Assembly: GCA_003963405.1 (NCBI GenBank)
Contig: RXIY01000049.1
Coordinates: 62,001 to 126,000, forward strand
Length of the DNA: 64,000 bases
Origin: Hyphomicrobiales bacterium
Lineage (GTDB): Bacteria > Pseudomonadota > Alphaproteobacteria > Rhizobiales > Beijerinckiaceae
Reading direction: 5' to 3'
A program made the position numbers and the translations under genes. A model generated the notes under the pieces. That model had not been told where the DNA came from. It made no database searches and worked only from the letters and a program-made list of their open reading frames with translations. Of this stretch, positions 1-64,000 are shown piece after piece; position 1 is the stretch's first letter; each line of letters begins with the position of its first letter.

Positions 1-255
1 CACGCGCCACCCCTGCGTCCCCAGCCCGTAAAAAACGATCACGAGGAGGATCGGGTAGATCCAGCCGTTGCCGAGCTTGCTCACGCCGATGGCGAGAGGG
101 CGGATGAGTTTCGGCCGCGCCGAGCGGGAGAAGAGATGAACCGCCGCGAGATCCGCATCGAGAAACCGTCGAAGCCAGCGGCCATGAAGGCCATCCTGCG
201 GGAAGGATGACGCGTCGCGCGTCAGCTTCGCCGCCAAATCCGTCGTAAACGCCAT
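1..255 (-). CDS. N-terminal part of a PAP2-like membrane protein (partial)
   Basis: Reading starts at an ATG at 255 on the minus strand and stays open to the window edge (85 codons). The visible part has a polar N-terminus followed by SKLGNGWIYPILLVIVFYG, a segment like the first membrane helix of PAP2-type lipid phosphatases or undecaprenyl-pyrophosphatases. The phosphatase signature motifs would lie beyond the edge, so the family call is weak; the gene itself is likely real given its codon use and position. Confidence 0.4.
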   Translation of the reverse strand, partial: MAFTTDLAAKLTRDASSFPQDGLHGRWLRRFLDADLAAVHLFSRSARPKLIRPLAIGVSKLGNGWIYPILLVIVFYGLGTQGWRV

Positions 256-375
256 GATGCAAGGCTAGGAGCCTCGCGCTGCGTTTTCGCGACGATGCGG
301 CTTCGGTTCGGTGACGGTTGGATGGAGCCTTTGTAACGGGCGGATGATGGTTTGGCGACAGCGGCGCCTTTGCCG

Positions 376-2190
376 TCAGAGCGCCCGCGTCGCCTCCCGC
401 AGCCATTTGCGCGTCTTCGCGTCGACGAGCGGCGACAGCGTCTTGCGCACCTGTGCGTGATAGGCGTTGAGCCAGGCGATCTCTTCCGCGCTCATGAGTT
501 TCGGCTCGACGCAGGCAAGGTCGAAAGGCGCGAGGGTGATCGTCTCGAAGCCGTACATCTCCCGCTCGGCGCCCGCGATCTCGCGCCTTTCGACGATGAC
601 CAGATTTTCGAGCCGGATTCCATACTCGCCGGCGCGGTAATAGCCGGGTTCGTTCGAGAGAATCATGCCCGGCTGCAGGGGCGTGGTTCCAAGCTTGGAA
701 ATGCGCTGCGGCCCCTCGTGCACCGAGAGATAGGCGCCGACGCCGTGCCCCGTGCCGTGATCGAAATCGAGCCCCGCTTCCCATAAGGGACGGCGCGCGA
801 AGGCGTCGAGCTGGGCGCCCGAGACGCCCTTGGGGAAGACCGCGCGGGCGATGGCGATATGGCCCTTGAGCACGCGGGTGAAATGATCGCGCAATTGTCG
901 CGACGCGCGGCCGACGACGACGGTGCGCGTCACATCCGTGGTGCCGTCGAGATATTGCGCGCCGCTGTCGACGAGATAGACGCCCTTGCCGATCTTCAGA
1001 TTGCTCTTTTCGGTGACGCGGTAATGCGGGATCGCCGCATGTTCGCCGAAGGCCGAGATCGTCGGGAAGGAAATGTCGCGCAAATCGCCCCCTTCGCGGC
1101 GGAAGGTCTCGAGCGCCTCGGCGGCCGTGATTTCCGTCAGGCCGCCTCTCGGCGCGGCCTCGGAAAACCAGGCGAGAAAGCGCGTCAGCGCCGCGCCGTC
1201 GCGAATATGCGCGGCGCGCGCGCCGGCGAGCTCCGCCTTGTTCTTGATCGCCTTGGGAAGGGCGGCCGGGTCGTCGGCCACACGCGGCTTGCCGCCCGCC
1301 GCGCGCAGCGTTTCGATGAGCTTCACGGGCGCCGTCGCGGCGTCGAAGAGCACGGTCTCGCCGCGCGTTCCGGCGCTCAAGAGATCGTCGATCAGCGCCG
1401 CCGGCGCCTTGACGGAAACGAGCTTCTCGAGCGTCGTGCGCGTCTTGGCGTCGAGCTTGGCGTCGTCGATATAGAGCCGCGACGCGCCGTCCTTTGGCAG
1501 CAGCGCGAAACAGAGCGCGATCGGCGTATGCGCGACGTCCGCGCCGCGAATGTTGAAGGCCCAGCAGATCGCATGGGGGTCCGACAGCAAGAACGCATCG
1601 GCGCCGCCGAGGCCCGCCTTCAGCCGCTTGATCTTCGAGGCCGCGGTCTCGCCGGCGTAGCGCGGCGGGTGCAGCGAGACGCGACCCATCGGCTCGGGCG
1701 GACGATCCGTCCAGAGCGCGTCGACGGGATTGCTCTCCAATGGGACGAGTTCGACGCGCTTTCCCTCGAGCGCCTTGGCGAAACGTTCGATCTGGCCGCT
1801 CGTGTGCACCCAGGGATCGTAGCCGATGCGGGCGCCTTCGTCCGCGTGCTGCGCGAGCCATTGGGCGGGCGAGGTTTCCGCAATGTCGAGAGGCGTGAAG
1901 ATCGAGGGGTCGATTTCCTGACGCACCTGGATCACATAGCGGCCATCAACGAAGATCGCCGCTTCCTTTGCCAGCACGATGGCGAAGCCCGCCGAGCCGG
2001 TAAAGCCCGTGAGCCAGGCCAGGCGCTCGGCGTTTTTCGGCACATATTCGTTCTGATGCGCGTCGGCGCGCGGCAGCAGATAGCCGTCGAGGGTCAGGCG
2101 CTTCAGCTCGTCGCGCAGCGCGGCGACGCGCGCGGCGCTTTCATGCGAGGAGGCGGCGTCGGCGAAGGATTGGAATTTTGCTTCGAACAT
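376..2190 (-). CDS. Xaa-Pro aminopeptidase, M24 family, long form
   Basis: A 604-residue cytosolic metallopeptidase expected to remove an N-terminal residue before proline. The N-terminal two thirds are the creatinase-like domains typical of the long, eukaryote-like aminopeptidase P; the last third is the pita-bread M24 domain. Metal ligands can be followed: two Asp in the VDSGAQYLDGTTDVTR stretch, His in HGTGHGVGAYLSVHEGP, and Glu in ILSNEPGYY and GIRLENLV. Length agrees with the long form (about 600) rather than E. coli PepP (441). The start MFEAKFQSF is the only good upstream Met. Long open frames on the opposite strand here are GC-rich shadows. Confidence 0.93.
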   Translation of the reverse strand: MFEAKFQSFADAASSHESAARVAALRDELKRLTLDGYLLPRADAHQNEYVPKNAERLAWLTGFTGSAGFAIVLAKEAAIFVDGRYVIQVRQEIDPSIFTPLDIAETSPAQWLAQHADEGARIGYDPWVHTSGQIERFAKALEGKRVELVPLESNPVDALWTDRPPEPMGRVSLHPPRYAGETAASKIKRLKAGLGGADAFLLSDPHAICWAFNIRGADVAHTPIALCFALLPKDGASRLYIDDAKLDAKTRTTLEKLVSVKAPAALIDDLLSAGTRGETVLFDAATAPVKLIETLRAAGGKPRVADDPAALPKAIKNKAELAGARAAHIRDGAALTRFLAWFSEAAPRGGLTEITAAEALETFRREGGDLRDISFPTISAFGEHAAIPHYRVTEKSNLKIGKGVYLVDSGAQYLDGTTDVTRTVVVGRASRQLRDHFTRVLKGHIAIARAVFPKGVSGAQLDAFARRPLWEAGLDFDHGTGHGVGAYLSVHEGPQRISKLGTTPLQPGMILSNEPGYYRAGEYGIRLENLVIVERREIAGAEREMYGFETITLAPFDLACVEPKLMSAEEIAWLNAYHAQVRKTLSPLVDAKTRKWLREATRAL

Positions 2191-2228
2191 GAGGCAAAGC
2201 TAGTCCGCGCGCCGCCTGCCGGCAACTG

Positions 2229-3014
2229 CTATGCCGCGGCCCGGGCGCGGCTCCAGGATGGAACGTAACGCAGGCAGAGCCCGCCGATCGGCGTGGCGAG
2301 GCCCGAGACGATGGCGATGTCGCTCCAGCGGGGATAGGACGGCGGCAGCGCCTGCAGGGCGAGCCCCACGGCGGAGAGGAAGTCTTCCTCCCGCGCGAAA
2401 TCATGCGCGCCGAAGTCGCACACCGCCTCGCCGCCGTTTTCGGCGCCGTCGAGCAGCGTCTCCATCATGGGAATGGCCCAAGGCGCACGCTCGAGCAGCC
2501 GGCGCACGCTCGCGGCGTCGGGCGTCGGCGCGCGCCAACGCAGCGGCGGTTCGCTCATCCGCGCCGATTCATTTTCGCCAACGAGATCGGGCAGGGCGCG
2601 CAGTTCGCGGCTGGCGATCGAGAGGCAGGCCGCCGGATGGCGCCGCCAGTCGTCGAGCGCGCCGAGCCAGATCGCCGCCTGCTGATGCAGCCGGCCGACG
2701 CCCCGCTCGCCATCCTCGGGACGAAAGCGCGCCCGCATGAAGGCGACGCCGGCGCCAATGGCTCGCGCAATGAGGCAACCGCTCCCCCGCGCGTCGATGT
2801 CGATGGCGTCGGGCTCGAAGCGGCGCAGTTCGGTGAGCCGCAGCGGGGAGAGAAAGGGGTCCCAGGCCGGATCAAGGCCGCGCGAGCGGCGTGTGATCGC
2901 GTAACCCGCTGATGCGGGCACACGGCGGTCCTCGCCCTCCGCGAGCTTGCCGTAGTGGAGGCGATGAAAGCAGAGGATGCTCGTCTCTGCGCCGGTCGGC
3001 GCGCCCGTCGACAT
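2229..3014 (-). CDS. Possible GTPase-associated protein (GAP1-N-like)
   Basis: A 261-residue protein with no signal peptide or membrane segment. Its start region FHRLHYGKL followed by GYAITRRSRGL resembles the opening of GAP1-N domains, which are described as partners of TRAFAC-like GTPases in predicted conflict systems; that assignment is from memory of the pattern only. It lies 54 bp downstream of a GTPase gene on the same strand, which supports a two-gene unit. The ATG at 3014 is preferred over one at 3047 because GAGGG lies about 9 bases upstream. Alternative: an unrelated conserved hypothetical protein. Confidence 0.6.
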   Translation of the reverse strand: MSTGAPTGAETSILCFHRLHYGKLAEGEDRRVPASAGYAITRRSRGLDPAWDPFLSPLRLTELRRFEPDAIDIDARGSGCLIARAIGAGVAFMRARFRPEDGERGVGRLHQQAAIWLGALDDWRRHPAACLSIASRELRALPDLVGENESARMSEPPLRWRAPTPDAASVRRLLERAPWAIPMMETLLDGAENGGEAVCDFGAHDFAREEDFLSAVGLALQALPPSYPRWSDIAIVSGLATPIGGLCLRYVPSWSRARAAA

Positions 3015-3068
3015 CAGCGGGACCCTCACGAAAGCGTTACACGCCATAGGAGAGATAGGAGGGTTTTA

Positions 3069-4064
3069 TTAAGCAAGAATTGAGAGGCCGGAATTTTCCT
3101 CCGCCCGCGCGTCGAGCTGCGCGTGGGAGAAGGTGAAGGCGCTGTCGAGCCCAAGCGCGGCGTAAAGGATCGGCTCGGCGGTCAGGAAGGGGCGCCAATA
3201 TTCGCTGTAGGCGCGGGCGCCGTCGACGCCGGCGCGGCGGAACCGCCGCTCTCCGGGCTGATGCGGGTCCATGTTGGGGTTCTGGAACCGCTTGGCGAAG
3301 CCGTAAGAGGAGGCGACCGTGTAGCGAACGGAGACGCCGCCGCCCGGCTGCTCCAGCGCCCGCAGGCGATCGAGCCATGGCGCGGCGCGCAAGGATTTGC
3401 GCAGCACATGCAGTGCCACGGCCGGATCGCAGGCATAGGTGAAGGCGCTGGGGCCGAGCCGCGTGAAGAGCCGGTCATATTGCGAAAAGACCACGACGAC
3501 GCGCTTCAGCCGCTTGCTGCGCGCGAGCGCCAGCCGGTCGATCAGCCGCGACAGCGTGCCGGTCCAGGCCGAGTCCTCGAGCCGCACCAGCGGCAGGACC
3601 ATGACGATCGCCTCCGACTCGAGAAGCTGGCGGGCGAGTTTCGCCTTGACGTCGTTCAGGATCGCGACCTCGCCGCCATCGGGCGGCACGGCGATCTCGC
3701 CCGCCGAATCGACGATCTCCAGAAGCCAGGGGCCCCGCGTGACCACCTCCGGCGGCGCCTCGCCGTTCACGGAGAGACGAAAATAATATTCGTAAGTGTT
3801 GAGCGTGTCGGTGGCGACGCCCCCATCTGAGAAATCGCGCCTGAGGCGCTCGTAATCCCCCTGTTCGATCGAAAAGAGATCGCTTCGCCGGAAGTCGGCG
3901 GGTTCGGCGCTGAATTCGGCCTGCGAGATCGCCTGAAGGGCCGGACGCAGACGGGGCGAATAGCCGAAGGCGCTCTGGGCGACGCAATCGGTGAGAGTGG
4001 CGAGCAGAGAAGACTTGCCGCCTTTCTTCGGCCCGACGAGACAAATGGCGACTTTCTCGGTCAT
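3069..4064 (-). CDS. P-loop GTPase-like protein
   Basis: A 331-residue soluble protein with a P-loop near the N-terminus (GPKKGGKSSL, residues about 11-20), a G3-like DSAGE near residue 117 and a possible G4 region at VVVFSQYD near residue 196. The arrangement fits a small Ras-like or TRAFAC GTPase fold rather than an ABC or AAA ATPase. No transmembrane segment is seen. It is the first gene of a probable two-gene minus-strand unit with the GAP1-N-like gene downstream; prmA is divergent, about 100 bp away. Cellular role is unknown. Confidence 0.75.
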   Translation of the reverse strand: MTEKVAICLVGPKKGGKSSLLATLTDCVAQSAFGYSPRLRPALQAISQAEFSAEPADFRRSDLFSIEQGDYERLRRDFSDGGVATDTLNTYEYYFRLSVNGEAPPEVVTRGPWLLEIVDSAGEIAVPPDGGEVAILNDVKAKLARQLLESEAIVMVLPLVRLEDSAWTGTLSRLIDRLALARSKRLKRVVVVFSQYDRLFTRLGPSAFTYACDPAVALHVLRKSLRAAPWLDRLRALEQPGGGVSVRYTVASSYGFAKRFQNPNMDPHQPGERRFRRAGVDGARAYSEYWRPFLTAEPILYAALGLDSAFTFSHAQLDARAEENSGLSILA

Positions 4065-4168
4065 TTACGCTCCCTTGCGACGCCGGGACCATACAGGGCG
4101 CAGGCGACGCGGGAAAGGCGAGGGAGGAAAGGTGACGCGCGCGGCCACTCCATGCTAAGCGCGCTCCC

Positions 4169-5083
4169 ATGCTCGAAGGTCTTCCCCCCAATGGCGCCAG
4201 CCATGTGCTGCGCCTCTCCTGCGACGAAAGCCGCGCCCGCGCCGTCGCCGACATCATCGTCGAGACATTCGACCCGACGGAAACCGCCGCCGGCGCCTTC
4301 GAGGTGGACGACGGCCCGGTCTGGTCGGTCGAGGTCTATTTCGCCGAAGCGCCGGACGAGGATGAAATCCGCGCCCTGATCGAGGCGGTGAGCGACGCCG
4401 AGACCGCCGCCCGCGCCGAGTTTTGCGAGATCGCAAAGGAAGACTGGGTGCAGAAATCGCTCGCCGGGCTCGAGCCCGTGCGCGCCGGCCGGGTGCTGGT
4501 GCACGGCGCCCATGATCGCGCGCGGCTGAGGCCCAATGACGTCGGCGTCGAGATCGAGGCGGCGCTCGCCTTTGGCACTGGCCATCACGGCACGACGCTG
4601 GGCTGCCTGCGGGCGCTCGACGGCGTCACGAAGCGCCGCCGCCCGCGGCGCGTGCTGGATGTCGGCACGGGCACCGGCGTGCTCGCCATCGCGGCGGCGA
4701 AGCTTTTGCGCCAGAAGGTCGCCTGCGGCGACATCGATCCCGTGGCGGTCGAGACCGCCCGCGCCAACGCCATCGCCAATGGCGCAGTCGCCTTCGTGCG
4801 GCCGGTCGTGGCGACGGGGCTGCGTCACGGCGATATGGGCGGACGCTACGATCTGATCTTCGCCAATATTCTCGCCAAGCCCCTGCGGCTGCTCGCGCCC
4901 TCGATCGCCCGCGCCGCCGCGCCGGGCGCGGAGCTGGTGCTGTCCGGCCTTCTGGCGCGCGACGTCGCGGGCGTTCTCGCGGCCTATCGCGGGCAAGGGT
5001 TCTATCTCGCCCGGCGCGGCGACATCGACGGCTGGGCGACGCTGGTTCTCAGCAAGGGACCAAGGCGCCGGCCGACCATTTAG
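4169..5083 (+). CDS. prmA: Ribosomal protein L11 methyltransferase
   Basis: A 304-residue class I SAM-dependent methyltransferase expected to trimethylate ribosomal protein L11. The N-terminal substrate-recognition part is followed by the family hallmark AFGTGHHGTT, then motif I VLDVGTGTGVLAIAA, the acidic CGDIDPVAVE and the catalytic-region motif FANILAKPL. Length is normal for PrmA. The gene is monocistronic, divergent from the GTPase unit and followed by a GC-rich hairpin. Confidence 0.96.
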   Translation: MLEGLPPNGASHVLRLSCDESRARAVADIIVETFDPTETAAGAFEVDDGPVWSVEVYFAEAPDEDEIRALIEAVSDAETAARAEFCEIAKEDWVQKSLAGLEPVRAGRVLVHGAHDRARLRPNDVGVEIEAALAFGTGHHGTTLGCLRALDGVTKRRRPRRVLDVGTGTGVLAIAAAKLLRQKVACGDIDPVAVETARANAIANGAVAFVRPVVATGLRHGDMGGRYDLIFANILAKPLRLLAPSIARAAAPGAELVLSGLLARDVAGVLAAYRGQGFYLARRGDIDGWATLVLSKGPRRRPTI

Positions 5084-5126
5084 CGAGGGCTGCGCAACCA
5101 AACCGCCGCGAGCGCATTAAGCAGGC

Positions 5127-5147
5127 GCGGCCTCGTCCTGGGGCCGC
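5127..5147 (+). terminator. GC hairpin after prmA
   Basis: GCGGCC and GGCCGC can pair around a 9-base loop, 44 bp after the prmA stop, followed by AAATTGTC. There is no T-run, so it is at best a weak terminator or a leader hairpin of the next small gene. Confidence 0.3.
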
Positions 5148-5173
5148 AAATTGTCTCGAAAAGGGAAAAGCTT

Positions 5174-5389
5174 ATGCGCAAACTGTTCGTTGCGGTCGCG
5201 GCGGCCGCCTGTCTCGTTCCCCTGGCGGCGTCCGCCCGCCCGATCGACGGCGCCGCCAGCCTCTACTCGCAGGCCAGGAACTTCACGCCGATCGAGGAAG
5301 CCGCCTGCCAGGGATGGGGGCGCTGGTGTCCGCCGGGCTATGTGCGCGCCTGCGGTCCTTACCGGTGCTGGTGCCGTCCCTGCCGCTGA
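5174..5389 (+). CDS. Small secreted Cys-rich protein
   Basis: A 71-residue protein with a clear Sec signal peptide (MRKLF then a hydrophobic alanine-rich core, cut near SARP). The mature part of about 50 residues has five Cys and a Trp/Pro/Arg-rich tail (CGPYRCWCRPC), suggesting a small disulfide-bonded or metal-binding periplasmic peptide. An AAAGGGAAAAG ribosome-binding region precedes the ATG. It is convergent with the large membrane protein at 5412. No family recognised. Confidence 0.65.
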   Translation: MRKLFVAVAAAACLVPLAASARPIDGAASLYSQARNFTPIEEAACQGWGRWCPPGYVRACGPYRCWCRPCR

Positions 5390-5411
5390 GCGGACAGCTT
5401 CCCGCGGCGGA

Positions 5412-7613
5412 TCAGGGCGCCGGCTCGGCGCCCTCTTCGGCCGAGGCGGGTTCGGGCGAGAGATAACGCTCCAGCGCGGTGGGGCGCCGCCGCCGCGCGC
5501 GGGCCAGAACGGGGTCGCTGTAATAGGCGCGGGGGCCATTGGCGAGGCTATCGAGACCCAAACGCGCCGCGCGGGCGCGGGGCTTCATCGCCGCGTAGAG
5601 CCGGGCCTCGACCTGCGAGATGGTGACATTGTCCACCACATAGACGCCGCGGCGGTCGACATGGGCGATCTCGTCGCGCACCAGCCGGTTGAGAATGGCG
5701 ACGAGATTGTCGCGCACATTGGGCGCGAGCAGAAGCAGCGAGGCGTCCTGGGGATCGATTTCGCTCATGTCGCCGTGAACCGGCCGCGCGGCGCGCAGCA
5801 TGGTTTTCATGGCGCGGACTTCGACCGGCTCCTCCTCGTCGTCGGTCAGATCCATCGGCGTCATGAACTGGCGCCGCTCGCGCGCCTCGAAGCCGCGTTT
5901 GAAGATTTCCGACAGGAACTTCATGATGAACAGGAAGGCGTCCTGCGCCATGGCGACGCCGATCGCCATGGTCGAATCGGGCGTGAAGCTCCAGAAGGCT
6001 TCCCGCGCCAGTTCGAACTTGTTGCGCTCGGTCGAGTGCGCGCGCAGATAGGCGTCGCTCTTCTTCAAGAGCTCGCGCACGTCCTCGTCGCTCAAGCCCA
6101 CCGACTTGCCGGCGACGACGCAGGCGTCGACGAGCCCCTTCGCGGCGTTGAAGCCATTGGCGGCGGCGCTCCTGTCCGACGCGGGGGCGGCGCGGATTTT
6201 CGCGACGATGGCGTTGAGCTCGTCGCGCAGCCCGCCGTCGAGACTGCATTTGGCGTCGAAGGCGGCGCGCGCCGCGATCGTCTCGTCGCGCGCCGACAGG
6301 AGATCGCGCGCGGCGCCCTGCGGCTCGCAGGCGAAGTCGCGGGCCACGGAGGCGGGCAGGGCGTTCGACTGGCGCGCAGCGGCGAGGATCGGCTCACAGA
6401 GCGGCTTGATCTCGCGCGCTTTCGCCCAGGTCGGCTCGACCCGCAACTGGTCGCGTAGCGCCGTGAGGTCGCGCAGCGTCGCGTCGAGGTCGAGCGCCGC
6501 CTCGCCTTTCGGAACGGGTTTTCTGGCGGCGGCGCCGGCCAGTTCGGCCTTCTGCTTGAGGGCGATGGACTGGGCGGCGAGCGCGTCGCGCTTCCTGAGC
6601 GCGCTGGCGCGCTCGTTCATCGGCCCGGCGAGCGTCTGTCGGATCGCCGCCGCGCGTCGGTTCGCCTCCTCGGCCTTGATGCGATGCGTGCGGCAATTGG
6701 GCCCGCACACCGCGCCGCGATTGTCGAGCCCGTGCTCGGCGTCCACGGCGAGCTGCTCCTCCTGACGGGCGGTCGCGTTGAGGGCCGTGATTTCTTCCTG
6801 CTTGGATTTGATGATGGCGTCGAGACTGGCGACGGTCTTTTCGAGCGTCGTCATCTCGGCCCGCGCCTCGTCATATTGGCGGCTCGCCGTCTGGGCGCTT
6901 TCGAGCTCCGCCGCGACCTGCTGCGCGGCCTTGGCGAGGATCGCCTGCTGCGCCTCCTGATTCTTGCGGATCGCCTCGCGCAGCGCCGGACCTGCGGCGC
7001 GGGCCGTGTCGATCAGGGCGTCGAGCGACTCGAGATAGCTCCTGAAGGAGGGGTCGGCGACCATTCGGGCGGAGGCCGCCTCATAGGCCGCGTTGATCTG
7101 TTTCGTCGCCGGCAGCACGACGTCGGCGGCCAACTCCATGGGTTGCAGCTCGGCGACGATCTTGCGCGAGCTGAGCTTGAAAATATTGTTGTAATAATAG
7201 GTGAAGGAGAAAAAGGCGGAGATCGAGAACACGAAGACGAAGACCGCCGCCGTGACGAGCGTCTTCACGAGCATGCGCTCGCGCGCCATGCGCCGCCTCG
7301 CGATGAGCGCCGCGAGGTCGGCGCCGAGCGACCAGGAGGTCGAGGCGAGCATGACGAGAATGGCCGTCGTGGCGACGAGCGTGCCGACAATGCCGACAAT
7401 ATCGCCCGGCTCCTTCTGCATGATGTCGATCATGCCCGAGGAGGTCGTATAGAAGACCCACGCCAGCACCGGGAGCGTCACCGCCATGCCGACGCGCCCG
7501 AGGTCGATCTCCCCCGCCCAGAAGCGTCTCGCCGGCGCAAGGAGCGCCCTCAGGGAGACGATGCGGCGGGAAGCGGGGCTTTCAGGGCGCGCAGGCGGGC
7601 TCGCGACGGTCAT
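5412..7613 (-). CDS. Large inner-membrane coiled-coil protein
   Basis: A 733-residue protein with about four N-terminal hydrophobic segments (roughly residues 40-160), then a long Ala/Glu/Lys-rich helical stretch, probably coiled coil and periplasmic, with a Cys pair (VCGPNCRTH), another hydrophobic segment (MAIGVAMAQDAFLFIMKFL) and a cytosolic C-terminal part with a winged-helix-like look (VDNVTISQVEARLYAAMKP). The ATG at 7613 is chosen because GAGGAG lies upstream and the preceding 31 codons look non-coding. No family recognised; a mechanosensing, scaffold or conflict role would be guesswork. Confidence 0.8.
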   Translation of the reverse strand: MTVASPPARPESPASRRIVSLRALLAPARRFWAGEIDLGRVGMAVTLPVLAWVFYTTSSGMIDIMQKEPGDIVGIVGTLVATTAILVMLASTSWSLGADLAALIARRRMARERMLVKTLVTAAVFVFVFSISAFFSFTYYYNNIFKLSSRKIVAELQPMELAADVVLPATKQINAAYEAASARMVADPSFRSYLESLDALIDTARAAGPALREAIRKNQEAQQAILAKAAQQVAAELESAQTASRQYDEARAEMTTLEKTVASLDAIIKSKQEEITALNATARQEEQLAVDAEHGLDNRGAVCGPNCRTHRIKAEEANRRAAAIRQTLAGPMNERASALRKRDALAAQSIALKQKAELAGAAARKPVPKGEAALDLDATLRDLTALRDQLRVEPTWAKAREIKPLCEPILAAARQSNALPASVARDFACEPQGAARDLLSARDETIAARAAFDAKCSLDGGLRDELNAIVAKIRAAPASDRSAAANGFNAAKGLVDACVVAGKSVGLSDEDVRELLKKSDAYLRAHSTERNKFELAREAFWSFTPDSTMAIGVAMAQDAFLFIMKFLSEIFKRGFEARERRQFMTPMDLTDDEEEPVEVRAMKTMLRAARPVHGDMSEIDPQDASLLLLAPNVRDNLVAILNRLVRDEIAHVDRRGVYVVDNVTISQVEARLYAAMKPRARAARLGLDSLANGPRAYYSDPVLARARRRRPTALERYLSPEPASAEEGAEPAP

Positions 7614-7880
7614 GGAAAAAGCTCGCTCCTCGAATCTCCGGCCCTGCTGCCCCAAGGGTTCCCGGTTGATGGGACGGAAATGAGACCTATTTGCACTTTT
7701 TCGCAAGCCGTCGCGTCGAGCGCCCGCAAAGAGGCGCCGTGGGGGCGCGGCGGGCCGGGTTTTCCTCCTTGGTCTTTCGTGTTAGAGGGCCAAGTCGGCG
7801 CGACGCTCGCGGCAGGACGCGCGCCGGCGCCTCTTGTCTCGCGGCCCCTTGAAGGTTCGCGCAACAAACAGGAACAAGCC

Positions 7881-9032
7881 GTGTCCATACCTTTCCGTTA
7901 CGTTGCGAAGATCGGCGCCTATATCGTCAAGCAGCATCTTCTAGGCAGAAAACGCTATCCTCTCGTCCTGATGCTGGAGCCGCTGTTTCGCTGCAATCTC
8001 GCCTGCGCGGGTTGCGGCAAGATCGATTATCCCGACCATATTCTGAACAAGCGCCTGTCCGTCGAGGAATCGCTGGCCTCGGTCGATGAGTGCGGCGCGC
8101 CCGTGGTGGTCATCGCCGGCGGCGAACCGCTCCTGCACAAGGACCTGCCGCAGATCGTCGAGGGCATCGTCAAGCGCGGCAAATTCGCCATCGTCTGCAC
8201 CAATGCGCTGTTGCTCGCCAAGAAGATCGACCAGTACAAGCCCTCTCCCTATTTCACCTGGTCGATCCATCTCGACGGCGACAGGGAGATGCACGACCGC
8301 GCCGTGAGCCAGGACGGCGTCTACGAGCGCGCGGTCGAGGCGATCAAGCTCGCCAAGGCCAAAGGCTTCCGCGTCACCACCAACAGCACGTTCTTCGCCG
8401 ACGCCGATCCGGAGCGCGTCGCCAAATTCCTAGACGAGACGACCGCGCTCGGCGTCGACGGCATGACGGTCTCGCCCGGCTACGCCTATGAGCGCGCGCC
8501 GGACCAGACCCACTTTCTCAATCGGCAGAAGACGAAGGAACTGTTCCGCGCCATCCTGCGCCGCGGGCGCGGCGGCAAGGCCTGGGAGTTCCAGCAGTCG
8601 GGCCTGTTCATGAATTTCCTCGCCGGCAACGAGAGCTATCTCTGCACGCCCTGGGGAAATCCGCTGCGCACGGTCTTCGGCTGGCAGCGTCCCTGCTATC
8701 TTCTCGGCGAAGGCTATGTGCCGACCTTCAAGCAACTGATGGAAGAGACGAACTGGGACGCCTATGGCGTCGGCAACTACGAGAAATGCGCCGACTGCAT
8801 GGTGCATTGCGGCTTCGAGCCCTCGGCCGTGGCCGATTCGGTGCGTCGCCCCTGGAAGGCCGCCATGATCGCCCTCTTTGGCGTTCGCACCGACGGTCCC
8901 ATGGCGCCCGACGTCTCGCTCGAGAATCAGCGCCCGGCCGAATATGTCTATGATGAGAACATCGCCAAGCTCTCAGAGATCCGTGAGCACGAGGCGAAGA
9001 AGCGGTCCGAGGAGCGGCCCACAGCGGCTTAA
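7881..9032 (+). CDS. hpnH: Adenosylhopane synthase, radical SAM
   Basis: A 383-residue radical SAM enzyme that joins a 5'-deoxyadenosyl unit to diploptene, giving adenosylhopane, the first side-chain step of bacteriohopanepolyols. The iron-sulfur motif CNLACAGC is at residues 38-45; the start VSIPFRYVAKIGAY and EPLFRCNLACAGCGKIDYP are typical HpnH. The GTG at 7881 (AGGA about 7 bases before it) is chosen by family alignment; the frame stays open far upstream across the opposite-strand gene, but that part is shadow. Its last 60 bp overlap the end of the convergent hpnG. Confidence 0.95.
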   Translation: MSIPFRYVAKIGAYIVKQHLLGRKRYPLVLMLEPLFRCNLACAGCGKIDYPDHILNKRLSVEESLASVDECGAPVVVIAGGEPLLHKDLPQIVEGIVKRGKFAIVCTNALLLAKKIDQYKPSPYFTWSIHLDGDREMHDRAVSQDGVYERAVEAIKLAKAKGFRVTTNSTFFADADPERVAKFLDETTALGVDGMTVSPGYAYERAPDQTHFLNRQKTKELFRAILRRGRGGKAWEFQQSGLFMNFLAGNESYLCTPWGNPLRTVFGWQRPCYLLGEGYVPTFKQLMEETNWDAYGVGNYEKCADCMVHCGFEPSAVADSVRRPWKAAMIALFGVRTDGPMAPDVSLENQRPAEYVYDENIAKLSEIREHEAKKRSEERPTAA

Positions 9033-9707
9033 GGACCCGAAGGCCGCGCGGGAATCGAGCCCGGCCATCATCAATCCGCCAATCTGACGGGGCGCGCGAA
9101 CCAGTTCGCGCGCCACTGTTTTTCCGCACACGTCGCCTTCGGGCGTCAGCGCCTTGGCGGCGAGCGGCGGCAGCCCGCGCAGGGCGGGATCGCTGATCGC
9201 GCGCACCACGGCGAAAGGGATGCGCCGGTCGCGGGCGAATTCGGCGGCGAGATGCGATTCCATATCGACGGCCGCGGCCTGCGACTGCTCGCGCAGGCGC
9301 GTCTTGGCGTGGCGGTCCATCGCCGGCTGATCGACGCCGACGATCGCGCCGGAGATCGTCTTGCACCCCCTCGCGGCCGCGCCTTCGGCGAGCGCATCGG
9401 AGAGACGCGCGTGGGTTTCGTGGCGGTCGTCGCCCGAAACGACTGTATCGGCGATCATGAGGTCGCCCGGCCGCAAGGCGTGATCGAGCCCGCCGGCAAG
9501 ACCGAAACTGACGACGGCGGCGAAGCGGCGCTCCTGGAGGAGATCAAGCTCGGCGCGCAGTCTGAGCACATTCGCGCCGCTGCAAATGGCGACGACGCCC
9601 TCGCCCGCCACACAGGCAGCCTCGCGCTTCATGCCGGTGAGAACGAGGATCGGGCCCGGCGCCGGAACGCTGGCCACCTCTCTCCGGCGGCTCTGAACCA
9701 GCGTCAT
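8973..9707 (-). CDS. hpnG: Hopanoid-associated nucleoside phosphorylase
   Basis: A 244-residue member of the purine nucleoside phosphorylase/MTA-SAH nucleosidase superfamily. HpnG removes adenine from adenosylhopane, the step after HpnH. The sequence shows the early ILVLTGMKREA strand, the FGLAGGLDHALRPGDLMIAD region, VDMESHLAA (the ribose-contact Met-Glu) and FAVVRAISDPA. The ATG at 9707 with GGGAGAGG upstream is preferred to an earlier one at 9767. It ends inside the end of hpnH on the other strand, an unusual tail-to-tail overlap, and lies 207 bp below shc. Confidence 0.9.
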   Translation of the reverse strand: MTLVQSRRREVASVPAPGPILVLTGMKREAACVAGEGVVAICSGANVLRLRAELDLLQERRFAAVVSFGLAGGLDHALRPGDLMIADTVVSGDDRHETHARLSDALAEGAAARGCKTISGAIVGVDQPAMDRHAKTRLREQSQAAAVDMESHLAAEFARDRRIPFAVVRAISDPALRGLPPLAAKALTPEGDVCGKTVARELVRAPRQIGGLMMAGLDSRAAFGSLSRCGPLLGPLLRLVLTDL

Positions 9708-9856
9708 GGGCCTCTCCCTGTTTCGTGACCGTCGCCTTAACTCCCCTCTTTCCGAGGGCGAAGTCAACGGCTGACCAGCAGGCGGGTCGTCATTAGTGAA
9801 TTGGGCTCAGCGATCGCCGCCGGCAAATGCCTCTCGTTCACGCGCTCCCACTTGGT

Positions 9857-9880
9857 ATGCGCACTTGGCGTGCGCACTTC
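9857..9880. repeat. Short direct repeat upstream of hpnG
   Basis: TGCGCACTT occurs at 9858 and 9871, separated by four bases, in the 207-bp gap between shc and hpnG. It could be a regulator site for hpnG or chance; no promoter boxes are obvious. Confidence 0.2.
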
Positions 9881-9914
9881 CCCGTCACGGAGCGCTCACG
9901 CCCGGCGCCGGGGC

Positions 9915-11888
9915 TTACAGCCCCACGGTCACCAGCTTGCTGTTCGTGCCCACCAGATTGCGGTAGCGCGCCAGCGCCCACAGCGGGAAGAATTTCGCAT
10001 AGCCGTGGTAGCGCAGATAGAAGACGCGCGGGAATCCGGTGGCGGTGAAGCGCGCCTCGTTCCACAGGCCGTGCTCGGCCTGCGTCGCCTGTAGGTAGGC
10101 CACGCCGCGCGCGACGGCCGGATGCTCCACATCGCCCGAGGCCATCAGGGCGAGCAGCGCCCAGGCCGTTTGCGAGGCGGTCGAGGGCGCTTGCTCATAG
10201 CCCTTGTAATCGAGCTTGTAGCTCGCAAGATCCTCGCCCCAGCCGCCGTCGGGATTCTGGATCGAGACCAGCCAATTCACCGCGCGGCGATAGGCGTCAT
10301 GGTCATGCGGCAGGCCGGCGGCGTTGAGCGCGCAGAGCGCCGACCACGTTCCATAGATGTAATTGGCGCCCCAGCGGCCGAACCAGCTGCCGTCTTTCTC
10401 CTGGTCCTTGATGATGTAATCGACGCCGCGCTTCAGACAGTCGCTCGTCTCCGCCGTCTCGCCGAGCTGGGCGAGGAGCGAGATGCAGCGGGCCGACACG
10501 TCGACGGTCGGCGGATCGAGCAGCGCGCCATGATCGGCGAAGGGAATGTGGTTGAGGTAGTGATAGGCGTTGTCCGCGTCGAAGGCGCCCCAGCCGCCGT
10601 TCTTCGACTGCATGCCGACGATCCACTCCTTCGCGCGGGCGATGCGCTCGGCGTAGGGATTGGCGCTCTCATTGGCGGTGAGCCGGTCCATGGCGGTCGC
10701 GACGACGGCCGTGTCGTCCACATCCGGATAATAGGCGTTGGCGTATTGGAAGGCCCAGCCGCCGGGCCGCAGGTCCGGGCGCTGGACCGCCCAGTCGCCC
10801 TTCACGTCGAGCACCTGAAGCGGCGCGAGCCAGTCGAGCGCCTGGCGCGCACGCTCGCGCGCATCCGGGTCGCCGGTCTCCAGTAGCGCATGGGCGACAA
10901 GCGAGGTGTCCCACACCGGCGAGACGCAGGGCTGGCAATAGGCTTCCGTTTCGTTGACCACGAGCAGGCGCTCGATCGATTCGCGCGCGTCCTTCACGCG
11001 CTGGTCGCTCTCGGGCGCGCCGAGCACGTCGTACATCAGCAGGCTGTTGACCATCGCCGGGAAGATGGCGCCGAGGCCGTCGACGCCGTTGAGGCGCTCG
11101 GTCGTCCATTTTTCGGCAAGTTCGATCGACAGTTCGCGCGACCGCTTCGGCATATGGGGTTCGAGAACCCGCAGCAGCTTGTCGATCTCGCCGAAGATAT
11201 GCGCCCAGGGCCAGGTCTGGTGCTCGCCCTTCGGCCAGACCTTCACCTCCTCGGGCGGCGTCACGAAAAGCTCCTGGATGCGGACGCCCTTGGGATTTTT
11301 CGCCTTTGGCTTTTTCGTCATCAGAACCAGCAGGGGCACGAGCACCGTGCGGCCCCAATAGGAGATCTTGTCGAGGTGGAAGGGGAACCACTTCGGCAGC
11401 AGCATGATCTCGATCGGCATCACCGGCACGCCGCGCCAGGGGATTTCGCCATAGAGCGCGAGCAGCGAACGGGTGAAGACATTGCTCGTCGCCGCGCCGC
11501 CATGCGCGAGAATGGCGCTTCGCGCGCGCACCATATGCGGCGCCTCGATGTCGTCGCCGATCATCTTGAGCGCGAAATAGGCTTTCACGCTGGCGCTGAT
11601 GTTGAAGTCGCCGTCCTGGAAGAGCGGCCAGCCGCCGTGGCGCTCGCTTTGCGTGCGGCGCAGATAGACGCCGATCTTGCGCTCCAGTTCGGCGTCGACG
11701 GGCTCGGCGCGGAAATGGCGCATCAGCACATATTCGGCCGGAATGGTGGTGTCGGCCTCGAGCTCGAAGCACCAATGGCCGTCGGTCTTGCCGAGCGCAA
11801 GCAGCGCCCGCTTGGCGTTCTGGATGCTCGCCTCCAGCGCCTCGGCGCCGACGGGAGCGTAGGTTTCAATGCGCGCGGCTGCGGTCAT
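9915..11888 (-). CDS. shc: Squalene-hopene cyclase
   Basis: A 657-residue terpene cyclase converting squalene to hopene/hopanol on the inner membrane. The catalytic acid motif DVDDTA is near residue 387, and several QW-type repeats are present (SKNGGWGAFD, KDGSWFGRWG, PDGGWGEDL). Length is the usual 630-680. The start MTAAARIETYAPV is 27 bp after an XRE-type regulator gene, so the two should share a transcript; the palindrome upstream of that regulator may therefore control cyclase supply. Confidence 0.97.
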   Translation of the reverse strand: MTAAARIETYAPVGAEALEASIQNAKRALLALGKTDGHWCFELEADTTIPAEYVLMRHFRAEPVDAELERKIGVYLRRTQSERHGGWPLFQDGDFNISASVKAYFALKMIGDDIEAPHMVRARSAILAHGGAATSNVFTRSLLALYGEIPWRGVPVMPIEIMLLPKWFPFHLDKISYWGRTVLVPLLVLMTKKPKAKNPKGVRIQELFVTPPEEVKVWPKGEHQTWPWAHIFGEIDKLLRVLEPHMPKRSRELSIELAEKWTTERLNGVDGLGAIFPAMVNSLLMYDVLGAPESDQRVKDARESIERLLVVNETEAYCQPCVSPVWDTSLVAHALLETGDPDARERARQALDWLAPLQVLDVKGDWAVQRPDLRPGGWAFQYANAYYPDVDDTAVVATAMDRLTANESANPYAERIARAKEWIVGMQSKNGGWGAFDADNAYHYLNHIPFADHGALLDPPTVDVSARCISLLAQLGETAETSDCLKRGVDYIIKDQEKDGSWFGRWGANYIYGTWSALCALNAAGLPHDHDAYRRAVNWLVSIQNPDGGWGEDLASYKLDYKGYEQAPSTASQTAWALLALMASGDVEHPAVARGVAYLQATQAEHGLWNEARFTATGFPRVFYLRYHGYAKFFPLWALARYRNLVGTNSKLVTVGL

Positions 11889-11915
11889 CGTGAATTCCCT
11901 TTAGGTCATGCGGTC

Positions 11916-12203
11916 TCAGGCGATGCGCAGCGTCGCTGTTTTTCCAGCGCCGGCATGAGGCCTGATGTTGATTTCAACGTCCTGTCCGAGGGCGACGAGG
12001 AAGCGCAAAAGCCGCTCCACCGAGAACTGCCTGAAGTCTCCATGCAGCATCTTCGAGACATCGGGCTGCCTGACGCCGAAGAGCCGCGCCGCCTCGATCT
12101 GCTTGAGGCCGCGCTCTTTGAGCAGCGCGTCGATCCTGCCGACGAGCTGCGCCTTGAGGAGATGGTCCTCGGCGGCTCTTTGAGGTGAAAGCGGGTCGTC
12201 CAT
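11916..12203 (-). CDS. XRE-family regulator, orphan antitoxin type
   Basis: A 95-residue helix-turn-helix protein of the HigA-2/COG5606 type: LLKERGLKQIEAARLFGVRQPDVSKML is the helix-turn-helix, followed by the conserved FSVERLLRFLVALGQDVEI tail. Such proteins are usually antitoxins next to a RelE/HigB toxin; no toxin gene is present. The ATG at 12203 is chosen because the promoter-like and palindromic sites at 12261-12287 would place a start at 12302 upstream of the transcript. shc follows after 27 bp, suggesting the regulator is now linked to hopanoid genes. Confidence 0.85.
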   Translation of the reverse strand: MDDPLSPQRAAEDHLLKAQLVGRIDALLKERGLKQIEAARLFGVRQPDVSKMLHGDFRQFSVERLLRFLVALGQDVEINIRPHAGAGKTATLRIA

Positions 12204-12260
12204 CGGCTCGGGTGAGAAGTCGGTCGCCTCCGGTCCGGCGGGCGGCCGAACGGCGTTTCG

Positions 12261-12287
12261 GTTATAGTGATTTGACCATATGGTCAA
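12261..12287 (-). promoter_or_regulatory. Palindromic operator and promoter before the XRE-shc unit
   Basis: TTGACCATATGGTCAA (12272-12287) is a perfect 16-bp palindrome spanning the hpnE stop codon. On the minus strand its TTGACC can serve as -35 with TATAAC (12266-12261) as -10, at a short 15-bp spacing. An XRE dimer bound here would block this promoter, giving autoregulation of the XRE-shc transcript. Function is inferred. Confidence 0.5.
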
Positions 12288-13537
12288 GGAGCCTTCGCGC
12301 ATCCAGCGAGCGCCGCCGCCTTGTATCCCGAGCGGATCGACCCCTCGATCGTCGCGGGGAGGCCCGTCGCCGTCCAGTCGCCGGCGAGGAAGAGATTGCG
12401 CCAGGCGGTTTCGGCGCCGGGGCGGCGCGCTTCCTGCGCCGGCGTCGCGGCGAAGGTTGCGCGCTTTTCCTTCACGATCTGCCAGGGGGGAAGATCGCGG
12501 GGAAGCCCCGTCGCGGCGGCGACCTCGGCCCAGATCTGCCCGGCGAGCGCCTCGCGCGGCTCCTCCATCAGCCGGTCGGCCCCGCTGATCGTGACCGAGA
12601 GCCTGTCATCGAAGGCGAAGAGCCACTCGGAAACCGAGCCGACCATGCCGAGCAGCAAGGGCTGGCCGGGCGGCGGCGCGATCTTGAAATGGACATTGAG
12701 GATTGCGCGATAGTCGTCGGGCGCGACCAGCTTGGGCACGAGCTCGGTCGCGCTCCAGGGGGGGACGGCGAGCACGACGCTGTCCTCTTCGCCAAGCGCA
12801 ATATCCTCTCCCGCGAAACGCAGGGCGCGAACGCGGCCGTCGTCGACGTCGATCTCGCGCAGCCGCGCGCCGAAGCGCGGGCTGACGCCCTGCGCTGCAA
12901 GCTTTGCGAGCGCCGGCTCGATGAAGGCGTGGCCGAGCCCGCCCCTGGCGACGAGCGGCCGGCAGGCGGCGCCGCCTGCGGCGAGCGTTTCGCGCAGCAC
13001 GGCGCCCGCCAGCGTCGCCGACGCCTCGGCGGGCTCGGTGTTGAGGGCGGAGAGCATCACCGGGCGCCAGAGCTTTTCAAAGAGAAGGCCATCGCAGCGC
13101 ATCGTCTCGCCGATGGTCGCGCCCGCTTTGGCGAATAGCAGCCTGGCGGCGTCGAGGTAATCGAGCGGGCGCGTCTCGGGGACGCGCCTGTCGGGGACGA
13201 AAATCCACCAGGGGATTTTCGAGGCGTTGGGCCGCAACCGCCAGCGCCGGCCGGTCTCGAAATCGAGGAAGTCGAATTGGCACTCCGCGGGTCCGACGAG
13301 GGCGTCGCTCGCGCCGATGCGCGCGCCGTAATCGCGCGCCGCCCAATTTCCGGAGAGCAGCAGATGATTGCCGTTATCGATGACGAGGTCGAGCGACGGG
13401 TCGAAATAGGAGCGGCAGCGCCCGCCCGCCATGCGCGCGGCTTCATGCAGCGCCACGCGCCGGCCTTCGTCGGCGAGCCGGACGGCGCAGGAGAGGCCGG
13501 CCAGACCCGCCCCGACGATATGAATGGTTCCGCTCAC
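12284..13537 (-). CDS. hpnE: Hydroxysqualene dehydroxylase / squalene-forming FAD oxidoreductase
   Basis: A 417-residue FAD amine-oxidase-type protein that reduces hydroxysqualene to squalene, the third step of the HpnC-D-E route. The dinucleotide-binding motif VGAGLAGLSCAVRLA follows the start, then HEAARMAGGRCRS, and the C-terminal FLAGDWTATGLPATIEGSIRSG closes the FAD site. The GTG start at 13537 overlaps the hpnD stop as GTGA. Length is normal. Confidence 0.94.
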   Translation of the reverse strand: MSGTIHIVGAGLAGLSCAVRLADEGRRVALHEAARMAGGRCRSYFDPSLDLVIDNGNHLLLSGNWAARDYGARIGASDALVGPAECQFDFLDFETGRRWRLRPNASKIPWWIFVPDRRVPETRPLDYLDAARLLFAKAGATIGETMRCDGLLFEKLWRPVMLSALNTEPAEASATLAGAVLRETLAAGGAACRPLVARGGLGHAFIEPALAKLAAQGVSPRFGARLREIDVDDGRVRALRFAGEDIALGEEDSVVLAVPPWSATELVPKLVAPDDYRAILNVHFKIAPPPGQPLLLGMVGSVSEWLFAFDDRLSVTISGADRLMEEPREALAGQIWAEVAAATGLPRDLPPWQIVKEKRATFAATPAQEARRPGAETAWRNLFLAGDWTATGLPATIEGSIRSGYKAAALAGCAKAP

Positions 13538-14400
13538 AGGAAAGCGTGTCTGAGCAGGGCGCCGATCAGCTTCACTCGCGACATGCGCACGGGGGCGCGT
13601 GGCGGCGCGAAGCCGCGCTCGGCGAGGCGGTCGAGAATGGAGCGATAGCCGGCGGCCATCAGATAAGGGGCCTTCACGCCCGATTTCGGCAGGCCCGCCA
13701 TGACGAGATCGGCTTGTTCGAAATGCTCGCGCGCCCGCTGCATGACGGGCGCGCAAACGGCGTCGAGCGCCGGGCTGGCGAGCACGGCATGGGGCGCCTG
13801 GGTGGCGACGCCCGCCTCGTCTATCGCCTCGCGCGGAAGATATAGCCGCCCGCGCGCGGCGTCTTCGTCGAGGTCGCGCAGGATATTCGTGAGCTGAAGC
13901 GCGCGCCCGAGGTGATAGGCGAGAAGCTTCGGCCCCGTGGGAAGTTCGGCCGCGTCGTCCTCGACGAGGCCGAACGCGCGCACCGAGAGCCGGCCCACGG
14001 CGCTCGCGACGCGGTCGCAATAGATTTCGAGCGTCTCCCAGTCCGGCGCGCAAATGTCCTGTTCGACATCCATCATCATGCCGTCGATGATGGCCTCGAA
14101 ATCGGCGCGGTCCAGCCTGAAGCGGCGCACCGGCTCGGCGAGAAAGGCGCTGCGCGGGCGAATGCGGCCGGCGTAGAGCTCGTCGAGATCGAGACGCCAG
14201 GCGTCGAGCGCCTCGCGGCGGGCGGCTCGGTCGCCCTCGTCGTCGGCGATGTCGTCGACGGCGCGGCAGAAAGTGTAGATCGCAAACATGGCGTCCCGGC
14301 GCGATGGCTCGAGAATGCGCATGGCGAGATAGAAGGAGCTCTTGACCGCAATGGTCTGCGTCTCGAGCGGCGCGATGTCGGCGATGGTTTCCATGGTCAT
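13534..14400 (-). CDS. hpnD: Presqualene diphosphate synthase
   Basis: A 288-residue squalene/phytoene synthase-family enzyme that condenses two farnesyl diphosphates to presqualene diphosphate. Both Asp-rich Mg-binding motifs are visible: DDIADDE near residue 47 and NILRDLDEDAARGR near residue 175. It starts within the hpnC stop (TGATG) and ends in the hpnE GTG start, so C, D and E should be translationally coupled. Confidence 0.95.
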   Translation of the reverse strand: MTMETIADIAPLETQTIAVKSSFYLAMRILEPSRRDAMFAIYTFCRAVDDIADDEGDRAARREALDAWRLDLDELYAGRIRPRSAFLAEPVRRFRLDRADFEAIIDGMMMDVEQDICAPDWETLEIYCDRVASAVGRLSVRAFGLVEDDAAELPTGPKLLAYHLGRALQLTNILRDLDEDAARGRLYLPREAIDEAGVATQAPHAVLASPALDAVCAPVMQRAREHFEQADLVMAGLPKSGVKAPYLMAAGYRSILDRLAERGFAPPRAPVRMSRVKLIGALLRHAFL

Positions 14401-15275
14401 CAGGCAGCGTCCGCAATGGCGCGGCGCGTCCGCAGGGGGCGTCGCAGCAAAGCGCCGAGCGCGCCCCTCGCGCCGGCGAGGGCGAAGCCCAGCCTGCCGG
14501 CGTGCACCTTGTCGCAGAGCGGATCAGCGACGCGCAGCCGGGCGACAAGCGTCTCGGCGAGCGCCTGAATCGCGCCCACTTCCATCGCGAGCCGGGTATC
14601 GTTGATGAGATCGGCGAAGGGACGCGCGCGATCGAGCAGCCCGGCGGTTTTCTCGTCGAGATCGCGAATTGCGGCGAGAAGCGGCGCCGGCGCGCGGGCA
14701 TCTGCGAGCATCTCGACGCGTGCGCCGTGGGCGTCGAGCGCCTCGGCCGTCACATAGACGCGATCGAGGTCGCGGTAATCCTTGGCGCAATCCTGGAGGT
14801 GGTTGATCACCTGCAGCGCGGCGCAGAGCGCGTCATTCGCCGCCCAGACGCGCTCGGGGTTCTCGCCGTGCACGTCGCAGACGAAACGGCCGACCGGCAT
14901 GGCGGAGTAGCGGCAATAATAAATGAGGTCGTCCCAGTCGCGGTAGCGCAGATAGGTCACGTCCCGCATGAAGGCGGTGATGAGGTCGCGCGCGTGCTGG
15001 GGATCGAGCCGGCGGGCGCGGCACTCCTCGCGCAGGCGTGCGGCGACCGGCTCCTCGGGGCCGCGATTCATGAGCGCGAGATCGAGGCGCTCCAGCAGAT
15101 CGAGCTTCTGCTGCGCCGAAAGGGTCGGATGGTCGGAAATATCGTCGGCGGCGCGCACGAAGTCATAAAAGGCCATGATCGGCGCGCGGTTTTGCGGCGC
15201 GATCAGGACCGAGGCGACCGGGAAATTCTCGTCGCGATGCGTCTTTCCCGAACTTGTGTCGGCGATGTCGATCAT
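14400..15275 (-). CDS. hpnC: Hydroxysqualene synthase
   Basis: A 291-residue paralogue of HpnD that converts presqualene diphosphate to hydroxysqualene. The start MIDIADTSSGKTHRDENFPVAS matches HpnC proteins, which have the ENFPV stretch; the first Asp-rich motif is degenerate (RAADDISDH) and the second reads DCAKDYRDLDRVY. The ATG at 15275 is preferred over an upstream start in a low-complexity Arg-rich stretch. It lies 87 bp after hpnB on the same strand. Confidence 0.93.
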   Translation of the reverse strand: MIDIADTSSGKTHRDENFPVASVLIAPQNRAPIMAFYDFVRAADDISDHPTLSAQQKLDLLERLDLALMNRGPEEPVAARLREECRARRLDPQHARDLITAFMRDVTYLRYRDWDDLIYYCRYSAMPVGRFVCDVHGENPERVWAANDALCAALQVINHLQDCAKDYRDLDRVYVTAEALDAHGARVEMLADARAPAPLLAAIRDLDEKTAGLLDRARPFADLINDTRLAMEVGAIQALAETLVARLRVADPLCDKVHAGRLGFALAGARGALGALLRRPLRTRRAIADAA

Positions 15276-15362
15276 CTCAAGCAGCCAATGCCCTCGCCTT
15301 CGCGATGGCGAGGGGAGCCTCGCGCCGCCCGCCGCCGCCAAGAATGTCCCCGCGCCGCGCGA

Positions 15363-16514
15363 TCACGCGGACGCCTGGTAACGGCCCTTCCATTCGCCGC
15401 CGCGGCCGCGCATGTGCCGCCAGGCCGAAACGGCGGTAAACCACGTATAGCACGCCGCGACCGCCGGCAACGCAAAGGCGCGCAGGGGCGAAAGGCCATA
15501 GAAACGCAGGCTCGGCATATAGGCCTGTGCGCCGATCAGCCAGGCGACGAGCGCAATCTCCCGCGTCGGCGATTCGGTGAAGGCCAGGGCCGGCGGTGCC
15601 AGATAGACGAGCGCCATGCCGAGGACGGCCCCGGCCAGAAGCAGCGGCGAATAATTGAGCTGCGCATAGGCCGAGCGCGTCACCATCCGCTCGATGTCCC
15701 GAAAGCGCGGATAGGGGCGCAGGCTGTAGACGTCGTCCGTAAGGCCGAGCCAGATCGGCCCCTGCTTCTTCATCAGCGCGCCCAGGGCGCAGTCGTCGAT
15801 CAGCGCGTCGCGAATCGCCGGCAGTCCGCCGGCCTGCGCCAGCGCCTCGGGACGCACCAGCATCACGCCCCCCGCCGCGCCCGCGACCTTGCTTTTGGGA
15901 TTGTTGACGGCGCGAAAGGGATAAATCTTCTGGAAGAAGAAGACGAAGGCCGGGATGAACCATTTCTCGGCCAGACTCTCGCAGCGCAGCTTGACCATGA
16001 GCGAGGAAAGCACCGCGCCCCTGGCCGTCGCCCCCGCGACGAGGCGGGTCAGAACATGTGGCTCGAAGGCGATGTCGGCGTCGCAGAACAGCACGAAATC
16101 GGGCTGGCGGGGCAGGTCGCGGATGTAAGTGAAGCCCCTGTGCATGGCGGCGATCTTGCCAGTCCAGCCATCGCCGGGGCCGTTCGACGACAGGATGGCG
16201 AGGCGGTCCTCGGCCTGTTCGGCCAGCGCGCGGGAGAGGGCGACTTCGGTGGTGCCGTCCGTGCTGTCGTCGTCGACGAGCACGACCTCGAACCGGCCGG
16301 GGAAATCCTGCCGCAGGAGCGAGGCGACGCTCGTCGAAATCACTTCCGCCTCGTCCCGCGCCGGGACGATGGCGATCACATGGCCGTCCGTCGGCAGGCG
16401 GGCGCCCTCGGGAACAAATTTGCTGTCGTGTTCCGTCAGCCGCCAGAAGGCGGAATTGAAAATGAGCAGATAGAGCCAGGCGGCGAGGGCAGTCAGCGCG
16501 ATGAGGGTCAGCAT
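15363..16514 (-). CDS. hpnB: Hopanoid-locus glycosyltransferase
   Basis: A 383-residue family 2 glycosyltransferase with one N-terminal membrane helix (LTLIALTALAAWLYLLIF), a GT2 catalytic domain (VIAIVPARDEAEVI, VVLVDDDSTDGT, FCDADIAF, then the acceptor region DDCALGALMKK) and two or three C-terminal hydrophobic segments. HpnB genes commonly head hopanoid operons; the transfer reaction is not established. The ATG at 16514 sits right before the helix; longer reading upstream is Arg/Gly-rich non-coding sequence. Confidence 0.9.
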   Translation of the reverse strand: MLTLIALTALAAWLYLLIFNSAFWRLTEHDSKFVPEGARLPTDGHVIAIVPARDEAEVISTSVASLLRQDFPGRFEVVLVDDDSTDGTTEVALSRALAEQAEDRLAILSSNGPGDGWTGKIAAMHRGFTYIRDLPRQPDFVLFCDADIAFEPHVLTRLVAGATARGAVLSSLMVKLRCESLAEKWFIPAFVFFFQKIYPFRAVNNPKSKVAGAAGGVMLVRPEALAQAGGLPAIRDALIDDCALGALMKKQGPIWLGLTDDVYSLRPYPRFRDIERMVTRSAYAQLNYSPLLLAGAVLGMALVYLAPPALAFTESPTREIALVAWLIGAQAYMPSLRFYGLSPLRAFALPAVAACYTWFTAVSAWRHMRGRGGEWKGRYQASA

Positions 16515-16791
16515 GGCGTACGTCGAGAATGCTATAGAGATCAATCCGCTGTCGGCTTCTAGCACTCCGCGGCGGCGCTGGCCAGCGCGCTTGCCCCTGC
16601 CTGGCTGCCGGCCAATCAGCCATCCCCCCGGCGCCAACCCTGCGACACGCGCGCCTCGCTTCTCTCTCTGCCGGCCCAGGCGATTCGATGCGCCGACTTT
16701 GGGCATTCTATAGGGCAGGCGGCCTCGCTCGGCGGCCCGAAAAGAGACATTGTCACGGACGCGGGTGCGTCTCTATCTGCATAAGGGTTGC

Positions 16792-16932
16792 ATGAACTAT
16801 AAACTCGCCATCATCGCCTTGGGTGTCGCGCTCTTTGTCGTCGCGATGATCCCATACGCTTATAAGCCGCGCTGCTCCACGCCCGACTGCACGCCGGAAG
16901 CGCCCTATTTCGGGGAGCGCGGCAGCCGCTGA
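16792..16932 (+). CDS. Small single-pass membrane protein
   Basis: A 46-residue protein: MNYKL, a strongly hydrophobic stretch of about 18 residues ending at IPYAY, then a short tail with two Cys (RCSTPDCTPEAPYF). AAGGG lies about 7 bases before the ATG. It is divergent from hpnB and faces pyrF. Too short for family recognition; the clean helix, ribosome-binding site and stop make it a plausible real gene. Confidence 0.5.
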   Translation: MNYKLAIIALGVALFVVAMIPYAYKPRCSTPDCTPEAPYFGERGSR

Positions 16933-16972
16933 GCCTTGCCGCCGCTTCGGGTTCCGGCAAGGGCGGAAGGCG

Positions 16973-17659
16973 TCAAGGCGCGATCTCCGCGACAATCGCT
17001 TCCGCCGCCTGGCGCGGATCGGCGGCGCGGGTGATGGGCCTTCCGACGACGATATGATTGGCGCTTGCCGCAATGGCCTGCGATGGGGTCATGATGCGCT
17101 TCTGGTCGCCGGCATCCGCGCCTGCCGGACGCACGCCCGGCGTCACGAGAAGCATTTCAGGTCCGACGAGCACCCGAATCGCGGAAAGCTCCAGCGGCGA
17201 GAGAATGAGGCCGTCGACGCCCGCAGCTTTGGCTTGGGCGGCGCGCCGCGCGACGAGGTCGGCGACGCCATAGGCGTAGCCCGCTTCCTCAAGATCGGCG
17301 TCGTCGTAGGACGTCATCACCGTCACTGCGAGCAGCTTCAGATCCCCCGCGCCGGCGCGGGCGGCGGCCATGGTCTGCGGATAGGCGTGGATGGTGAGGA
17401 AATCCATGCCCATGCGTGAGATCTGCCGCGTCGCGCGCTCGACCGTCGCGCCGATATCGTGGAGCTTCAGATCGATGAAGACGCGCTTGCCGGCGTCTTT
17501 CAGCTCCTGCGCCAGCGTAAGCCCGCCGCCATAGGCGAGCTCCATGCCGATCTTGTAGAAGGAGACGGCGTCGCCGAGCGCCCCGACGAGCGCGCGCGCG
17601 GCCTCGACCGTCTCGACATCGAGCGCGACAATGAGGCGGTCGCGAGCCTTGGCGTCCAT
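16973..17659 (-). CDS. pyrF: Orotidine 5'-phosphate decarboxylase
   Basis: A 228-residue TIM-barrel enzyme that decarboxylates OMP to UMP, the last step of de novo pyrimidine synthesis. The catalytic Lys/Asp array is in [13 protein letters not shown], the first strand is LIVALDVET, and the phosphate-binding end has LLVTPGVRP and [11 protein letters not shown]. Length is normal. The PmtA-like gene ends 17 bp upstream, so the two may be co-transcribed. Confidence 0.97.
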
Positions 17660-17676
17660 CGTTGCGTTCTCGGGCT

Positions 17677-18288
17677 TTATATTTTGTTGACGTGGCCGGC
17701 CTTGCGGTAGCGCCAGACGCGCGCGGGCGGGATGTTCATCAGGACCGGAGCCGAGCCCTTGCCCACATAAGCGCCGCTCAGATCGTGGGCATGGAGCGGC
17801 ATGGGCGATTTCGTCAGCCCGTAGGTGAACTGGATGAACAAGCCGTCATCGCCCATCAGTTCGAAAGCCTGATGCAGCAAGGCGACGCGGTCGCGCTCGG
17901 GCCGGACCAGGAGGGGGAGGCTGGAGACGACTGTCGCCACGCGGCTCCCGATCTTTCCATCGAGCGTCTTCTTCAGCCCATAGGCGTCGCCCTGAACGAT
18001 CCGCACGCCAGGATAGCGTTCGCCGAGCATCTTGCAAAAACGCCCTTCATATTCGACGAGCACCAGCCGTTCTGGCGCGATTCCGCGGGCGAGCAAAGCC
18101 TTGGTGACGGGACCGGTGCCGGGACCGAGTTCGACGATCGGCCCCTCGCGGGAGAGGTCGACGTAGCTTGCCATCGTCCTGGCGAGCGCCGGACCCGACG
18201 GAGACACGGCTCCGATGAGGCGCGGATTTTCCACCCACTGCTTGATGAAGCGGGCGCTGTCGGCGAGCGAGCTTTTGCGGTCGTCCAA
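17677..18288 (-). CDS. PmtA-like phospholipid N-methyltransferase
   Basis: A 203-residue class I SAM methyltransferase of the rhodobacterial PmtA type, which methylates phosphatidylethanolamine toward phosphatidylcholine. [19 protein letters not shown] is the conserved amphipathic start region for membrane binding, and [16 protein letters not shown] is the SAM motif; VVSSLPLL is the post-I signature. An rRNA dimethylase-like function is less likely. pyrF follows after 17 bp. Confidence 0.82.
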
Positions 18289-18323
18289 GGGCGGTTTCCC
18301 TCAAGTCGGCTTCTATCGGCCTA

Positions 18324-18350
18324 TAGCAAACGGCCCCGCTGCCGGGGCCG
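18324..18350 (-). terminator. Hairpin terminator below the dnaJ-HNH unit
   Basis: CGGCCCCG and CGGGGCCG (18331-18350) pair around four bases; on the minus strand the stem is followed by TTTGC. It lies between the HNH gene and the PmtA-like gene and could end the dnaJ-HNH transcript. The T-run is short. Confidence 0.45.
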
Positions 18351-18412
18351 TGGCGCGACAATAGGGGAGGCGCGCGGCAAAGACAACGCGCGCTCTGCGA
18401 TGAGGGCCGTCG

Positions 18413-18706
18413 CTACCTCCGGCGCGCGCTCACCTTCGTCGGCGCATAAAAGCCAGGCGGCTTGTTGCGCACCCAGGCGACGAAAATTCTGATCTCCTCA
18501 TGCTCGAGGAGGCGCTCGAAACTGTGGTAGCGGTCGCGCAATTCCTGGTCGGTGAAGGTCGCGTGGATCTTTCGGTGGCAGATCGCATGCATCCGCTGGG
18601 TTTCTTTTCCCCTGTAGCGCCGAGGGACGAGATGGTGCTCGGTGATGCGCGCGCTTCCGAGTTCGCGCGCGCACAAGGGACAAGTCTCCGGGATGGGCGA
18701 CGACAT
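18413..18706 (-). CDS. Small HNH-motif protein
   Basis: A 97-residue protein with a compact HNH-like zinc fold: CPLCARE, then EHHLVPRRYRG, then HAICHRKIHATFT. The paired Cys and the spaced His residues are those of HNH nucleases, though the central Asn position is not obvious, so activity is uncertain. It starts 12 bp after dnaJ and is likely co-transcribed with it. A housekeeping nucleic-acid role is more likely than a mobile one. Confidence 0.75.
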   Translation of the reverse strand: MSSPIPETCPLCARELGSARITEHHLVPRRYRGKETQRMHAICHRKIHATFTDQELRDRYHSFERLLEHEEIRIFVAWVRNKPPGFYAPTKVSARRR

Positions 18707-18718
18707 CCGCGGCCCCGC

Positions 18719-19840
18719 CTAGCCCCCGAACAGATCCTTCATCCGCGCGAAGAAGCCGTGCTCCTCGGGATGAGTCTCGTGGGAGGATTCCTTCTCGAAT
18801 TCCGCGAGAAGTTCTTTTTGCCGCCTGGTGAGTTTTTGCGGCGTTTCGACGGAAAGCTGCACATGGAGATCGCCGTGATCGCGGCCGCGCAGCACCGGCA
18901 TGCCCTTGCCCTTGGCCTTGATCTGCTTGCCCGATTGCGAGCCCTCGGGAACCTTCACCTTGATCTCGGAGCCGTCGATGCCACGGACCCTGACCTCGCC
19001 GCCAAGCGCGGCGCGAACTATGGAGATCGGCACGCGGCAATAAAGGTCGGCCCCGTCGCGCTGGAAAAAGGGATGCGGCTTGACCGAGAGGAAGATGTAG
19101 AGATCGCCGGACGGCCCGCCGCGCATGCCGGCCTCGCCCTCGCCGGCGAGGCGAATGCGCGTGCCGTCTTCGACGCCGGGCGGCACATTGACGGAGAGCG
19201 AACGCTCCACCGTCTTGCGGCCGGAGCCCGAACAGGAGGGGCAGGGGTTTTCGATGATTTCTCCGCGCCCCTGGCAGGCCGGGCAGGTGCGCTCGATGGC
19301 GAAAAAGCCCTGTTGCGCCCGCACGCGGCCATGTCCGGCGCAGGTCGTGCAGGTCTTGGGCTTGGAGCCCTTTTTCGCCCCCGTGCCCTCGCAGGCCTCG
19401 CAGGTGGCGGAGGTCGGGATTTTGAGCGAGGCGGCCTTGCCGTTGTAGGCCTCCTCGAGCGTGATCTCCATGTTGTAGCGCAGGTCCGAGCCGCGCTCGC
19501 GACCACCCGACCGGCCGCGCCGCCCCATCACGTCGCCGAAGAGATCTTCGAAGATGTCGGCCATCGAGGCCCCGAAGCCCTCCCCGGCGCCGAAGCCTCC
19601 AAAGCCGCCGCCCTGGTCGAAGGCGGCATGGCCGAAACGATCGTAAGCGGCCCGCTTCTGCGGATCGCAGAGGCATTGATAGGCCTCGTTGAGCTCCTTG
19701 AAGCGCGCCTCCGCCTCGGTGTCGCCCGGGTGGCGATCCGGATGGCATTGCATCGCCGCCTTGCGGAAGGCGATCTTCATCTCGACTTCGGTCGCCGTCC
19801 TCGAGATGCCGAGGACTTCATAGTAATCGCGCTTGGACAT
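18719..19840 (-). CDS. dnaJ: Chaperone DnaJ
   Basis: A 373-residue co-chaperone that stimulates DnaK ATPase. The J domain carries HPD (CHPDRHPGD, residues about 33-35), followed by a Gly/Phe-rich linker ([14 protein letters not shown]), four CxxCxGxG zinc repeats ([32 protein letters not shown]) and the C-terminal substrate domain. Length is standard. It lies 159 bp below dnaK, separated by a hairpin terminator. Confidence 0.98.
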
Positions 19841-19937
19841 GGTCAGGTCGTCGAATCCAAAAGTCGTGCGGCCAAGGCGACCCGGCCGCGCCGGACGCCC
19901 TTTGACCGTATTGCAAAAGACCCGAAACGCAACGAAA

Positions 19938-19958
19938 CCCGGCGCTGCAAACGCCGGG
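19938..19958 (-). terminator. Hairpin between dnaK and dnaJ
   Basis: CCCGGCG and CGCCGGG pair around seven bases; read on the minus strand the stem is followed by TTTCGTTGCGTTT. It lies about 42 bp after the dnaK stop and would act as a full or partial terminator, reducing dnaJ expression relative to dnaK. Confidence 0.65.
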
Positions 19959-19999
19959 CTCCGTTGGCTAGCGCATCGGCCGTCGGAGGCCGGCGGCGC

Positions 20000-21895
<1,896 letters not shown>

Positions 21896-22010
21896 ATTGT
21901 TTCTTCCTTTCGCTTTCGAAACTGGACCCCGAAGCGGTCCCTTCGACGCCCGAGGACGGCGGCTCGCCATGAGCCCGCCGCGCGATCCACAGGCGCTGTC
22001 GTTTCCCAAG

Positions 22011-22037
22011 ATTGTATTTGCCCCGGTCTGCCGCAAG
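22011..22037 (-). promoter_or_regulatory. Possible dnaK promoter
   Basis: On the minus strand CTTGCG (22037-22032) and TACAAT (22016-22011) are 15 bp apart, about 115 bp upstream of the dnaK start. CTTG-type -35 boxes are typical of alphaproteobacterial sigma-70 and RpoH promoters; which sigma factor is used cannot be told. The rest of the 322-bp gap between dnaK and the efflux operon holds no gene. Confidence 0.35.
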
Positions 22038-22138
22038 GGCTGGCCGCATATAGAAGAAGGAATCCGCTGCGACAAGCCGCCGCCGCTCCGCTGGTAAAGC
22101 TTACGGCAAGGGTCTCGTCGAATGGACTCGCCGGCGCC

Positions 22139-22166
22139 TTGACCATTTAGTGACGAATGATAAATA
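22139..22166 (+). promoter_or_regulatory. Possible promoter of the RND efflux operon
   Basis: TTGACC (22139-22144) and TAAATA (22161-22166) are spaced 16 bp, about 50 bp before the adaptor start. The segment contains ATTTA-N11-TAAAT, a weak inverted repeat that could bind the TetR protein encoded at the end of the operon. Confidence 0.4.
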
Positions 22167-22217
22167 TTGAAAATCGTCAGATGTCGCACGACCACCGCAG
22201 GAGGCGCCGCGCGGCCC

Positions 22218-23327
22218 ATGTCCGGATCTCATAAATTCTCAGCCCGATTGTTCTTGCCCGGCACCCTGGCGCTCGCCGCCACGCTCGGCCTCGCCGCCTG
22301 CGGCAAGCATGAAGAGGAAAAGAAAGATTCCCTCTATGAGCGTCCTGTCCTCGTGGCGAAGCCTCGGGTCGCGGCGCAGTCGCAGGAGCGGGACTTCGCG
22401 GCGACGATCCGGCCGCGGGTCGAATCGGACTTGGGCTTCCGCGTCGCCGGCAAGGTCGTGAAGCGCTTCGTGCAGACCGGCCAGAAAGTGAAGGCGGGCG
22501 ACCCGCTTGCGGCGCTCGACGAGAATGATTTCCGCCTCCAGCGGGAGCAGGCCGAGGCCGAGCTCGCCGCGGCGAAAATGGTTGTGGCGCAGGCGCAGGG
22601 CGACGAGAAGCGCGCGCTGGCGCTGCGAAAGAACGGCTGGACCACCGACGCCACCCTCGACCGCATTCGCGCCGCGGCGCAGGAGGCGCGGGGGCGCCAG
22701 CAGCGCGCCGAGCGCGCGCTGGAGCTTTCGCGCAATTCGCTCGATTACGCCACGCTGCGCGCCGATGGCGACGGGGTCGTGACGCAAACTCTTGTCGAGC
22801 CCGGACAGGTCGTCGCCGCGGGCCAGACGGCCATTCGCCTCGCCCATTCCGGCGAGCTCGAGGCGGCGGTCTCGCTCCCCGAGGATTTCGCTCCCCTGGC
22901 CGACAAGGGCGCGGCGACCCTGACGCTCTGGTCCGGCAAGGGAAAGACCTACCATGCGAAGCTGCGTGAACTCAGCCCTTCGGCCGATGTCGCGACGCGC
23001 ACCTTCGCCGCCCGCTATTCGATCCTGGACGCCGATTCGGCGCTGGCGCTGGGCATGAGCGCCACTCTCTCCATCGCCGCCGCCGGCACTGACGCGGTGA
23101 TGAGCGTGCCGCTGTCGGCGCTTTACAATCAGGGGAGCGGACCCTCGGTCTGGAAGGTCGACGCCGACGGGCGCCTCCAGCTTTCGCCCGTGAAGCTCGT
23201 GCGCCTCGATTCCGACGCGGCGCTGGTGACGGGGGAGATTTCTCCCGCCGATCAGGTCGTGGTGCTCGGCGTTCACAAGCTGGAGCCAGGCCGCAAGGTG
23301 CGCGTCCTGACGCGCCAGACGCTTTGA
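22218..23327 (+). CDS. RND efflux periplasmic adaptor lipoprotein
   Basis: A 369-residue membrane fusion protein that links the RND pump to an outer-membrane channel. A type II signal peptide ends in the lipobox LAAC (residues about 25-28). A lipoyl half-domain ([27 protein letters not shown]), a helical hairpin rich in Ala/Gln/Arg, the second lipoyl half ([22 protein letters not shown]) and beta-barrel domains follow. The ATG at 22218 lies 13 bp after AGGAGG. The pump gene follows after 13 bp. Confidence 0.92.
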
Positions 23328-23340
23328 GGAGGGAAGCCGC

Positions 23341-26300
23341 ATGGGGTTCAATCTCTCCCGATGGGCGGTGCTGCGCCCGCAACTGATGCTGTTCCTGATG
23401 CTCGCGATCGGCGCCGCGGGCTTCTATTCCTATCTGCGGCTCGGGCGCGCGGAGGATCCATCCTTCACCATCAAGGTCGCGAACATCATTGCGACCTGGC
23501 CGGGGGCGACCGCGCAGGAGATGCGCGACCAGGTCGCCGATCTCGTCGAAAAGAAGCTCCAGACGCTGCCCTATCTCGACAAGATCGAGACCTACACCAA
23601 GCCCGGGTTCCTCGCGACGCAGATCGCCTTCAAGGATACGACGCCGCCGAAGGAAATTCCGCAGCTCTTCTATCAGCTGCGCAAGAAGCTCAACGACATA
23701 AAGAGCGATTTTCCGGCTGGCGTGCGCGGGCCGAACGTCAATGACGAGTATGGCGACGTCGACTCCGTGCTCTACGCCGTGACGGGCGACGGCGCCGATT
23801 ACGACATGCTTCACAAGGTCGTCGAAGGTCTGCGCCAGCGTCTCGTCGAGACGCCGGAAGTGATGAAGGTCGACGTCTATGGCGAGCAGCCCCGCCGCAT
23901 CTATGTCGAGTTCAGCCAGACCAAGGTCGCAAACCTCGGCGTCGAGCCTCAGGCCATCTTCGACTCGCTCGCCAAGCAGGCGGCCGTCGCCGACGCCGGC
24001 GCCTTCGAGACCTCGTCGAACAGGATTCGCGTGCAGGTGACGGAGGAGCTGAAAGGCTCCGACGCGATCGCCGCTATCCCGATCCCCGCCAATGGCAAGG
24101 TCATCCGGCTCGGCGACATCGCCGATGTCCACGCCGGCTTCGAGGATCCGCCGTCGTTTCTCGTTCGCTACAGGGGGCAGCCGGCGATCGTCGTCGGCGC
24201 CGTGATGGCGAAGGGCGGCAACGTCTTCAACTTCGGCAAGGCGGTCGGCGAGGCGGTCGCGGACATCCGCGCGAAGACGCCCATCGGCGTAGAGATCGAC
24301 CAGATCGCCGATCAGCCGAAGGTCGTCGAGGAGGCGGTCGGCGAATTCACCCGCTCCTTCGTCGAGGCGCTGGTTATCGTCCTGGGCGTGAGCTTCGTGT
24401 CGCTCGGCTTCCGCACGGGCGTCATCGTTGCGGCCTCCGTGCCCTTCGTGCTCGCGGTCGTCTTCATTTTCATGAATCTGATGGGGATCGACCTGCAGCG
24501 CATTTCGCTCGGCGCCCTCATCATCGCGCTCGGTCTTCTGGTGGACGACGCCATCATCGCGGTGGAGATGATGATGGTGAAGATGGAGCAGGGCTTCGAC
24601 CGCATCAAGGCCGCGACCTTCGCGTGGGACTCGACCGCCTTCCCCATGCTGACCGGCACGCTGATCACGGCCGCCGGCTTCCTGCCAGTCGGCTTCGCCG
24701 CCTCGGGCGTGGGCGAATATACCGGCTCGATGTTCTGGGTTCTGCTGATCGCGCTCCTTGCCTCATGGTTGGTGGCGGTCACCTTCACGCCCTTCCTTGG
24801 CGTGAAGTTACTTCCCGATTTCGGCAAGCTGCATCCCCATCACGATCCCGACGAGATCTACCGGACGCCCTTCTATCGGCGCCTGCGTGCGGTGGTCGGC
24901 TGGGCGGTCGATAATCGGATGAAGGTGATCGCCTCGACCGTGGCCGTCTTCCTTCTCGCCATACTCGGCATGATCGTCGTGCAGAAGCAGTTCTTTCCCT
25001 ACGCCGAGCGCCTCGAGCTGTTCCTGCAAATGCGCCTGCCGGAGGGCTCCTCCATCGGCGCGACGCTCGAGGCCGCCAAGCAGGCGGAGGCGCTTTTGCA
25101 GGACGACTCCGACGTGAATTTCTTCACGACCTATGTCGGGCAGGGGCCGCCGCGCTTCTGGCTCGGGCTCAATCCGCAGCTTCCCAACGAGGCCTATGCC
25201 GAGACCGTCATCGTCTCGAAGGACATCGCGGCGCGCGAACGGCTGAAGAAGAAACTGGAAACGGCCATCGCCAATGGCGCGCTGCCACAGGCGCGCGCGC
25301 GCGTCGATCGCTTTTCCTACGGCCCGCCGGTCGGCTTCGCGGTTCAATTCAGGGTAGTCGGCCCCGAGCCGCAGAAGGTGCGCGACATCGCCTATCGGAT
25401 TCGCGACATTCTCGAGCAGGACCCCGGCGCGGACGATCCGCATCTGTCCTGGAACGAGCAGACGCCGAGCGTGCGTCTCGTTCTCGACCAGGATCGCGCG
25501 CGTCTTCTCGGCGTGACGCCGCAGGACATTTCGAACCGCGTCCGCATGGCGATCTCGGGCGTCACCGTGACGACGCTGCGCGACGGCACGGACCAGATCG
25601 ACGTGGTGGCGCGCGCCGTTCCCGAGGAGCGCGGCGCGCTGGGCCGGCTCGGCGACATGGTCGTCTATTCCCGCGACGGCAAGCCCGTGACCGTCTCGCA
25701 GGTCGCCAAGATCGTCTATGAGCACGAGGAGCCGATCTTCTGGCGGCGCAACCGCAACATGACGATCACGGTGCGCTCGGGCGTGAAGGACGGAACACAG
25801 GCGCCCGACGTCTCGAACCGCGTCTGGGCCAAGCTTTCCGAAATCCGGGACAGCCTGCCGAGCGGCTACCGCATCGAAATGGGCGGCGCGATCGAGGAAT
25901 CGGCCAAAGGCAACGCCTCGATCTTCGTGCTGTTTCCGGTCGTGATCCTGTTCATGCTGACGATCGCGATGTTCCAGTTGCAGGACTTCACCCGCGTCGC
26001 GCTCGTGATGGTGAGCGCGCCGCTCGGCCTCATCGGCGCCTCGCTCGCGCTCAACCTCGCCCATGCGCCCTTCGGCTTCGTGGCGCTTCTCGGCCTCTTT
26101 GCGCTGTCGGGCATGGACATGCGCAATTCGATCATCCTCGTCGATCAGGTGCGGCAGGATCTCGAAGACGGCGCCAATTATCGCGAGGCGATCATCGGCG
26201 CCACGGTGCGGCGGGTGCGGCCTGTCGCGCTCACGGCGCTCGCCGCCATTCTGGCCATGATTCCGCTCTCGCGCTCCGCCTTCTGGGGACCGATGGCGCT

Positions 26301-26463
26301 CACCATCATGGGCGGTCTGTTTGTCGCGACCTTCCTGACAGTGTTATTCCTGCCGGCGCTTTACGCGCTCTGGTTCCGCAAGCATCTCGACGCCCGCCTG
26401 CCGGCCAATGCGCCGGCGCCCGTCGCGCGCGGCCGGGGTCTCGTCGGGGAGGCGGCCGAATGA
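23341..26463 (+). CDS. RND efflux pump inner-membrane permease
   Basis: A 1040-residue proton-driven transporter of the AcrB/MexF superfamily with 12 expected helices and two large periplasmic loops. The proton-relay Asp pair is in LGLLVDDAIIAVEMM (TM4), and GLFALSGMDMRNSIILVDQV is the TM10-11 region. GRAEDPSFTIKVANIIATWPGA is typical of the HAE subfamily that exports amphiphilic compounds rather than heavy metals. No outer-membrane channel gene is adjacent. The stop overlaps the TetR start as ATGA. Confidence 0.95.
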   Translation: MGFNLSRWAVLRPQLMLFLMLAIGAAGFYSYLRLGRAEDPSFTIKVANIIATWPGATAQEMRDQVADLVEKKLQTLPYLDKIETYTKPGFLATQIAFKDTTPPKEIPQLFYQLRKKLNDIKSDFPAGVRGPNVNDEYGDVDSVLYAVTGDGADYDMLHKVVEGLRQRLVETPEVMKVDVYGEQPRRIYVEFSQTKVANLGVEPQAIFDSLAKQAAVADAGAFETSSNRIRVQVTEELKGSDAIAAIPIPANGKVIRLGDIADVHAGFEDPPSFLVRYRGQPAIVVGAVMAKGGNVFNFGKAVGEAVADIRAKTPIGVEIDQIADQPKVVEEAVGEFTRSFVEALVIVLGVSFVSLGFRTGVIVAASVPFVLAVVFIFMNLMGIDLQRISLGALIIALGLLVDDAIIAVEMMMVKMEQGFDRIKAATFAWDSTAFPMLTGTLITAAGFLPVGFAASGVGEYTGSMFWVLLIALLASWLVAVTFTPFLGVKLLPDFGKLHPHHDPDEIYRTPFYRRLRAVVGWAVDNRMKVIASTVAVFLLAILGMIVVQKQFFPYAERLELFLQMRLPEGSSIGATLEAAKQAEALLQDDSDVNFFTTYVGQGPPRFWLGLNPQLPNEAYAETVIVSKDIAARERLKKKLETAIANGALPQARARVDRFSYGPPVGFAVQFRVVGPEPQKVRDIAYRIRDILEQDPGADDPHLSWNEQTPSVRLVLDQDRARLLGVTPQDISNRVRMAISGVTVTTLRDGTDQIDVVARAVPEERGALGRLGDMVVYSRDGKPVTVSQVAKIVYEHEEPIFWRRNRNMTITVRSGVKDGTQAPDVSNRVWAKLSEIRDSLPSGYRIEMGGAIEESAKGNASIFVLFPVVILFMLTIAMFQLQDFTRVALVMVSAPLGLIGASLALNLAHAPFGFVALLGLFALSGMDMRNSIILVDQVRQDLEDGANYREAIIGATVRRVRPVALTALAAILAMIPLSRSAFWGPMALTIMGGLFVATFLTVLFLPALYALWFRKHLDARLPANAPAPVARGRGLVGEAAE

Positions 26464-27074
26464 CCAATGTGACCGAGGCGGCGGCCTCTCGCGAATCCGA
26501 GACGCGCGCGCGCATCGTGGAGACGGCCGAGCGGCTTTTCCGCGAAATCGGGTTCCAGAAAACCACTGTGGCCGACATTGCGCGCGCGCTGCGCATGTCT
26601 CCCGCCAACGTCTATCGCTTCTTTGGCTCGAAGGCCGAGATTCACGTCGCCGTCGCGCGGCAGCTGATGAGCGAGGTGGAGACCGCGGCGCGGCGGATCG
26701 CCCATGGCGCCGGTCCGGCGGCGCAGCGGCTGCGCGCGCTCATCCTTTCCATCGAGTCGATGAACGCGGACCGCTATATCGCCGACCGCAAGCTTCACGA
26801 CATGGTCGAGGCGGCGCTGGACCAGCACTGGCCCGCAATCGACGAGCATATCGACCGCGTCGACGCTTTGTTCGAGGCGGTCATCGCGGACGGCATGGAG
26901 TCCGGCGAGTTCGCAAGGGGCGACGCCCAACGCGCGGCCAAGCTCGTGCATGCCGCCTGCATCCGGTTTTGCCATCCACGGCTTATGGTGGAATCCGCCG
27001 ACCGCCCGGAGCCGACGAGCGCCCAGATGGTCGAGTTCTGTCTTGCCGCCCTGCGAGGGGGCGTGTCGCGCTAG
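26460..27074 (+). CDS. TetR-family regulator of the efflux operon
   Basis: A 204-residue repressor-type protein. The N-terminal helix-turn-helix is TTVADIARALRMSPANVYRFFGSKAEI; the remainder is a helical ligand-binding domain. It overlaps the pump gene by four bases and so is made from the efflux transcript, giving a feedback loop in which pump substrates probably relieve repression. Confidence 0.92.
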   Translation: MTNVTEAAASRESETRARIVETAERLFREIGFQKTTVADIARALRMSPANVYRFFGSKAEIHVAVARQLMSEVETAARRIAHGAGPAAQRLRALILSIESMNADRYIADRKLHDMVEAALDQHWPAIDEHIDRVDALFEAVIADGMESGEFARGDAQRAAKLVHAACIRFCHPRLMVESADRPEPTSAQMVEFCLAALRGGVSR

Positions 27075-27191
27075 CCGGCCTGCGGGCTGCTCCGGGCCCG
27101 CAGGGCTGGGGCTATACGCGGCCAGCGACGCTTGTGTATGATGCAACAGAACGATGACGCATCGCGCGCGCAGAGGGAACAGCACAGGGCT

Positions 27192-28016
27192 ATGAAAGTC
27201 ACACTGGTTCAGATGAATTCGATCGGCGACAAGGCGGTCAATCTCGCCAACGCCAGGGCGCTCATCGAGCGCGCGGTCGAGCAGGAGAAGCCCGACTGGA
27301 TCTGCCTTCCGGAAGTGTTCGACTTCATCGGCGGCTCACGCGCCGAGAAGATGGCCGCCGCCGAGGAAATGCCGGGCGGGCCTGCTTACGAAATGTGCAG
27401 CAGCCTGGCGCGCGAGCACAAGGTGTTCATCCACGCCGGCTCCATTCTGGAGAAAATTCCCGGTGAGGAGCGCCTGCACAACACCAGCGTCGCCTTCAAC
27501 CGCGAGGGCAAGGAAGTCGCGCGCTACCGCAAGATCCACATGTTCGACATCACCGCTCCGGACGGCGCCAAATATCACGAAAGCGCCGCCTTCAAGCCGG
27601 GCGACGAAGTCGTGACCTATGATTGCGAGGGCCTCAAGATCGGCTGCGCCATCTGCTACGATCTGCGCTTCTCCTATCTGTTCCAGGCGCTCGCGGACAA
27701 AGGCGTCGACATCGTCGCGCTTCCTGCGGCCTTCACCCTGGTCACGGGCAAGGATCACTGGGAAGTGCTGTGCCGCGCCAGGGCCATCGAAATGCAGGCC
27801 TATCTCTGCGCGCCCGCCCAGACAGGCGCGCACAAGGCCGGGCATGAAACCCGGTTCACCTACGGCAATTCGCTGATCGCCGATCCCTGGGGCCATGTCG
27901 TCGCCAAGGCGTCGGAGGGGCCGGGGCTCGTGTCGTCCTACGTCGATGTCGATCGTATCCGCAAGGTCCGGTCGATGATCCCCGTGTCGCAGCACAAGGT
28001 GAAGCTTGCCGTCTGA
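27192..28016 (+). CDS. Carbon-nitrogen hydrolase, Nit family amidase
   Basis: A 274-residue nitrilase-superfamily enzyme. The Glu-Lys-Cys triad can be placed in LPEVFDF, RYRKIHMFD and GCAICYDLRF. The sequence is closest in style to Nit1/Nit2 proteins, which hydrolyse deaminated glutathione or omega-amides, not to true nitrilases. The ATG at 27192 begins the conserved strand MKVTLVQMNS and is preferred to one at 27132. The gene is monocistronic. Confidence 0.9.
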   Translation: MKVTLVQMNSIGDKAVNLANARALIERAVEQEKPDWICLPEVFDFIGGSRAEKMAAAEEMPGGPAYEMCSSLAREHKVFIHAGSILEKIPGEERLHNTSVAFNREGKEVARYRKIHMFDITAPDGAKYHESAAFKPGDEVVTYDCEGLKIGCAICYDLRFSYLFQALADKGVDIVALPAAFTLVTGKDHWEVLCRARAIEMQAYLCAPAQTGAHKAGHETRFTYGNSLIADPWGHVVAKASEGPGLVSSYVDVDRIRKVRSMIPVSQHKVKLAV

Positions 28017-28238
28017 TCATTAATTGGGCAATCAAATTGCGGCGGAGCCGAGCCAATATTATGGCGAAGCTTCGCCGCGGCCTTGTCAAATAATAGGTTT
28101 CTGAATAGTATGCCTTTTCGTAAGCTGTTGTGCTTGCGTACATAAATCCCTTTTGCCGCATCGTTGGGGAGTTGTGAAGAACGTGTCCACGACGGTCGTC
28201 CTGATCGCGGCAGCCCCTCGAGTTCGTGTTTGTCCCTC

Positions 28239-28574
28239 ATGGTAAGAAAGAACGAGTCCGGAAGCACTCTGACGCGCGCGGCTCTGCGTGAGGCCGTGTA
28301 TAGCTGCTGTCCGACGCTGTCCCGGGCGGAAGCCCGCAAGATTCTCGATTCCACATTCGAGGAGATCAGCGATGCGCTGCTGCGCGGAGAATCGGTCAAG
28401 CTGCGATCCTTCGGCACTTTCAACGTGCGCGCGAAGCGCGAACGGGTAGGCCGAAATCCCAAAACCGGCGTGGAGGCCACAATTACGCCGCGCCGTGTCC
28501 TCACCTTCAAGGCCTCTCCCGTGCTCGTTGCGCATGTGAATGGCGACGCCATCATCCCGGAAGAGGATGATTGA
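28239..28574 (+). CDS. ihfA: Integration host factor alpha subunit
   Basis: A 111-residue DNA-bending protein of the HU/IHF family: LTRAALREAVYSCCPTLSRAEA at the N-terminus, then VKLRSFGTFNVRAKRERVGRNPKTG, the beta arm with the intercalating Pro. The arm sequence and length favour IHF alpha over HU. The ATG at 28239 is the start nearest the conserved region; 222 bp of gene-free AT-richer DNA precede it and probably hold the promoter. Confidence 0.88.
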   Translation: MVRKNESGSTLTRAALREAVYSCCPTLSRAEARKILDSTFEEISDALLRGESVKLRSFGTFNVRAKRERVGRNPKTGVEATITPRRVLTFKASPVLVAHVNGDAIIPEEDD

Positions 28575-28662
28575 GCAGAAGCCGCCGGCCGTGCAAAAGT
28601 GAGGGGAGAGCCTCCGCGACGGGGCCGGGAGCGCCGTCGCCGCCATCCTCAAAGGGCCAAAG

Positions 28663-30762
28663 ATGCGGAAATTGAGTGCGGCCGTGGCCGCCTTCGCCGT
28701 CCTTGCCGCGCTGATCGGCGCGCACAAGGCGGACACCGACCTTTTTGTTCTCGCCGCCGCGGCAGGGCTGTGCGCCTATACGACCTGGCGCGCGGCCGAG
28801 ATCTCGAGCTTCATGAAGATTTTCGCGGCGATCTTCTCGACCGAGACGATCGTTTTCGGCCTGGTGAGGCTGCTGCAGGCCGAGGCGGCCTGGCCTGGCG
28901 CGCTGGTCGCCTATGCGCCGCCCGAGAGCATGTCTGTCACGGTGGCCGTCTTCTCGATCGCCGTTTACGCCGTCTCGCGCATCGCCGTCGTGCAGGAGAT
29001 GACGCGGATCGCCGATCTCTACTTCGATTCCTCGGATCGCGGCGAGGGGCGCGTGTGGCCGTTTCCCCGCTTCGCGGCGCAGGAGAGCGCCATCGCCATC
29101 GCCATGATCGTCGTGCTGGTGCTCATCAACCAGGGCCAGGTCGGCATCACCGTGCGCCTGTCCTTCTTCAATCGAGACTGGTTCAACGCCATTCAGGAGA
29201 AGAACGCTGCAGAATTCTGGCGCCAGCTGCTGTTCGTGTTCACGCCCTGGGCCTTCTTCTATGTCGCCATCGCGGTGATGGAGTTCGTCATCCAGTCGAT
29301 GCTGATCATCCGTTGGCGCCGCTGGCTGACCGAGCATTATGTCAGCCGCTGGCTCGGCGGACATACGCATTACGGCATGACTCTCGCTGGCGGGCCGGCC
29401 GACAACCCGGACCAGCGCATCGCTGAAGACGTCAACCGCTTCATCAACGGCGGCGACGACGGCTATGGCGTCTATTCCTATTCGATCCTGCTGATCTCGA
29501 CGGTCAGCTCGCTCGTCTCCTTCTCCTTCGTGCTCTGGGAGCTTTCGGGCAACTACCCGCTTCCCGGCACCAATTTCTACCTGCCGGGCTTCCTGTTCTG
29601 GGTCGTCCTCGCCTATGCGACGCTCGGCACGGTCATTACCCATCTGATCGGCCGGCGGCTGACGACGCTTTACTTCGACAAGCAGCGGCGCGAGGCTGAT
29701 TTCCGCTTCTCGCTCGCGCGCCTGCGCGAATATAGCGAACAGATCGCGCTCCTCTCGGGCGAGCATGCCGAGCAGGGTACGCTGTTGCAGCGTTTCCGCG
29801 GGATCGTGTTCAACTATCTGGCGATCGTCATCAAGCGCAAGCAACTGATGATGTTCACAGCCACCTATGGCCAGCTCTCGCCGATCATTCCCTACGTGAT
29901 CACCGCGCCCTTCTACTTCGCCGGCCGCATCCAGCTCGGCGTCATGACGCAGACGGCGAGCTCTTTCGCGAGAGTGGAGAGCGCGCTCACCTTCTTCATC
30001 AACTATTATACGTCGCTGGCGCAGTTCAAATCGGTGCTCGATCGTCTCTCCTCCTTCGACACGGCGATCGACGTCGCGCGCGCGGAGAGCGAGCGCGCCC
30101 GCATCGTCTCCCGCGTGAGCGGAAAGGCGCTGGCGTTGAACGATCTCACCTTGTTGCTGCCCGACGGGCGGCGCATCGTTCACGTCGACAGGCTGTCTTT
30201 CGAGCCGGGCCAGTCGGTCCTGCTCACCGGCCCGTCGGGTTCCGGTAAATCGACGCTGTTTCGCGCCGTCGCCGGCATCTGGCCGCATGCGACGGGCTCG
30301 GTCGCGCTGCCGCAGGGCGCGACGCTCATGCTCGCGCCGCAGCGGCCATATATTCCGATGGGAACGCTCGCCGAGGCCGTGGTCTATCCCGCGGCGGTCG
30401 ACGATTTCGTGCGCGATGATATCGAAGCCGCGCTCGTTGCGGCACGGCTTGCGCCTTTCGTCGATCAGCTCGACAAGAGCAACAACTGGGGCCAGAGGCT
30501 CTCGGGCGGCGAGCAGCAGCGCGTCGCCATCGCCCGTGCGTTGCTGGCGAGGCCGGACTGGCTGTTTCTCGACGAGGCGACCTCGGCGCTCGATGAAAAG
30601 CTCGAGGGCGAAATCTATTCGACCCTGCGCGAGCGTCTGCCCGAGACGACGATCGTCTCCATCGGCCATCGTTCGACCCTGCTCGACTATCACGATCGCC
30701 AGATCGAGATGGAGGCGGGGGCCGACGGCCTCTTCGTCCCCCGCGACAAGGTTCATGCATGA
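28663..30762 (+). CDS. ABC transporter, SbmA/BacA-like membrane domain fused to ATPase
   Basis: A 699-residue half-transporter. The first ~440 residues form six or more helices of the ABC_membrane_2/SbmA-BacA type ([23 protein letters not shown] is characteristic). The C-terminal ATPase has Walker [10 protein letters not shown] near residue 525, signature [15 protein letters not shown] near 612 and Walker [13 protein letters not shown]. Relatives move peptides, cobalamin or very long-chain fatty acids; the substrate here is unknown. rlmE overlaps its stop (ATGA). Confidence 0.9.
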
Positions 30763-31487
30763 GCGAGGGCAAGGGCTCGGGGCGCGAAGGCGGGCGCTCA
30801 CTGAAGACGCGCGTGAAGACCGCGCGCAAGCGCTCGCTCTCCTCGACGCTGTGGCTCGAGCGCCAGCTCAATGACCCTTACGTGGCGCGCGCCAAGCGCG
30901 AGGGCTATCGCTCGCGCGCCGCCTACAAGCTCATCGAGATGGACGACCGCTACCATCTTCTGAAGCCGGGCGGCCGCATCATCGATCTCGGCGCCGCGCC
31001 GGGCGGCTGGTCGCAGGTGGCCGCCGACCGCGTGAAGGCAAAGGACGGCGGCAAGGGCAAGGTCGTCGGCGTCGATCTCCTCGACATGGAGCATATCCCC
31101 GGCGTGACATTCGCGGTGAAGGACTTCAACGACGAAGACGCGCCGCAATTCATCACGGCCATGCTCGGCGGCGAGGCGGACGGCGTCATGTCCGACATGG
31201 CGGCCAACGCCACCGGCCACAAGCAGACGGACCATCTGCGCATCGTCGCGCTCGCGGAGCTGGCGGCGGAATTCGCCATGGACGTGCTGGCGCCGGGCGG
31301 ATTCTTCGTCGCCAAAGTGCTGCAGGGCGGGACCGAAGGACAGCTCCTCGCGCGCCTCAAGCGCGATTTCGCCGTCGTGCGGCATGTGAAGCCCGCGGCG
31401 AGCCGGGCGGATTCCGCGGAGCTCTATGTGCTGGCGACAGGCTTTCGCGGCCGCCGCGATCAGCCCGCCGAAAACGAAGCTTCGTAA
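30759..31487 (+). CDS. rlmE: 23S rRNA uridine-2552 2'-O-methyltransferase
   Basis: A 242-residue FtsJ/RrmJ-family methyltransferase acting on 23S rRNA of the large subunit. [14 protein letters not shown], the SAM motif [15 protein letters not shown], the catalytic Asp in SDMAANATG and the Lys in [10 protein letters not shown] fit the K-D-K-E catalytic set. An Arg/Lys-rich N-terminal extension is normal in alphaproteobacteria. The last 28 bp overlap the convergent deaminase gene. Confidence 0.95.
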
Positions 31488-32482
31488 GCGTCGACCTCCG
31501 CGATCCGCGCACGTTTCTCGGGCTCGGAGAGGAAGGACGCGTCGAAGCTGTTTCTGGCGAGGCTCGCCAGCTCCGCCGGGGAAAGCGCGAAGGCTTCCGT
31601 GATCGCGAGATAATTGGCGTTCACATAGCCGCCGAAATAGGCCGGGTCGTCCGAGTTGACGGTCACGAGGGCGCCCGCCGCCATCAGACGGCGGATCGGG
31701 TGGGCGCGCATGTCCGGATAGACGCGCAGCCTGATATTCGAGAGCGGGCAGATGGTGAGCGGCGTGCGCGATCGGGCGAGCCGCGCGACGAGCGCCGCAT
31801 CGTCGATCGCATGGACGCCGTGGTCGATGCGTTCGACCTTCAGAATGTCGAGGGCCTGCGAGACATAGGCCGCCGGCCCTTCTTCGCCGGCATGGGCGAC
31901 GACGCGAAGCCCCATGGCGCGGGCGCGCTCGAACAGGCGCGCGAATTTCTCCGGCGGGTTGCCGGCCTCCGCCGAATCGAGCCCGACGCCGGCGATCCGA
32001 CCGAGCCAGGGGCGCGCCTTGTCGAGCGTCTCCAGCGCGTCCGCCTCGTCGAGATCGCGCAGGAAACACATGATGAGACGCGATGTCGGCCCGCCCGCGC
32101 CGGCGGCCGCGTCGAGCGCGCCGGCAAGCCCTTCCATGAGCGCCTCGAAGGCGACGCCGCGGCGCAGATGCGCCTGCGGATCGAAGAAGATTTCCGCGTG
32201 GCGAACAGTCTCCGCGCGCGCGCGCGCCAGATAGCTCGCGGCGAGATCGTGAAAGTCCTGGGCCGTCAGCAGAACCTGCGTCGCCTGGTAATAGAGATCG
32301 AGAAACTCCTGGAGATTTACAAAATCATAGGCGCAGCGCAGCGCCTCCACCGACGGATAGGGCAGGGCGACGCGATTGCGCGCGGCGAGCGCGAAAACCA
32401 GCTCCGGCTCCAGCGCGCCTTCGATGTGCAGATGCAGCTCCGCCTTGGGAAGCCCGGCGATGTAGCGCTCGATGGTGGTCAT
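31460..32482 (-). CDS. Adenine (or adenosine) deaminase
   Basis: A 340-residue amidohydrolase-fold purine deaminase. Zinc ligands and catalytic residues are in [29 protein letters not shown] and NSDDPAYFG. The combination [15 protein letters not shown] and [15 protein letters not shown] is typical of the adenine deaminase subgroup (PA0148 type) more than of adenosine deaminase, so purine-base salvage is favoured. The tail overlaps convergent rlmE by 28 bp. Confidence 0.88.
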
Positions 32483-32511
32483 TTTCTCTCCCGCGTCTCT
32501 TCGAGAGATAG

Positions 32512-33942
32512 TCAGGCGAGAGGCTGCCGGCCAGCGCGCCCCGTGAGTTCATCCCCGGCATTCGGCGCGAGGCGGATGAAGCTGAAGAGCGACAGCGCGG
32601 ATATGGATGCGACGAGGAAGAAGGCCGGCGCAAAATCCCCCGCCCGCAGCGCGCCGCCCTCATGGAAGGCGCGCGCCGCCTCGAGCGCGGCGGCGCCCAC
32701 CGCGACGCCTGTCGAAAGCGACAATTGCTGGCCCACGGCCGCGAAGCTCGTGGCGTTGCTCATCGAGTCGCGGGGGACGTCGGCGTAGCAGATCGCATTG
32801 AGCGCCGTGAATTGCAGCGAGCGGAAGAAGCCGCCGACGAGCAGCGCCGTCATGATGAGCCAATGCGGCGTCGCCTGGGTGAAGAAGGCGTTGGCGGCGA
32901 GAAAGCAGACGGCGATGAGCGCATTTCCGATCAGCACGCGGCGGAAGCCGAAGCGCTTCAATATGGGCTGCGCCGTGGTCTTCATTACCATGGCCCCGGC
33001 CGCGGAAATGAAGGTCAGGAACCCGGATTGATAGGCGCTCAGCCCGAAGCCGACCTGAAGCAGCAGCGGCAGCAGGAAGGGCACGGCGCCGAGGCCGATG
33101 CGGAACAGAAAGCCGCCGTAGATTGCGGCCCGAAAGGTCGGGATGCGCAGGAGCGAGAGATCGATGATCGGATGCGCGACGCGCCGGGCATGCCGGACAT
33201 AGGCAAGAAGCGACGCCGCGCCGACGCCGATGATCGCCGCGACCAGCGGCGGCGGCGCGACGTTGCGGCCGATCAGCGTGACGCCGAAGACGATGCAGGA
33301 CAGGCCGACCCCGGAGAGCGCCGCGCCGGTCCTGTCCAGCGGGGGCGCGTCTTCCTCCTTGAGATCGGGGATGAAGCGCGTGGTCAGCGCGACGCCAAGG
33401 AGGCCGATTGGCACATTGATCCAGAAGATATAGCGCCAGTCGAAGAAGGTCGCGAGGAAGCCGCCGAGCGGCGGTCCGATCAGCGGCCCGATGAGCGCGG
33501 GCATGGCGAGCCAGGCCATGGCGCGCACGAGTTCGTGACGCGGAGAGGTGCGCAGAAGCACCAGCCGGCCAACCGGAACCATCATGGCGCCGCCCAGTCC
33601 CTGAAGGATGCGCGCCGCGACGATCTCGACGAGCGAATGCGAAAAGCCGCACAGGACCGAGCTGATGGTGAAGACGACGATCGCGGCCCGAAAGACCCGG
33701 CGCGCCCCAAATCTGTCGGCCGCCCAGCCCGAGAGAGGAATGAAGACGGCGAGCGACAGGAGGTAGGAGGTGAGCGCGAGCTTGAGCGAGACGGGGTCCT
33801 CATGAAGATCCGACGCCATCGCGGGCAGAGCGGTGGCGAGCACCGTGCCGTCGAGCTGCTCCATGAAAAGCGCGGTGGCGATGATGAGCGGGGTGACGAG
33901 GACCGAGCGTCTCGCCCACGTGAGGGCTGCGAGCGGGGTCAA
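32512..33942 (-). CDS. MFS drug transporter, DHA2 family
   Basis: A 476-residue, 14-helix-type major facilitator of the EmrB/QacA family, expected to export drugs or toxic metabolites with protons. [17 protein letters not shown] is the DHA2 TM1 motif (with Asp), [16 protein letters not shown] is motif A, and [23 protein letters not shown] is typical of EmrB-like proteins. Its start overlaps the radC stop by four bases, so it is the last gene of a map-radC-MFS operon. Confidence 0.92.
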
Positions 33943-34670
33943 ATCAGCTTCAGCCCCCGGAAGCTCGTCTGCCCATTGCGCCCGACGATCAGATGATCGT
34001 GCACGGAGATGCCGAAAGGCTGGGCGATGGCGGCGATCTCCTTCGTCATGCGAATATCTGCGGCCGAGGGCGTCGGATCGCCAGACGGATGGTTATGGGC
34101 CAGAATGAGCGCGCTCGCGCCGAGCTCCAGCGCGCGGCGCACTACCTCGCGGGGATAGACGGGCGTGTGATCGACCGTGCCGACGCCCTGCACCTCGTCG
34201 GCGATGAGAGCGTTGCGCTTGTCGAGAAAAAGGATGCGAAACTGCTCGCGCTCGGCGTAGGCCATGGCGGTGCGGCAGTAATCTGTCACGGCCGAAAAGG
34301 AGGAGAGAACCTTCCGCTTCTCGAGCGCGCCGCGGGCGAGGCGGCGCGCCGCCGCTTCCGCCACCTTCAGATCGACGATCGCGCCATCCGGCAATCCGGG
34401 GATCTCGCGCAGGCGCTCGGGACGCGCGGCGATCGCCTCGGCGAAGGAGCCGAAGCGCTCGACCAGCGCCTTGGCGAGCGGCTTCACGTCGCGTCGCGGA
34501 ATGGCGCGAAAGAGCAGAAGCTCGAGAAGCTCGTAATCGGCGAGGGCCTGATCGCCGGCCTCCATGAAACGCTCGCGCAGGCGCTGGCGATGGCCGTGAT
34601 AATGCGGGACCGGAGCTTCCTCCAGGCCCGCCACCGCCACATCCAGATCGCCGACGCCGCGCTTTTTCAT
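33939..34670 (-). CDS. radC: RadC-family JAB/MPN protein
   Basis: A 243-residue protein with an N-terminal helix-hairpin-helix-like part ([21 protein letters not shown]) and a C-terminal JAB1/MPN metal-binding domain with the [14 protein letters not shown] signature. Despite the name, the DNA-repair role is not established. ATGA overlaps link it to map above and the MFS gene below. Confidence 0.93.
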
Positions 34671-35503
34671 GTGGCCGCGGGAGCGGCCGCCGGATTGTCC
34701 AGCCCCTGGGGCGAGAGGGTGAAGATTTCCGCGCCCGTCTCGGTCACGCCGATCGAATGCTCGAACTGCGCCGAAAGCGAGCGGTCCCGCGTCACCGCCG
34801 TCCAGCCGTCGGAGAGGATCTTCACCTGCGGCTTGCCCAGATTGATCATCGGCTCGATGGTGAAGAACATGCCGGGGCGAAGCTCGACGCCCTGTCCCTT
34901 CACGCCGTAGTGCAGGATGTTCGGCTCGTCGTGGAAGACGCGGCCGAGGCCGTGGCCGCAGAAATCACGAACGACCGAGCAGCGCTCGCTTTCGGCGTAT
35001 TGCTGGATCGCAGCGCCGATGTCGCCCGTCGTCGCGCCCGGCTTTACGGCTGCGATGCCCCGCATCAGCGATTCGAAGGTCACGTCGATGAGCCGCTGCG
35101 CCTTGCGGGGAATGTCGCCGACCCCGAACATGCGGCTCGCGTCGCCGTGCCATCCGTCGACGATGAAGGTCACATCGATATTGACAATGTCGCCGTCGCG
35201 CAGCGGCTTGTTGTCAGGCACGCCATGGCAGACGACGTGATTGATCGAGGTGCAGATCGACTTGCGATAGCCCCTGTAGTCGAGCGGCGCCGGATAGGCC
35301 CCGTGCGCGAGGGCGAAATCGAAGACGAGATCGTCGAGCTGCTGGGTGGTCACGCCCGGCTTGACGTGGGGGAGGAGCATGTCGAGCGCCTCGGCGGTGA
35401 GCCGGCCCGCCTTGCGCATGCCTTCGAAATCCTCAGGCCCGTGCAGCTTGATGTGGCCGCTCTTGCGGCCGGCGGGGGCGAGATGGGATTCGATGAAGGT
35501 CAT
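34667..35503 (-). CDS. map: Methionine aminopeptidase, type I
   Basis: A 278-residue M24 peptidase that removes the initiator Met from nascent proteins. Metal ligands are visible in [23 protein letters not shown], the His in [15 protein letters not shown], and Glu in FFTIEPMIN and FEHSIGVTE. The ATG at 35503, with AAGAG upstream, begins just before the conserved domain and is preferred to one at 35581. First gene of the map-radC-MFS operon. Confidence 0.96.
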
Positions 35504-35745
35504 GCGGGCTCTTTTTTGAGAATGGGCGGAATTGATCGACAAGGTAGTGATTTCAACGGCCAAAGCAAGGACGCCGATCAAGCTTCGGCTCAGCCGGGCC
35601 GAGCGTGCGAGTCTCGGTCTCCAAGCCCGCCTGACGCCTAGCTTTTCTCTTTGGCTCCCGCGACGGCGCCTTCTTTGCCGTTTTGCGAGGCTTGGCGTTT
35701 CGACCCGCCGTCGCCATAATCACGCCCTCCAGGGAGGCGCAGCGG

Positions 35746-36501
35746 ATGAAGGAAACCGGAACGGGCGAGGAGCCGGCGACGGCGGCGGTTCTCGTCATCG
35801 GCGATGAAATCCTGTCCGGCCGGACGCAGGACGTCAATACGCGTTACATCGCCAATTATCTGGCGCAAATCGGCGTCGATCTGCGCGAGGCGCGGGTCGC
35901 GCCCGACGTGGAGGAAGAGATCGTCGCGGCGGTGAACGCGCTTCGCGCCCGCTACGACTATGTCTTCACGACCGGCGGAATCGGGCCGACCCACGACGAC
36001 ATCACCGCCGACGCGATCGCCCGGGCCTTCGGCGTCGAGGCCGGGGAAGACCCCCGCGCCATCGCCATGCTGCGCGAGCGCTTCAGCGAGGAGGAGCTGA
36101 ACCCGGCGCGCCGCCGCATGGCGAGAATCCCCAAGGGCGCCGAACTCATTCGCAACGCGGCGTCGAAGGCGCCCGGATTCTGGATCGGCAATGTGATCGT
36201 GATGGCGGGCGTGCCGATGATCATGCAGTCCATGATGGACACGGTCGGCCCGCAGCTGAGGGCGGGCGCGCGCGTGGTCGTCGAAACGATCGAAGCGGGG
36301 GCGATTCCCGAGGGAAGCTACGCCAAGGGCCTGGAAGAGATCGCCCATGCCCATGAGACCGTGAGCATCGGCTCCTATCCGAGCTTCACGGGGCAGGGCT
36401 TTCGCAATCAGATCGTGCTGCGCAGCCGGGACGCCGCCGGGCTCGCCGCCGCCACGAAAGCCGTGCGCGCGCTTCTCGACGAGCTCGCAGCCGCCCGCTA
36501 A
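35746..36501 (+). CDS. CinA/MoaB-like molybdopterin-binding domain protein
   Basis: A 251-residue protein consisting of the MoCF-type N-terminal domain of CinA only: AAVLVIGDEILSGRTQDVNT and VFTTGGIGPTHDDITADA are the two signature motifs. The nicotinamide-nucleotide deamidase domain of full CinA is absent, as is common in alphaproteobacteria. The start at 35746 is set by AGGGAGG 9 bases upstream. gpt follows after 18 bp. Confidence 0.9.
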   Translation: MKETGTGEEPATAAVLVIGDEILSGRTQDVNTRYIANYLAQIGVDLREARVAPDVEEEIVAAVNALRARYDYVFTTGGIGPTHDDITADAIARAFGVEAGEDPRAIAMLRERFSEEELNPARRRMARIPKGAELIRNAASKAPGFWIGNVIVMAGVPMIMQSMMDTVGPQLRAGARVVVETIEAGAIPEGSYAKGLEEIAHAHETVSIGSYPSFTGQGFRNQIVLRSRDAAGLAAATKAVRALLDELAAAR

Positions 36502-36519
36502 GCCATGAGGAGCTCGAAC

Positions 36520-37035
36520 ATGCAGGCTCTGCCGGAAAAGACCTTTCCCGTCTCCTGGGACATGTTCCACAGGGACGCGCGCGCCCTTGCCTGGCGCCTG
36601 GCCTCCATCGGCGGTTTCTCCGCCATTGTCGCGGTCACCCGCGGCGGGCTGGTGCCGGCCGGAATCATCGCGCGAGAACTCGGCATTCGCGTCATCGAGA
36701 CCATCTGCGTCGCGAGCTACCACGAGGAGACCGAGCGCGAGGCCATTCAGATCCTCAAGCCCTTGACCGAGACGATCCTGTTGCGGCCGAGCGAGGAAGT
36801 GCTCATCGTGGACGATCTCGTGGACACGGGCGCAACGGCGCGGGCGGTGCGGGAGATGCTGCCGCGGGCGCATTTCGCGACCGTCTACGCCAAGCCGCAG
36901 GGTCTGCCGGCGGTCGACACTTTCGTGACCGAAGTCTCGCAGGACACGTGGATTTATTTTCCCTGGGACACAGGCCTCTCCTTTCAGGCGCCCATTCGCA
37001 AGGCCGAGGATTTTCGCCAGAAAATCCGGCGCTGA
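36520..37035 (+). CDS. gpt: Xanthine phosphoribosyltransferase
   Basis: A 171-residue purine-salvage enzyme that uses PRPP to convert xanthine and guanine to nucleotides. The PRPP loop is [17 protein letters not shown], and [19 protein letters not shown] is the early loop of Gpt. The ATG at 36520 follows AGGAG by 7 bases and is preferred to one at 36505. Length is close to other alphaproteobacterial Gpt. Confidence 0.93.
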
Positions 37036-37104
37036 CTCGTCGTCCGGAAATCTGAGCTTGGCGCCCTTGCAGGGAGCGCCCTATAAGAGGCGCGTCGCGT
37101 TCGT

Positions 37105-37410
37105 GCGGGCGTGGCGAAACTGGTAGACGCAACGGACTTGAAGCAATTTGAGTGCTCCAGACGGGAAACCGCCGGAGTAGAACCGCTCAAAGTCGGGGAA
37201 ACCTCGCAAGTGGCGATCCCGAGCCAAGCCCGCCGTTTGGGCGGGAAGGTGTAGAGACTAGACGGGCGGCGCCTAAGGCGCGAAGGCGCTAGGGCGAAGG
37301 GATAGTCCAGACCCCAAACCCGCATTCGCGGGGCGGCGAAAGCCGTGGCGGGTACGAAAATCCGTAGGGCCGCGAGGCCTGTGCCGGTTCGATTCCGGCC
37401 GCCCGCACCA
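37105..37410 (+). tRNA. tRNA-Leu(UAA) split by a group I intron
   Basis: Exon 1 is 37105-37139 and exon 2 is 37357-37410, giving an 89-nt tRNA with encoded CCA. The acceptor stem GCGGGCG pairs with CGCCCGC, A73 is the leucine discriminator, and the long variable arm and GGTTCGATTCC T-arm are class II. Joining ...GGACTT to AAAATCC restores the loop CTTAAAA with anticodon TAA. Read without splicing, the loop would seem to be Ser(TGA), so automated callers may miss or misname it. Confidence 0.93.
37140..37356 (+). ncRNA. Self-splicing group I intron (IC3/Azoarcus-like)
   Basis: A 217-nt intron inserted after U34 of the anticodon, the same site as in cyanobacterial tRNA-Leu(UAA). It ends in G (37356), the expected omega-G. 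The last exon bases ACUU pair with GAGU in the intron, placing the U-G wobble of P1 at the 5' splice site. Core elements are recognisable: GAGCCAAGC, then GTGTAGAGACTAGACGG (P3/P7 strand), then GATAGTCCAG (P7 closing). These match the core of the small Azoarcus tRNA-Ile intron. No homing endonuclease is encoded. Confidence 0.9.
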
Positions 37411-37567
37411 CGCCGGCCTTTTGCATAGAAAACGTCTTCCCCCTGCGCGTAACCCGACGCGCCCCTGGCTCCATCGGATTTTGTCGGTGTGGCTTCATGT
37501 CTTCCCGTCGCGCGGCGCCTAGCTCAGGCGGAGGCGGACCATCAACCGCACGGACGAGGACATGAAC

Positions 37568-37840
37568 ATGAAGAAGCTTATTCCCACGACGCTGCTCTTC
37601 GGCGCCGTGACAATGGCCGGCGTCGCCGCGAGCGTCTCGCCCGCCGCCGCCTTTCTGCACGAAAGCCATCATGGCGCGCATCACAGGGGATCGGGCTGTT
37701 TCGTCACCACCTCGGCAACGCACAACACCAAGGGCATCCGTCATTGGCGCAGCCCCTGTCCGCACCATGAGCGCAAGCACCTCAACCCTTATCATCCCGG
37801 CCACCACCGCCCGCATCATCCGCATCCGTCGCCGCATTGA
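37568..37840 (+). CDS. His-rich secreted protein
   Basis: A 90-residue protein with a Sec signal peptide (MKKLIPTTLLFGAVTMAGVA, cut near AAAF) and a mature part with about 19 His in 60 residues, in runs such as HESHHGAHHRG and HHRPHHPHPSPH, plus two Cys. It looks like a periplasmic metal (Ni, Zn or Cu) buffer. GAGGA lies before the second of two in-frame ATGs; the first is at 37562. No family recognised. Confidence 0.65.
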   Translation: MKKLIPTTLLFGAVTMAGVAASVSPAAAFLHESHHGAHHRGSGCFVTTSATHNTKGIRHWRSPCPHHERKHLNPYHPGHHRPHHPHPSPH

Positions 37841-37973
37841 GCGCCGCGCGCGTCGGTTCAGATCGATGTGGCCGGAATCGGCGCGGTCTTTGGCGACTTA
37901 CGCCCGACAAGGCCGCGCGCCACGCCTTACCTTCCCGGTTGAGAGTCAGCTCCGGGAAGAGAGGCGAAGCGCA

Positions 37974-38168
37974 ATGCTGATCGTCATTTACATTTGCGCC
38001 AACGCCATTGCGCGGGACCAGTGCAACGACGATACGGCGCGCGCCGTCATCAAGCGTCAGGTCGAAAGCGTGATGTGCGGCGTGCCGAGCCAGTATATGG
38101 CCCAGCTGACCGGCGAGGCCGGCGTGAAAGAAGGAGAATATGCGCGGGTTCGGTGCATCATGAGATGA
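37974..38168 (+). CDS. Small conserved-looking protein
   Basis: A 64-residue cytosolic-looking protein starting MLIVIYICANAIARDQCNDDTA and ending in RVRCIMR, with four Cys. The pattern resembles short hypothetical proteins common in Rhizobiales. GAGAGG stands 9 bases before the ATG. Its stop abuts the end of the convergent permease gene without a spacer. Confidence 0.55.
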   Translation: MLIVIYICANAIARDQCNDDTARAVIKRQVESVMCGVPSQYMAQLTGEAGVKEGEYARVRCIMR

Positions 38169-39590
38169 TCATTTCGGCGCAGGCGCGTCTCGCGTCGCCT
38201 CTCCGGCAAGGCGGCTGTGGCGTTTGCCGTATAAGAAATACACGGCTAGGCCGATCGCCAGCCAGACGATGAAGCGCTCCCAGGCGATAACAGGGAGCCG
38301 GGACAGCAGCCAGATCGAAAAGCCGACGCCGACGAGCGGCGTGAAGGGCACGAAGGGCGCGCGGAAGCTGCGCGTCGCATCGGGTCGGGCGCGTCGCAAT
38401 ACGATCACCGCCAGGCAGATCACGACAAAGGCGGAGAGCGTGCCGATGTTGACGAGTTCGGCGACCTCCTTGATCGGATAGAGCGCGGCGACGACCGCGG
38501 TGAGCGCGCCCGCGATTAGCGTCGGCCGGTGCGGCGTGCGGAAACGCGGATGCAGGACAGCGAACCATGCCGGCAGGAGCCCGTCGCGGCTCATGGCGAA
38601 CCAGATGCGCGCACAGCCAAGAAGAAAGGCGAGCATGACGCTCGTGATGCCGGCGACGGCCGCGACCGAAACGATGAAGGCGACCCAGGGCAAGCCGATC
38701 GAGGCGAAGGCGGTGACGACCGGCGCGGGATTGTCAAGCGTGTCGTAGCGGACGATTCCCGTGAGAACGAGCGCCATGGCGACGTAGAGCGTCAGCGATA
38801 TGGCGAGCGAGAGCAGGACGGCGCGCGGCAGATCGCGTTGCGGATCGCGCGCCTCCTCGGCGGCCGTGGTGAGCGTGTCGTAACCGAAGACGGCGAAGAA
38901 AACGACCGCCGCGCCTTCGGTGACGCCCGAGAAGCCGAAAGGCATGAAGGGCCGCCAGTTTTCGAGGCGGACATAGGGCAGGCCGACGGCAATGACAAAG
39001 ATCACGGCGGCGACCTTCAGAACGACCATGGCGGCGTTGAAACGCGCGCCCCATTCGATGCGCAGCGTCAACAACCCGGATACGCCGAGGGCGCCCAGCG
39101 CCGCGAGAAGGTCGATCACATGTCCTTCGCCTGTCCCCGGCGCCCCGGCGGCCCATGGGGGAAGCGGGACGCCGAGCTGTCCGAGCAGCGATTGCAGATA
39201 GGCCGACCAGCCGATCGACACCACGGCGACGACCAGCGCATATTCCAGCAGGAGATCCCATCCGATGATCCAGGCGGCGAGTTCGCCGAGCACGGCATAA
39301 GCGTAAGTATAGGCGCTACCCGCAACCGGAATGAGGCCGGCGAATTCGGCGTAGGATAGCGCCGCCGCGCCGCTCGCGACGCCTGCGATGAGAAAGGAGA
39401 GCGCGACAGCCGGGCCGGCCTGCGTCGCCGCGACCACGCCCGTCAGCACGAAAATGCCGACGCCGATCAGCCCGCCCAGTCCGATACTGGTGAGTTGCCA
39501 GACGCCGAGCACGCGGCGAAAGCCCGAGCCGCCGGTCTCAGATGCGAGCGCGTCGATGGATTTGACGCGACCGAGCTCACGAAGCCCCAT
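38169..39590 (-). CDS. APC-family amino acid permease
   Basis: A 473-residue transporter with about 12 helices, of the cationic amino acid transporter (YfnA/CAT) type. The TM1 motif GLGGLIGVGIFVLTGVVAA and PVAGSAYTYAYAVLGELAAWIIGWDLLLEYAL in TM3-4 are typical. Probably imports an amino acid with protons; specificity not readable. Its end touches the small gene at 38168. Confidence 0.92.
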   Translation of the reverse strand: MGLRELGRVKSIDALASETGGSGFRRVLGVWQLTSIGLGGLIGVGIFVLTGVVAATQAGPAVALSFLIAGVASGAAALSYAEFAGLIPVAGSAYTYAYAVLGELAAWIIGWDLLLEYALVVAVVSIGWSAYLQSLLGQLGVPLPPWAAGAPGTGEGHVIDLLAALGALGVSGLLTLRIEWGARFNAAMVVLKVAAVIFVIAVGLPYVRLENWRPFMPFGFSGVTEGAAVVFFAVFGYDTLTTAAEEARDPQRDLPRAVLLSLAISLTLYVAMALVLTGIVRYDTLDNPAPVVTAFASIGLPWVAFIVSVAAVAGITSVMLAFLLGCARIWFAMSRDGLLPAWFAVLHPRFRTPHRPTLIAGALTAVVAALYPIKEVAELVNIGTLSAFVVICLAVIVLRRARPDATRSFRAPFVPFTPLVGVGFSIWLLSRLPVIAWERFIVWLAIGLAVYFLYGKRHSRLAGEATRDAPAPK

Positions 39591-39650
39591 GTGCCGTCCC
39601 CTTTTGCTTGGGCTTCACATAAGCAATTGCGTGGGCGCTGTCATGCGGGC

Positions 39651-39680
39651 AAAAAAAGAGCGGCGCTGCGGCCGCTCTTT
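39651..39680 (-). terminator. Strong terminator of smbP
   Basis: AAAGAGCGGC (39655-39664) and GCCGCTCTTT (39671-39680) form a perfect 10-bp stem with a 6-base loop; on the minus strand it is followed by a run of seven T. It lies 23 bp after the smbP stop. Confidence 0.85.
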
Positions 39681-39703
39681 CGGTGCGTTACGTGCTGTGC
39701 CAG

Positions 39704-40045
39704 TTACTTGCCGGCCGCTTCCAGATGCGTGAGCGCCTCTTCAGCGTGCTTCGTCGCGACATCGGCATGCTTCATCTTGCCGTGCTCGATCGCCTGATCG
39801 AGGTGGGTGATCCCCTCCTTGACATGCGGGTTCGCCTTCTCCTTCTCGGCGGCCTTGGCATGTTTCAAAGCCTCTTCGGCATGTGTGACGAGCACGTCCG
39901 CGTGACCCATTTTGCCATGCTCGATCGCCTGTTTCGTATGGGTGATCGCTTCGCCGAGATGGTCCTCGGCGGCGACCGCGAGGCGCGGCGCGAGGAACAG
40001 GCCGAGGCCAAGCGAAAGGGCGAGAGCGAAAACGCGACGGTTCAT
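39704..40045 (-). CDS. smbP: Small metal-binding protein, SmbP type
   Basis: A 113-residue periplasmic protein: signal peptide to about residue 26 (ending AVAAEDH), then an all-helical repeat with His roughly every seven residues (HLGEAITHTKQAIEHGKMGHADVLVTHAEEALKHAKAA, present twice in related form). This matches SmbP of Nitrosomonas, a copper-binding four-helix protein. A copper-buffering role would suit a methanotroph, but that link is inference. It ends at a strong terminator. Confidence 0.85.
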   Translation of the reverse strand: MNRRVFALALSLGLGLFLAPRLAVAAEDHLGEAITHTKQAIEHGKMGHADVLVTHAEEALKHAKAAEKEKANPHVKEGITHLDQAIEHGKMKHADVATKHAEEALTHLEAAGK

Positions 40046-40118
40046 AGATAGTCTCCTCGAAATAGCGGTCCGCCGCTCCTTATATGGCGCGCCTGAACGC
40101 TGATTCCAGCCCTGTGGC

Positions 40119-40520
40119 CTATTGCCTGTCGGCGGCGAAAAGGGCGCAGCTTTCGCCGAATTCGTTGAGGCCGCCTTCGAGGTAGGAGGCGAGAAGCGGC
40201 ACGCCCAGCAGATAGGCGGAGGTCAAGCCCTGTCGACGCGCCCGCGCCTCGCGCATCGCGTCGTCCCACTCGTCGGCGGAAAAGTCTCCCCGACCGATCC
40301 AGACGAGCGAAACGAGCTCCGCCTGCTCCTCTTCGTCCATATTGTCGATGAAGGAGGCGATTTCGGTGCGAACGGTGTCATAGGCTTCTTCGGTGAGAAC
40401 GCTGACAAAGCGATCGTCCGTCGCATTGGAGGCGTCCGCGTCCATTCCCTCGTCCTCGCTTTCGAGCTCGCGGGCCTTCACAACGATGAAGCAGACCTTT
40501 TCCGTGTTGATCGTCGGCAT
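40119..40520 (-). CDS. DUF3775-like protein
   Basis: A 133-residue acidic cytosolic protein. IASFIDNMDEEEQAELVSLVWIGRGDFSADEWDDAMREARAR and TSAYLLGVPLLASYLEGGLNEFG are the conserved parts of the DUF3775 family of alphaproteobacteria; function unknown. The ATG at 40520 follows GGAGAAA. It is divergent from alanine dehydrogenase. Confidence 0.82.
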   Translation of the reverse strand: MPTINTEKVCFIVVKARELESEDEGMDADASNATDDRFVSVLTEEAYDTVRTEIASFIDNMDEEEQAELVSLVWIGRGDFSADEWDDAMREARARRQGLTSAYLLGVPLLASYLEGGLNEFGESCALFAADRQ

Positions 40521-40643
40521 GCTCGTTTCTCCCCAATACGGCCTTCGGCTTCGCCGTGGCTCTTGTCGGGCGCTACCCCTGTTTTCATATAAACACCGCG
40601 GACAAGTTTCGAAGGGTTCGCAGTGTTCGAGCGGGAGCGGCAA

Positions 40644-41747
40644 ATGCGTGTCGGCACGCCAAAGGAAATCAAAAACAACGAATACCGCGTCGGACTGACG
40701 CCCTCTTCGGCCGCCGAATTGTCGCTGGCCGGGCACGAGACCCTGGTGGAAAGGGGCGCCGGGGAAGGCGCGGGAATTTCCGACGAGGACTATGTCGCGG
40801 CCGGCGCGTCGATCATCGAGAGCGCGGCCGAGCTTTTTGAAAGGGCGGAGCTGATCGTGAAGGTAAAGGAGCCGCAGCCGCAGGAAGTAAGAATGCTGCG
40901 ACCCGGCCAGGCGCTTTTTACTTATCTTCATCTTGCCGCGGACGCCGCTTTGACTCGCGCGCTCATGGAAAGCCGCGCCCATTGCATCGCCTATGAGACG
41001 GTGACATCGCCAAACGGCGGTCTGCCGCTGCTGGCGCCCATGTCGGAGATCGCCGGTCGCCTGGCGCCGCAAATGGGCGCGCGCTTCCTCGAGCGGCAGG
41101 AAGGCGGCAGGGGCGTTTTGCTGTCCGGCGCCCCCGGCGTGCCCCCCGCCGATGTTCTCATTCTCGGGGCGGGTAGCGTCGGCGCGCAGGCGGCGGCGAT
41201 CGCCATGGGAATGGGAGCAAATGTACTCGTTGCGGATCGCAATACCGACGCGCTGCGCCGCCTTTCCGCGACGCTCGGTCCGGCGGTGCGGACGATCTAT
41301 TCGACAAGAATCTCCATTGCCGAATCCATCCGCCGCGCGGATGTCGTGATTTGTGCGGCGCTGACGCCTGGCGCTCGTGCGCCCATTCTCATCACCAGAG
41401 AGATGCTGAGAACAATGAAGCGCGGCTCGGTAATCGTCGACGTCGCCATTGATCAGGGCGGCTCATGCGAGACCTCGCGGCCGACGAGTCATTCCGAGCC
41501 GGTTTACGTCGTCGATGGCGTTCTCCACTATTGTGTGACGAACATGCCCGGCGTCGTGCCGCGCACATCGACTTTCGCACTCAATAACGCAACGTTGCCC
41601 TTTGTTCTGGCGCTCGCCAACAAAGGCTGGCGGAAGGCGTTGGAAGACGATCCGCATTTGCGCGCAGGTCTCGAGATCAGTGACGGGGTCGTCGTCTCGG
41701 CGCCGGTCGCGGCCGCGCATGGGCTCCCCTTCAACGCCTTCCTGTGA
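40644..41747 (+). CDS. ald: Alanine dehydrogenase
   Basis: A 367-residue NAD-dependent enzyme interconverting L-alanine and pyruvate plus ammonia. MRVGTPKEIKNNEYRVGLTP is the family start, with the substrate Lys/Arg; the Rossmann motif is VLILGAGSVGAQAA, and the region around HYCVTNMPGVVPRTSTFALNN is the conserved C-terminal part. In some methylotrophs Ald serves ammonia assimilation. The ATG at 40644 follows GGGAGCGG. Confidence 0.96.
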   Translation: MRVGTPKEIKNNEYRVGLTPSSAAELSLAGHETLVERGAGEGAGISDEDYVAAGASIIESAAELFERAELIVKVKEPQPQEVRMLRPGQALFTYLHLAADAALTRALMESRAHCIAYETVTSPNGGLPLLAPMSEIAGRLAPQMGARFLERQEGGRGVLLSGAPGVPPADVLILGAGSVGAQAAAIAMGMGANVLVADRNTDALRRLSATLGPAVRTIYSTRISIAESIRRADVVICAALTPGARAPILITREMLRTMKRGSVIVDVAIDQGGSCETSRPTSHSEPVYVVDGVLHYCVTNMPGVVPRTSTFALNNATLPFVLALANKGWRKALEDDPHLRAGLEISDGVVVSAPVAAAHGLPFNAFL

Positions 41748-41759
41748 CGTTAAACAAGG

Positions 41760-41774
41760 TTAATAAAGTGTTAA
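41760..41774 (+). promoter_or_regulatory. CtrA-type box upstream of ftcR
   Basis: TTAA-N7-TTAA (TTAATAAAGTGTTAA) matches the full CtrA site of alphaproteobacteria, which control flagellar genes through CtrA. Another TTAA lies 6 bp before it. It sits about 155 bp upstream of ftcR, just above promoter-like boxes. Confidence 0.5.
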
Positions 41775-41784
41775 AGGTTGACAT

Positions 41785-41815
41785 TTGACTGTCTTGAAAG
41801 AGAAACAACTATAAA
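41785..41815 (+). promoter_or_regulatory. Possible ftcR promoter
   Basis: TTGACT (41785-41790) and CTATAA (41809-41814) are 18 bp apart in AT-rich DNA between ald and ftcR. A second option is TTGACC at about 41844 with TTAACT 17 bp later. Confidence 0.4.
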
Positions 41816-41928
41816 TCATTGGCGCGTTTACTATTACTATTAAGTTGACCCAAGCTATTCGGCGAATTTAACTGAGTCATCGGCCGATTCGAAGCGGCGC
41901 CGCAGTTTTACCCATCAGGAGGCAAAGC

Positions 41929-42642
41929 ATGTTCATCATCGTCGACGAGCGGGACCTCGTAACGAGTGGATACGCCAGTCGATTTGGTCAGGAGGGCATC
42001 GCCTCGACCGGGTTCCGCCCCGGCCAGTTCCGCGATTGGGTCGCCTCCGCCGTGGAAGGCGACGTTCAGGCGATCGAGGCCTTCCTGATCGGTGAATGTC
42101 CCGAACGTGAAGAGATTCCGCGTCTCATTCGCCGCCGCTCGCAGGCGCCCGTCATCGCGATGAATGACGCGCCGTCGCTGGAACAGACGCTCGGCCTCTT
42201 TAGTGCGGGCGTGGACGATGTCGTCCGCAAGCCGGTCCATGTGCGTGAAATACTCGCCCGCGTAAACGCCATTCGCCGCCGCGCCGAGGCGCGCCAGGAC
42301 TGCGCGACCGTTGGCGGCATTCAGGTGTTCTTCAACGGCAGCGATCCCATCGTGAACGGTGAGGTTCTGTCGCTCCCGCGCCGTGAGAGGCGCATTCTGG
42401 AGTATCTCCTCGTCAACCGCGGCCGCAGACTGACAAAGTCCCAGATATTCAATGCCGTTTATGGCCTCTTCGACGATGACGTGGAGGAAAATGTCATCGA
42501 GAGCCACATCAGCAAACTGCGCAAGAAATTACGTGCTCGACTCGGCTATGATCCGATCGACTCGCAGCGTTTCCTCGGTTATCTGCTCGTCGCGCCCCCG
42601 GCGACCGGGCCGCAGCGGGATGAATTGCGCGCCGCCGGCTGA
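41929..42642 (+). CDS. ftcR: Flagellar response regulator FtcR
   Basis: A 237-residue OmpR-type regulator that in Brucella and relatives switches on flagellar genes. The N-terminal receiver-like domain starts [20 protein letters not shown] and lacks the usual acidic cluster, as in other FtcR/Rem proteins, so phosphorylation may not be used. The C-terminal winged helix has [26 protein letters not shown] lies 7 bases before the ATG. It is divergent from the rest of the flagellar cluster. Confidence 0.93.
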
Positions 42643-43232
42643 GAGCCATCGGCGGTTTGGCTGAATGAGTTGATGGACAGCCCACCGGTCGCGGCGTCTA
42701 TTACCGCCGAGCTTACACCAGTCGGAGTCTGCTTGGTTTACGCAAGCAGACGGGACCGCCCCGCCTGATCGTTGACATAGAGCCTAATCCCTCCGTGCTT
42801 CGATCCCTGAAAATACGGGATCCTCGGCGTGAGGGGCACGCTCACTGGCGTCAGAGCGCCAGATGGCCTGCTCCAGTTGAGGTCGAGCCGGTCTTGCCTT
42901 ATCATCCGAAAGTCACCCGTACGCCCAGCTTCGCAGAACTAGGAAAGTCTATTGCTGTTGAAGATCTTGATCACGAACATGGTAGTGATCCCTGTATCTT
43001 TCGGGGTAGGGGCGTTGATTGCGGGCCAAAGTTTTTTAGGCATAATCACGATTGTTCTTGGATTTGGAGGTTCTTTCTAAACTCCCGTCCTGTGAAATTG
43101 TTTGCGAGTTCCAATCGTGCGCATATGGGTGGCTCGCGATCTCGTCGAAGTGTTATACCGTCTGCGCAGCCGATAACCCCATCTTAAAGCCGCGGCGTCA
43201 TCCTTCGCCTGTCGTTCGAGGCGAGGCAGACC
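42643..43232. other. Gene-poor stretch with a hairpin
   Basis: About 590 bp with no convincing long gene. GTCTGCTTG and CAAGCAGAC (42727-42751) form a perfect 9-bp stem with a 7-base loop, without a T-run, 85 bp after ftcR; it may stabilise the ftcR transcript. A short hydrophobic reading frame lies at 42952-43080. Otherwise nothing recognised. Confidence 0.5.
42952..43080 (+). CDS. Possible 42-residue hydrophobic peptide
   Basis: From a TTG start with AGGAAAG upstream the frame reads LLLKILITNMVVIPVSFGVG and continues hydrophobic with Gly-rich turns to a stop at 43080. Two short membrane segments are possible. An internal ATG at 42979 would give 33 residues. It may be a real small membrane protein or a remnant of a larger transporter. 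Confidence 0.3.
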   Translation: MLLKILITNMVVIPVSFGVGALIAGQSFLGIITIVLGFGGSF

Positions 43233-43616
43233 ATGGTTGCGTTCGCAAAAGTTCTCGCGGAGCTGGGAAACCATCAGGAAGAGACTGGCGCGTCGCCAGA
43301 GCCATCGCGCATGAGGTTGATCGAACCTTTTCTCCCCCGGCAATCCAATATCTCGGCGGCTCCGCAAGCCCATGCCGTCTATCAACGCCTCCAGGAAGAG
43401 TTGGCGCCACGCATTGAAGACGAGTTTCCAAAATTATTGATGGAAGCGCGTCATTCCGCGCCGCATCTGAGGGCGTTGAGACGGCGCTTCGCATGGCGTC
43501 TGCACCCGGACCGGGAAAAGATTGGCGCCGCTGTAGAGCCAATCTCCTTTTCGGAAGTGAATGCCGCGATCGACGCGGCTCTGGCCAACTGTTCCTTTAA
43601 CGGCCCGCGCGAATAA
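43233..43616 (+). CDS. J-domain-like protein in the flagellar cluster
   Basis: A 127-residue protein whose C-terminal third reads LRALRRRFAWRLHPDREK then FSEVNAAIDAALA. The HPD triad after an Arg-rich helix and the following helix are the core of a J domain; the first ~75 residues are unrelated and mostly helical. GAGGC precedes the ATG. Its last 20 bp overlap the convergent gene at 43597. It could recruit DnaK to flagellar export substrates, but that is only inference. Confidence 0.6.
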   Translation: MVAFAKVLAELGNHQEETGASPEPSRMRLIEPFLPRQSNISAAPQAHAVYQRLQEELAPRIEDEFPKLLMEARHSAPHLRALRRRFAWRLHPDREKIGAAVEPISFSEVNAAIDAALANCSFNGPRE

Positions 43617-44046
43617 CGCCGCCTTCCGTTACAAGCGACCATTTATCCCCGTGCCGCTCCAATGCAACTACCGCGCCGAGACCTGCGATCCGGCTGCCTC
43701 GGGAGACCCGCATGATCCGCCCTTGCGGCAGTCGCACCAGCGCGGAGTCGCCCGATGCCTCCAGCATTTGATAGCCGGCCGGCGCCAAGCTGGTTTCGCT
43801 TTTTCCAATCGAACCGACAGGCATGCCGTCGACGGCGGTCATGAGCTTGTCGCGCTGACGAGAAGCCAGCTGCGTGGCAGGCTTCGAATAAATCGCGAGA
43901 TGTTCAATTCCGCTGATTCGCGATCCGTCGTCGTTGCCGGACATCATGTAGCCGGCAAATACGATGCTGCCGGTTGCGAGTGAGAGGCCAACGAGTTTCA
44001 GTCCGAATTCCGAGAGATCGAATTGCGGCAACCAGTGCGCAGGCAT
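43597..44046 (-). CDS. Membrane-anchored periplasmic protein, PilP/GspC-like tail
   Basis: A 149-residue protein with one N-terminal membrane helix (LKLVGLSLATGSIVFAGYMM) and a periplasmic part ending in ALVRLPQGRIMRVSRGSRIAGLGAVVALER, which resembles the small beta domain of PilP/GspC-type proteins. It probably belongs to the flagellar or envelope apparatus; the specific role is unknown. The ATG at 44046 follows GGGAAGAG. Confidence 0.6.
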   Translation of the reverse strand: MPAHWLPQFDLSEFGLKLVGLSLATGSIVFAGYMMSGNDDGSRISGIEHLAIYSKPATQLASRQRDKLMTAVDGMPVGSIGKSETSLAPAGYQMLEASGDSALVRLPQGRIMRVSRGSRIAGLGAVVALERHGDKWSLVTEGGVIRAGR

Positions 44047-44206
44047 GGCTCTTCCCAAAGAATGACTAACATGCCGAGCCTAAATTGATCTTTTTGCCTG
44101 AAACTGAACTCCCCCGTGACCAAGGTAAATAAGAAATTAAAAAGCGCAAGTCTCATGAAAGCTTGATCGGTTACCGTAGTCCTGTCCCAAAAAGAGAGGC
44201 TGCCTC

Positions 44207-44476
44207 ATGAACCCCTTGACACAACTTGATCAGCTTCGCCGCCAGATGGCTGAAGAGCTGACACAGATTCCCCAATATCGCGCCTTGAAAGCGACGGAGC
44301 GCTTTATTGCAGATCTGTCATCTATCTACGAAGGACCTTCTGATACGCTCGCGATCAAGACCGACGAGCCAAACCGAAAAATCGCGCAGGCAATCGAAAA
44401 TCATCTCAAAGGCGAATCGAGTCCGGCCTCGATCGTCAAGAACGGAAGCTATCTGCCGGTCCACCGAGTAGCCTGA
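44207..44476 (+). CDS. Conserved hypothetical protein in the flagellar cluster
   Basis: An 89-residue soluble protein with a predicted helix at the start (LDQLRRQMAEELTQIPQYRALKATERFIADL) and a short basic tail. AGAGAGG precedes the ATG. It is on the opposite strand to its flagellar neighbours, flanked by AT-rich DNA. No family recognised. Confidence 0.55.
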   Translation: MNPLTQLDQLRRQMAEELTQIPQYRALKATERFIADLSSIYEGPSDTLAIKTDEPNRKIAQAIENHLKGESSPASIVKNGSYLPVHRVA

Positions 44477-44513
44477 AACGCCGTGCGCGCGGTCGAAGAG
44501 CCGCGCGCCCCCG

Positions 44514-44972
44514 TCATTGCTGCAGATCGTCACGGGGGACGAAGGCAAAACTCTTGACGAGCGTTTCCTTTATGACGTCGCGTCCGAGTCGCTTGTTGAC
44601 ATTGGTCGTTATACGGCTCGTCAAAACGGCGAGATCGGTCTTTTGTATTTGGGTAAAATCGATCTTGCTCTCCGCGTATATCAGGCGGAAGGCCTCGTCC
44701 ATGAAATAGCCCTCCGGATCGAGGCCGGCTTCGTGTCCTCCATGAGCGTCGGTCTTTGGCGAGAGCATGCTGAACTCTGCTGCTATGTAACCTTTTAGTG
44801 CGCCCTCAGAAATGATCGGCACCGTGATAGGCTTGACCTTATGCGTTTCGAGTTTCTCCTCATGCGGCGGCGTAGGCGCATTGTTGGCGCGCAGTCGCCA
44901 GGTAGCTCCGCCATAGGCGCCGCCGAGGGTGACGGCGCAGGCCCAGAGGCCAACTATTATCGTTTGCTTCAT
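44514..44972 (-). CDS. Membrane-anchored flagellar-cluster protein, possibly FliL-like
   Basis: A 152-residue protein with one N-terminal helix (IIVGLWACAVTLGGAYGGATW) and a periplasmic domain with strand-helix pattern ending in ITTNVNKRLGRDVIKETLVKSFAFVPRDD. Topology and the C-terminal helix recall FliL, but similarity is not clear. The ATG at 44972 overlaps the FlgN-like stop as ATGA, which fixes the start and shows co-translation. Confidence 0.65.
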   Translation of the reverse strand: MKQTIIVGLWACAVTLGGAYGGATWRLRANNAPTPPHEEKLETHKVKPITVPIISEGALKGYIAAEFSMLSPKTDAHGGHEAGLDPEGYFMDEAFRLIYAESKIDFTQIQKTDLAVLTSRITTNVNKRLGRDVIKETLVKSFAFVPRDDLQQ

Positions 44973-45370
44973 TTCAGCCTCGCCCACTGTGATCGAATTG
45001 AATACGTGCCGTCGGAGCCGCTCTCACGGATATGACGCACAATGAGATCGGTGATCTCCTGCGTCGCCTGCAAACGTCGTTCCAGGAGTTGAGCATTCTC
45101 CGTCAGGAGACTTTGCAGATCTCGCATGCGGTCCGTGGTGAGACTCTCAGCACGAGGCGCCGCCATTCGTGAAACCTGCATGAATTCGAGCAGAGCATGC
45201 GACTTGCGGCGGTTGAGGGCTTCAAAGTCGACACCCTTGCCCTCCTTCAGGACTCCGGTCTCAGCCTCGATGATTTCCTTGAGTCTGCCGATGCAGCGAA
45301 AAAACGCATCTCCGGAGAGGCCCTCGTTCTCGTCATCTGTTGGCTGGAGCTTCATGTCAATGCCTGTCAT
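44969..45370 (-). CDS. FlgN-like flagellar export chaperone
   Basis: A 133-residue, almost fully helical protein. IGRLKEIIEAETGVLKEG followed by ALNRRKSHALLEFMQVSR fits FlgN-type chaperones, which bind FlgK and FlgL before export. That would match the position of the gene in a cluster with flgL. ATGA overlaps join it to genes on both sides. Confidence 0.7.
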   Translation of the reverse strand: MTGIDMKLQPTDDENEGLSGDAFFRCIGRLKEIIEAETGVLKEGKGVDFEALNRRKSHALLEFMQVSRMAAPRAESLTTDRMRDLQSLLTENAQLLERRLQATQEITDLIVRHIRESGSDGTYSIRSQWARLK

Positions 45371-45810
45371 GCGCGCTTCGCCGAGACTGCGCTGTTTGGG
45401 TGTTCGAGGAGTTTTTGCAGGCCCATGACGTCAGCTCGTGCGAGCTGGGAGCTGATCTGATCCGCCATCATCGATCTCCAGATGTCGGCGCCTGCTTGCG
45501 CACCATAAACGCCGTCTCCTCTTGGCATCACATTTTCGAGCCAGCTTTGCAGAAGAAAAGCCTCGAATTTCTGTGTCGGGCTCAGAGTGTCTGACCGGGC
45601 GACATTTGGAACGCCGCTGTCGATTATCGTCGTTGGCGGTGTAGCCGAAGGGGGTGGGGGAGCGCGGGTGGCGACAACGAATGAATTACCGGTCCCCTGC
45701 GCCTTTTCTCCGCCGATTTCCTCGAGCCGTTTCATTGCGAGCCTGGACTTGCCCGGGTCAGCGGCGCGCGCCACATCGGAAACTATATCGGTTGCGGGAA
45801 AAATGGACAT
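45367..45810 (-). CDS. Rod-binding protein, FlgJ N-domain/CheL type
   Basis: A 147-residue protein with a disordered N-terminal half and the Rod-binding domain at the C-terminus (FEAFLLQSWLENVMP, then IWRSMMADQISSQLARADVMGL). It corresponds to the capping part of FlgJ without the peptidoglycan hydrolase, as is usual in alphaproteobacteria. The ATG at 45810 (MSIFPATDIVSD) is taken as the start; one at 45846 is possible. Confidence 0.8.
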   Translation of the reverse strand: MSIFPATDIVSDVARAADPGKSRLAMKRLEEIGGEKAQGTGNSFVVATRAPPPPSATPPTTIIDSGVPNVARSDTLSPTQKFEAFLLQSWLENVMPRGDGVYGAQAGADIWRSMMADQISSQLARADVMGLQKLLEHPNSAVSAKRA

Positions 45811-45884
45811 GCATTCCCTCCACGGCTCAGCGATATTAATACTCACGAGTTACGCTGCGCTGACGTCGACGCCCACTCTTTCAT

Positions 45885-46190
45885 CTAGGAGAGGCGCTCC
45901 GCCGCCTTCTGCAATTTCCGGGTCAGCTTCACCCGCCGCCCATGATCGCGCGCGCTCTCCTGTGCGTCGAGCAGCGCCTTCTCAGCCTGGAAACGCTTTG
46001 CCGCGAGGTCGTCGATGTAAGCGAGAACGAGTGACGGTTCGCCCTGGGCCAGGGCCTCAAAAGCGGCTGCTTCTGCGGCGCGAAGCGCAAGCAGTTCCCC
46101 CTCCGCCGACGAAAGGCGCATTTTCTGCAAGCGCCAAAGCTTTTCGCCAATAGCCGCCGCCCGCTCGAGGCGTTTCTCGCGGTTTTTCAT
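45885..46190 (-). CDS. FliJ-like coiled-coil protein
   Basis: A 101-residue, highly charged helical protein (MKNREKRLERAAAIGEKLWRLQKMRL, ending KALLDAQESARDHGRRVKLTRKLQ). Its size, coiled-coil nature and position right after fliR suggest a FliJ-type export protein. The ATG at 46190 is two bases after the fliR stop (TGAAGATG). Confidence 0.65.
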   Translation of the reverse strand: MKNREKRLERAAAIGEKLWRLQKMRLSSAEGELLALRAAEAAAFEALAQGEPSLVLAYIDDLAAKRFQAEKALLDAQESARDHGRRVKLTRKLQKAAERLS

Positions 46191-46192
46191 CT

Positions 46193-46942
46193 TCAGCCCT
46201 TTATCACCCAAGCGCCATAATAGGAGACAAAAGCCGAGAAGAAGTCCCAGCCAAAGACGAAAAAAGTCGAAACGCCCGCAAAAATTACAATTGGCCCTGA
46301 AACGAAGTAAATTTGCAGCTGAGGAGTCAGGCGGGCAAGGAGGCCAAGGGCAATATTCATGACGAGGGCAAAAAGCAGGAATGGACTTGATATCCGCAAA
46401 GCGAGCAAATGCGCCTGTGTCAGGATGCGGGCGACCTCGTCGAGAATGGCGCCGGCGCTCGGTTCCGTGAACAAGGGCGTGGTGTCATACGAAAGAAAAA
46501 TCGCGCGAACGAGTTCGAGATGCAAATCCGCGCAAAAGACGAGCATCAGGGCGCCAAGGGCGACGAATGATGATAGGCTCGGCGCTGGCTCCTGCTCTGT
46601 TATCACAGTCCCGAATATATTGCCGAGGCCAAACGACATCGAGACCGCTGTAGCGAGCGTTTCCAGTGCGAAAAAGTAGTAACGCGCCAATAATCCGAGC
46701 GTCACGCCGACCCCGAGTTCGGCGAGGATCGTGATGAAAATCTGTTGTGGAGGCAGCGCAGCAAAAGCGGATTGCTGGCGTTCCATGAGCGGCGGCGCGA
46801 TGGCGAGCGTTATCGCGCCTGCAATATAGAGGCGAAGCTGCACGGGAATGCGCTCGCTCGAAAAGCCCGGGGCTGTCATCAGACAGCCCCCGACCCGGCA
46901 GAAGAGGATGAAGAAAGGAAAAATAGGGTTGTCGAGAGGCAT
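46193..46942 (-). CDS. fliR: Flagellar export protein FliR
   Basis: A 249-residue inner-membrane protein of the flagellar type III export gate, with about five to six helices. FFILFCRVGGCLMTAPGFSSERIPVQLRL is the conserved start, and SFGLGNIFGTVITEQEPAPSLSSF matches the central FliR motif. The start overlaps the flhA stop (TGATG). Confidence 0.94.
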   Translation of the reverse strand: MPLDNPIFPFFILFCRVGGCLMTAPGFSSERIPVQLRLYIAGAITLAIAPPLMERQQSAFAALPPQQIFITILAELGVGVTLGLLARYYFFALETLATAVSMSFGLGNIFGTVITEQEPAPSLSSFVALGALMLVFCADLHLELVRAIFLSYDTTPLFTEPSAGAILDEVARILTQAHLLALRISSPFLLFALVMNIALGLLARLTPQLQIYFVSGPIVIFAGVSTFFVFGWDFFSAFVSYYGAWVIKG

Positions 46943-49035
46943 CAGGAAATCGACCCCACGGATTTAACGTGAACGCCGCCGCCGACTTCCATATGCGACA
47001 ACACCGCCTGTGAAGGAAATGGCCGGCTGAGCAACAAGCGAACGTAGGGCCTCGCCTCGGGGGTCGTGAGAATGATGAAGGATTCGCCTCTCTCCATCCG
47101 CTCGCGGATCGCCGCCGACGCTTCAAGGGAGAATTTCTCTATATGCGCCGGATCGGCATCGAACCCGACGATTTCGCCTTTCGCGTCGCGCTTCATTCTT
47201 TCATGAAAAAACAGATCCCATCGCGATCCGAGGCGCAGCACGTTCAGAACGCCTTCAACCGAGAGATCGCTGCATATTTGTGAGCCGAGGCGCACGCGAA
47301 CATGCTCGACGATCGCTTCTGCGCGTCTTGCGAAGGGAGCCGCTTCTGCGACTGCTTCGAGTATGAGTTCGAGATTGCGAATTGAGACGCGCTCGGCGAG
47401 TAGGAGTTTGAAGACGCCCTGTAGCGTCGACTGTGTGATGAGGCTCGGCGATATATCGTCAATGAGCTTGCGATAATCGGGCTCCAGGCGATCGATCAGA
47501 ATTCGCATGTCTTTATAAGTCAGCAACTGGGCCAGATTACTGCGCAGGGTTTCGGAAAGATGCGTGAGCAAGGCGGAGACTGGGTCGATCGGCGTGAAAC
47601 CGAGCCGCCTCGCTTCTTCCGTCATCGCGTCCGGAATCCAGATAGCGCGCATGCCGAAGGCGGGGTCGGTGGTTTCTTCCCCGGCGAGGTCGGGGAGGGG
47701 TCCGTCGCCCAAAATGACAAGCTGTCGCTTGAGCTGCAACTCGCTTGTGGCGACGAGCGCACCCTGTATTCTGATTTGATAGCGTTTCGGCCCGACATCG
47801 AGATCATCCGCCAGTTTGATGTCGGGAAAGACAAAGCCGTAGTCGCGAGCAAAATTGCGGCGCATCCGCAAAACACGCTGTCCGAGTTCGCCCTGATGGG
47901 GCAGGAGCCCCGCCCAAAGCTGTTTGCCGAGCAGAAGTTCGACCGGCTGGATGCGCAACAGTTCCCGCGCGGAGTCCCTGGACTCCTGTTTGGCCTGGCG
48001 TTCAACGGCGCGTTCGGTTTCATCCTGGAGCAAGCGCGCCTTCTCGGCCTGCTTGGGGATGACATAGGCGACGAAGGCCATGACGCCGCCAAGAGCGCCG
48101 AAGGGAGCAAGCGGAAGGCCGGGGATGAGCGCAAGGATGAACATCAACAAGGCCGCGACGAAGAGCGCCCGTGGATACATGCCGAGCTGGCGGAGGATGT
48201 TTTGCTCGGCCGATCCTCTCGTCCCGCCTTTCGAGACCAGAAGGCCGGCAGAGAGGGATACGATCAGCGCTGGAATTTGTGAAACGAGTCCGTCGCCGAC
48301 CGAGAGCTTTGTGTAGACATCAGCCGCCGAGGCCAAGGTCATGCCGTGACGGGTGACGCCGATGATGATTCCGCCGAATATATTGACCGCGAGAATGATA
48401 AGCCCCGCGATGGCGTCGCCGCGAACGAATTTCGAGGCGCCATCCATTGATCCGAAGAAAGCGCTTTCTTCCTCGAGTTCGCGTCTGCGAACTTGCGCTT
48501 CACGCTCATCGATAAGGCCGGCGGAAAGATCAGCGTCGATCGCCATCTGTTTGCCGGGGATGGCGTCGAGCGTGAAGCGGGCGCCAACCTCTGCAATGCG
48601 GGTGGCGCCTTTGGTGATCACGAGGAAATTTACCGTTACGATGATCGAGAAAACGGTCAGGCCGATGACGAAGTCGCCGCTCATCACCAGTTTGGAGAAT
48701 CCACTGATGATATAGCCCGCGGCAGTGGATCCCTCAGATCCATGCGACAATATCAGCCTCGTGGTCGCGATATTGAGCGAAAGGCGCAATATCGTCGCCA
48801 CCAGAAGAACCGTTGGGAAAGACGAGAAATCGAGTGGCTTCTGAATCCAGAGCGCCACCATAAGGATGAGAACAGAGAGGCCGATCGAGAAAGCAAGGCC
48901 GGCGTCGAGCAAAAACGCGGGAATCGGAAGGAAGAAGATGCACAGGATGAAGATGATCGACAGGGCGAAGCCGATGTCTTTCGAGCTCCCCTCCACTCCG
49001 AGTTTCGGCCTGCTGGCGGCGATGAGATCCGACAT
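46942..49035 (-). CDS. flhA: Flagellar export gate protein FlhA
   Basis: A 697-residue protein: eight N-terminal helices ([31 protein letters not shown]), the FHIPEP-family cytosolic loop ([29 protein letters not shown]) and a large cytosolic domain that docks chaperone-substrate complexes. Length is standard. It lies in the order fliQ-flhA-fliR expected for rhizobial clusters. Confidence 0.98.
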
Positions 49036-49059
49036 GTTATGCGCTCCATCGCGCGAGGC

Positions 49060-49326
49060 TCAGTAGCCTTTTTCGATCTTCGAATAGGCGAACTGTGCGA
49101 GCATATTGATTTGCGACCCGATGAGTGGGGCCGCTAGTCCAAGAACGGCGATCATCGCTACGATCTTGGGGACGAAGGTGAGAGTCATTTCCTGCACCTG
49201 CGTCAGAGCTTGAAGAAGCGCGACGGCGATCCCGACAGCCATGGCGGCCCCCACGAGAGGGCCGGAGACCATCAGTATCGTCGTTATCGTGCGGTGGATG
49301 ATCTCGAGAGCATCTGCTTCGTTCAT
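49060..49326 (-). CDS. fliQ: Flagellar export protein FliQ
   Basis: An 88-residue protein with two membrane helices (TILMVSGPLVGAAMAVGIAVALLQ and KIVAMIAVLGLAAPLIG) and the conserved VQEMTLTFVPKI between them; part of the FliP-Q-R export pore. Three bases separate it from flgD. Confidence 0.96.
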   Translation of the reverse strand: MNEADALEIIHRTITTILMVSGPLVGAAMAVGIAVALLQALTQVQEMTLTFVPKIVAMIAVLGLAAPLIGSQINMLAQFAYSKIEKGY

Positions 49327-49329
49327 CGT

Positions 49330-49731
49330 CTAGGCGATCGAAACGCCTGGGCCAAGCTGCAGCTGGCCGCCGTCAGTGAGCTTGACGATCAAGCCGGTTT
49401 CCGAGAGCGTCACAGAAGCAACCTTGCCTGTCACCGAGCCATCGGCAGCGGTGACTGTGCGCCCGATAAGGGCGGCTCCCTGAGAGAACGAACCCTGCTG
49501 GTTCAACGCAGCGAGGAGGTCGTTGGTTCGGACCGCCTGCTCCAGCGAGGAAAACGTCGCGAGTTGAGTGACGGTCTGCGTCGGATCGACCGGCTTGGTG
49601 GGATCCTGGTTCTTGAGCTCAGTCACGAGTAACTGAAGATAGGTATTGTAATCGCCGGACGCTTTGGTAGCGGCCTTGCTGAGCGTGGAGCCTGTCGCGG
49701 CCGTCGAAGATTGGACGGGGGAGATGGTCAT
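49330..49731 (-). CDS. flgD: Hook-capping protein FlgD, short form
   Basis: A 133-residue FlgD: YNTYLQLLVTELKNQDPTKPVDPTQTVTQLATFSSLEQ is the export-and-cap region, followed by a single small domain (ALIGRTVTAADGSVTGKVASV). FlgD of rhizobia is likewise much shorter than the 230 residues of enterobacteria, so this is not a truncation. Confidence 0.94.
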   Translation of the reverse strand: MTISPVQSSTAATGSTLSKAATKASGDYNTYLQLLVTELKNQDPTKPVDPTQTVTQLATFSSLEQAVRTNDLLAALNQQGSFSQGAALIGRTVTAADGSVTGKVASVTLSETGLIVKLTDGGQLQLGPGVSIA

Positions 49732-49742
49732 TGATCGCTCCT

Positions 49743-50153
49743 TCAGGCAACCTCGCGGGCCGCGTCGGTTTCGACCAGCGCGAGAAGTTCTGCTTCGAGT
49801 GGGAAGAGGGACCGTACGACTTTCAAAGCGTCGAACATCCTCTTGTCTTCGATATTGCGCACAGCGGCGCGCAAGCCCTCCATGATGCGCGGGTCGAGCG
49901 GTTCGCTGCTGAGCGACACGAACATTTCACGGCAAAGTTGGAGCGGAGCTTCGCAATCGTTTGGCGACATCAGCATAGCCTGGATGATGAAGTAGAGGCG
50001 TTTGAGGGGCGTGTTGGCGCTGTCTGCCTGCATCACATGATTTTCAAGGAGGAACGTCACGTCATTGAGAAGCTCGAGGCAGACCTTTCGATCGACTTTG
50101 AGAACTGCGCCATTGATGAAGATTCGTTCGCCGCGGCGGAGAGAAATGTTCAT
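49743..50153 (-). CDS. flbT: Flagellin translation regulator FlbT
   Basis: A 136-residue post-transcriptional regulator that in Caulobacter binds flagellin mRNA. SLRRGERIFINGAVLKVDRK is the conserved start and LYFIIQAMLMSPND the middle motif. It starts one base after the flaF stop, the usual flaF-flbT pair. Confidence 0.94.
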   Translation of the reverse strand: MNISLRRGERIFINGAVLKVDRKVCLELLNDVTFLLENHVMQADSANTPLKRLYFIIQAMLMSPNDCEAPLQLCREMFVSLSSEPLDPRIMEGLRAAVRNIEDKRMFDALKVVRSLFPLEAELLALVETDAAREVA

Positions 50154-50154
50154 G

Positions 50155-50502
50155 TCAGGCCAGCCCGTCGGCGATCAGCTTGTTGATGTCGATGAGACCG
50201 TCGAAATTCGCCGACTGCCCACGATCTATCAGGTCGCTTTCCTTCCGCACCCATATTCCGATCGAGATGAGGGAGGCGCGAAGCTCTTCGGGGAGCCCGT
50301 TTTCCTCATTGGAGAGATCCGCGATGAAGATTGACCAAAGTCGGCGCACGAAGTCGGTCGCCTCGAAAGCTTCGGGCGTGAGCGGTCCCCGGGACTTCGC
50401 AATGGCGAGTTTGGAGACGGCTCTCTCAAGCGCATCTTTTTCACGAGCCCTGCAAATATTCGAGGAGTCGCTTGCGATTTCTGCGTAGCGTTGATGATAC
50501 AT
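50155..50502 (-). CDS. flaF: Flagellar biosynthesis regulator FlaF
   Basis: A 115-residue partner of FlbT that promotes flagellin production. The conserved start MYHQRYAEIASDSS and the middle FVRRLWSIFIADLSNEENGLPEELRASLISIGIWV identify it. The ATG at 50502 lies 11 bp after the flgL stop. Confidence 0.93.
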   Translation of the reverse strand: MYHQRYAEIASDSSNICRAREKDALERAVSKLAIAKSRGPLTPEAFEATDFVRRLWSIFIADLSNEENGLPEELRASLISIGIWVRKESDLIDRGQSANFDGLIDINKLIADGLA

Positions 50503-50513
50503 CCGGCGCGATC

Positions 50514-51470
50514 TCACAGATATTTGGTCAGGCTGAGCTGACTAATCCTGGCGGTGAGGGTGTAGGCGGTTTCAATGCGCGTCATTAATTCATTGACTCT
50601 CGCGCCGGCTTCCGTGGGGTCGATCGATTCGAGCTCACTCAATTGAGTGTCCAAACCATCTTTCTGGATAGACATGACGTCGCTTGCGTTTTTCACCGAG
50701 TTCTGCATGACGCCGACGCGGGCCTGGATGTTTGTCAGCATGCCGACGCCGATGTCCAGCGTGTCCATCGCCGCCTTCAAAAGAACAGCGTAGGAGTCCC
50801 TATTCAATCGCTCGGCGCCGAGATCGGTCAACATGGCGTATGCAGATGCAATCTTCGGTAGGGCTGGCTCATTCGCGCTCACTGAGGCGTCCATGGTCAC
50901 CGAGAGGCTGACCTGGGCGCGCAGCACGCTGTCCGAAGCGCTCGACCAGTCGCTCTTCCAGCCTGCATCTGAAAAGAGCTGTGCAAAGGCGCCTGTAAGA
51001 AATCCCTGCATCTGAGTCGGCGAGATCGATGAGACCGCGGAATTGGACTGCGTGAAGCCGAAAGCCGTCTCATATGCCGCGTCCAGGGCAAGTTTGTTCG
51101 GTTGGCTGGGCTTGGCGAAATAATCGGCGATCGGCTCCTGGATGGTGCTAATTCCACCAAAGAGAAAGCCATCTGCATTCGAGCTGTTGAGTTTGGCTAT
51201 CAATGTCGCGAGGGCTTGGTCGGCTTGCTTGATGATCGCTGTCGGCTCACCGCCGTCGGTTTGCGCCGACATCAAAGTCGCGCGCATGTTTTGCGCGTCG
51301 GCGCGCAGGGCGGAAAGTGCGACCTGGGTCGTGTCGAGGCGTGTTGCGACGACCTGGTTGGAGGCGAGTGTCGCATCGATCGTGTCGCGAAGGCCTGCGA
51401 CCGAGAAACACTGGCTAGCGCGCACGCCCAACGCCGTGCCGAGATCGGCGATAGTGGCATCCTTCGGCAT
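50514..51470 (-). pseudogene. flgL: flgL lacking its N-terminal part at a mobile-element boundary
   Basis: The 318 readable codons match FlgL from about residue 40 on: DLGTALGVRAS corresponds to the conserved aDvGlaLG segment, then SNQVVATRLDTTQVALSALRADAQNM, and the C-terminal helix RVNELMTRIETAYTLTARISQLSLTKYL is intact. The usual start (about 35-40 residues forming the D0/D1 helix needed for assembly and export) is missing; eight codons above the first ATG there is a stop at 51492. The integrase gene begins 119 bp away, so the loss is best explained by insertion. A shortened protein could still be made, but is unlikely to assemble. Confidence 0.8.
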
Positions 51471-51559
51471 TCGAGGGCATCCGAGACAGCCTCACAAAAC
51501 CCAACAAATCATATCGCTTCTCTTTCTTCGTCCTTGCTCATTCTCCCCAATGCGCGTAA

Positions 51560-51581
51560 AAACTGTGGGCGAAACTGTGGG
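51560..51581 (+). repeat. Tandem 10-bp repeat before the integrase
   Basis: AAACTGTGGG occurs at 51560-51569 and 51572-51581, just above the integrase start. The two copies on a 12-bp period could be arm-type binding sites of the integrase or a control site for its expression. Confidence 0.45.
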
Positions 51582-51589
51582 GGATTTGC

Positions 51590-52840
51590 ATGGTCAAGCA
51601 GCTCAAAGAGAAGCTCACCGATCGCAAGGTGAGGACCGTCGGGCCGGGCCGACATGGGGACGGGAAGGGTCTTTGGCTCAACGTCTCGCCCACCGGCTCG
51701 CGCACCTGGGAATTCCGTTTCCAGATCGCCAACCGCAGCCGCACCATGTTCCTGGGGAACCTCGACAACGTGTCCCTCGCCCAGGCGCGAGACCTCGCAG
51801 AAGACGCGCGCAGGCTTGTGAAGCGCAAGATCGACCCCATCGAGCAGCGAAAGGCAGCGCAAGAGGCCGAGGCCGCCTCCAAGGCCCGCGAAACGGGCGC
51901 GCCAACATTCGGACAAGCAGCCGCAGAATTTATCCGGCGTCGGCAAGACGGATGGAGCGCCGGCAGTCTTAGAGAATGGGTACGCACCATTCGCGACTAT
52001 TGCGAGCCGATAGCGGATAAGCCCACAAACAAGATCGACGCCGCCGATATTTACGCAATCCTGGACCCGCTGTGGCACTCGAAGAACGAGACCGCAATCC
52101 GGTTGCGCCATCGCATCGAGAAAATCCTGAGCGCGGCGCGATCCAGCGACAGCCGCAATCATTTCTTTGACGCCAATTGGGTCAATCCTGCCCGCTGGCG
52201 CGACCATCTTGCGAACCATTACGGCCCGCCTCCAAAGGGCGAGCAAAAACGCCACCCGGCCATGCCATATGAGGAAATACCGGCCTTTATCCAGCGGCTA
52301 CGCGAGCGGGATACAGTCCTTTCGCTCTGTCAGGAATTCTTGATCCTGACATGCGTGCGCACGGAGGAGGGCAGGGGAGCCAGGTGGGAGGAATTCGACA
52401 TCGCCGGCCGGCTGTGGACGATCCCTGCCCCCCGCATGAAGGATAAAAAAAGATCACACCGCGTCCCGCTCTGTGATCGGGCTATGGCGATCCTGGAGGA
52501 GATGCGCGCCCGCAGTGACGGCAGACCGTTCGTTTTCGCCGGGGTCGCGCCAGGAATGCCCGTGGGCGAGTCGAGCCTGCGTTGGCAGCTCAGGTATATG
52601 GCCGTCACCAACGCCTCGCCCCATGGCTTCCGGAGCAGCTTCAAGGTATGGGCCACCGAGGTTGCCCGCATCCCGGACGATGTGTCCGAAGCTTGCCTGG
52701 CCCACCAGGTCGGAACCGCCGTTCAACGAGCCTACCAGCGATCGGACATGCTCGACCGCCGGCGCGAGGCCCACGACGCCTGGGCCGCATATCTCGACCG
52801 GACGCCAGGGGTGAACGTCATCCGCATGCGGCGGGCGTAG
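51590..52840 (+). CDS. int: Tyrosine recombinase, P4-type integrase
   Basis: A 416-residue site-specific recombinase. The N-terminal DUF4102 arm-binding domain is seen in VKQLKEKLTDRKVRTVGPGRHGDGKGLWLNVSP, followed by a core-binding domain and the catalytic domain with Arg in TCVRTEEGRGARW (near 255), HGFR (near 345) and the nucleophile Tyr in AYQRSDMLDRR (near 381). It points away from flgL into the element. P4-type integrases usually use tRNA genes; a target inside flgL would be unusual. Confidence 0.95.
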   Translation: MVKQLKEKLTDRKVRTVGPGRHGDGKGLWLNVSPTGSRTWEFRFQIANRSRTMFLGNLDNVSLAQARDLAEDARRLVKRKIDPIEQRKAAQEAEAASKARETGAPTFGQAAAEFIRRRQDGWSAGSLREWVRTIRDYCEPIADKPTNKIDAADIYAILDPLWHSKNETAIRLRHRIEKILSAARSSDSRNHFFDANWVNPARWRDHLANHYGPPPKGEQKRHPAMPYEEIPAFIQRLRERDTVLSLCQEFLILTCVRTEEGRGARWEEFDIAGRLWTIPAPRMKDKKRSHRVPLCDRAMAILEEMRARSDGRPFVFAGVAPGMPVGESSLRWQLRYMAVTNASPHGFRSSFKVWATEVARIPDDVSEACLAHQVGTAVQRAYQRSDMLDRRREAHDAWAAYLDRTPGVNVIRMRRA

Positions 52841-52870
52841 CAAGCGTGCGCGCTCTCCCCTTTTTGAGGT

Positions 52871-52960
52871 GTAACTACGTAACTACTACTACTATATCCA
52901 ATAATATCAGCGGCCTGCCGGTTACATTCTTGGTTACGGGTTACGAACTGGAAACGTAAC
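52871..52960 (+). repeat. GTAAC/GTTAC cluster 1, candidate iterons
   Basis: Six copies of a five-base motif within 90 bp: GTAAC at 52871, 52879 and 52956, and GTTAC (its complement) at 52921, 52933 and 52940. Spacings are 3, 37, 7, 2 and 11. The cluster begins 31 bp after the integrase stop. The same pattern, inverted, is found at 62757-62846, which suggests binding sites for an element-encoded protein, most simply the primase-helicase. Confidence 0.7.
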
Positions 52961-53289
52961 CGGCTTTAAAAGTGCCGCATGAAGCGGCTTCGCTGGGGAG
53001 AGCCGGCTGGGGGAAATGTCCGGCGGGCTTGCGCGTTCCCGTGAGCCACCACCTCTGCCCACTCTCGCACCCGTCCACCCAGCGTCCCGCCCGCTGGAAC
53101 AACAGCCACCGGCACGTTGGTGGAACATCCGCTTGGTCGATTGGTTGAACCAGCGCGACGCGTAGCCCCTGGCTTGTCCCGGAGCCACTCCCCAGTGTCC
53201 CTGGCGGGCTATGCGCCGCACCCCCGGGAACATCGTTTCCACTGGCGAGTTGCTCCTTCATCCCCCTCCCAGGGGAGCTCTTCTCCTTG

Positions 53290-53315
53290 GCCCGGCCGTG
53301 TGCCGGGCTCTTTTT
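53290..53315 (+). terminator. Intrinsic terminator 1
   Basis: GCCCGGC and GCCGGGC form a 7-bp stem around CGTGT, followed by TCTTTTT. There is no protein gene on the + strand just upstream, so it may end a small RNA or the integrase transcript. Confidence 0.7.
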
Positions 53316-53583
53316 GGGGATGGTCAGCGGTTGGGAAAGGAAATGGCGGCCCACCCACCACCAAGGTAGGGATAAAGGGTGAGCCGCCAGTGGTAGCCGA
53401 TGCGCCTTCACGGGGCGCAGTCCGCGCGTCATGATCGCTCCATCATGACCGCCATGGCCAACGCTCGAACATCGCTCGGGTTGCGGTCCATTTTGTCGCA
53501 CCCGCATGCGGAACAACCTGCTTGCCGGGCGGTTCTGTTACCGACCAGCGTCAGCACACTGGTTCCTCATCATGTCCAACTCA

Positions 53584-53608
53584 CCCGGCGCACGTCGCCG
53601 GGTTTTTT
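53584..53608 (+). terminator. Intrinsic terminator 2
   Basis: CCCGGCG and CGCCGGG form a 7-bp stem around CACGT, followed by six T. It lies about 40 bp before the next gene and would insulate it from upstream transcription or end a short RNA starting between 53316 and 53580. Confidence 0.8.
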
Positions 53609-53651
53609 GTGCGAGGGAAATTAGGTCAGCATTGTTGACCTATTTCTGATT

Positions 53652-54389
53652 GTGCGCTTACTCTGCGGCCATGCTCACGCGCGCGTCGCGGTTTACCGGA
53701 GCGACAATCCCTTGGCCGACACCGCCGACACGACGCAAAAGGCCCACTCGAACCGCCTGGCGCGCCTCGGGCATCATTTGTCTGCCGCGAAGCGAAAGCC
53801 CATCGTGGAGCTAAACGCCAAGGCAAAGCTTCTTATCGAATACATGGCGACGGGCTGTCCGCATCCGTGGGTGAGCCAGATCACCCGCGCCAGCCCGACT
53901 GAGTTGGAGCCCGACCGCCGCCGGCCGCTGGAGCCGGGTGAGCCGATGAAGCTGGACGAAGCCGCCGACCTCTTGCGCATCCGTCGCCGGCGCGCCCGCG
54001 AAATCATGCAGAGCCCCGCCGCGCAGAAGGAGCTCGCCCGTCAGCTCCAGGGATTGCGCTCCGGCATGAAGGCCCGCGCCATGGCCGTCTTGGGCGCGAT
54101 CCTGGAGGACGAGGGCGACGGGACAGCTGCAACGAAAACCGTCCGGCTCAAGGCCGCGAATGCGATCCTTGGCGAGGAACAGCGCAACGGCGGCGTGAAC
54201 GTGCACATCAACAACGGCCCGATCCTGCAGGCGGGCGTAGTCGTGCGATTGCCCAGCGGGATTGCCGCCCCGCCCTTGGAGAGCAACCAGCCTGGCCCGA
54301 CCCGCATCGAGCAGCGCCCGACCGACCTAGAGGCCCGCGCGGTTCCGGATTACGCGCCGATCCACGCTGACGACGAGGCCGACGCATGA
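53652..54389 (+). CDS. Phage-like DNA-binding protein, possibly terminase small subunit-like
   Basis: A 245-residue protein. The middle part has a helix-turn-helix look (MKLDEAADLLRIRRRRAREIM) followed by QGLRSGMKARAMAVLGAI and KTVRLKAANAILGEE, a pattern seen in small terminase subunits and related phage proteins; the C-terminus is Pro-rich and acidic. The start is uncertain: GTG at 53652 is the first possible, later ones exist. It overlaps the next gene as ATGA and opens a packed gene string to 56792. Confidence 0.5.
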   Translation: MRLLCGHAHARVAVYRSDNPLADTADTTQKAHSNRLARLGHHLSAAKRKPIVELNAKAKLLIEYMATGCPHPWVSQITRASPTELEPDRRRPLEPGEPMKLDEAADLLRIRRRRAREIMQSPAAQKELARQLQGLRSGMKARAMAVLGAILEDEGDGTAATKTVRLKAANAILGEEQRNGGVNVHINNGPILQAGVVVRLPSGIAAPPLESNQPGPTRIEQRPTDLEARAVPDYAPIHADDEADA

Positions 54390-54478
54390 CCGCCCCGCAG
54401 TTCATCATCCTCGTCATCGCGAACATCGCCCTGCGGCTCGAAAAGGCGTGGGCGCTTTTGACGGAGCGCGATCAATGA
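54386..54478 (+). CDS. 30-residue peptide gene
   Basis: MTAPQFIILVIANIALRLEK then WALLTERDQ and stop. ATG overlaps the previous stop (ATGA) and its own stop overlaps the next start (ATGA), a strong sign of coupled translation despite the small size. Hydrophobic N-terminal half; function unknown. Confidence 0.5.
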   Translation: MTAPQFIILVIANIALRLEKAWALLTERDQ

Positions 54479-54696
54479 CCGATCACCCGACCTTCTTCGC
54501 GCGCGAGTTGGCGGCCGACGCAGAGCGGGACTTCAACGCGTTGCAGCGCCGCCGATCCGAAGTTGACGCCAAGCTCGGCAAAATGAGCCAGGCCGATCAA
54601 GAGCAATTCAAAGCGGAACTCACGCGCTTGCTCAAACGAAACGAAATCACGCGCGGCAAACCTTCATTCCGCCGCGCGTGGTCGCACTCAAAATAA
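54475..54696 (+). CDS. Small charged helical protein
   Basis: A 73-residue protein rich in Glu, Lys and Arg (ERDFNALQRRRSEVDAKLGKMSQADQEQFKAELTRLLKRN), probably a coiled coil. Part of the packed phage-like string; ATGA overlap with the upstream gene sets the start. Not recognised. Confidence 0.55.
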   Translation: MTDHPTFFARELAADAERDFNALQRRRSEVDAKLGKMSQADQEQFKAELTRLLKRNEITRGKPSFRRAWSHSK

Positions 54697-54717
54697 CCGC
54701 GCACATAGGAGCTTCCC

Positions 54718-54951
54718 ATGGCAGCCCGAGGATTTTCAGACAAACCGACGCCCTATCGCGTCTCGACATCCGCGACATCCAAAGCCATGGCCGGCTTCGG
54801 CCGCACGCCGCCCGGGCCCGACGCCGCGTCTCTGCGCAGAATTGCGGAGGGCTCCGTAGGTCGCGACCTGGCGCCGACGACCGGCCGCAAAACCGGCTTG
54901 CCCGCGTCCCTCACCCCCGAGGCCGTTGAGCGCAAGAAAGGCGAAGCATGA
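54718..54951 (+). CDS. Small basic hypothetical protein
   Basis: A 77-residue, Ser/Thr/Pro-rich protein without predicted membrane segment (ending TPEAVERKKGEA). AGGAG lies 5 bases before the ATG, and its stop overlaps the next start (ATGA). Low complexity suggests disorder. Confidence 0.5.
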   Translation: MAARGFSDKPTPYRVSTSATSKAMAGFGRTPPGPDAASLRRIAEGSVGRDLAPTTGRKTGLPASLTPEAVERKKGEA

Positions 54952-55259
54952 TTACCGCCGACGCAACCCTCGCCAGCCCCGCCGGCTTCCTGGCCGCTGT
55001 CTCCGCGAAGGCCGAGCGCCTTGGTTGGGATCACGAAGAGCTCTTGGCCCGCGCGAACGTCTCCCAGGAGGAATGGGAGGCCCTCGAAGAGGCCCTGTCC
55101 GCAGCCGATGGCGCCGTGTTCCGGAAGCTCTCGAACGCCGTCAAAAGCCAGGCTGTCCTGGCCACGCAGACCAGCAAGGTTCTGGAAGACCCCACCGGCC
55201 GCGCGACCGATGCGCGCTATGGCTCCGAATGGTCAAGCCACTTTGGCGACCACGGCTGA
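54948..55259 (+). CDS. Small hypothetical protein of the phage-like string
   Basis: A 103-residue protein, mostly helical; the segment AKAERLGWDHEELLARANVSQEEWEALEEALS has a helix-turn-helix-like rhythm, but no family is recognised. Coupled to the gene above through ATGA. Confidence 0.55.
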   Translation: MITADATLASPAGFLAAVSAKAERLGWDHEELLARANVSQEEWEALEEALSAADGAVFRKLSNAVKSQAVLATQTSKVLEDPTGRATDARYGSEWSSHFGDHG

Positions 55260-55267
55260 CACCTGCC

Positions 55268-55468
55268 ATGAGCGACGACGCCGACGATCCCCGCCAGATC
55301 GACAAGCCCGCAAACGCATGGGCCGATTGCGAGCGCGTTGTCCCCTGGCACACGTCGCCGCTTCCCGATCGCGATGCACTTTGGGAGATGCACAAGCAGC
55401 GCAACTTGATCCGGCGCGAGCCGAAACCACCCCAGCCGCCAAGAGGCATTCGGCGGCGAGTGTTTTAA
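55268..55468 (+). CDS. 66-residue hypothetical protein
   Basis: An acidic start (MSDDADDPRQID) and a Pro/Arg-rich end (REPKPPQPPRGIRRRVF). It starts 8 bp after the previous stop. A larger frame starting at 54926 exists, but the portion before 55268 overlaps the real upstream gene. Confidence 0.45.
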   Translation: MSDDADDPRQIDKPANAWADCERVVPWHTSPLPDRDALWEMHKQRNLIRREPKPPQPPRGIRRRVF

Positions 55469-55482
55469 CAATGGAGACGACC

Positions 55483-55803
55483 ATGGAGCGTGGATATATT
55501 CGGACAGCACTCGGCGGAGAAGTGCGGGCTTATGCGACGGCGACGACGCCAATCGGAATTTTGAAAGGCGTCATGCAGGCCCTCGAATATCATGGGGCCG
55601 ACCTCGACGCGCTTCCTGCGAACGTGGACATCAAAAAGCTTGAACAGGATTTCGCGTCGATCAATGCGCGCGACTTCGAGCGGCTGTTAAGCGTCCTTGA
55701 GCATATTGGATTGCAAATCGCGATCATCGAGGCGCATGAGCGCACGGGAAAAGGCGTCGTCTCTCGGCTCGATCCCGGCACGCAGCTCGGCCGCGTCGCC
55801 TGA
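55483..55803 (+). CDS. Hypothetical protein of the phage-like string
   Basis: A 106-residue soluble protein (MERGYIRTALGGEVRAYATATTPIGILKGVMQALE). GGAG lies 6 bases before the ATG at 55483; a start four codons earlier is possible. The strand-helix pattern is regular but no family is recognised. Confidence 0.55.
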   Translation: MERGYIRTALGGEVRAYATATTPIGILKGVMQALEYHGADLDALPANVDIKKLEQDFASINARDFERLLSVLEHIGLQIAIIEAHERTGKGVVSRLDPGTQLGRVA

Positions 55804-55819
55804 CGCAGAGGGCGGCGCG

Positions 55820-56242
55820 ATGATGGCAATCACTGTCTTCTCTTTGGTCGTCTCGCTGCCGCCCGATGGCATCGAGCGCTTGCACCGCGTGCTTCTGACA
55901 CATGGGCGCATCCGCGACGTTCTGTCCGAAATCGCCTACCACTACCTAGTGAAATGCACGCCCGACACGACGGCTGGCATGTTGGCTGACATCGTCAACG
56001 CGTCGCTCCCAGGCAATCTGTTTTTCGTTGTGCAGTGCCATCATGAGCGGCTCGCCGGATTTGTCAGTGACGACGCAGTGGCGTGGTTGAAAGCAGACCC
56101 GCCGCCGCCCAGGGGCCCGGATCATGAGCCCGACATCGACGCGATTATGCGTTTGCCATTGCTCGCCGGCCTTGAATACGCCGCTCGCATGCGACGCCGT
56201 TCGCAGCGGATAGCGGAACTCCAACCTGTAGGGAACGCGTGA
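55820..56242 (+). CDS. Hypothetical protein of the phage-like string
   Basis: A 140-residue protein beginning MMAITVFSLVVSLPPDGIERLHRVLL, with mixed alpha/beta pattern and a basic end. GAGGGCGG precedes two adjacent ATG codons. The next gene starts one base after its stop. No family recognised. Confidence 0.5.
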   Translation: MMAITVFSLVVSLPPDGIERLHRVLLTHGRIRDVLSEIAYHYLVKCTPDTTAGMLADIVNASLPGNLFFVVQCHHERLAGFVSDDAVAWLKADPPPPRGPDHEPDIDAIMRLPLLAGLEYAARMRRRSQRIAELQPVGNA

Positions 56243-56243
56243 C

Positions 56244-56792
56244 ATGGGCGCCGCCGCACCTTTTCTCAGCCTCGCCGCCACTGGCCTCGGCGCAAAGGGA
56301 AGCATTTCCGCCGGCAACACCGCTGCGGCGAATGCCAGACAGGCCGGGCAAGATCAGTGGATGAGCGCGTTTTACAGCTCGGAGCAAGCGCAGTTGGCAA
56401 GCCAAGTTGGTGAACTTCGCGCCAGCCAAACCGACCTTTACATGCGCCGGCAGATGGAGGGGACATTGGCAAATGTCGACGCTGTCAGCGCGCTCTCGGG
56501 AGCCACTGACAACTCGCCTTCGACATGGGCTGTCCGCAACCGTTATGAGAACCTGGCCGACGAGGCGCGCACGACGGCGACGGCGAACCTTCGACTGGAC
56601 GCCGCCGCCAAGCGCAACGCCGCGCAGCTCTACGCGATGTCAGGAATGCGGGCGATGCAGATGGCCGATGCGAACGCGAACAACCTGCAAATGAATGGAA
56701 TACTCGGCGCGGCCGGCGGGCTGTTGAAAGCCATCGCTCCCAACCGCCCAGGCGACCCCTACAACAACGGATTTGCCGGCTTCTATTTCTGA
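56244..56792 (+). CDS. Phage virion-core (T7 gp14-like) protein
   Basis: A 182-residue Ala/Asn/Gln-rich helical protein. LANVDAVSALSGATDNSPSTWAV followed by a long helical stretch matches the pattern of podoviral internal virion/ejection proteins of the gp14 type, which usually read LANIDAI..GV.P.SPT. The Gly/Ala-rich N-terminus and a weakly hydrophobic end fit too. It is the only virion-type gene recognised in the element, so it may be a relic or be used in a helper phage particle. Confidence 0.6.
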   Translation: MGAAAPFLSLAATGLGAKGSISAGNTAAANARQAGQDQWMSAFYSSEQAQLASQVGELRASQTDLYMRRQMEGTLANVDAVSALSGATDNSPSTWAVRNRYENLADEARTTATANLRLDAAAKRNAAQLYAMSGMRAMQMADANANNLQMNGILGAAGGLLKAIAPNRPGDPYNNGFAGFYF

Positions 56793-56800
56793 CCCGCTTC

Positions 56801-57205
56801 TTAAGCATCGCTCTCGCTCAGCCCCGTCTCCTTCGCCGCCGCGCCGATCTTCGTCTCCCGCTTCGCCTTCCGCCGTGGCGGTTGCGGGGTGGGAGGCGTG
56901 GGGGTTGGTTGGGCCTGTGGTTTACCAGCACTGGTAAACCGCTGAAGTTCGTTGCTGGCAATAAGGCGGATTGATCGGCTCTCAGTCGCCGCAAGGCACG
57001 CCCGCGTCGCATCCATATCGTTGCCCATCTGCACAAGCGCCGCACGCTCTTGATGGCTCATCCCGAACCCCTGCGCGTCCCACCAGGAGCCGAACTCGCG
57101 GTCCGCAGGGAAGCGGGCGCGGCGCAGTGTAAAAAAATTACGCGGACCGACACGAAAGCATCGCGAAAAGACCCCGTGGCGAGGGGATTTATTCGCGCCA
57201 GACAC
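56801..57205 (-). CDS. DUF3102-like phage-associated protein, start uncertain
   Basis: A conserved core FPADREFGSWWDAQGFGMSHQERAALVQMGNDMDATRACL resembles DUF3102-type proteins of phages and plasmids; a Pro/Thr-rich linker and a Lys/Arg-rich end follow. Up to 134 codons are open from a GTG at 57205, but an operator-like site at 57127-57143 falls in this N-terminal part, so the true start may be lower. It is convergent with the virion-core gene, 8 bp apart. Confidence 0.6.
   Translation of the reverse strand: MSGANKSPRHGVFSRCFRVGPRNFFTLRRARFPADREFGSWWDAQGFGMSHQERAALVQMGNDMDATRACLAATESRSIRLIASNELQRFTSAGKPQAQPTPTPPTPQPPRRKAKRETKIGAAAKETGLSESDA
57127..57143. promoter_or_regulatory. Operator-like motif copy 1
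   Basis: GTGTA-N7-TACGC, an imperfect inverted repeat with an A-rich centre. Same layout as the sites at 57238 and 57976. It lies at the upstream side of the DUF3102-like gene. Confidence 0.45.
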
Positions 57206-57237
57206 GCAAGATTTTGAAATAGATCGACAAAGTAGTG

Positions 57238-57254
57238 GTATAAAAAAACTACAT
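57238..57254. promoter_or_regulatory. Operator-like motif copy 2
   Basis: GTATA-N7-TACAT with an A-rich centre, extended by flanking GTAG and CTAC. It lies between the divergent genes at 57205 and 57385 in AT-rich DNA and could serve both directions. Confidence 0.45.
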
Positions 57255-57384
57255 ACAGCGTAGATTTTCTACTGCAAAAACATAGACTTGTGTTGTTTAC
57301 AAACAGGTTGATTAGTGCATATTTATTGCTGTGGCCGATTTGTAATAGGCCGCGCAGAAGTAATTTAGCCGAGGGATTTTTCCA

Positions 57385-57735
57385 ATGGTCAGCAAGAACT
57401 TGCAACGCGCGATCGACAAGCATCGCAAAGCCTTCAACGGCTTTTTCAATCACCCGAACATCGACACTATGCCGCACGATCAATCGTATAGGCTTTCGGA
57501 GGCGGAAGATTGCGCCGCTCGGAAGATCGCAACCATGAAGATCAGGAACGACGCGGAGTTTCTTCACGCGCTCAAATACCTGACGCTTCGTGCGCGCAGG
57601 ATTTGGGGCGACCCTGACAATGGCTTTGACCTCAGCGACATAGCTGTGCTGATCGAGCAATATCTCAGACTTTCCGACGAAGAGGCCGAGCAGGTTTTTG
57701 GCGATGCGCGAAAGGCCGAACAGAGCGCCGCCTGA
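57385..57735 (+). CDS. Hypothetical protein of the mobile element
   Basis: A 116-residue helical protein (MVSKNLQRAIDKHRKAFNGFFNH, then AVLIEQYLRLSDEEAEQVFGDARK). GAGGG lies about 10 bases before the ATG, and the region above holds an operator-like site and AT-rich promoter DNA. It is followed by a GGCCGGCC-repeat hairpin (57743-57769). No family recognised. Confidence 0.6.
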   Translation: MVSKNLQRAIDKHRKAFNGFFNHPNIDTMPHDQSYRLSEAEDCAARKIATMKIRNDAEFLHALKYLTLRARRIWGDPDNGFDLSDIAVLIEQYLRLSDEEAEQVFGDARKAEQSAA

Positions 57736-57975
57736 CATGCAAAGGCCGGCCCCTGGCGGAGGCCGGCCAGCTCTTCGGTTGACGCCGGAGGAGCGGGGGC
57801 GCGGCAACACCCCCATTTCGCGATGAAAGCCCATGGCCCCCGCGCGGGCAGCGCACCCGCCCGTCTGGTAGGACAACACTCCTAAAGGCCGCCATCGCCC
57901 TTGTCTGCCTTAAAAGCAGAACCTCCGAGCATCACAATTCCGAACGAATTTTCGATTTGAACGTTACGAGAGGGT

Positions 57976-57992
57976 GTGTAAAAAATATACGC
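57976..57992 (+). promoter_or_regulatory. Operator-like motif copy 3, before the HicB-like gene
   Basis: GTGTA-N7-TACGC, nearly identical to copy 1. It lies directly before AAGGAG (57993-57998) and 16 bases before the GTG start of the HicB-like gene, so a bound protein could block both promoter clearance and translation start. Confidence 0.5.
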
Positions 57993-58008
57993 AAGGAGCC
58001 AAATCGCT

Positions 58009-58317
58009 GTGTTTTCTAAGGACGCATCAAGCCGTTTTGCCAAGGTCGTCGTGACTTTCGAGCCACGCGAGGACGGCGGTCTTCGCGCGTACAGCAAGGA
58101 TGTTCCCGGATTTGTTTTGTCCAATAGCGACCCAGAAAAGGTAATTGAAGGCGTGGTTCCAGCCTTAGAGTTCATACTGTCAAAGACATGGGGCGTAGAG
58201 GTTGAGGCTGCTATTCTTTCTCACATTGGCGAAAACGGAAGCGCCTTCGATTGTGAGGAAATTTTGTCATCACATGACACGCCGATAGCGCGCGAATACG
58301 TGGCGCACGTAGCATAG
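58009..58317 (+). CDS. HicB-like antitoxin
   Basis: A 102-residue protein from a GTG start set by AAGGAG 10 bases upstream. AKVVVTFEPREDGGLRAYSKDVPGFVLSNSDPEKVIEGVVPALEFIL has the partial RNase-H-like fold pattern of HicB antitoxins (a strand with an acidic loop, then P-G-F and a helix). No C-terminal DNA-binding domain is evident. The toxin-like gene follows after four bases. Confidence 0.6.
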   Translation: MFSKDASSRFAKVVVTFEPREDGGLRAYSKDVPGFVLSNSDPEKVIEGVVPALEFILSKTWGVEVEAAILSHIGENGSAFDCEEILSSHDTPIAREYVAHVA

Positions 58318-58321
58318 ATAC

Positions 58322-58573
58322 ATGATCCGCACTCCCTTACTCGCTCGCTCCGAGTGGGAGGCGAAGCTTAGACGGCACGGATTAAAGCCTTTAGAAGGCG
58401 GAGGCCCGTTGAATGCTACCTTGGAATGGTGGCAAGCGCCGAACGGCGGCTATCCGATCACCGTTCCTATTGAAAAAGATGGTTCGTGTGATTTCTGGGC
58501 CATTCAAAAAATCTGCGAAGACATAGGCAAGCCACCGCCAAAAAACCCGTTTAAGCCGGTAATTGTGAACTGA
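58322..58573 (+). CDS. HicA-like toxin (divergent)
   Basis: An 83-residue protein. EWEAKLRRHGLKPLEGG then YPITVPIEKDGSCDFWAIQKICEDIG shows the helix-strand-strand-strand-helix rhythm of HicA mRNA interferases (double-stranded RNA-binding fold), but the catalytic His in the usual place is not evident. Gene order antitoxin-toxin is opposite to classic hicAB. It may be a partner with another activity. Confidence 0.5.
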   Translation: MIRTPLLARSEWEAKLRRHGLKPLEGGGPLNATLEWWQAPNGGYPITVPIEKDGSCDFWAIQKICEDIGKPPPKNPFKPVIVN

Positions 58574-58599
58574 AGGGCAAGGCGCGCGGCGAGGCCTTC

Positions 58600-58677
58600 T
58601 TAAGACCCGCTCGCCTTCCGCAATCGCACCCCGGCCCCGCCGCCATTCTCCGGGATAAACTGGACGCCGGCCGCATC
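58600..58677 (-). pseudogene. Remnant of a second XRE regulator tail
   Basis: Directly after the stop of the XRE gene, another frame reads SDAAGVQFIPENGGGAGVRLRK, the typical C-terminal end of small alphaproteobacterial XRE proteins. It is similar to the end of the intact gene (EAAGVEFRDENGEVCVCLKK), so the region holds two tails in tandem but only one head, a sign of recombination between related regulators. Confidence 0.6.
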
Positions 58678-58933
58678 ACTGGCGTTTCTTAAGGCAGACG
58701 CAGACCTCTCCGTTTTCGTCGCGGAACTCCACGCCAGCGGCTTCGAGCGCGGCGCGGATGGCGGCCACGGTTTCGTCGCGGCCCAGCAAATCGCCGTCCC
58801 GAGCCTCAAGACGCCTCACCGTCACAATGGACAGGCCCGACGCCGCAGAAAGATCGGTCTGCTTCCATCCGAGCATTTCCCTAGCCGCCTTCACCTGTCT
58901 GACTGATATGCGGAATATCTTTTCGGTTGACAT
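58676..58933 (-). CDS. XRE-family repressor-like protein
   Basis: An 85-residue single helix-turn-helix protein (VKAAREMLGWKQTDLSAASGLSIVTVRRLEA) with a short C-terminal beta tail. It is a good candidate for the protein that binds the repeated GTRTA-N7-TACRY sites of this element. It is transcribed toward the HicA-like gene. A second tail fragment follows its stop. Confidence 0.85.
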   Translation of the reverse strand: MSTEKIFRISVRQVKAAREMLGWKQTDLSAASGLSIVTVRRLEARDGDLLGRDETVAAIRAALEAAGVEFRDENGEVCVCLKKRQ

Positions 58934-59027
58934 CAGGCTCTCTCTGGATTGATATTCAAAATATCACAGCGCGCTCGCAAGAGCAACGCCGGGGACTCCA
59001 CTCCCGGCGAACGCCGGAGCTCGTCCG

Positions 59028-59198
59028 ATGGACTGTAAAACCGCCGTCACCCTTCTCGCCGTCGCGCCTTTCCTGGCGCTGGCCATCGCCTTTCTCGCGG
59101 CCGAAACGGCCGCGATCTTCGAGGCGCTGACAGCCAGGCCACACGCCGCCGCCTGTGGACAAGCCGATAGAGGCGAGCCAGCGCCTCCGGCCGCGTGA
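59028..59198 (+). CDS. 56-residue membrane or secreted peptide
   Basis: MDCKTAVTLLAVAPFLALAI continues hydrophobic to about residue 30, then a short Ala/Pro-rich tail. GGAGC lies 9 bases before the ATG. It could be a signal-anchored phage-type peptide such as a spanin or holin-like protein, but nothing specific is seen. Confidence 0.4.
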   Translation: MDCKTAVTLLAVAPFLALAIAFLAAETAAIFEALTARPHAAACGQADRGEPAPPAA

Positions 59199-59286
59199 CA
59201 GATTACCGAACGCGCGGGGATAGGCCGGCCAGCCGACAAGCGGGAAAGCATCGCCCGTTTCCCCGCGTTCCATTCGATGCTCGCGG

Positions 59287-59964
59287 ATGCTCGCGATGCC
59301 CAAGACGCCGTTCGACCCGCTGTCAGCGGAAGACCTCGAAGCAATCGAGGACACAATCATCGAATTCTCTCCGGATGCGCGCGTCGTGTGTCTCGCCGCA
59401 GTCAAGGCGAGAGCGAGGGATTGTGCGCTTGCGATCGACTTCCAGAAAAACTTCAAGGACGATCCGCTCGCGGAAATTCTGGAACTAGAGAAAGCGGCTC
59501 TCGCATTCATCGGCGCTGTTAACGCGCTAGGCCCACAGGCCCACGTCTATCTATCAGGCAGCATTTGCGGCATTCGGAAGCCGGAAGGTGCGCCAACTTT
59601 TCTTGAAGCAGGGCAGGCGGCGGCGGACTTTTTATGCTCCGATACAACGCAGTATGCGATCAAAAAGCTAACTGATAAGCGGCGGGAGAAGACCAAGGCG
59701 ACCCCGCACTTGGACGAGCTGATCAACGGCCTGCGCAGCCACTACCTACACGCGGAGCTTACCTCCGAAACCGCGCCAGACGAGCATCGTTGGTGGCGCT
59801 TTTTCCACGCGATCACCTCGCGCATGGAATGCCTGGATAAAGCTCTCGCCGGACGGATGAAGGGCATGGGGCCGACATGCGCCAACTGGCGCGGCAAATG
59901 GCGGAAGAAGATCGAGAGCGGCTCAGGAAAATACCCCCGCAAACTCAGGCGACATTATTCCTGA
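59287..59964 (+). CDS. Hypothetical protein of the mobile element
   Basis: A 225-residue protein, acidic N-terminal half and basic C-terminal half (WRGKWRKKIESGSGKYPRKLRRHY). Helices dominate (ARVVCLAAVKARARDCALAIDFQ). Two in-frame ATGs (59287, 59296) are possible. No family recognised; base use is less GC-biased than in the chromosomal part. Confidence 0.6.
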   Translation: MLAMPKTPFDPLSAEDLEAIEDTIIEFSPDARVVCLAAVKARARDCALAIDFQKNFKDDPLAEILELEKAALAFIGAVNALGPQAHVYLSGSICGIRKPEGAPTFLEAGQAAADFLCSDTTQYAIKKLTDKRREKTKATPHLDELINGLRSHYLHAELTSETAPDEHRWWRFFHAITSRMECLDKALAGRMKGMGPTCANWRGKWRKKIESGSGKYPRKLRRHYS

Positions 59965-60026
59965 GCGTTTCGTGCCGACGCGTGCCACCGTTGCCGTGCT
60001 TCGCAATGCTTCGAGGTTTTCAGCAG

Positions 60027-60272
60027 ATGGCGCGTCCCGAAATCACTGGCAAGAAACAGCGCGGCCCCGAGCCGTTTAGCCTCGCAGATAGGCTCGATTA
60101 TGGAAGCTTTTCGGTCCGTGAGGCTCAGCAGCTCGCCGGCGTCTCGAACACGAAATTCTATAAGGACGTGAAGGCGGGGCTCGTCCAAATCATCAAGAGG
60201 GGCAGCGCCTCCTCGGTCCCTGGCCCGAGCCTCAAGCGCTACATGGGCCTCGTTACGGACGCCGCCGCCTAG
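60027..60272 (+). CDS. AlpA/excisionase-like DNA-binding protein
   Basis: An 81-residue protein with a MerR-type winged helix: FSVREAQQLAGVSNTKFYKDVKAGLVQIIKRG, followed by a basic end. Such proteins act as excisionases or as activators of integrase genes in P4-like elements. The ATG at 60027 is chosen because the longer frame overlaps the preceding gene. Confidence 0.7.
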   Translation: MARPEITGKKQRGPEPFSLADRLDYGSFSVREAQQLAGVSNTKFYKDVKAGLVQIIKRGSASSVPGPSLKRYMGLVTDAAA

Positions 60273-60335
60273 TCATGAAAAACGCCGGACGGGGCGCAAC
60301 CCCCGTGCCGGCGTCAATTCAATTTCGAGCAGCCA

Positions 60336-60554
60336 ATGTCTAATCCAGATCACGCGCGCCTTCAAGCGCACCGGCTCGCCAGAGTGCTCATCCGCGCCGG
60401 AGACGAGCGGATAGCAGCGGAGGCGATCCTCGCCCTTGCCAATGGCACCCAACTCGAAACCGTGGCCCGCGACTTCGGACGGGTCTTCTCCGGCGTCGGG
60501 CTCATAACCTATCGCAAGCTCGCCGTCGCCATGACCCAAGGTGGGCGCGCATGA
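60336..60554 (+). CDS. Small protein coupled to the primase gene
   Basis: A 72-residue helical protein (LQAHRLARVLIRAGDERIAAEAILALANG). Its stop overlaps the primase start (ATGA), so it is translated with it and may be a replication cofactor. No family recognised. Confidence 0.6.
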   Translation: MSNPDHARLQAHRLARVLIRAGDERIAAEAILALANGTQLETVARDFGRVFSGVGLITYRKLAVAMTQGGRA

Positions 60555-62902
60555 GGCTCTCCAAAGACCAGGAAGCCGCCATCATCGGCGACGTTGCCCG
60601 TGAGATTGGAACGCCGCCGCCGCGAGCTAGCATTGGCTCATATGTCCGTTGGGCTCCAAAGAAGGGGGGCGACCCAGACGCCTTTTTGCGGGTCTATCCC
60701 GACAGAGAGCCGCCTGTCATTCACTTCGGGGATTGGGCGAACGGCGTCAGCGTTTGGAAGCCCCTTTCCGAAATGGTCGCGCTCTCTCCCGACGAGCTGC
60801 GCCAGCTCAGGGAGCAAGCCAAGACCGGCGAGGCAGAGAGCGCAAAGTTTCGGGCCGACGCGCGCAAACAGATGCTCGAAGAGTGGAGCGCCGCCGATCC
60901 GGATGGGAGTAACGCTTACATCGTCAACAAGGGCTTGCTCGACCACAGGGCTGGCGTCCGCTTCATTGGCAAAGAGCTGATCGTCCCGGTGCAGATAGAC
61001 GGTAAAATTATCTCTTACCAGCGCATTCTGCCCAACGGCAGCAAGCTTTTCCGCAAGGGCTGTTCGGCAAAAGGCGGATACTTCGTCTTTGGCGCGTTGG
61101 ATGGCGCAGAGACAATCATGATCGGCGAGGGATGGGCGACCATCGTGGCCGCGTCTAGGTCCACTGGATACCCCGCTATAGCTGCTCTATCGAAGGGGAA
61201 CCTCAAGTCCGTCGCGCTGCATATCAAGCGCCGGTTTCCCAAGGCGCTTCTCGTCATTCTTGCCGACGATGACCACAAGAGAGAGCTGGCCGAAGGCCGC
61301 AATCTCGGCATCGTCTACGCCAGCGAAGCCGCCGACGCGGCAGATGCAATTCTCGCCATTCCAAAGTTTGACAGAACCATTTGTCCAGATGGGACCGACT
61401 TTTGGGACATGGCGACATTTCATGGAGATCAGAGCGTGAGAGACGCGATCGAGGGCGCGATCGAGGGCGAGCCGATGGCCAGCGATGGCAAGACAGAGGC
61501 ACCGCCGCCCTCGGTTGACGAGACGCGAGAAGAGATTGCCAGATTAGCCGGGCTCGATCGCATCTCCTACGATCAGCAGCGCGAGAAGGCCGCTGAGCGC
61601 CTTGGTATCCGCGCGGCGACGCTCGACAAAGCTGTTGCCGATGAGCGGAAAGCCTGCGAAAGCGCAGACGCTGAAATGTGCGCCGACGTTGAACCTCACG
61701 ACTATCCTGTAAACGGCGCGGAGCTGCTCAGCGAGATCAAGGCCATGATAGAGCGCCATGTGATCTGCACCGACAGTGTTACAACGGCGGTCGCGCTATG
61801 GGCTGCTTTCACTTGGGTCATTGACCATGTGAATGTCGCTCCGATTGGCGTTATTCATGCGCCAGAGAAGCGTTGCGGAAAAAGCGTATTGCTTGAACTT
61901 ATCTCGGAATTTTCTAGGCGCGCGCTCCCTGCATCGAACATATCTTCCGCCGCAATGTATCGCGTCATCGAAGAGCATAAACCGACGCTGTTGTTGGACG
62001 AGGCGGACGCATTCTTTCGGGAGAACGAAGACCTTCGCGGCATCGTGAACTCTGGCCACACCCGAAAGATGGCATTTGTCATCCGCTGCGATGGCGACAA
62101 GAACACGCCGAAGCGGTTCTCTACCTGGGGCGCGAAATGCTTTGCCGGCATCGGCACGCTCGCCCCCACGATAATGGATCGGTCGATAACGTTCGAGCTC
62201 AGGCGCAAGCTCACCACTGAGAAGGTGGATAGTCTGCGCCATGTTGATCCCCGAGTTTTCGACGGGATCCGGCGCAAGTTGGCGCGCTTGGCCGAGGATT
62301 ACGGAGCTACCGTTGGGCTCGCTCAGCCAAAAATGCCGAAGGGCATTAACGATCGCACGTATCTGAATTGGGAGCCGCTTGTCGCCATTGCCGACGTTGC
62401 CGGCGGAGACTGGCCGGAGATGGCCAGGAAGGCGCTTATCGCAATCGAGGGGAGCGGCGCTAAGGAGCTGTCCCACGGCGAGGAGCTCTTGCTCGCCTGC
62501 CGCGACGCCTTTGAGCAAAGAGGGACCGACAGGCTCACCCGAGACGAGCTCTTGGACATCCTCACTTCCGATACCGAAGCGCCATGGGCGACCCTGAACA
62601 GGGGTAGGCCAATGACCGCCAGTCAGCTCCGTCAGCGGCTCAAGAAATACGGCATCGAGCCAAAGCCACACAAATTCGGATACGAGACAAAGCGCGGGTT
62701 TTTGACCAAACAATTCGCTGAAGCCTGGGCGCGCTATCTGGACGGAAACGCCGAAAGTTACAGCTTTGAAGGCGTAACTGTAACGGAAAACGTAACCGAT
62801 AGTACTTTGAATATTAACGGTAAAGAGCCTCTTGTTACGAAGTTACACAAAAATCCAGAGGGGGGAGAGGCGAAGAGCGCGCGCAGGGAGGTCGTCATTT
62901 GA
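60551..62902 (+). CDS. Primase-helicase with TOPRIM and DUF3631 parts
   Basis: A 783-residue replication protein. The N-terminal third has a TOPRIM-like domain (IMIGEGWAT near residue 190, VILADDD near 239); the centre has a P-loop ATPase (APEKRCGKSVLLELI near 438, TLLLDEADAFF near 482); the end is DUF3631-like (LLDILTSDTEAPWATLNRGRPMTASQLRQRLKKYG). It should prime and unwind element DNA, like the alpha protein of P4. Its last ~50 codons contain GTAAC cluster 2 (reading as VTVTENVTDS and PLVTKLH). Confidence 0.9.
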   Translation: MRLSKDQEAAIIGDVAREIGTPPPRASIGSYVRWAPKKGGDPDAFLRVYPDREPPVIHFGDWANGVSVWKPLSEMVALSPDELRQLREQAKTGEAESAKFRADARKQMLEEWSAADPDGSNAYIVNKGLLDHRAGVRFIGKELIVPVQIDGKIISYQRILPNGSKLFRKGCSAKGGYFVFGALDGAETIMIGEGWATIVAASRSTGYPAIAALSKGNLKSVALHIKRRFPKALLVILADDDHKRELAEGRNLGIVYASEAADAADAILAIPKFDRTICPDGTDFWDMATFHGDQSVRDAIEGAIEGEPMASDGKTEAPPPSVDETREEIARLAGLDRISYDQQREKAAERLGIRAATLDKAVADERKACESADAEMCADVEPHDYPVNGAELLSEIKAMIERHVICTDSVTTAVALWAAFTWVIDHVNVAPIGVIHAPEKRCGKSVLLELISEFSRRALPASNISSAAMYRVIEEHKPTLLLDEADAFFRENEDLRGIVNSGHTRKMAFVIRCDGDKNTPKRFSTWGAKCFAGIGTLAPTIMDRSITFELRRKLTTEKVDSLRHVDPRVFDGIRRKLARLAEDYGATVGLAQPKMPKGINDRTYLNWEPLVAIADVAGGDWPEMARKALIAIEGSGAKELSHGEELLLACRDAFEQRGTDRLTRDELLDILTSDTEAPWATLNRGRPMTASQLRQRLKKYGIEPKPHKFGYETKRGFLTKQFAEAWARYLDGNAESYSFEGVTVTENVTDSTLNINGKEPLVTKLHKNPEGGEAKSARREVVI
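62757..62846 (-). repeat. GTAAC/GTTAC cluster 2, inverted copy of cluster 1
   Basis: Motifs on the + strand at 62757 (GTTAC), 62774, 62780, 62792 (GTAAC), 62834 and 62842 (GTTAC). Read on the minus strand the order is GTAAC, GTAAC, GTTAC, GTTAC, GTTAC, GTAAC with spacings 3, 37, 7, 1 and 12, against 3, 37, 7, 2 and 11 in cluster 1. Both span 90 bp. The bases between motifs differ widely, so the spacing itself seems to be selected. Confidence 0.7.
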
Positions 62903-63222
62903 GCGCCGCCCGCGCCCTCGACTGGCTCCATAGCCATGGCGTCACCGTGGAGCTCGACGGCGGGAGCCTGCGCCTCACCGGCGACACCGATCTCTCCCCC
63001 GCGATCGTCGCCCGCATCCGGGAGCTCAAGCCGCTGATTGTCGCAGAGCTGTCCCGTCCCCTATTCGACCCCGACCGCCTCCAGGCCGAGGCGGACAGGA
63101 AGAACGCCCAGGCCATCCGTGAGGGCCGGACTGACCGCTTTTGCCGCTGTGGGCATTTGGCCGAGGCGGAAAGGATAATCGACAACAGGCCGACATGGCG
63201 CTGCGACGAATGTAGGAGATAG
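62899..63222 (+). CDS. TubC-like docking domain plus zinc-ribbon protein
   Basis: A 107-residue protein from a TTG start that overlaps the primase stop (TTGA). The first half (ALDWLHSHGVTVELDGGSLRLTG, then IRELKPLIVAEL) resembles the small TubC N-terminal docking fold; the second half ends in a Cys4-type zinc site (FCRCGH and WRCDECRR). Position suggests a helper that links the primase-helicase to DNA or SSB. Confidence 0.65.
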   Translation: MSAARALDWLHSHGVTVELDGGSLRLTGDTDLSPAIVARIRELKPLIVAELSRPLFDPDRLQAEADRKNAQAIREGRTDRFCRCGHLAEAERIIDNRPTWRCDECRR

Positions 63223-63226
63223 AGCC

Positions 63227-63736
63227 TTGACCGCCTATGCCTTGATCAGTGGAACGCTCCACCGCGCGCCCGAGCGCCGGACCTCGAAAGCCGGCAAGTC
63301 GTTCGTCACCGCGACCGTCAAGACGCGCGAGGCCGACGCCTCGACGTTCTGGCGCATCGTCACCTTTTCGGAAAGCGCCGGCGAAGAGCTGATGGCGCTG
63401 ACAGAGGGCGATGCAGTCGCATGTCAGGGCAGCATGAAAGCCGAGCTGTATCGGCCAGAGGGGGGCGAGGCGCGGGTGAGCCTCAGCATGGTCGTGGACG
63501 CTATCCTGCCCGCGAAGGGTCGCCCCAAGCGCAAGGACCATGGGGACGACGACCGCCAGCCCGAGCCAGAGAGCAAGCCGTCGCCGGCCCGGCCGAGCGA
63601 TTGGAGGGCCAGAGAAGGACGCCGCAGGAGCTTGGCCGAGCAGGCTGGGAACGGCGGGACCGCGCACGGTTACGGCCACCAGCCCAGACATTGGGGCGGG
63701 ACCGCCGATCCGGAATTGAATGACCCTCCATTCTAA
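63227..63736 (+). CDS. ssb: Single-stranded DNA-binding protein
   Basis: A 169-residue OB-fold protein from a TTG start. ALISGTLHRAPERRTSKAGKSFVTATVKTR is the first OB strands; FWRIVTFSESAGEELMALTEGDAVACQGSMKAELY follows. A disordered, charged linker leads to the tip ELNDPPF, the acidic Phe-ended tail through which SSB recruits partner enzymes. It completes a primase/TubC-like/SSB replication set. Confidence 0.85.
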   Translation: MTAYALISGTLHRAPERRTSKAGKSFVTATVKTREADASTFWRIVTFSESAGEELMALTEGDAVACQGSMKAELYRPEGGEARVSLSMVVDAILPAKGRPKRKDHGDDDRQPEPESKPSPARPSDWRAREGRRRSLAEQAGNGGTAHGYGHQPRHWGGTADPELNDPPF

Positions 63737-63747
63737 TCGGAGCAGCC

Positions 63748-64000
63748 ATGGCGACGAGGCTTCTGACAGCAGCAGGCGACCTCGACCGCGCCGCCCTTAT
63801 GCGTGACGCGCACAAACGCTATCGCGAGGGCCAGCGTCTTCGTCTCGGTTGGACCTTCGCTCAATGCCTCGCGACAGCACAGGCCGCCGCAAAAATCCAG
63901 CGCAACGAGACGATCATGGAGGCCATCAAGTGGCGCGTTTTGAATTCGGACCCCACCCGGAAAAACGCCAAATCCTGCGCGCGATCAAAAAAGGCGAGCT
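63748..64000 (+). CDS. Partial hypothetical protein at the window edge
   Basis: From an ATG with GGAGCAG upstream the frame runs 84 codons to the edge: MATRLLTAAGDLDRAALMRD, then a Lys/Arg-rich helical part. Another frame starting with GTG at 63931 (ARFEFGPHPEKRQILRAIKKG) also looks coding, so this gene may end just beyond the edge and overlap a second one. Confidence 0.5.
   Translation, partial: MATRLLTAAGDLDRAALMRDAHKRYREGQRLRLGWTFAQCLATAQAAAKIQRNETIMEAIKWRVLNSDPTRKNAKSCARSKKAS

Follow-up and report, generated by a model that had tools for sequence, protein, structure and literature searches.

Matching iteron arrays and a predicted in-gene origin of replication in an element with a DUF3631 primase-helicase

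We identify two matching arrays of six GTAAC/GTTAC iterons each, A and B, in a 64-kb window (the whole stretch of DNA analysed here), and judge it probable, at roughly 0.8, that both are bound by the element's own primase-helicase and that B is an origin of replication inside the initiator gene (Table 1). Since the in-gene place of B is kept in most of the DUF3631 genes that we examined, the gene likely carries its own origin.

According to the mechanism that we propose, the primase-helicase would bind the iterons by the wing of its C-terminal winged helix, and this would start replication of the element. One subunit would seat on each pentamer, and the opposed groups of sites flanking an A+T-richer spacer would assemble two helicase rings, which would open the duplex and travel away from each other as the Toprim half lays down primers. 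Array A, next to the integrase gene, would either load the same protein a second time or be a kept duplicate.

Two arrays with one geometry

Table 1. Features of the element in the window
Feature	Coordinates	Strand	Remarks
Tyrosine integrase of the element	51590..52840	+	Array A starts 30 bases past its stop codon
Array A, six GTAAC/GTTAC iterons	52871..52960	+	Directions > > < < < >; non-coding DNA after integrase
Spacer of array A, candidate melting site	52884..52920	.	57% A+T; flank 33%
Primase-helicase initiator gene, 783 aa	60551..62902	+	Toprim_3 (residues 189-287), DUF3631 (550-729), winged helix, tail
Winged-helix codons, residues 642-731	62474..62743	+	From structure model
Wing codons, residues 705-718	62663..62704	+	Residues 706, 713 and 714 covary with iteron letters in relatives
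Array B, six GTAAC/GTTAC iterons	62757..62846	-	Reverse complement of the A arrangement; 3' end of primase-helicase gene; predicted origin
Spacer of array B, candidate melting site	62797..62833	.	65% A+T; gene upstream 40%
Single-strand binding protein gene, 3' of initiator	63227..63736	+	Follows the initiator gene

Direct reading places the sites of array A at 52871, 52879, 52921, 52933, 52940 and 52956 and those of array B at 62757, 62774, 62780, 62792, 62834 and 62842, confirming the original prediction, made from the letters of this DNA, of two mirror-image clusters of six motifs with conserved spacing. Together the clusters hold 12 of the 38 GTAAC/GTTAC sites in the window. Upon reverse complementation the offsets of B (0, 8, 50, 62, 68, 85) differ by at most 1 bp from those of A (0, 8, 50, 62, 69, 85), with identical direction at all six sites. 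As had also been claimed, the DNA outside the motifs is largely different (21 of 59 aligned bases identical) and one cluster, B, falls within the primase reading frame, in its last 48 codons. The densest 90 bp in 100 first-order Markov simulations of the window held one site (61 runs) or two (39 runs), and in none six; and among 2,000,000 random draws of the four inner positions 97 brought all of them within 1 bp of the A offsets, direction not yet being counted. A scan of the 4,641,232-base genome with a strict pattern of four sites (a forward pair 8 bp apart, then 30-45 bp of spacer, then a reverse pair) recovered A once, B twice (with two alternative last sites) and nothing elsewhere, and the reversed-pattern control gave 0 matches. 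Positions 62700-62910 had no near DNA match in a phage collection.

The initiator gene product matches PF12307 (DUF3631) with 160.6 bits against a cut-off of 24. Structure modelling predicts that its helicase core adopts an MCM-like AAA+ fold with a C-terminal winged helix, and that the tail is disordered. The list of structure matches covers mainly residues 370-639 and is hence silent on the winged helix; a search of the PDB by sequence with profile A4 gave no match up to E 0.1. Most genes of the element are without a family. The contig ends 871 bases past the window, with the right end of the element lying off it, and a comparison of the integrase side with the contig end for direct repeats of 17 nt or more turned up no convincing att pair.

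In-gene arrays across relatives and the standing of array A

To place array B in the context of its family we used 130 of 139 DUF3631 hits, dropping the second gene of L066 and eight loci (window copies L001, L002 and L141; broken L152 and L154; near-duplicates L147, L112 and L124). At least four copies of one G-N-N-A-C pentamer lie just after the winged-helix codons in 112 of the 130 loci, the other 18 having fewer than four, and such a pentamer ranked top of all 512 pentamers in 56 of 130 loci as against 2 of 130 control windows from the same genes. The letters vary between genes but are uniform within one gene, whereas the spacing grammar is common to them; at least eleven natural letter classes occur. 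Outside the G-N-N-A-C scheme stand GTCCC-type arrays (L063, L104, L105, L125) and TCTAC arrays (L173, L177, L227, L231); L104 and L105 were scored as GGGAC in the letter tests. For those tests a class could be given to 116 loci, of which 107 were kept because their word ended in AC, its excess was 3 or more and its direction was resolved; 96 remained after helicases 90% identical were dropped, and the tree had 93. The spacing dyad could be fitted at five or six of six sites in 18 of the 96 loci, spanning ten letter classes, and in 0 of 288 shuffled arrays. On Streptomyces plasmids in the relative set the array comes just after the DUF3631 gene. What the family has in common is an array inside the initiator gene or directly behind it.

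Relatives keep the position of B, but not a second array like A. Of 95 other loci, 4 had a second array with the same letters (at least five sites in 130 bp), compared with 43 of 1098 tests in which the letters of another class were used; with at least four sites and gaps of up to 60 bp the figures were 14 of 112 loci (window included) for the own class and 121 of 1456 for other classes. A second same-letter array is therefore no commoner than background, and we reject a second distant array as a general feature of the family. Among the four loci, the sites of L036 proved not array-like on inspection, L068's array lies at the contig end, that of L017 lies just 5' of the frame with the primase-helicase, and that of L040 is the broken end of another DUF3631 gene.

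These counts bear on the original prediction of a bipartite origin with A and B as its halves. That A and B form a true P4-type bipartite origin, with a start site and a crr-like region both needed in cis, is possible but on balance doubtful. One element does carry two arrays with the same letters and geometry, their motifs kept while the spacers diverged, and P4 likewise has two separated iteron regions, one of them just after the primase gene. Moreover, array A matches all five annotated type 1 repeats of P4 crr in direction and, to within 2 bp, in position, four of them to within 1 bp; 1 of 3000 random six-site arrays matched all five to within 2 bp, although all five sites could be fitted in only 2 of the 96 in-gene arrays (the window's included). 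Against this, ori and crr of P4 are arranged differently from each other (A fits ori at 4 of 6 sites) whereas A and B are alike, second same-letter arrays in relatives stay at background, and each of two complete circular plasmids carries a single large array.

It is rather unlikely that A is a relic without present function, whether left by an older element that occupied this site or formed as a duplicate of the gene's end that has since decayed. Such remains would have parallels in the broken gene end of L040 and in L063, where two different arrays adjoin in non-coding DNA; however, A retains six sites with the letters, directions and spacing of B despite diverged spacers, and the reading frames beside it include no winged-helix-coding remnant.

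Wing residues, iteron letters and selection on the DNA

Among 343 protein columns, those of wing residues 706, 713 and 714 tell most about the pentamer letters. This trio predicted both letters in 45 of 96 loci from partners with less than 50% helicase identity, compared with 13 of 96 for the nearest helicase and 23 of 96 for the best of 300 random residue trios. Letter 2 was correct for 39 of 49 hold-out proteins; in a family hold-out letter 3 was correct in 3 of 6, with two GTAAC genes (L235 and L241) carrying V at position 713, against the trend. For ten distant viral hold-out loci, naive-Bayes prediction failed: letter 2 was correct for three of them, letter 3 for three, and the two together for one. 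Where near-identical helicases have different iteron letters, examples being L228 (GCGAC), L230 (GTCAC), L174 (GCTAC), L233 (GAAAC) and L231 (TCTAC), the wing differs; the TCTAC arrays were scored in this comparison only. Sign tests on independent pairs pointed in one direction, but with medians above 0.05. We predict that the three wing residues read the iteron letters, with a putative code at letter 2 pairing wing P with C, A with T and Q with A, and at letter 3 pairing T with A or C, V with T and R with G.

These data also bear on whether the sites serve recombination or regulation through a different binding protein, for instance the integrase, a repressor or an excisionase. Array A does adjoin the integrase, P4 arm sites lie near int, and an HTH gene is present at 58676-58933. 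Such a role is nonetheless very unlikely, as the letters track the DUF3631 wing residues above all other columns, in a covariation test limited to the DUF3631 protein, and the arrays follow the initiator gene in a phage, plasmids and chromosomes despite different neighbours.

Selection acts on the DNA and not on the peptide, because arrays run past the stop codon and synonymous bases are kept: 13 of 96 loci, among them two complete circular plasmids, have four or more sites past the stop, and of 500 in-frame sites 331 retain the synonymous letter 3 where 118.9 would be expected, in keeping with the earlier suggestion that selection maintains the motif positions. We therefore reject the explanation that these are conserved peptide repeats of the protein tail (e.g. 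S-V-T ... V-T-D) and no DNA sites, which is improbable in the extreme even though many relatives read the sites in one frame as S-V-T, S-A-T, S-G-T or S-E-T words, since it is short-tailed genes that have the arrays past the stop codon, both strands carry sites, the model shows a disordered tail and array A is non-coding.

We somewhat favour the view that DUF3631 elements carry a movable specificity cassette: the wing and the array that it would read share a stretch of a few hundred bases at one gene's 3' end, and a single exchange would therefore re-key the replicon. On this view the decodable wing-array code gives rise to many mutually blind replication groups, and the fixed spacing, which P4 shares although its helicase is unrelated, is set by the geometry in which two helicase rings are loaded. 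If true, this would explain how many related elements can live in the same hosts and yet not trigger one another's replication. It would offer a mechanism for a helicase domain of unknown function that is present in elements of several phyla, make the likely origin of a DUF3631 element readable from sequence alone, and supply a protein-DNA recognition code testable on its natural variants.

Comparison with known systems

RepAM of actinomycete integrative elements such as pMEA300, for which autonomous replication is reported, is a replication initiator of the same Pfam family as the initiator studied here, whose relatives are likewise found on complete circular plasmids. DUF3631 (RepAM) initiators are predicted in a published account to act by rolling circle (PMC3218068), in contrast to the MCM-like AAA+ helicase model with iteron arrays proposed here, and this prediction counts against the helicase-loading reading.

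Parallels in organization come from the Rep proteins of SaPIs and other PICIs and from Cch2 of SCCmec. These helicases load themselves, their C-terminal domain recognizing short iterons that immediately follow their own gene, with an A+T-rich region between two iteron sets in the PICIs (PMC7581432, PMC6092414). These too are initiator helicases with iterons at the 3' side of their own gene, but they belong to other helicase families, their origin follows the gene whereas the one predicted here lies in the reading frame, and the consulted portions of these reports describe neither a Toprim half nor a wing-letter code. The geometry of A and B fits the SaPI/PICI origin layout, with spacers of 57% and 65% A+T; yet over 79 loci the mean A+T of the spacer (0.489) barely exceeds that of the whole array (0.481; gene body 0.422).

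Iterons within an initiator gene are known from lambda-like phages, where they lie mid-gene (PMC7466680), and in geminiviruses iteron letters co-vary with Rep domains (PMC12548392). Both the lambda-type O and geminivirus Rep proteins are unrelated to the DUF3631 initiator, and the parts of these sources consulted describe neither with an in-gene origin combined with a family-wide letter switch read by the wing of a winged helix.

P4 alpha, like the initiator here, joins a Toprim primase to a helicase, and their Toprim halves are 32% identical over 133 aa (E 2e-11). The helicase and DNA-binding parts differ, being DUF3631 here and D5_N/DUF5906/Pox_D5 in alpha: of the P4-family domains the initiator shares Toprim_3, with no match for D5_N and Pox_D5, and the winged-helix profile gave no alignment with P4 alpha. 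Both elements have two separate iteron regions; P4 iterons lie just beyond the 3' end of the primase gene, and B lies within that end in the crr-like arrangement of A, whose site positions and directions are those of crr. Distinct from P4 are the letters (GTAAC here versus TGTTCACC in P4), the in-gene place of one array and the resemblance of A and B, which ori and crr of P4 lack. The analogy to P4 in the original prediction was thus right in kind, with iterons that behave as initiator iterons, a fit of array A to all five crr sites, a Toprim primase-helicase and an in-gene array, but the helicase is DUF3631 and not of alpha's family. Because the spacing agrees with that of P4 despite the difference in helicase family, the question of how the helicases of mobile elements come to be loaded on double-stranded DNA becomes directly testable.

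Two matched arrays in the element

The two GTAAC clusters with matched spacing, on which the original prediction was built, are present as described, with six sites each (Table). Their offsets are equal within 1 bp, namely 0, 8, 50, 62, 69 and 85 in array A and 0, 8, 50, 62, 68 and 85 in the reverse complement of array B, and all six site directions are identical in this orientation. The DNA between the motifs is, as had been claimed, largely different (21/59 bases identical in an alignment of the blocks excluding the motifs), and C or T precedes every one of the twelve sites when read as GTAAC. Both the clustering and its rarity stood up to scrutiny: the 64 kb hold 38 GTAAC/GTTAC sites, 12 of them within the 180 bp of the two arrays; 100 simulated windows never gave more than two sites per 90 bp; and a strict four-site pattern matched at A and B only in a 4.64-Mb scan of the genome.

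Features of the element and the adjoining gene (window coordinates)
Feature	Position	Remarks
Flagellin-family gene	50514-51470	adjoins integrase
Tyrosine integrase	51590-52840	start of element
Array A (GTAAC/GTTAC)	52871, 52879, 52921, 52933, 52940, 52956	read in sequence
Primase-helicase gene, 783 aa	60551-62902	Toprim_3 residues 189-287, DUF3631 residues 550-729
Array B (GTAAC/GTTAC)	62757, 62774, 62780, 62792, 62834, 62842	read in sequence
SSB gene	63227-63736	after primase-helicase gene

Array A starts 30 bases past the integrase stop, and the last 48 codons of the primase-helicase gene hold array B. Of the element's other genes that were scanned (53652-60269), the majority gave no Pfam or PHROG family above noise, and the element may be a satellite, a prophage remnant or of another type. 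The contig stops 871 bases beyond the window, and the right end of the element is therefore out of view. The flagellin-family gene has a good Flagellin_C match and a weak Flagellin_N match (E 0.003).

Array letters and the winged helix in DUF3631 relatives

We collected loci with a DUF3631 gene from a bacterial-genome sample (80 kept of 560 relatives found), from viral contigs (49, later 61 more, some on contigs already sampled), and from additional genomes, a phage and three entries recorded as plasmids. In the scored stretch, from the winged-helix end to 250 nt beyond the stop, at least four copies of one G-N-N-A-C pentamer occur in 112 of 130 loci. Counting GTAAC and GTTAC as a single word, the classes are GTAAC (34), GCTAC (20), GTGAC/GTCAC (20) and GCAAC (19), followed by GCCAC, GGGAC/GTCCC and GAAAC (4 each), GGCAC (3), GGAAC (2), GGTAC (1) and GCGAC (1). 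When all 512 strand-collapsed pentamers were ranked over the 200 nt that follow the winged helix, a word of the G-N-N-A-C form came top in 56/130 loci, and many of the other leading words were this site shifted by one base. In control windows placed 600 nt upstream within each gene, such a word led in 2/130.

Several loci show further features. Three with Geobacter-type tails (L012, L018, L034) have ATCCG/CGGAT as top word, present 7 to 9 times within 200 nt and possibly a second conserved element near the array. Six-site arrays of TCTAC, with Q and G in the wing (part of the C-terminal winged helix), occur in L173, L177, L227 and L231, and hence letter 1 can switch as well. Repeated S-E-A or S-D-P/T-S-D peptides in the tails of viral contigs L165, L167 and L170 suggest further array classes beyond the scored words. 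In L063, two adjacent non-coding arrays of different letters, CGCTAC-like and then GTCCC (6160-6395), precede the tail of the DUF3631 gene by about 4.9 kb; L040 has, about 4.9 kb before its intact gene, a fragment of a second one that retains the final residues of the winged helix together with an iteron tail (6870-7150).

The variable letters 2 and 3 of the pentamer were predicted from wing residues. From 101 hold-out candidates, 9 + 5 duplicates and 38 unclear tails were removed; among the proteins below 85% identity to the training set, letter 2, as taken from the tail peptide, was correct in 39/49, the commonest letter alone giving 22/49. Prediction failed for ten distant viral loci (helicase identity 36-76%; 18 further loci had no class): three had letter 2 correct, three had letter 3 and one had both, some of these wings being poorly aligned or the classes doubtful; L171 (GAAAC, Q) and L193 (GTGAC, R) match the residue tendencies. 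In a later-searched bacterial family (domain present in 20/298 genomes), letter 2 was correct in 6/6 and letter 3 in 3/6 under strict hold-out.

This family, four phage or viral relatives and the loci L138/L139 provide a natural experiment of 24 genes. One six-site frame fits 21 of them with at least 26/30 letters agreeing (30/30 in eight), the consensus word being GAAAC, GCGAC, GCTAC, GTAAC, GTCAC or TCTAC. Among pairs of these 21 genes with helicases >80% identical, mean wing identity is 50.5% where the letters differ (34 pairs) versus 82.9% where they are the same (22 pairs). L138 (GCGAC at three sites, GTGAC at the other three) and L232 (GTCAC) have helicases 98% identical and wings 46% identical. 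Mirror sites 2 and 5 deviate jointly in L177, L234, L235, L236 and L241, the last four being close kin; such joint deviation would be compatible with a complex of two-fold symmetry.

Spacing grammar and selection on the DNA

The same spacings recur across letter classes in 96 loci: same-direction pairs lie 8 bp apart in 55, 51 in 30, 18 in 26 and 43 in 22, and the distance between facing sites is 39 bp in 42 loci and 31 bp in 27. The clearest arrangement is a dyad, '> 8 > 43 > 18 < 43 < 8 <', of which at least 5/6 sites are fitted in 18/96 loci over ten letter classes, a level reached by 0/288 arrays once gaps and directions had been shuffled. Arrays A and B of the window follow a variant of this dyad in which the spacings are 8 and 42 bp. 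A+T in the long gaps is 0.489 versus 0.422 in the gene body (higher in 60/79 loci), barely above the 0.481 of whole arrays.

Peptide repeats as the cause of the arrays are contradicted by arrays beyond stop codons and by held synonymous bases. At least four same-letter sites lie past the stop codon in 13/96 loci; for example, sites before and after the stop number 2 and 11 in L021, 2 and 10 in L028, 0 and 6 in L148, and, in the complete circular Streptomyces plasmids, 4 and 9 (L156) and 2 and 9 (L157). Where an array is coding, letter 3 falls on a synonymous codon position. Even so, 331/500 in-frame sites (77 loci) have the locus's own base there, against 118.9 expected from the usage of these codons in other parts of the genes concerned; coherence is 0.662, whereas 1000 shuffles averaged 0.541 and did not exceed 0.578.

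It is very probable that array B, inside the primase-helicase gene, serves as an origin and is read by that gene's own product. Array A may be a second loading site, a bipartite-origin partner or a kept duplicate.

Comparison with P4 and other initiators

P4 replication requires ori and crr in cis. In the P4 record, crr lies ~45 bases past the stop of alpha, its primase-helicase, with type 1 repeats at 4314+, 4323+, 4366-, 4384- and 4398+, plus a second copy; origin-region repeats start about 4.7 kb away, and the annotated repeats mostly read TGTTCACC. Array A matches 5/5 crr sites within 2 bp and 4/5 within 1 bp, directions included, levels reached by 1 and 34, respectively, of 3000 random six-site arrays. 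Only 2 of 96 in-gene arrays fit all five sites (16 fit four), and thus the exact crr form is not a family rule. Alpha and the window's primase-helicase have the Toprim half in common, but in the helicase and C-terminal parts the two proteins are of different families. Given this mixture, the element is P4-like in its predicted working and in site geometry, yet is not classed as a P4 replicon.

In the searched literature, outside which most subscription journals lie, DUF3631 appeared by name in PMC3218068 alone, and no report of DUF3631 arrays or a wing code was found. That paper equates DUF3631 with RepAM, the initiator of pMEA300, and predicts rolling-circle replication, which is at odds with the MCM-like model and the iteron arrays of this analysis. 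SaPI/PICI and SCCmec initiator helicases have iterons directly 3' of their own genes (PMC6092414, PMC7581432), pRN1 has a stem-loop origin 3' of orf904 (PMC4234260), RA3 oriV is located at the repB 3' end (PMC9455977), lambda-type iterons lie inside gene O (PMC7466680), and geminivirus Rep domains and iterons co-vary (PMC12548392). The new part is the letter code across the DUF3631 family.
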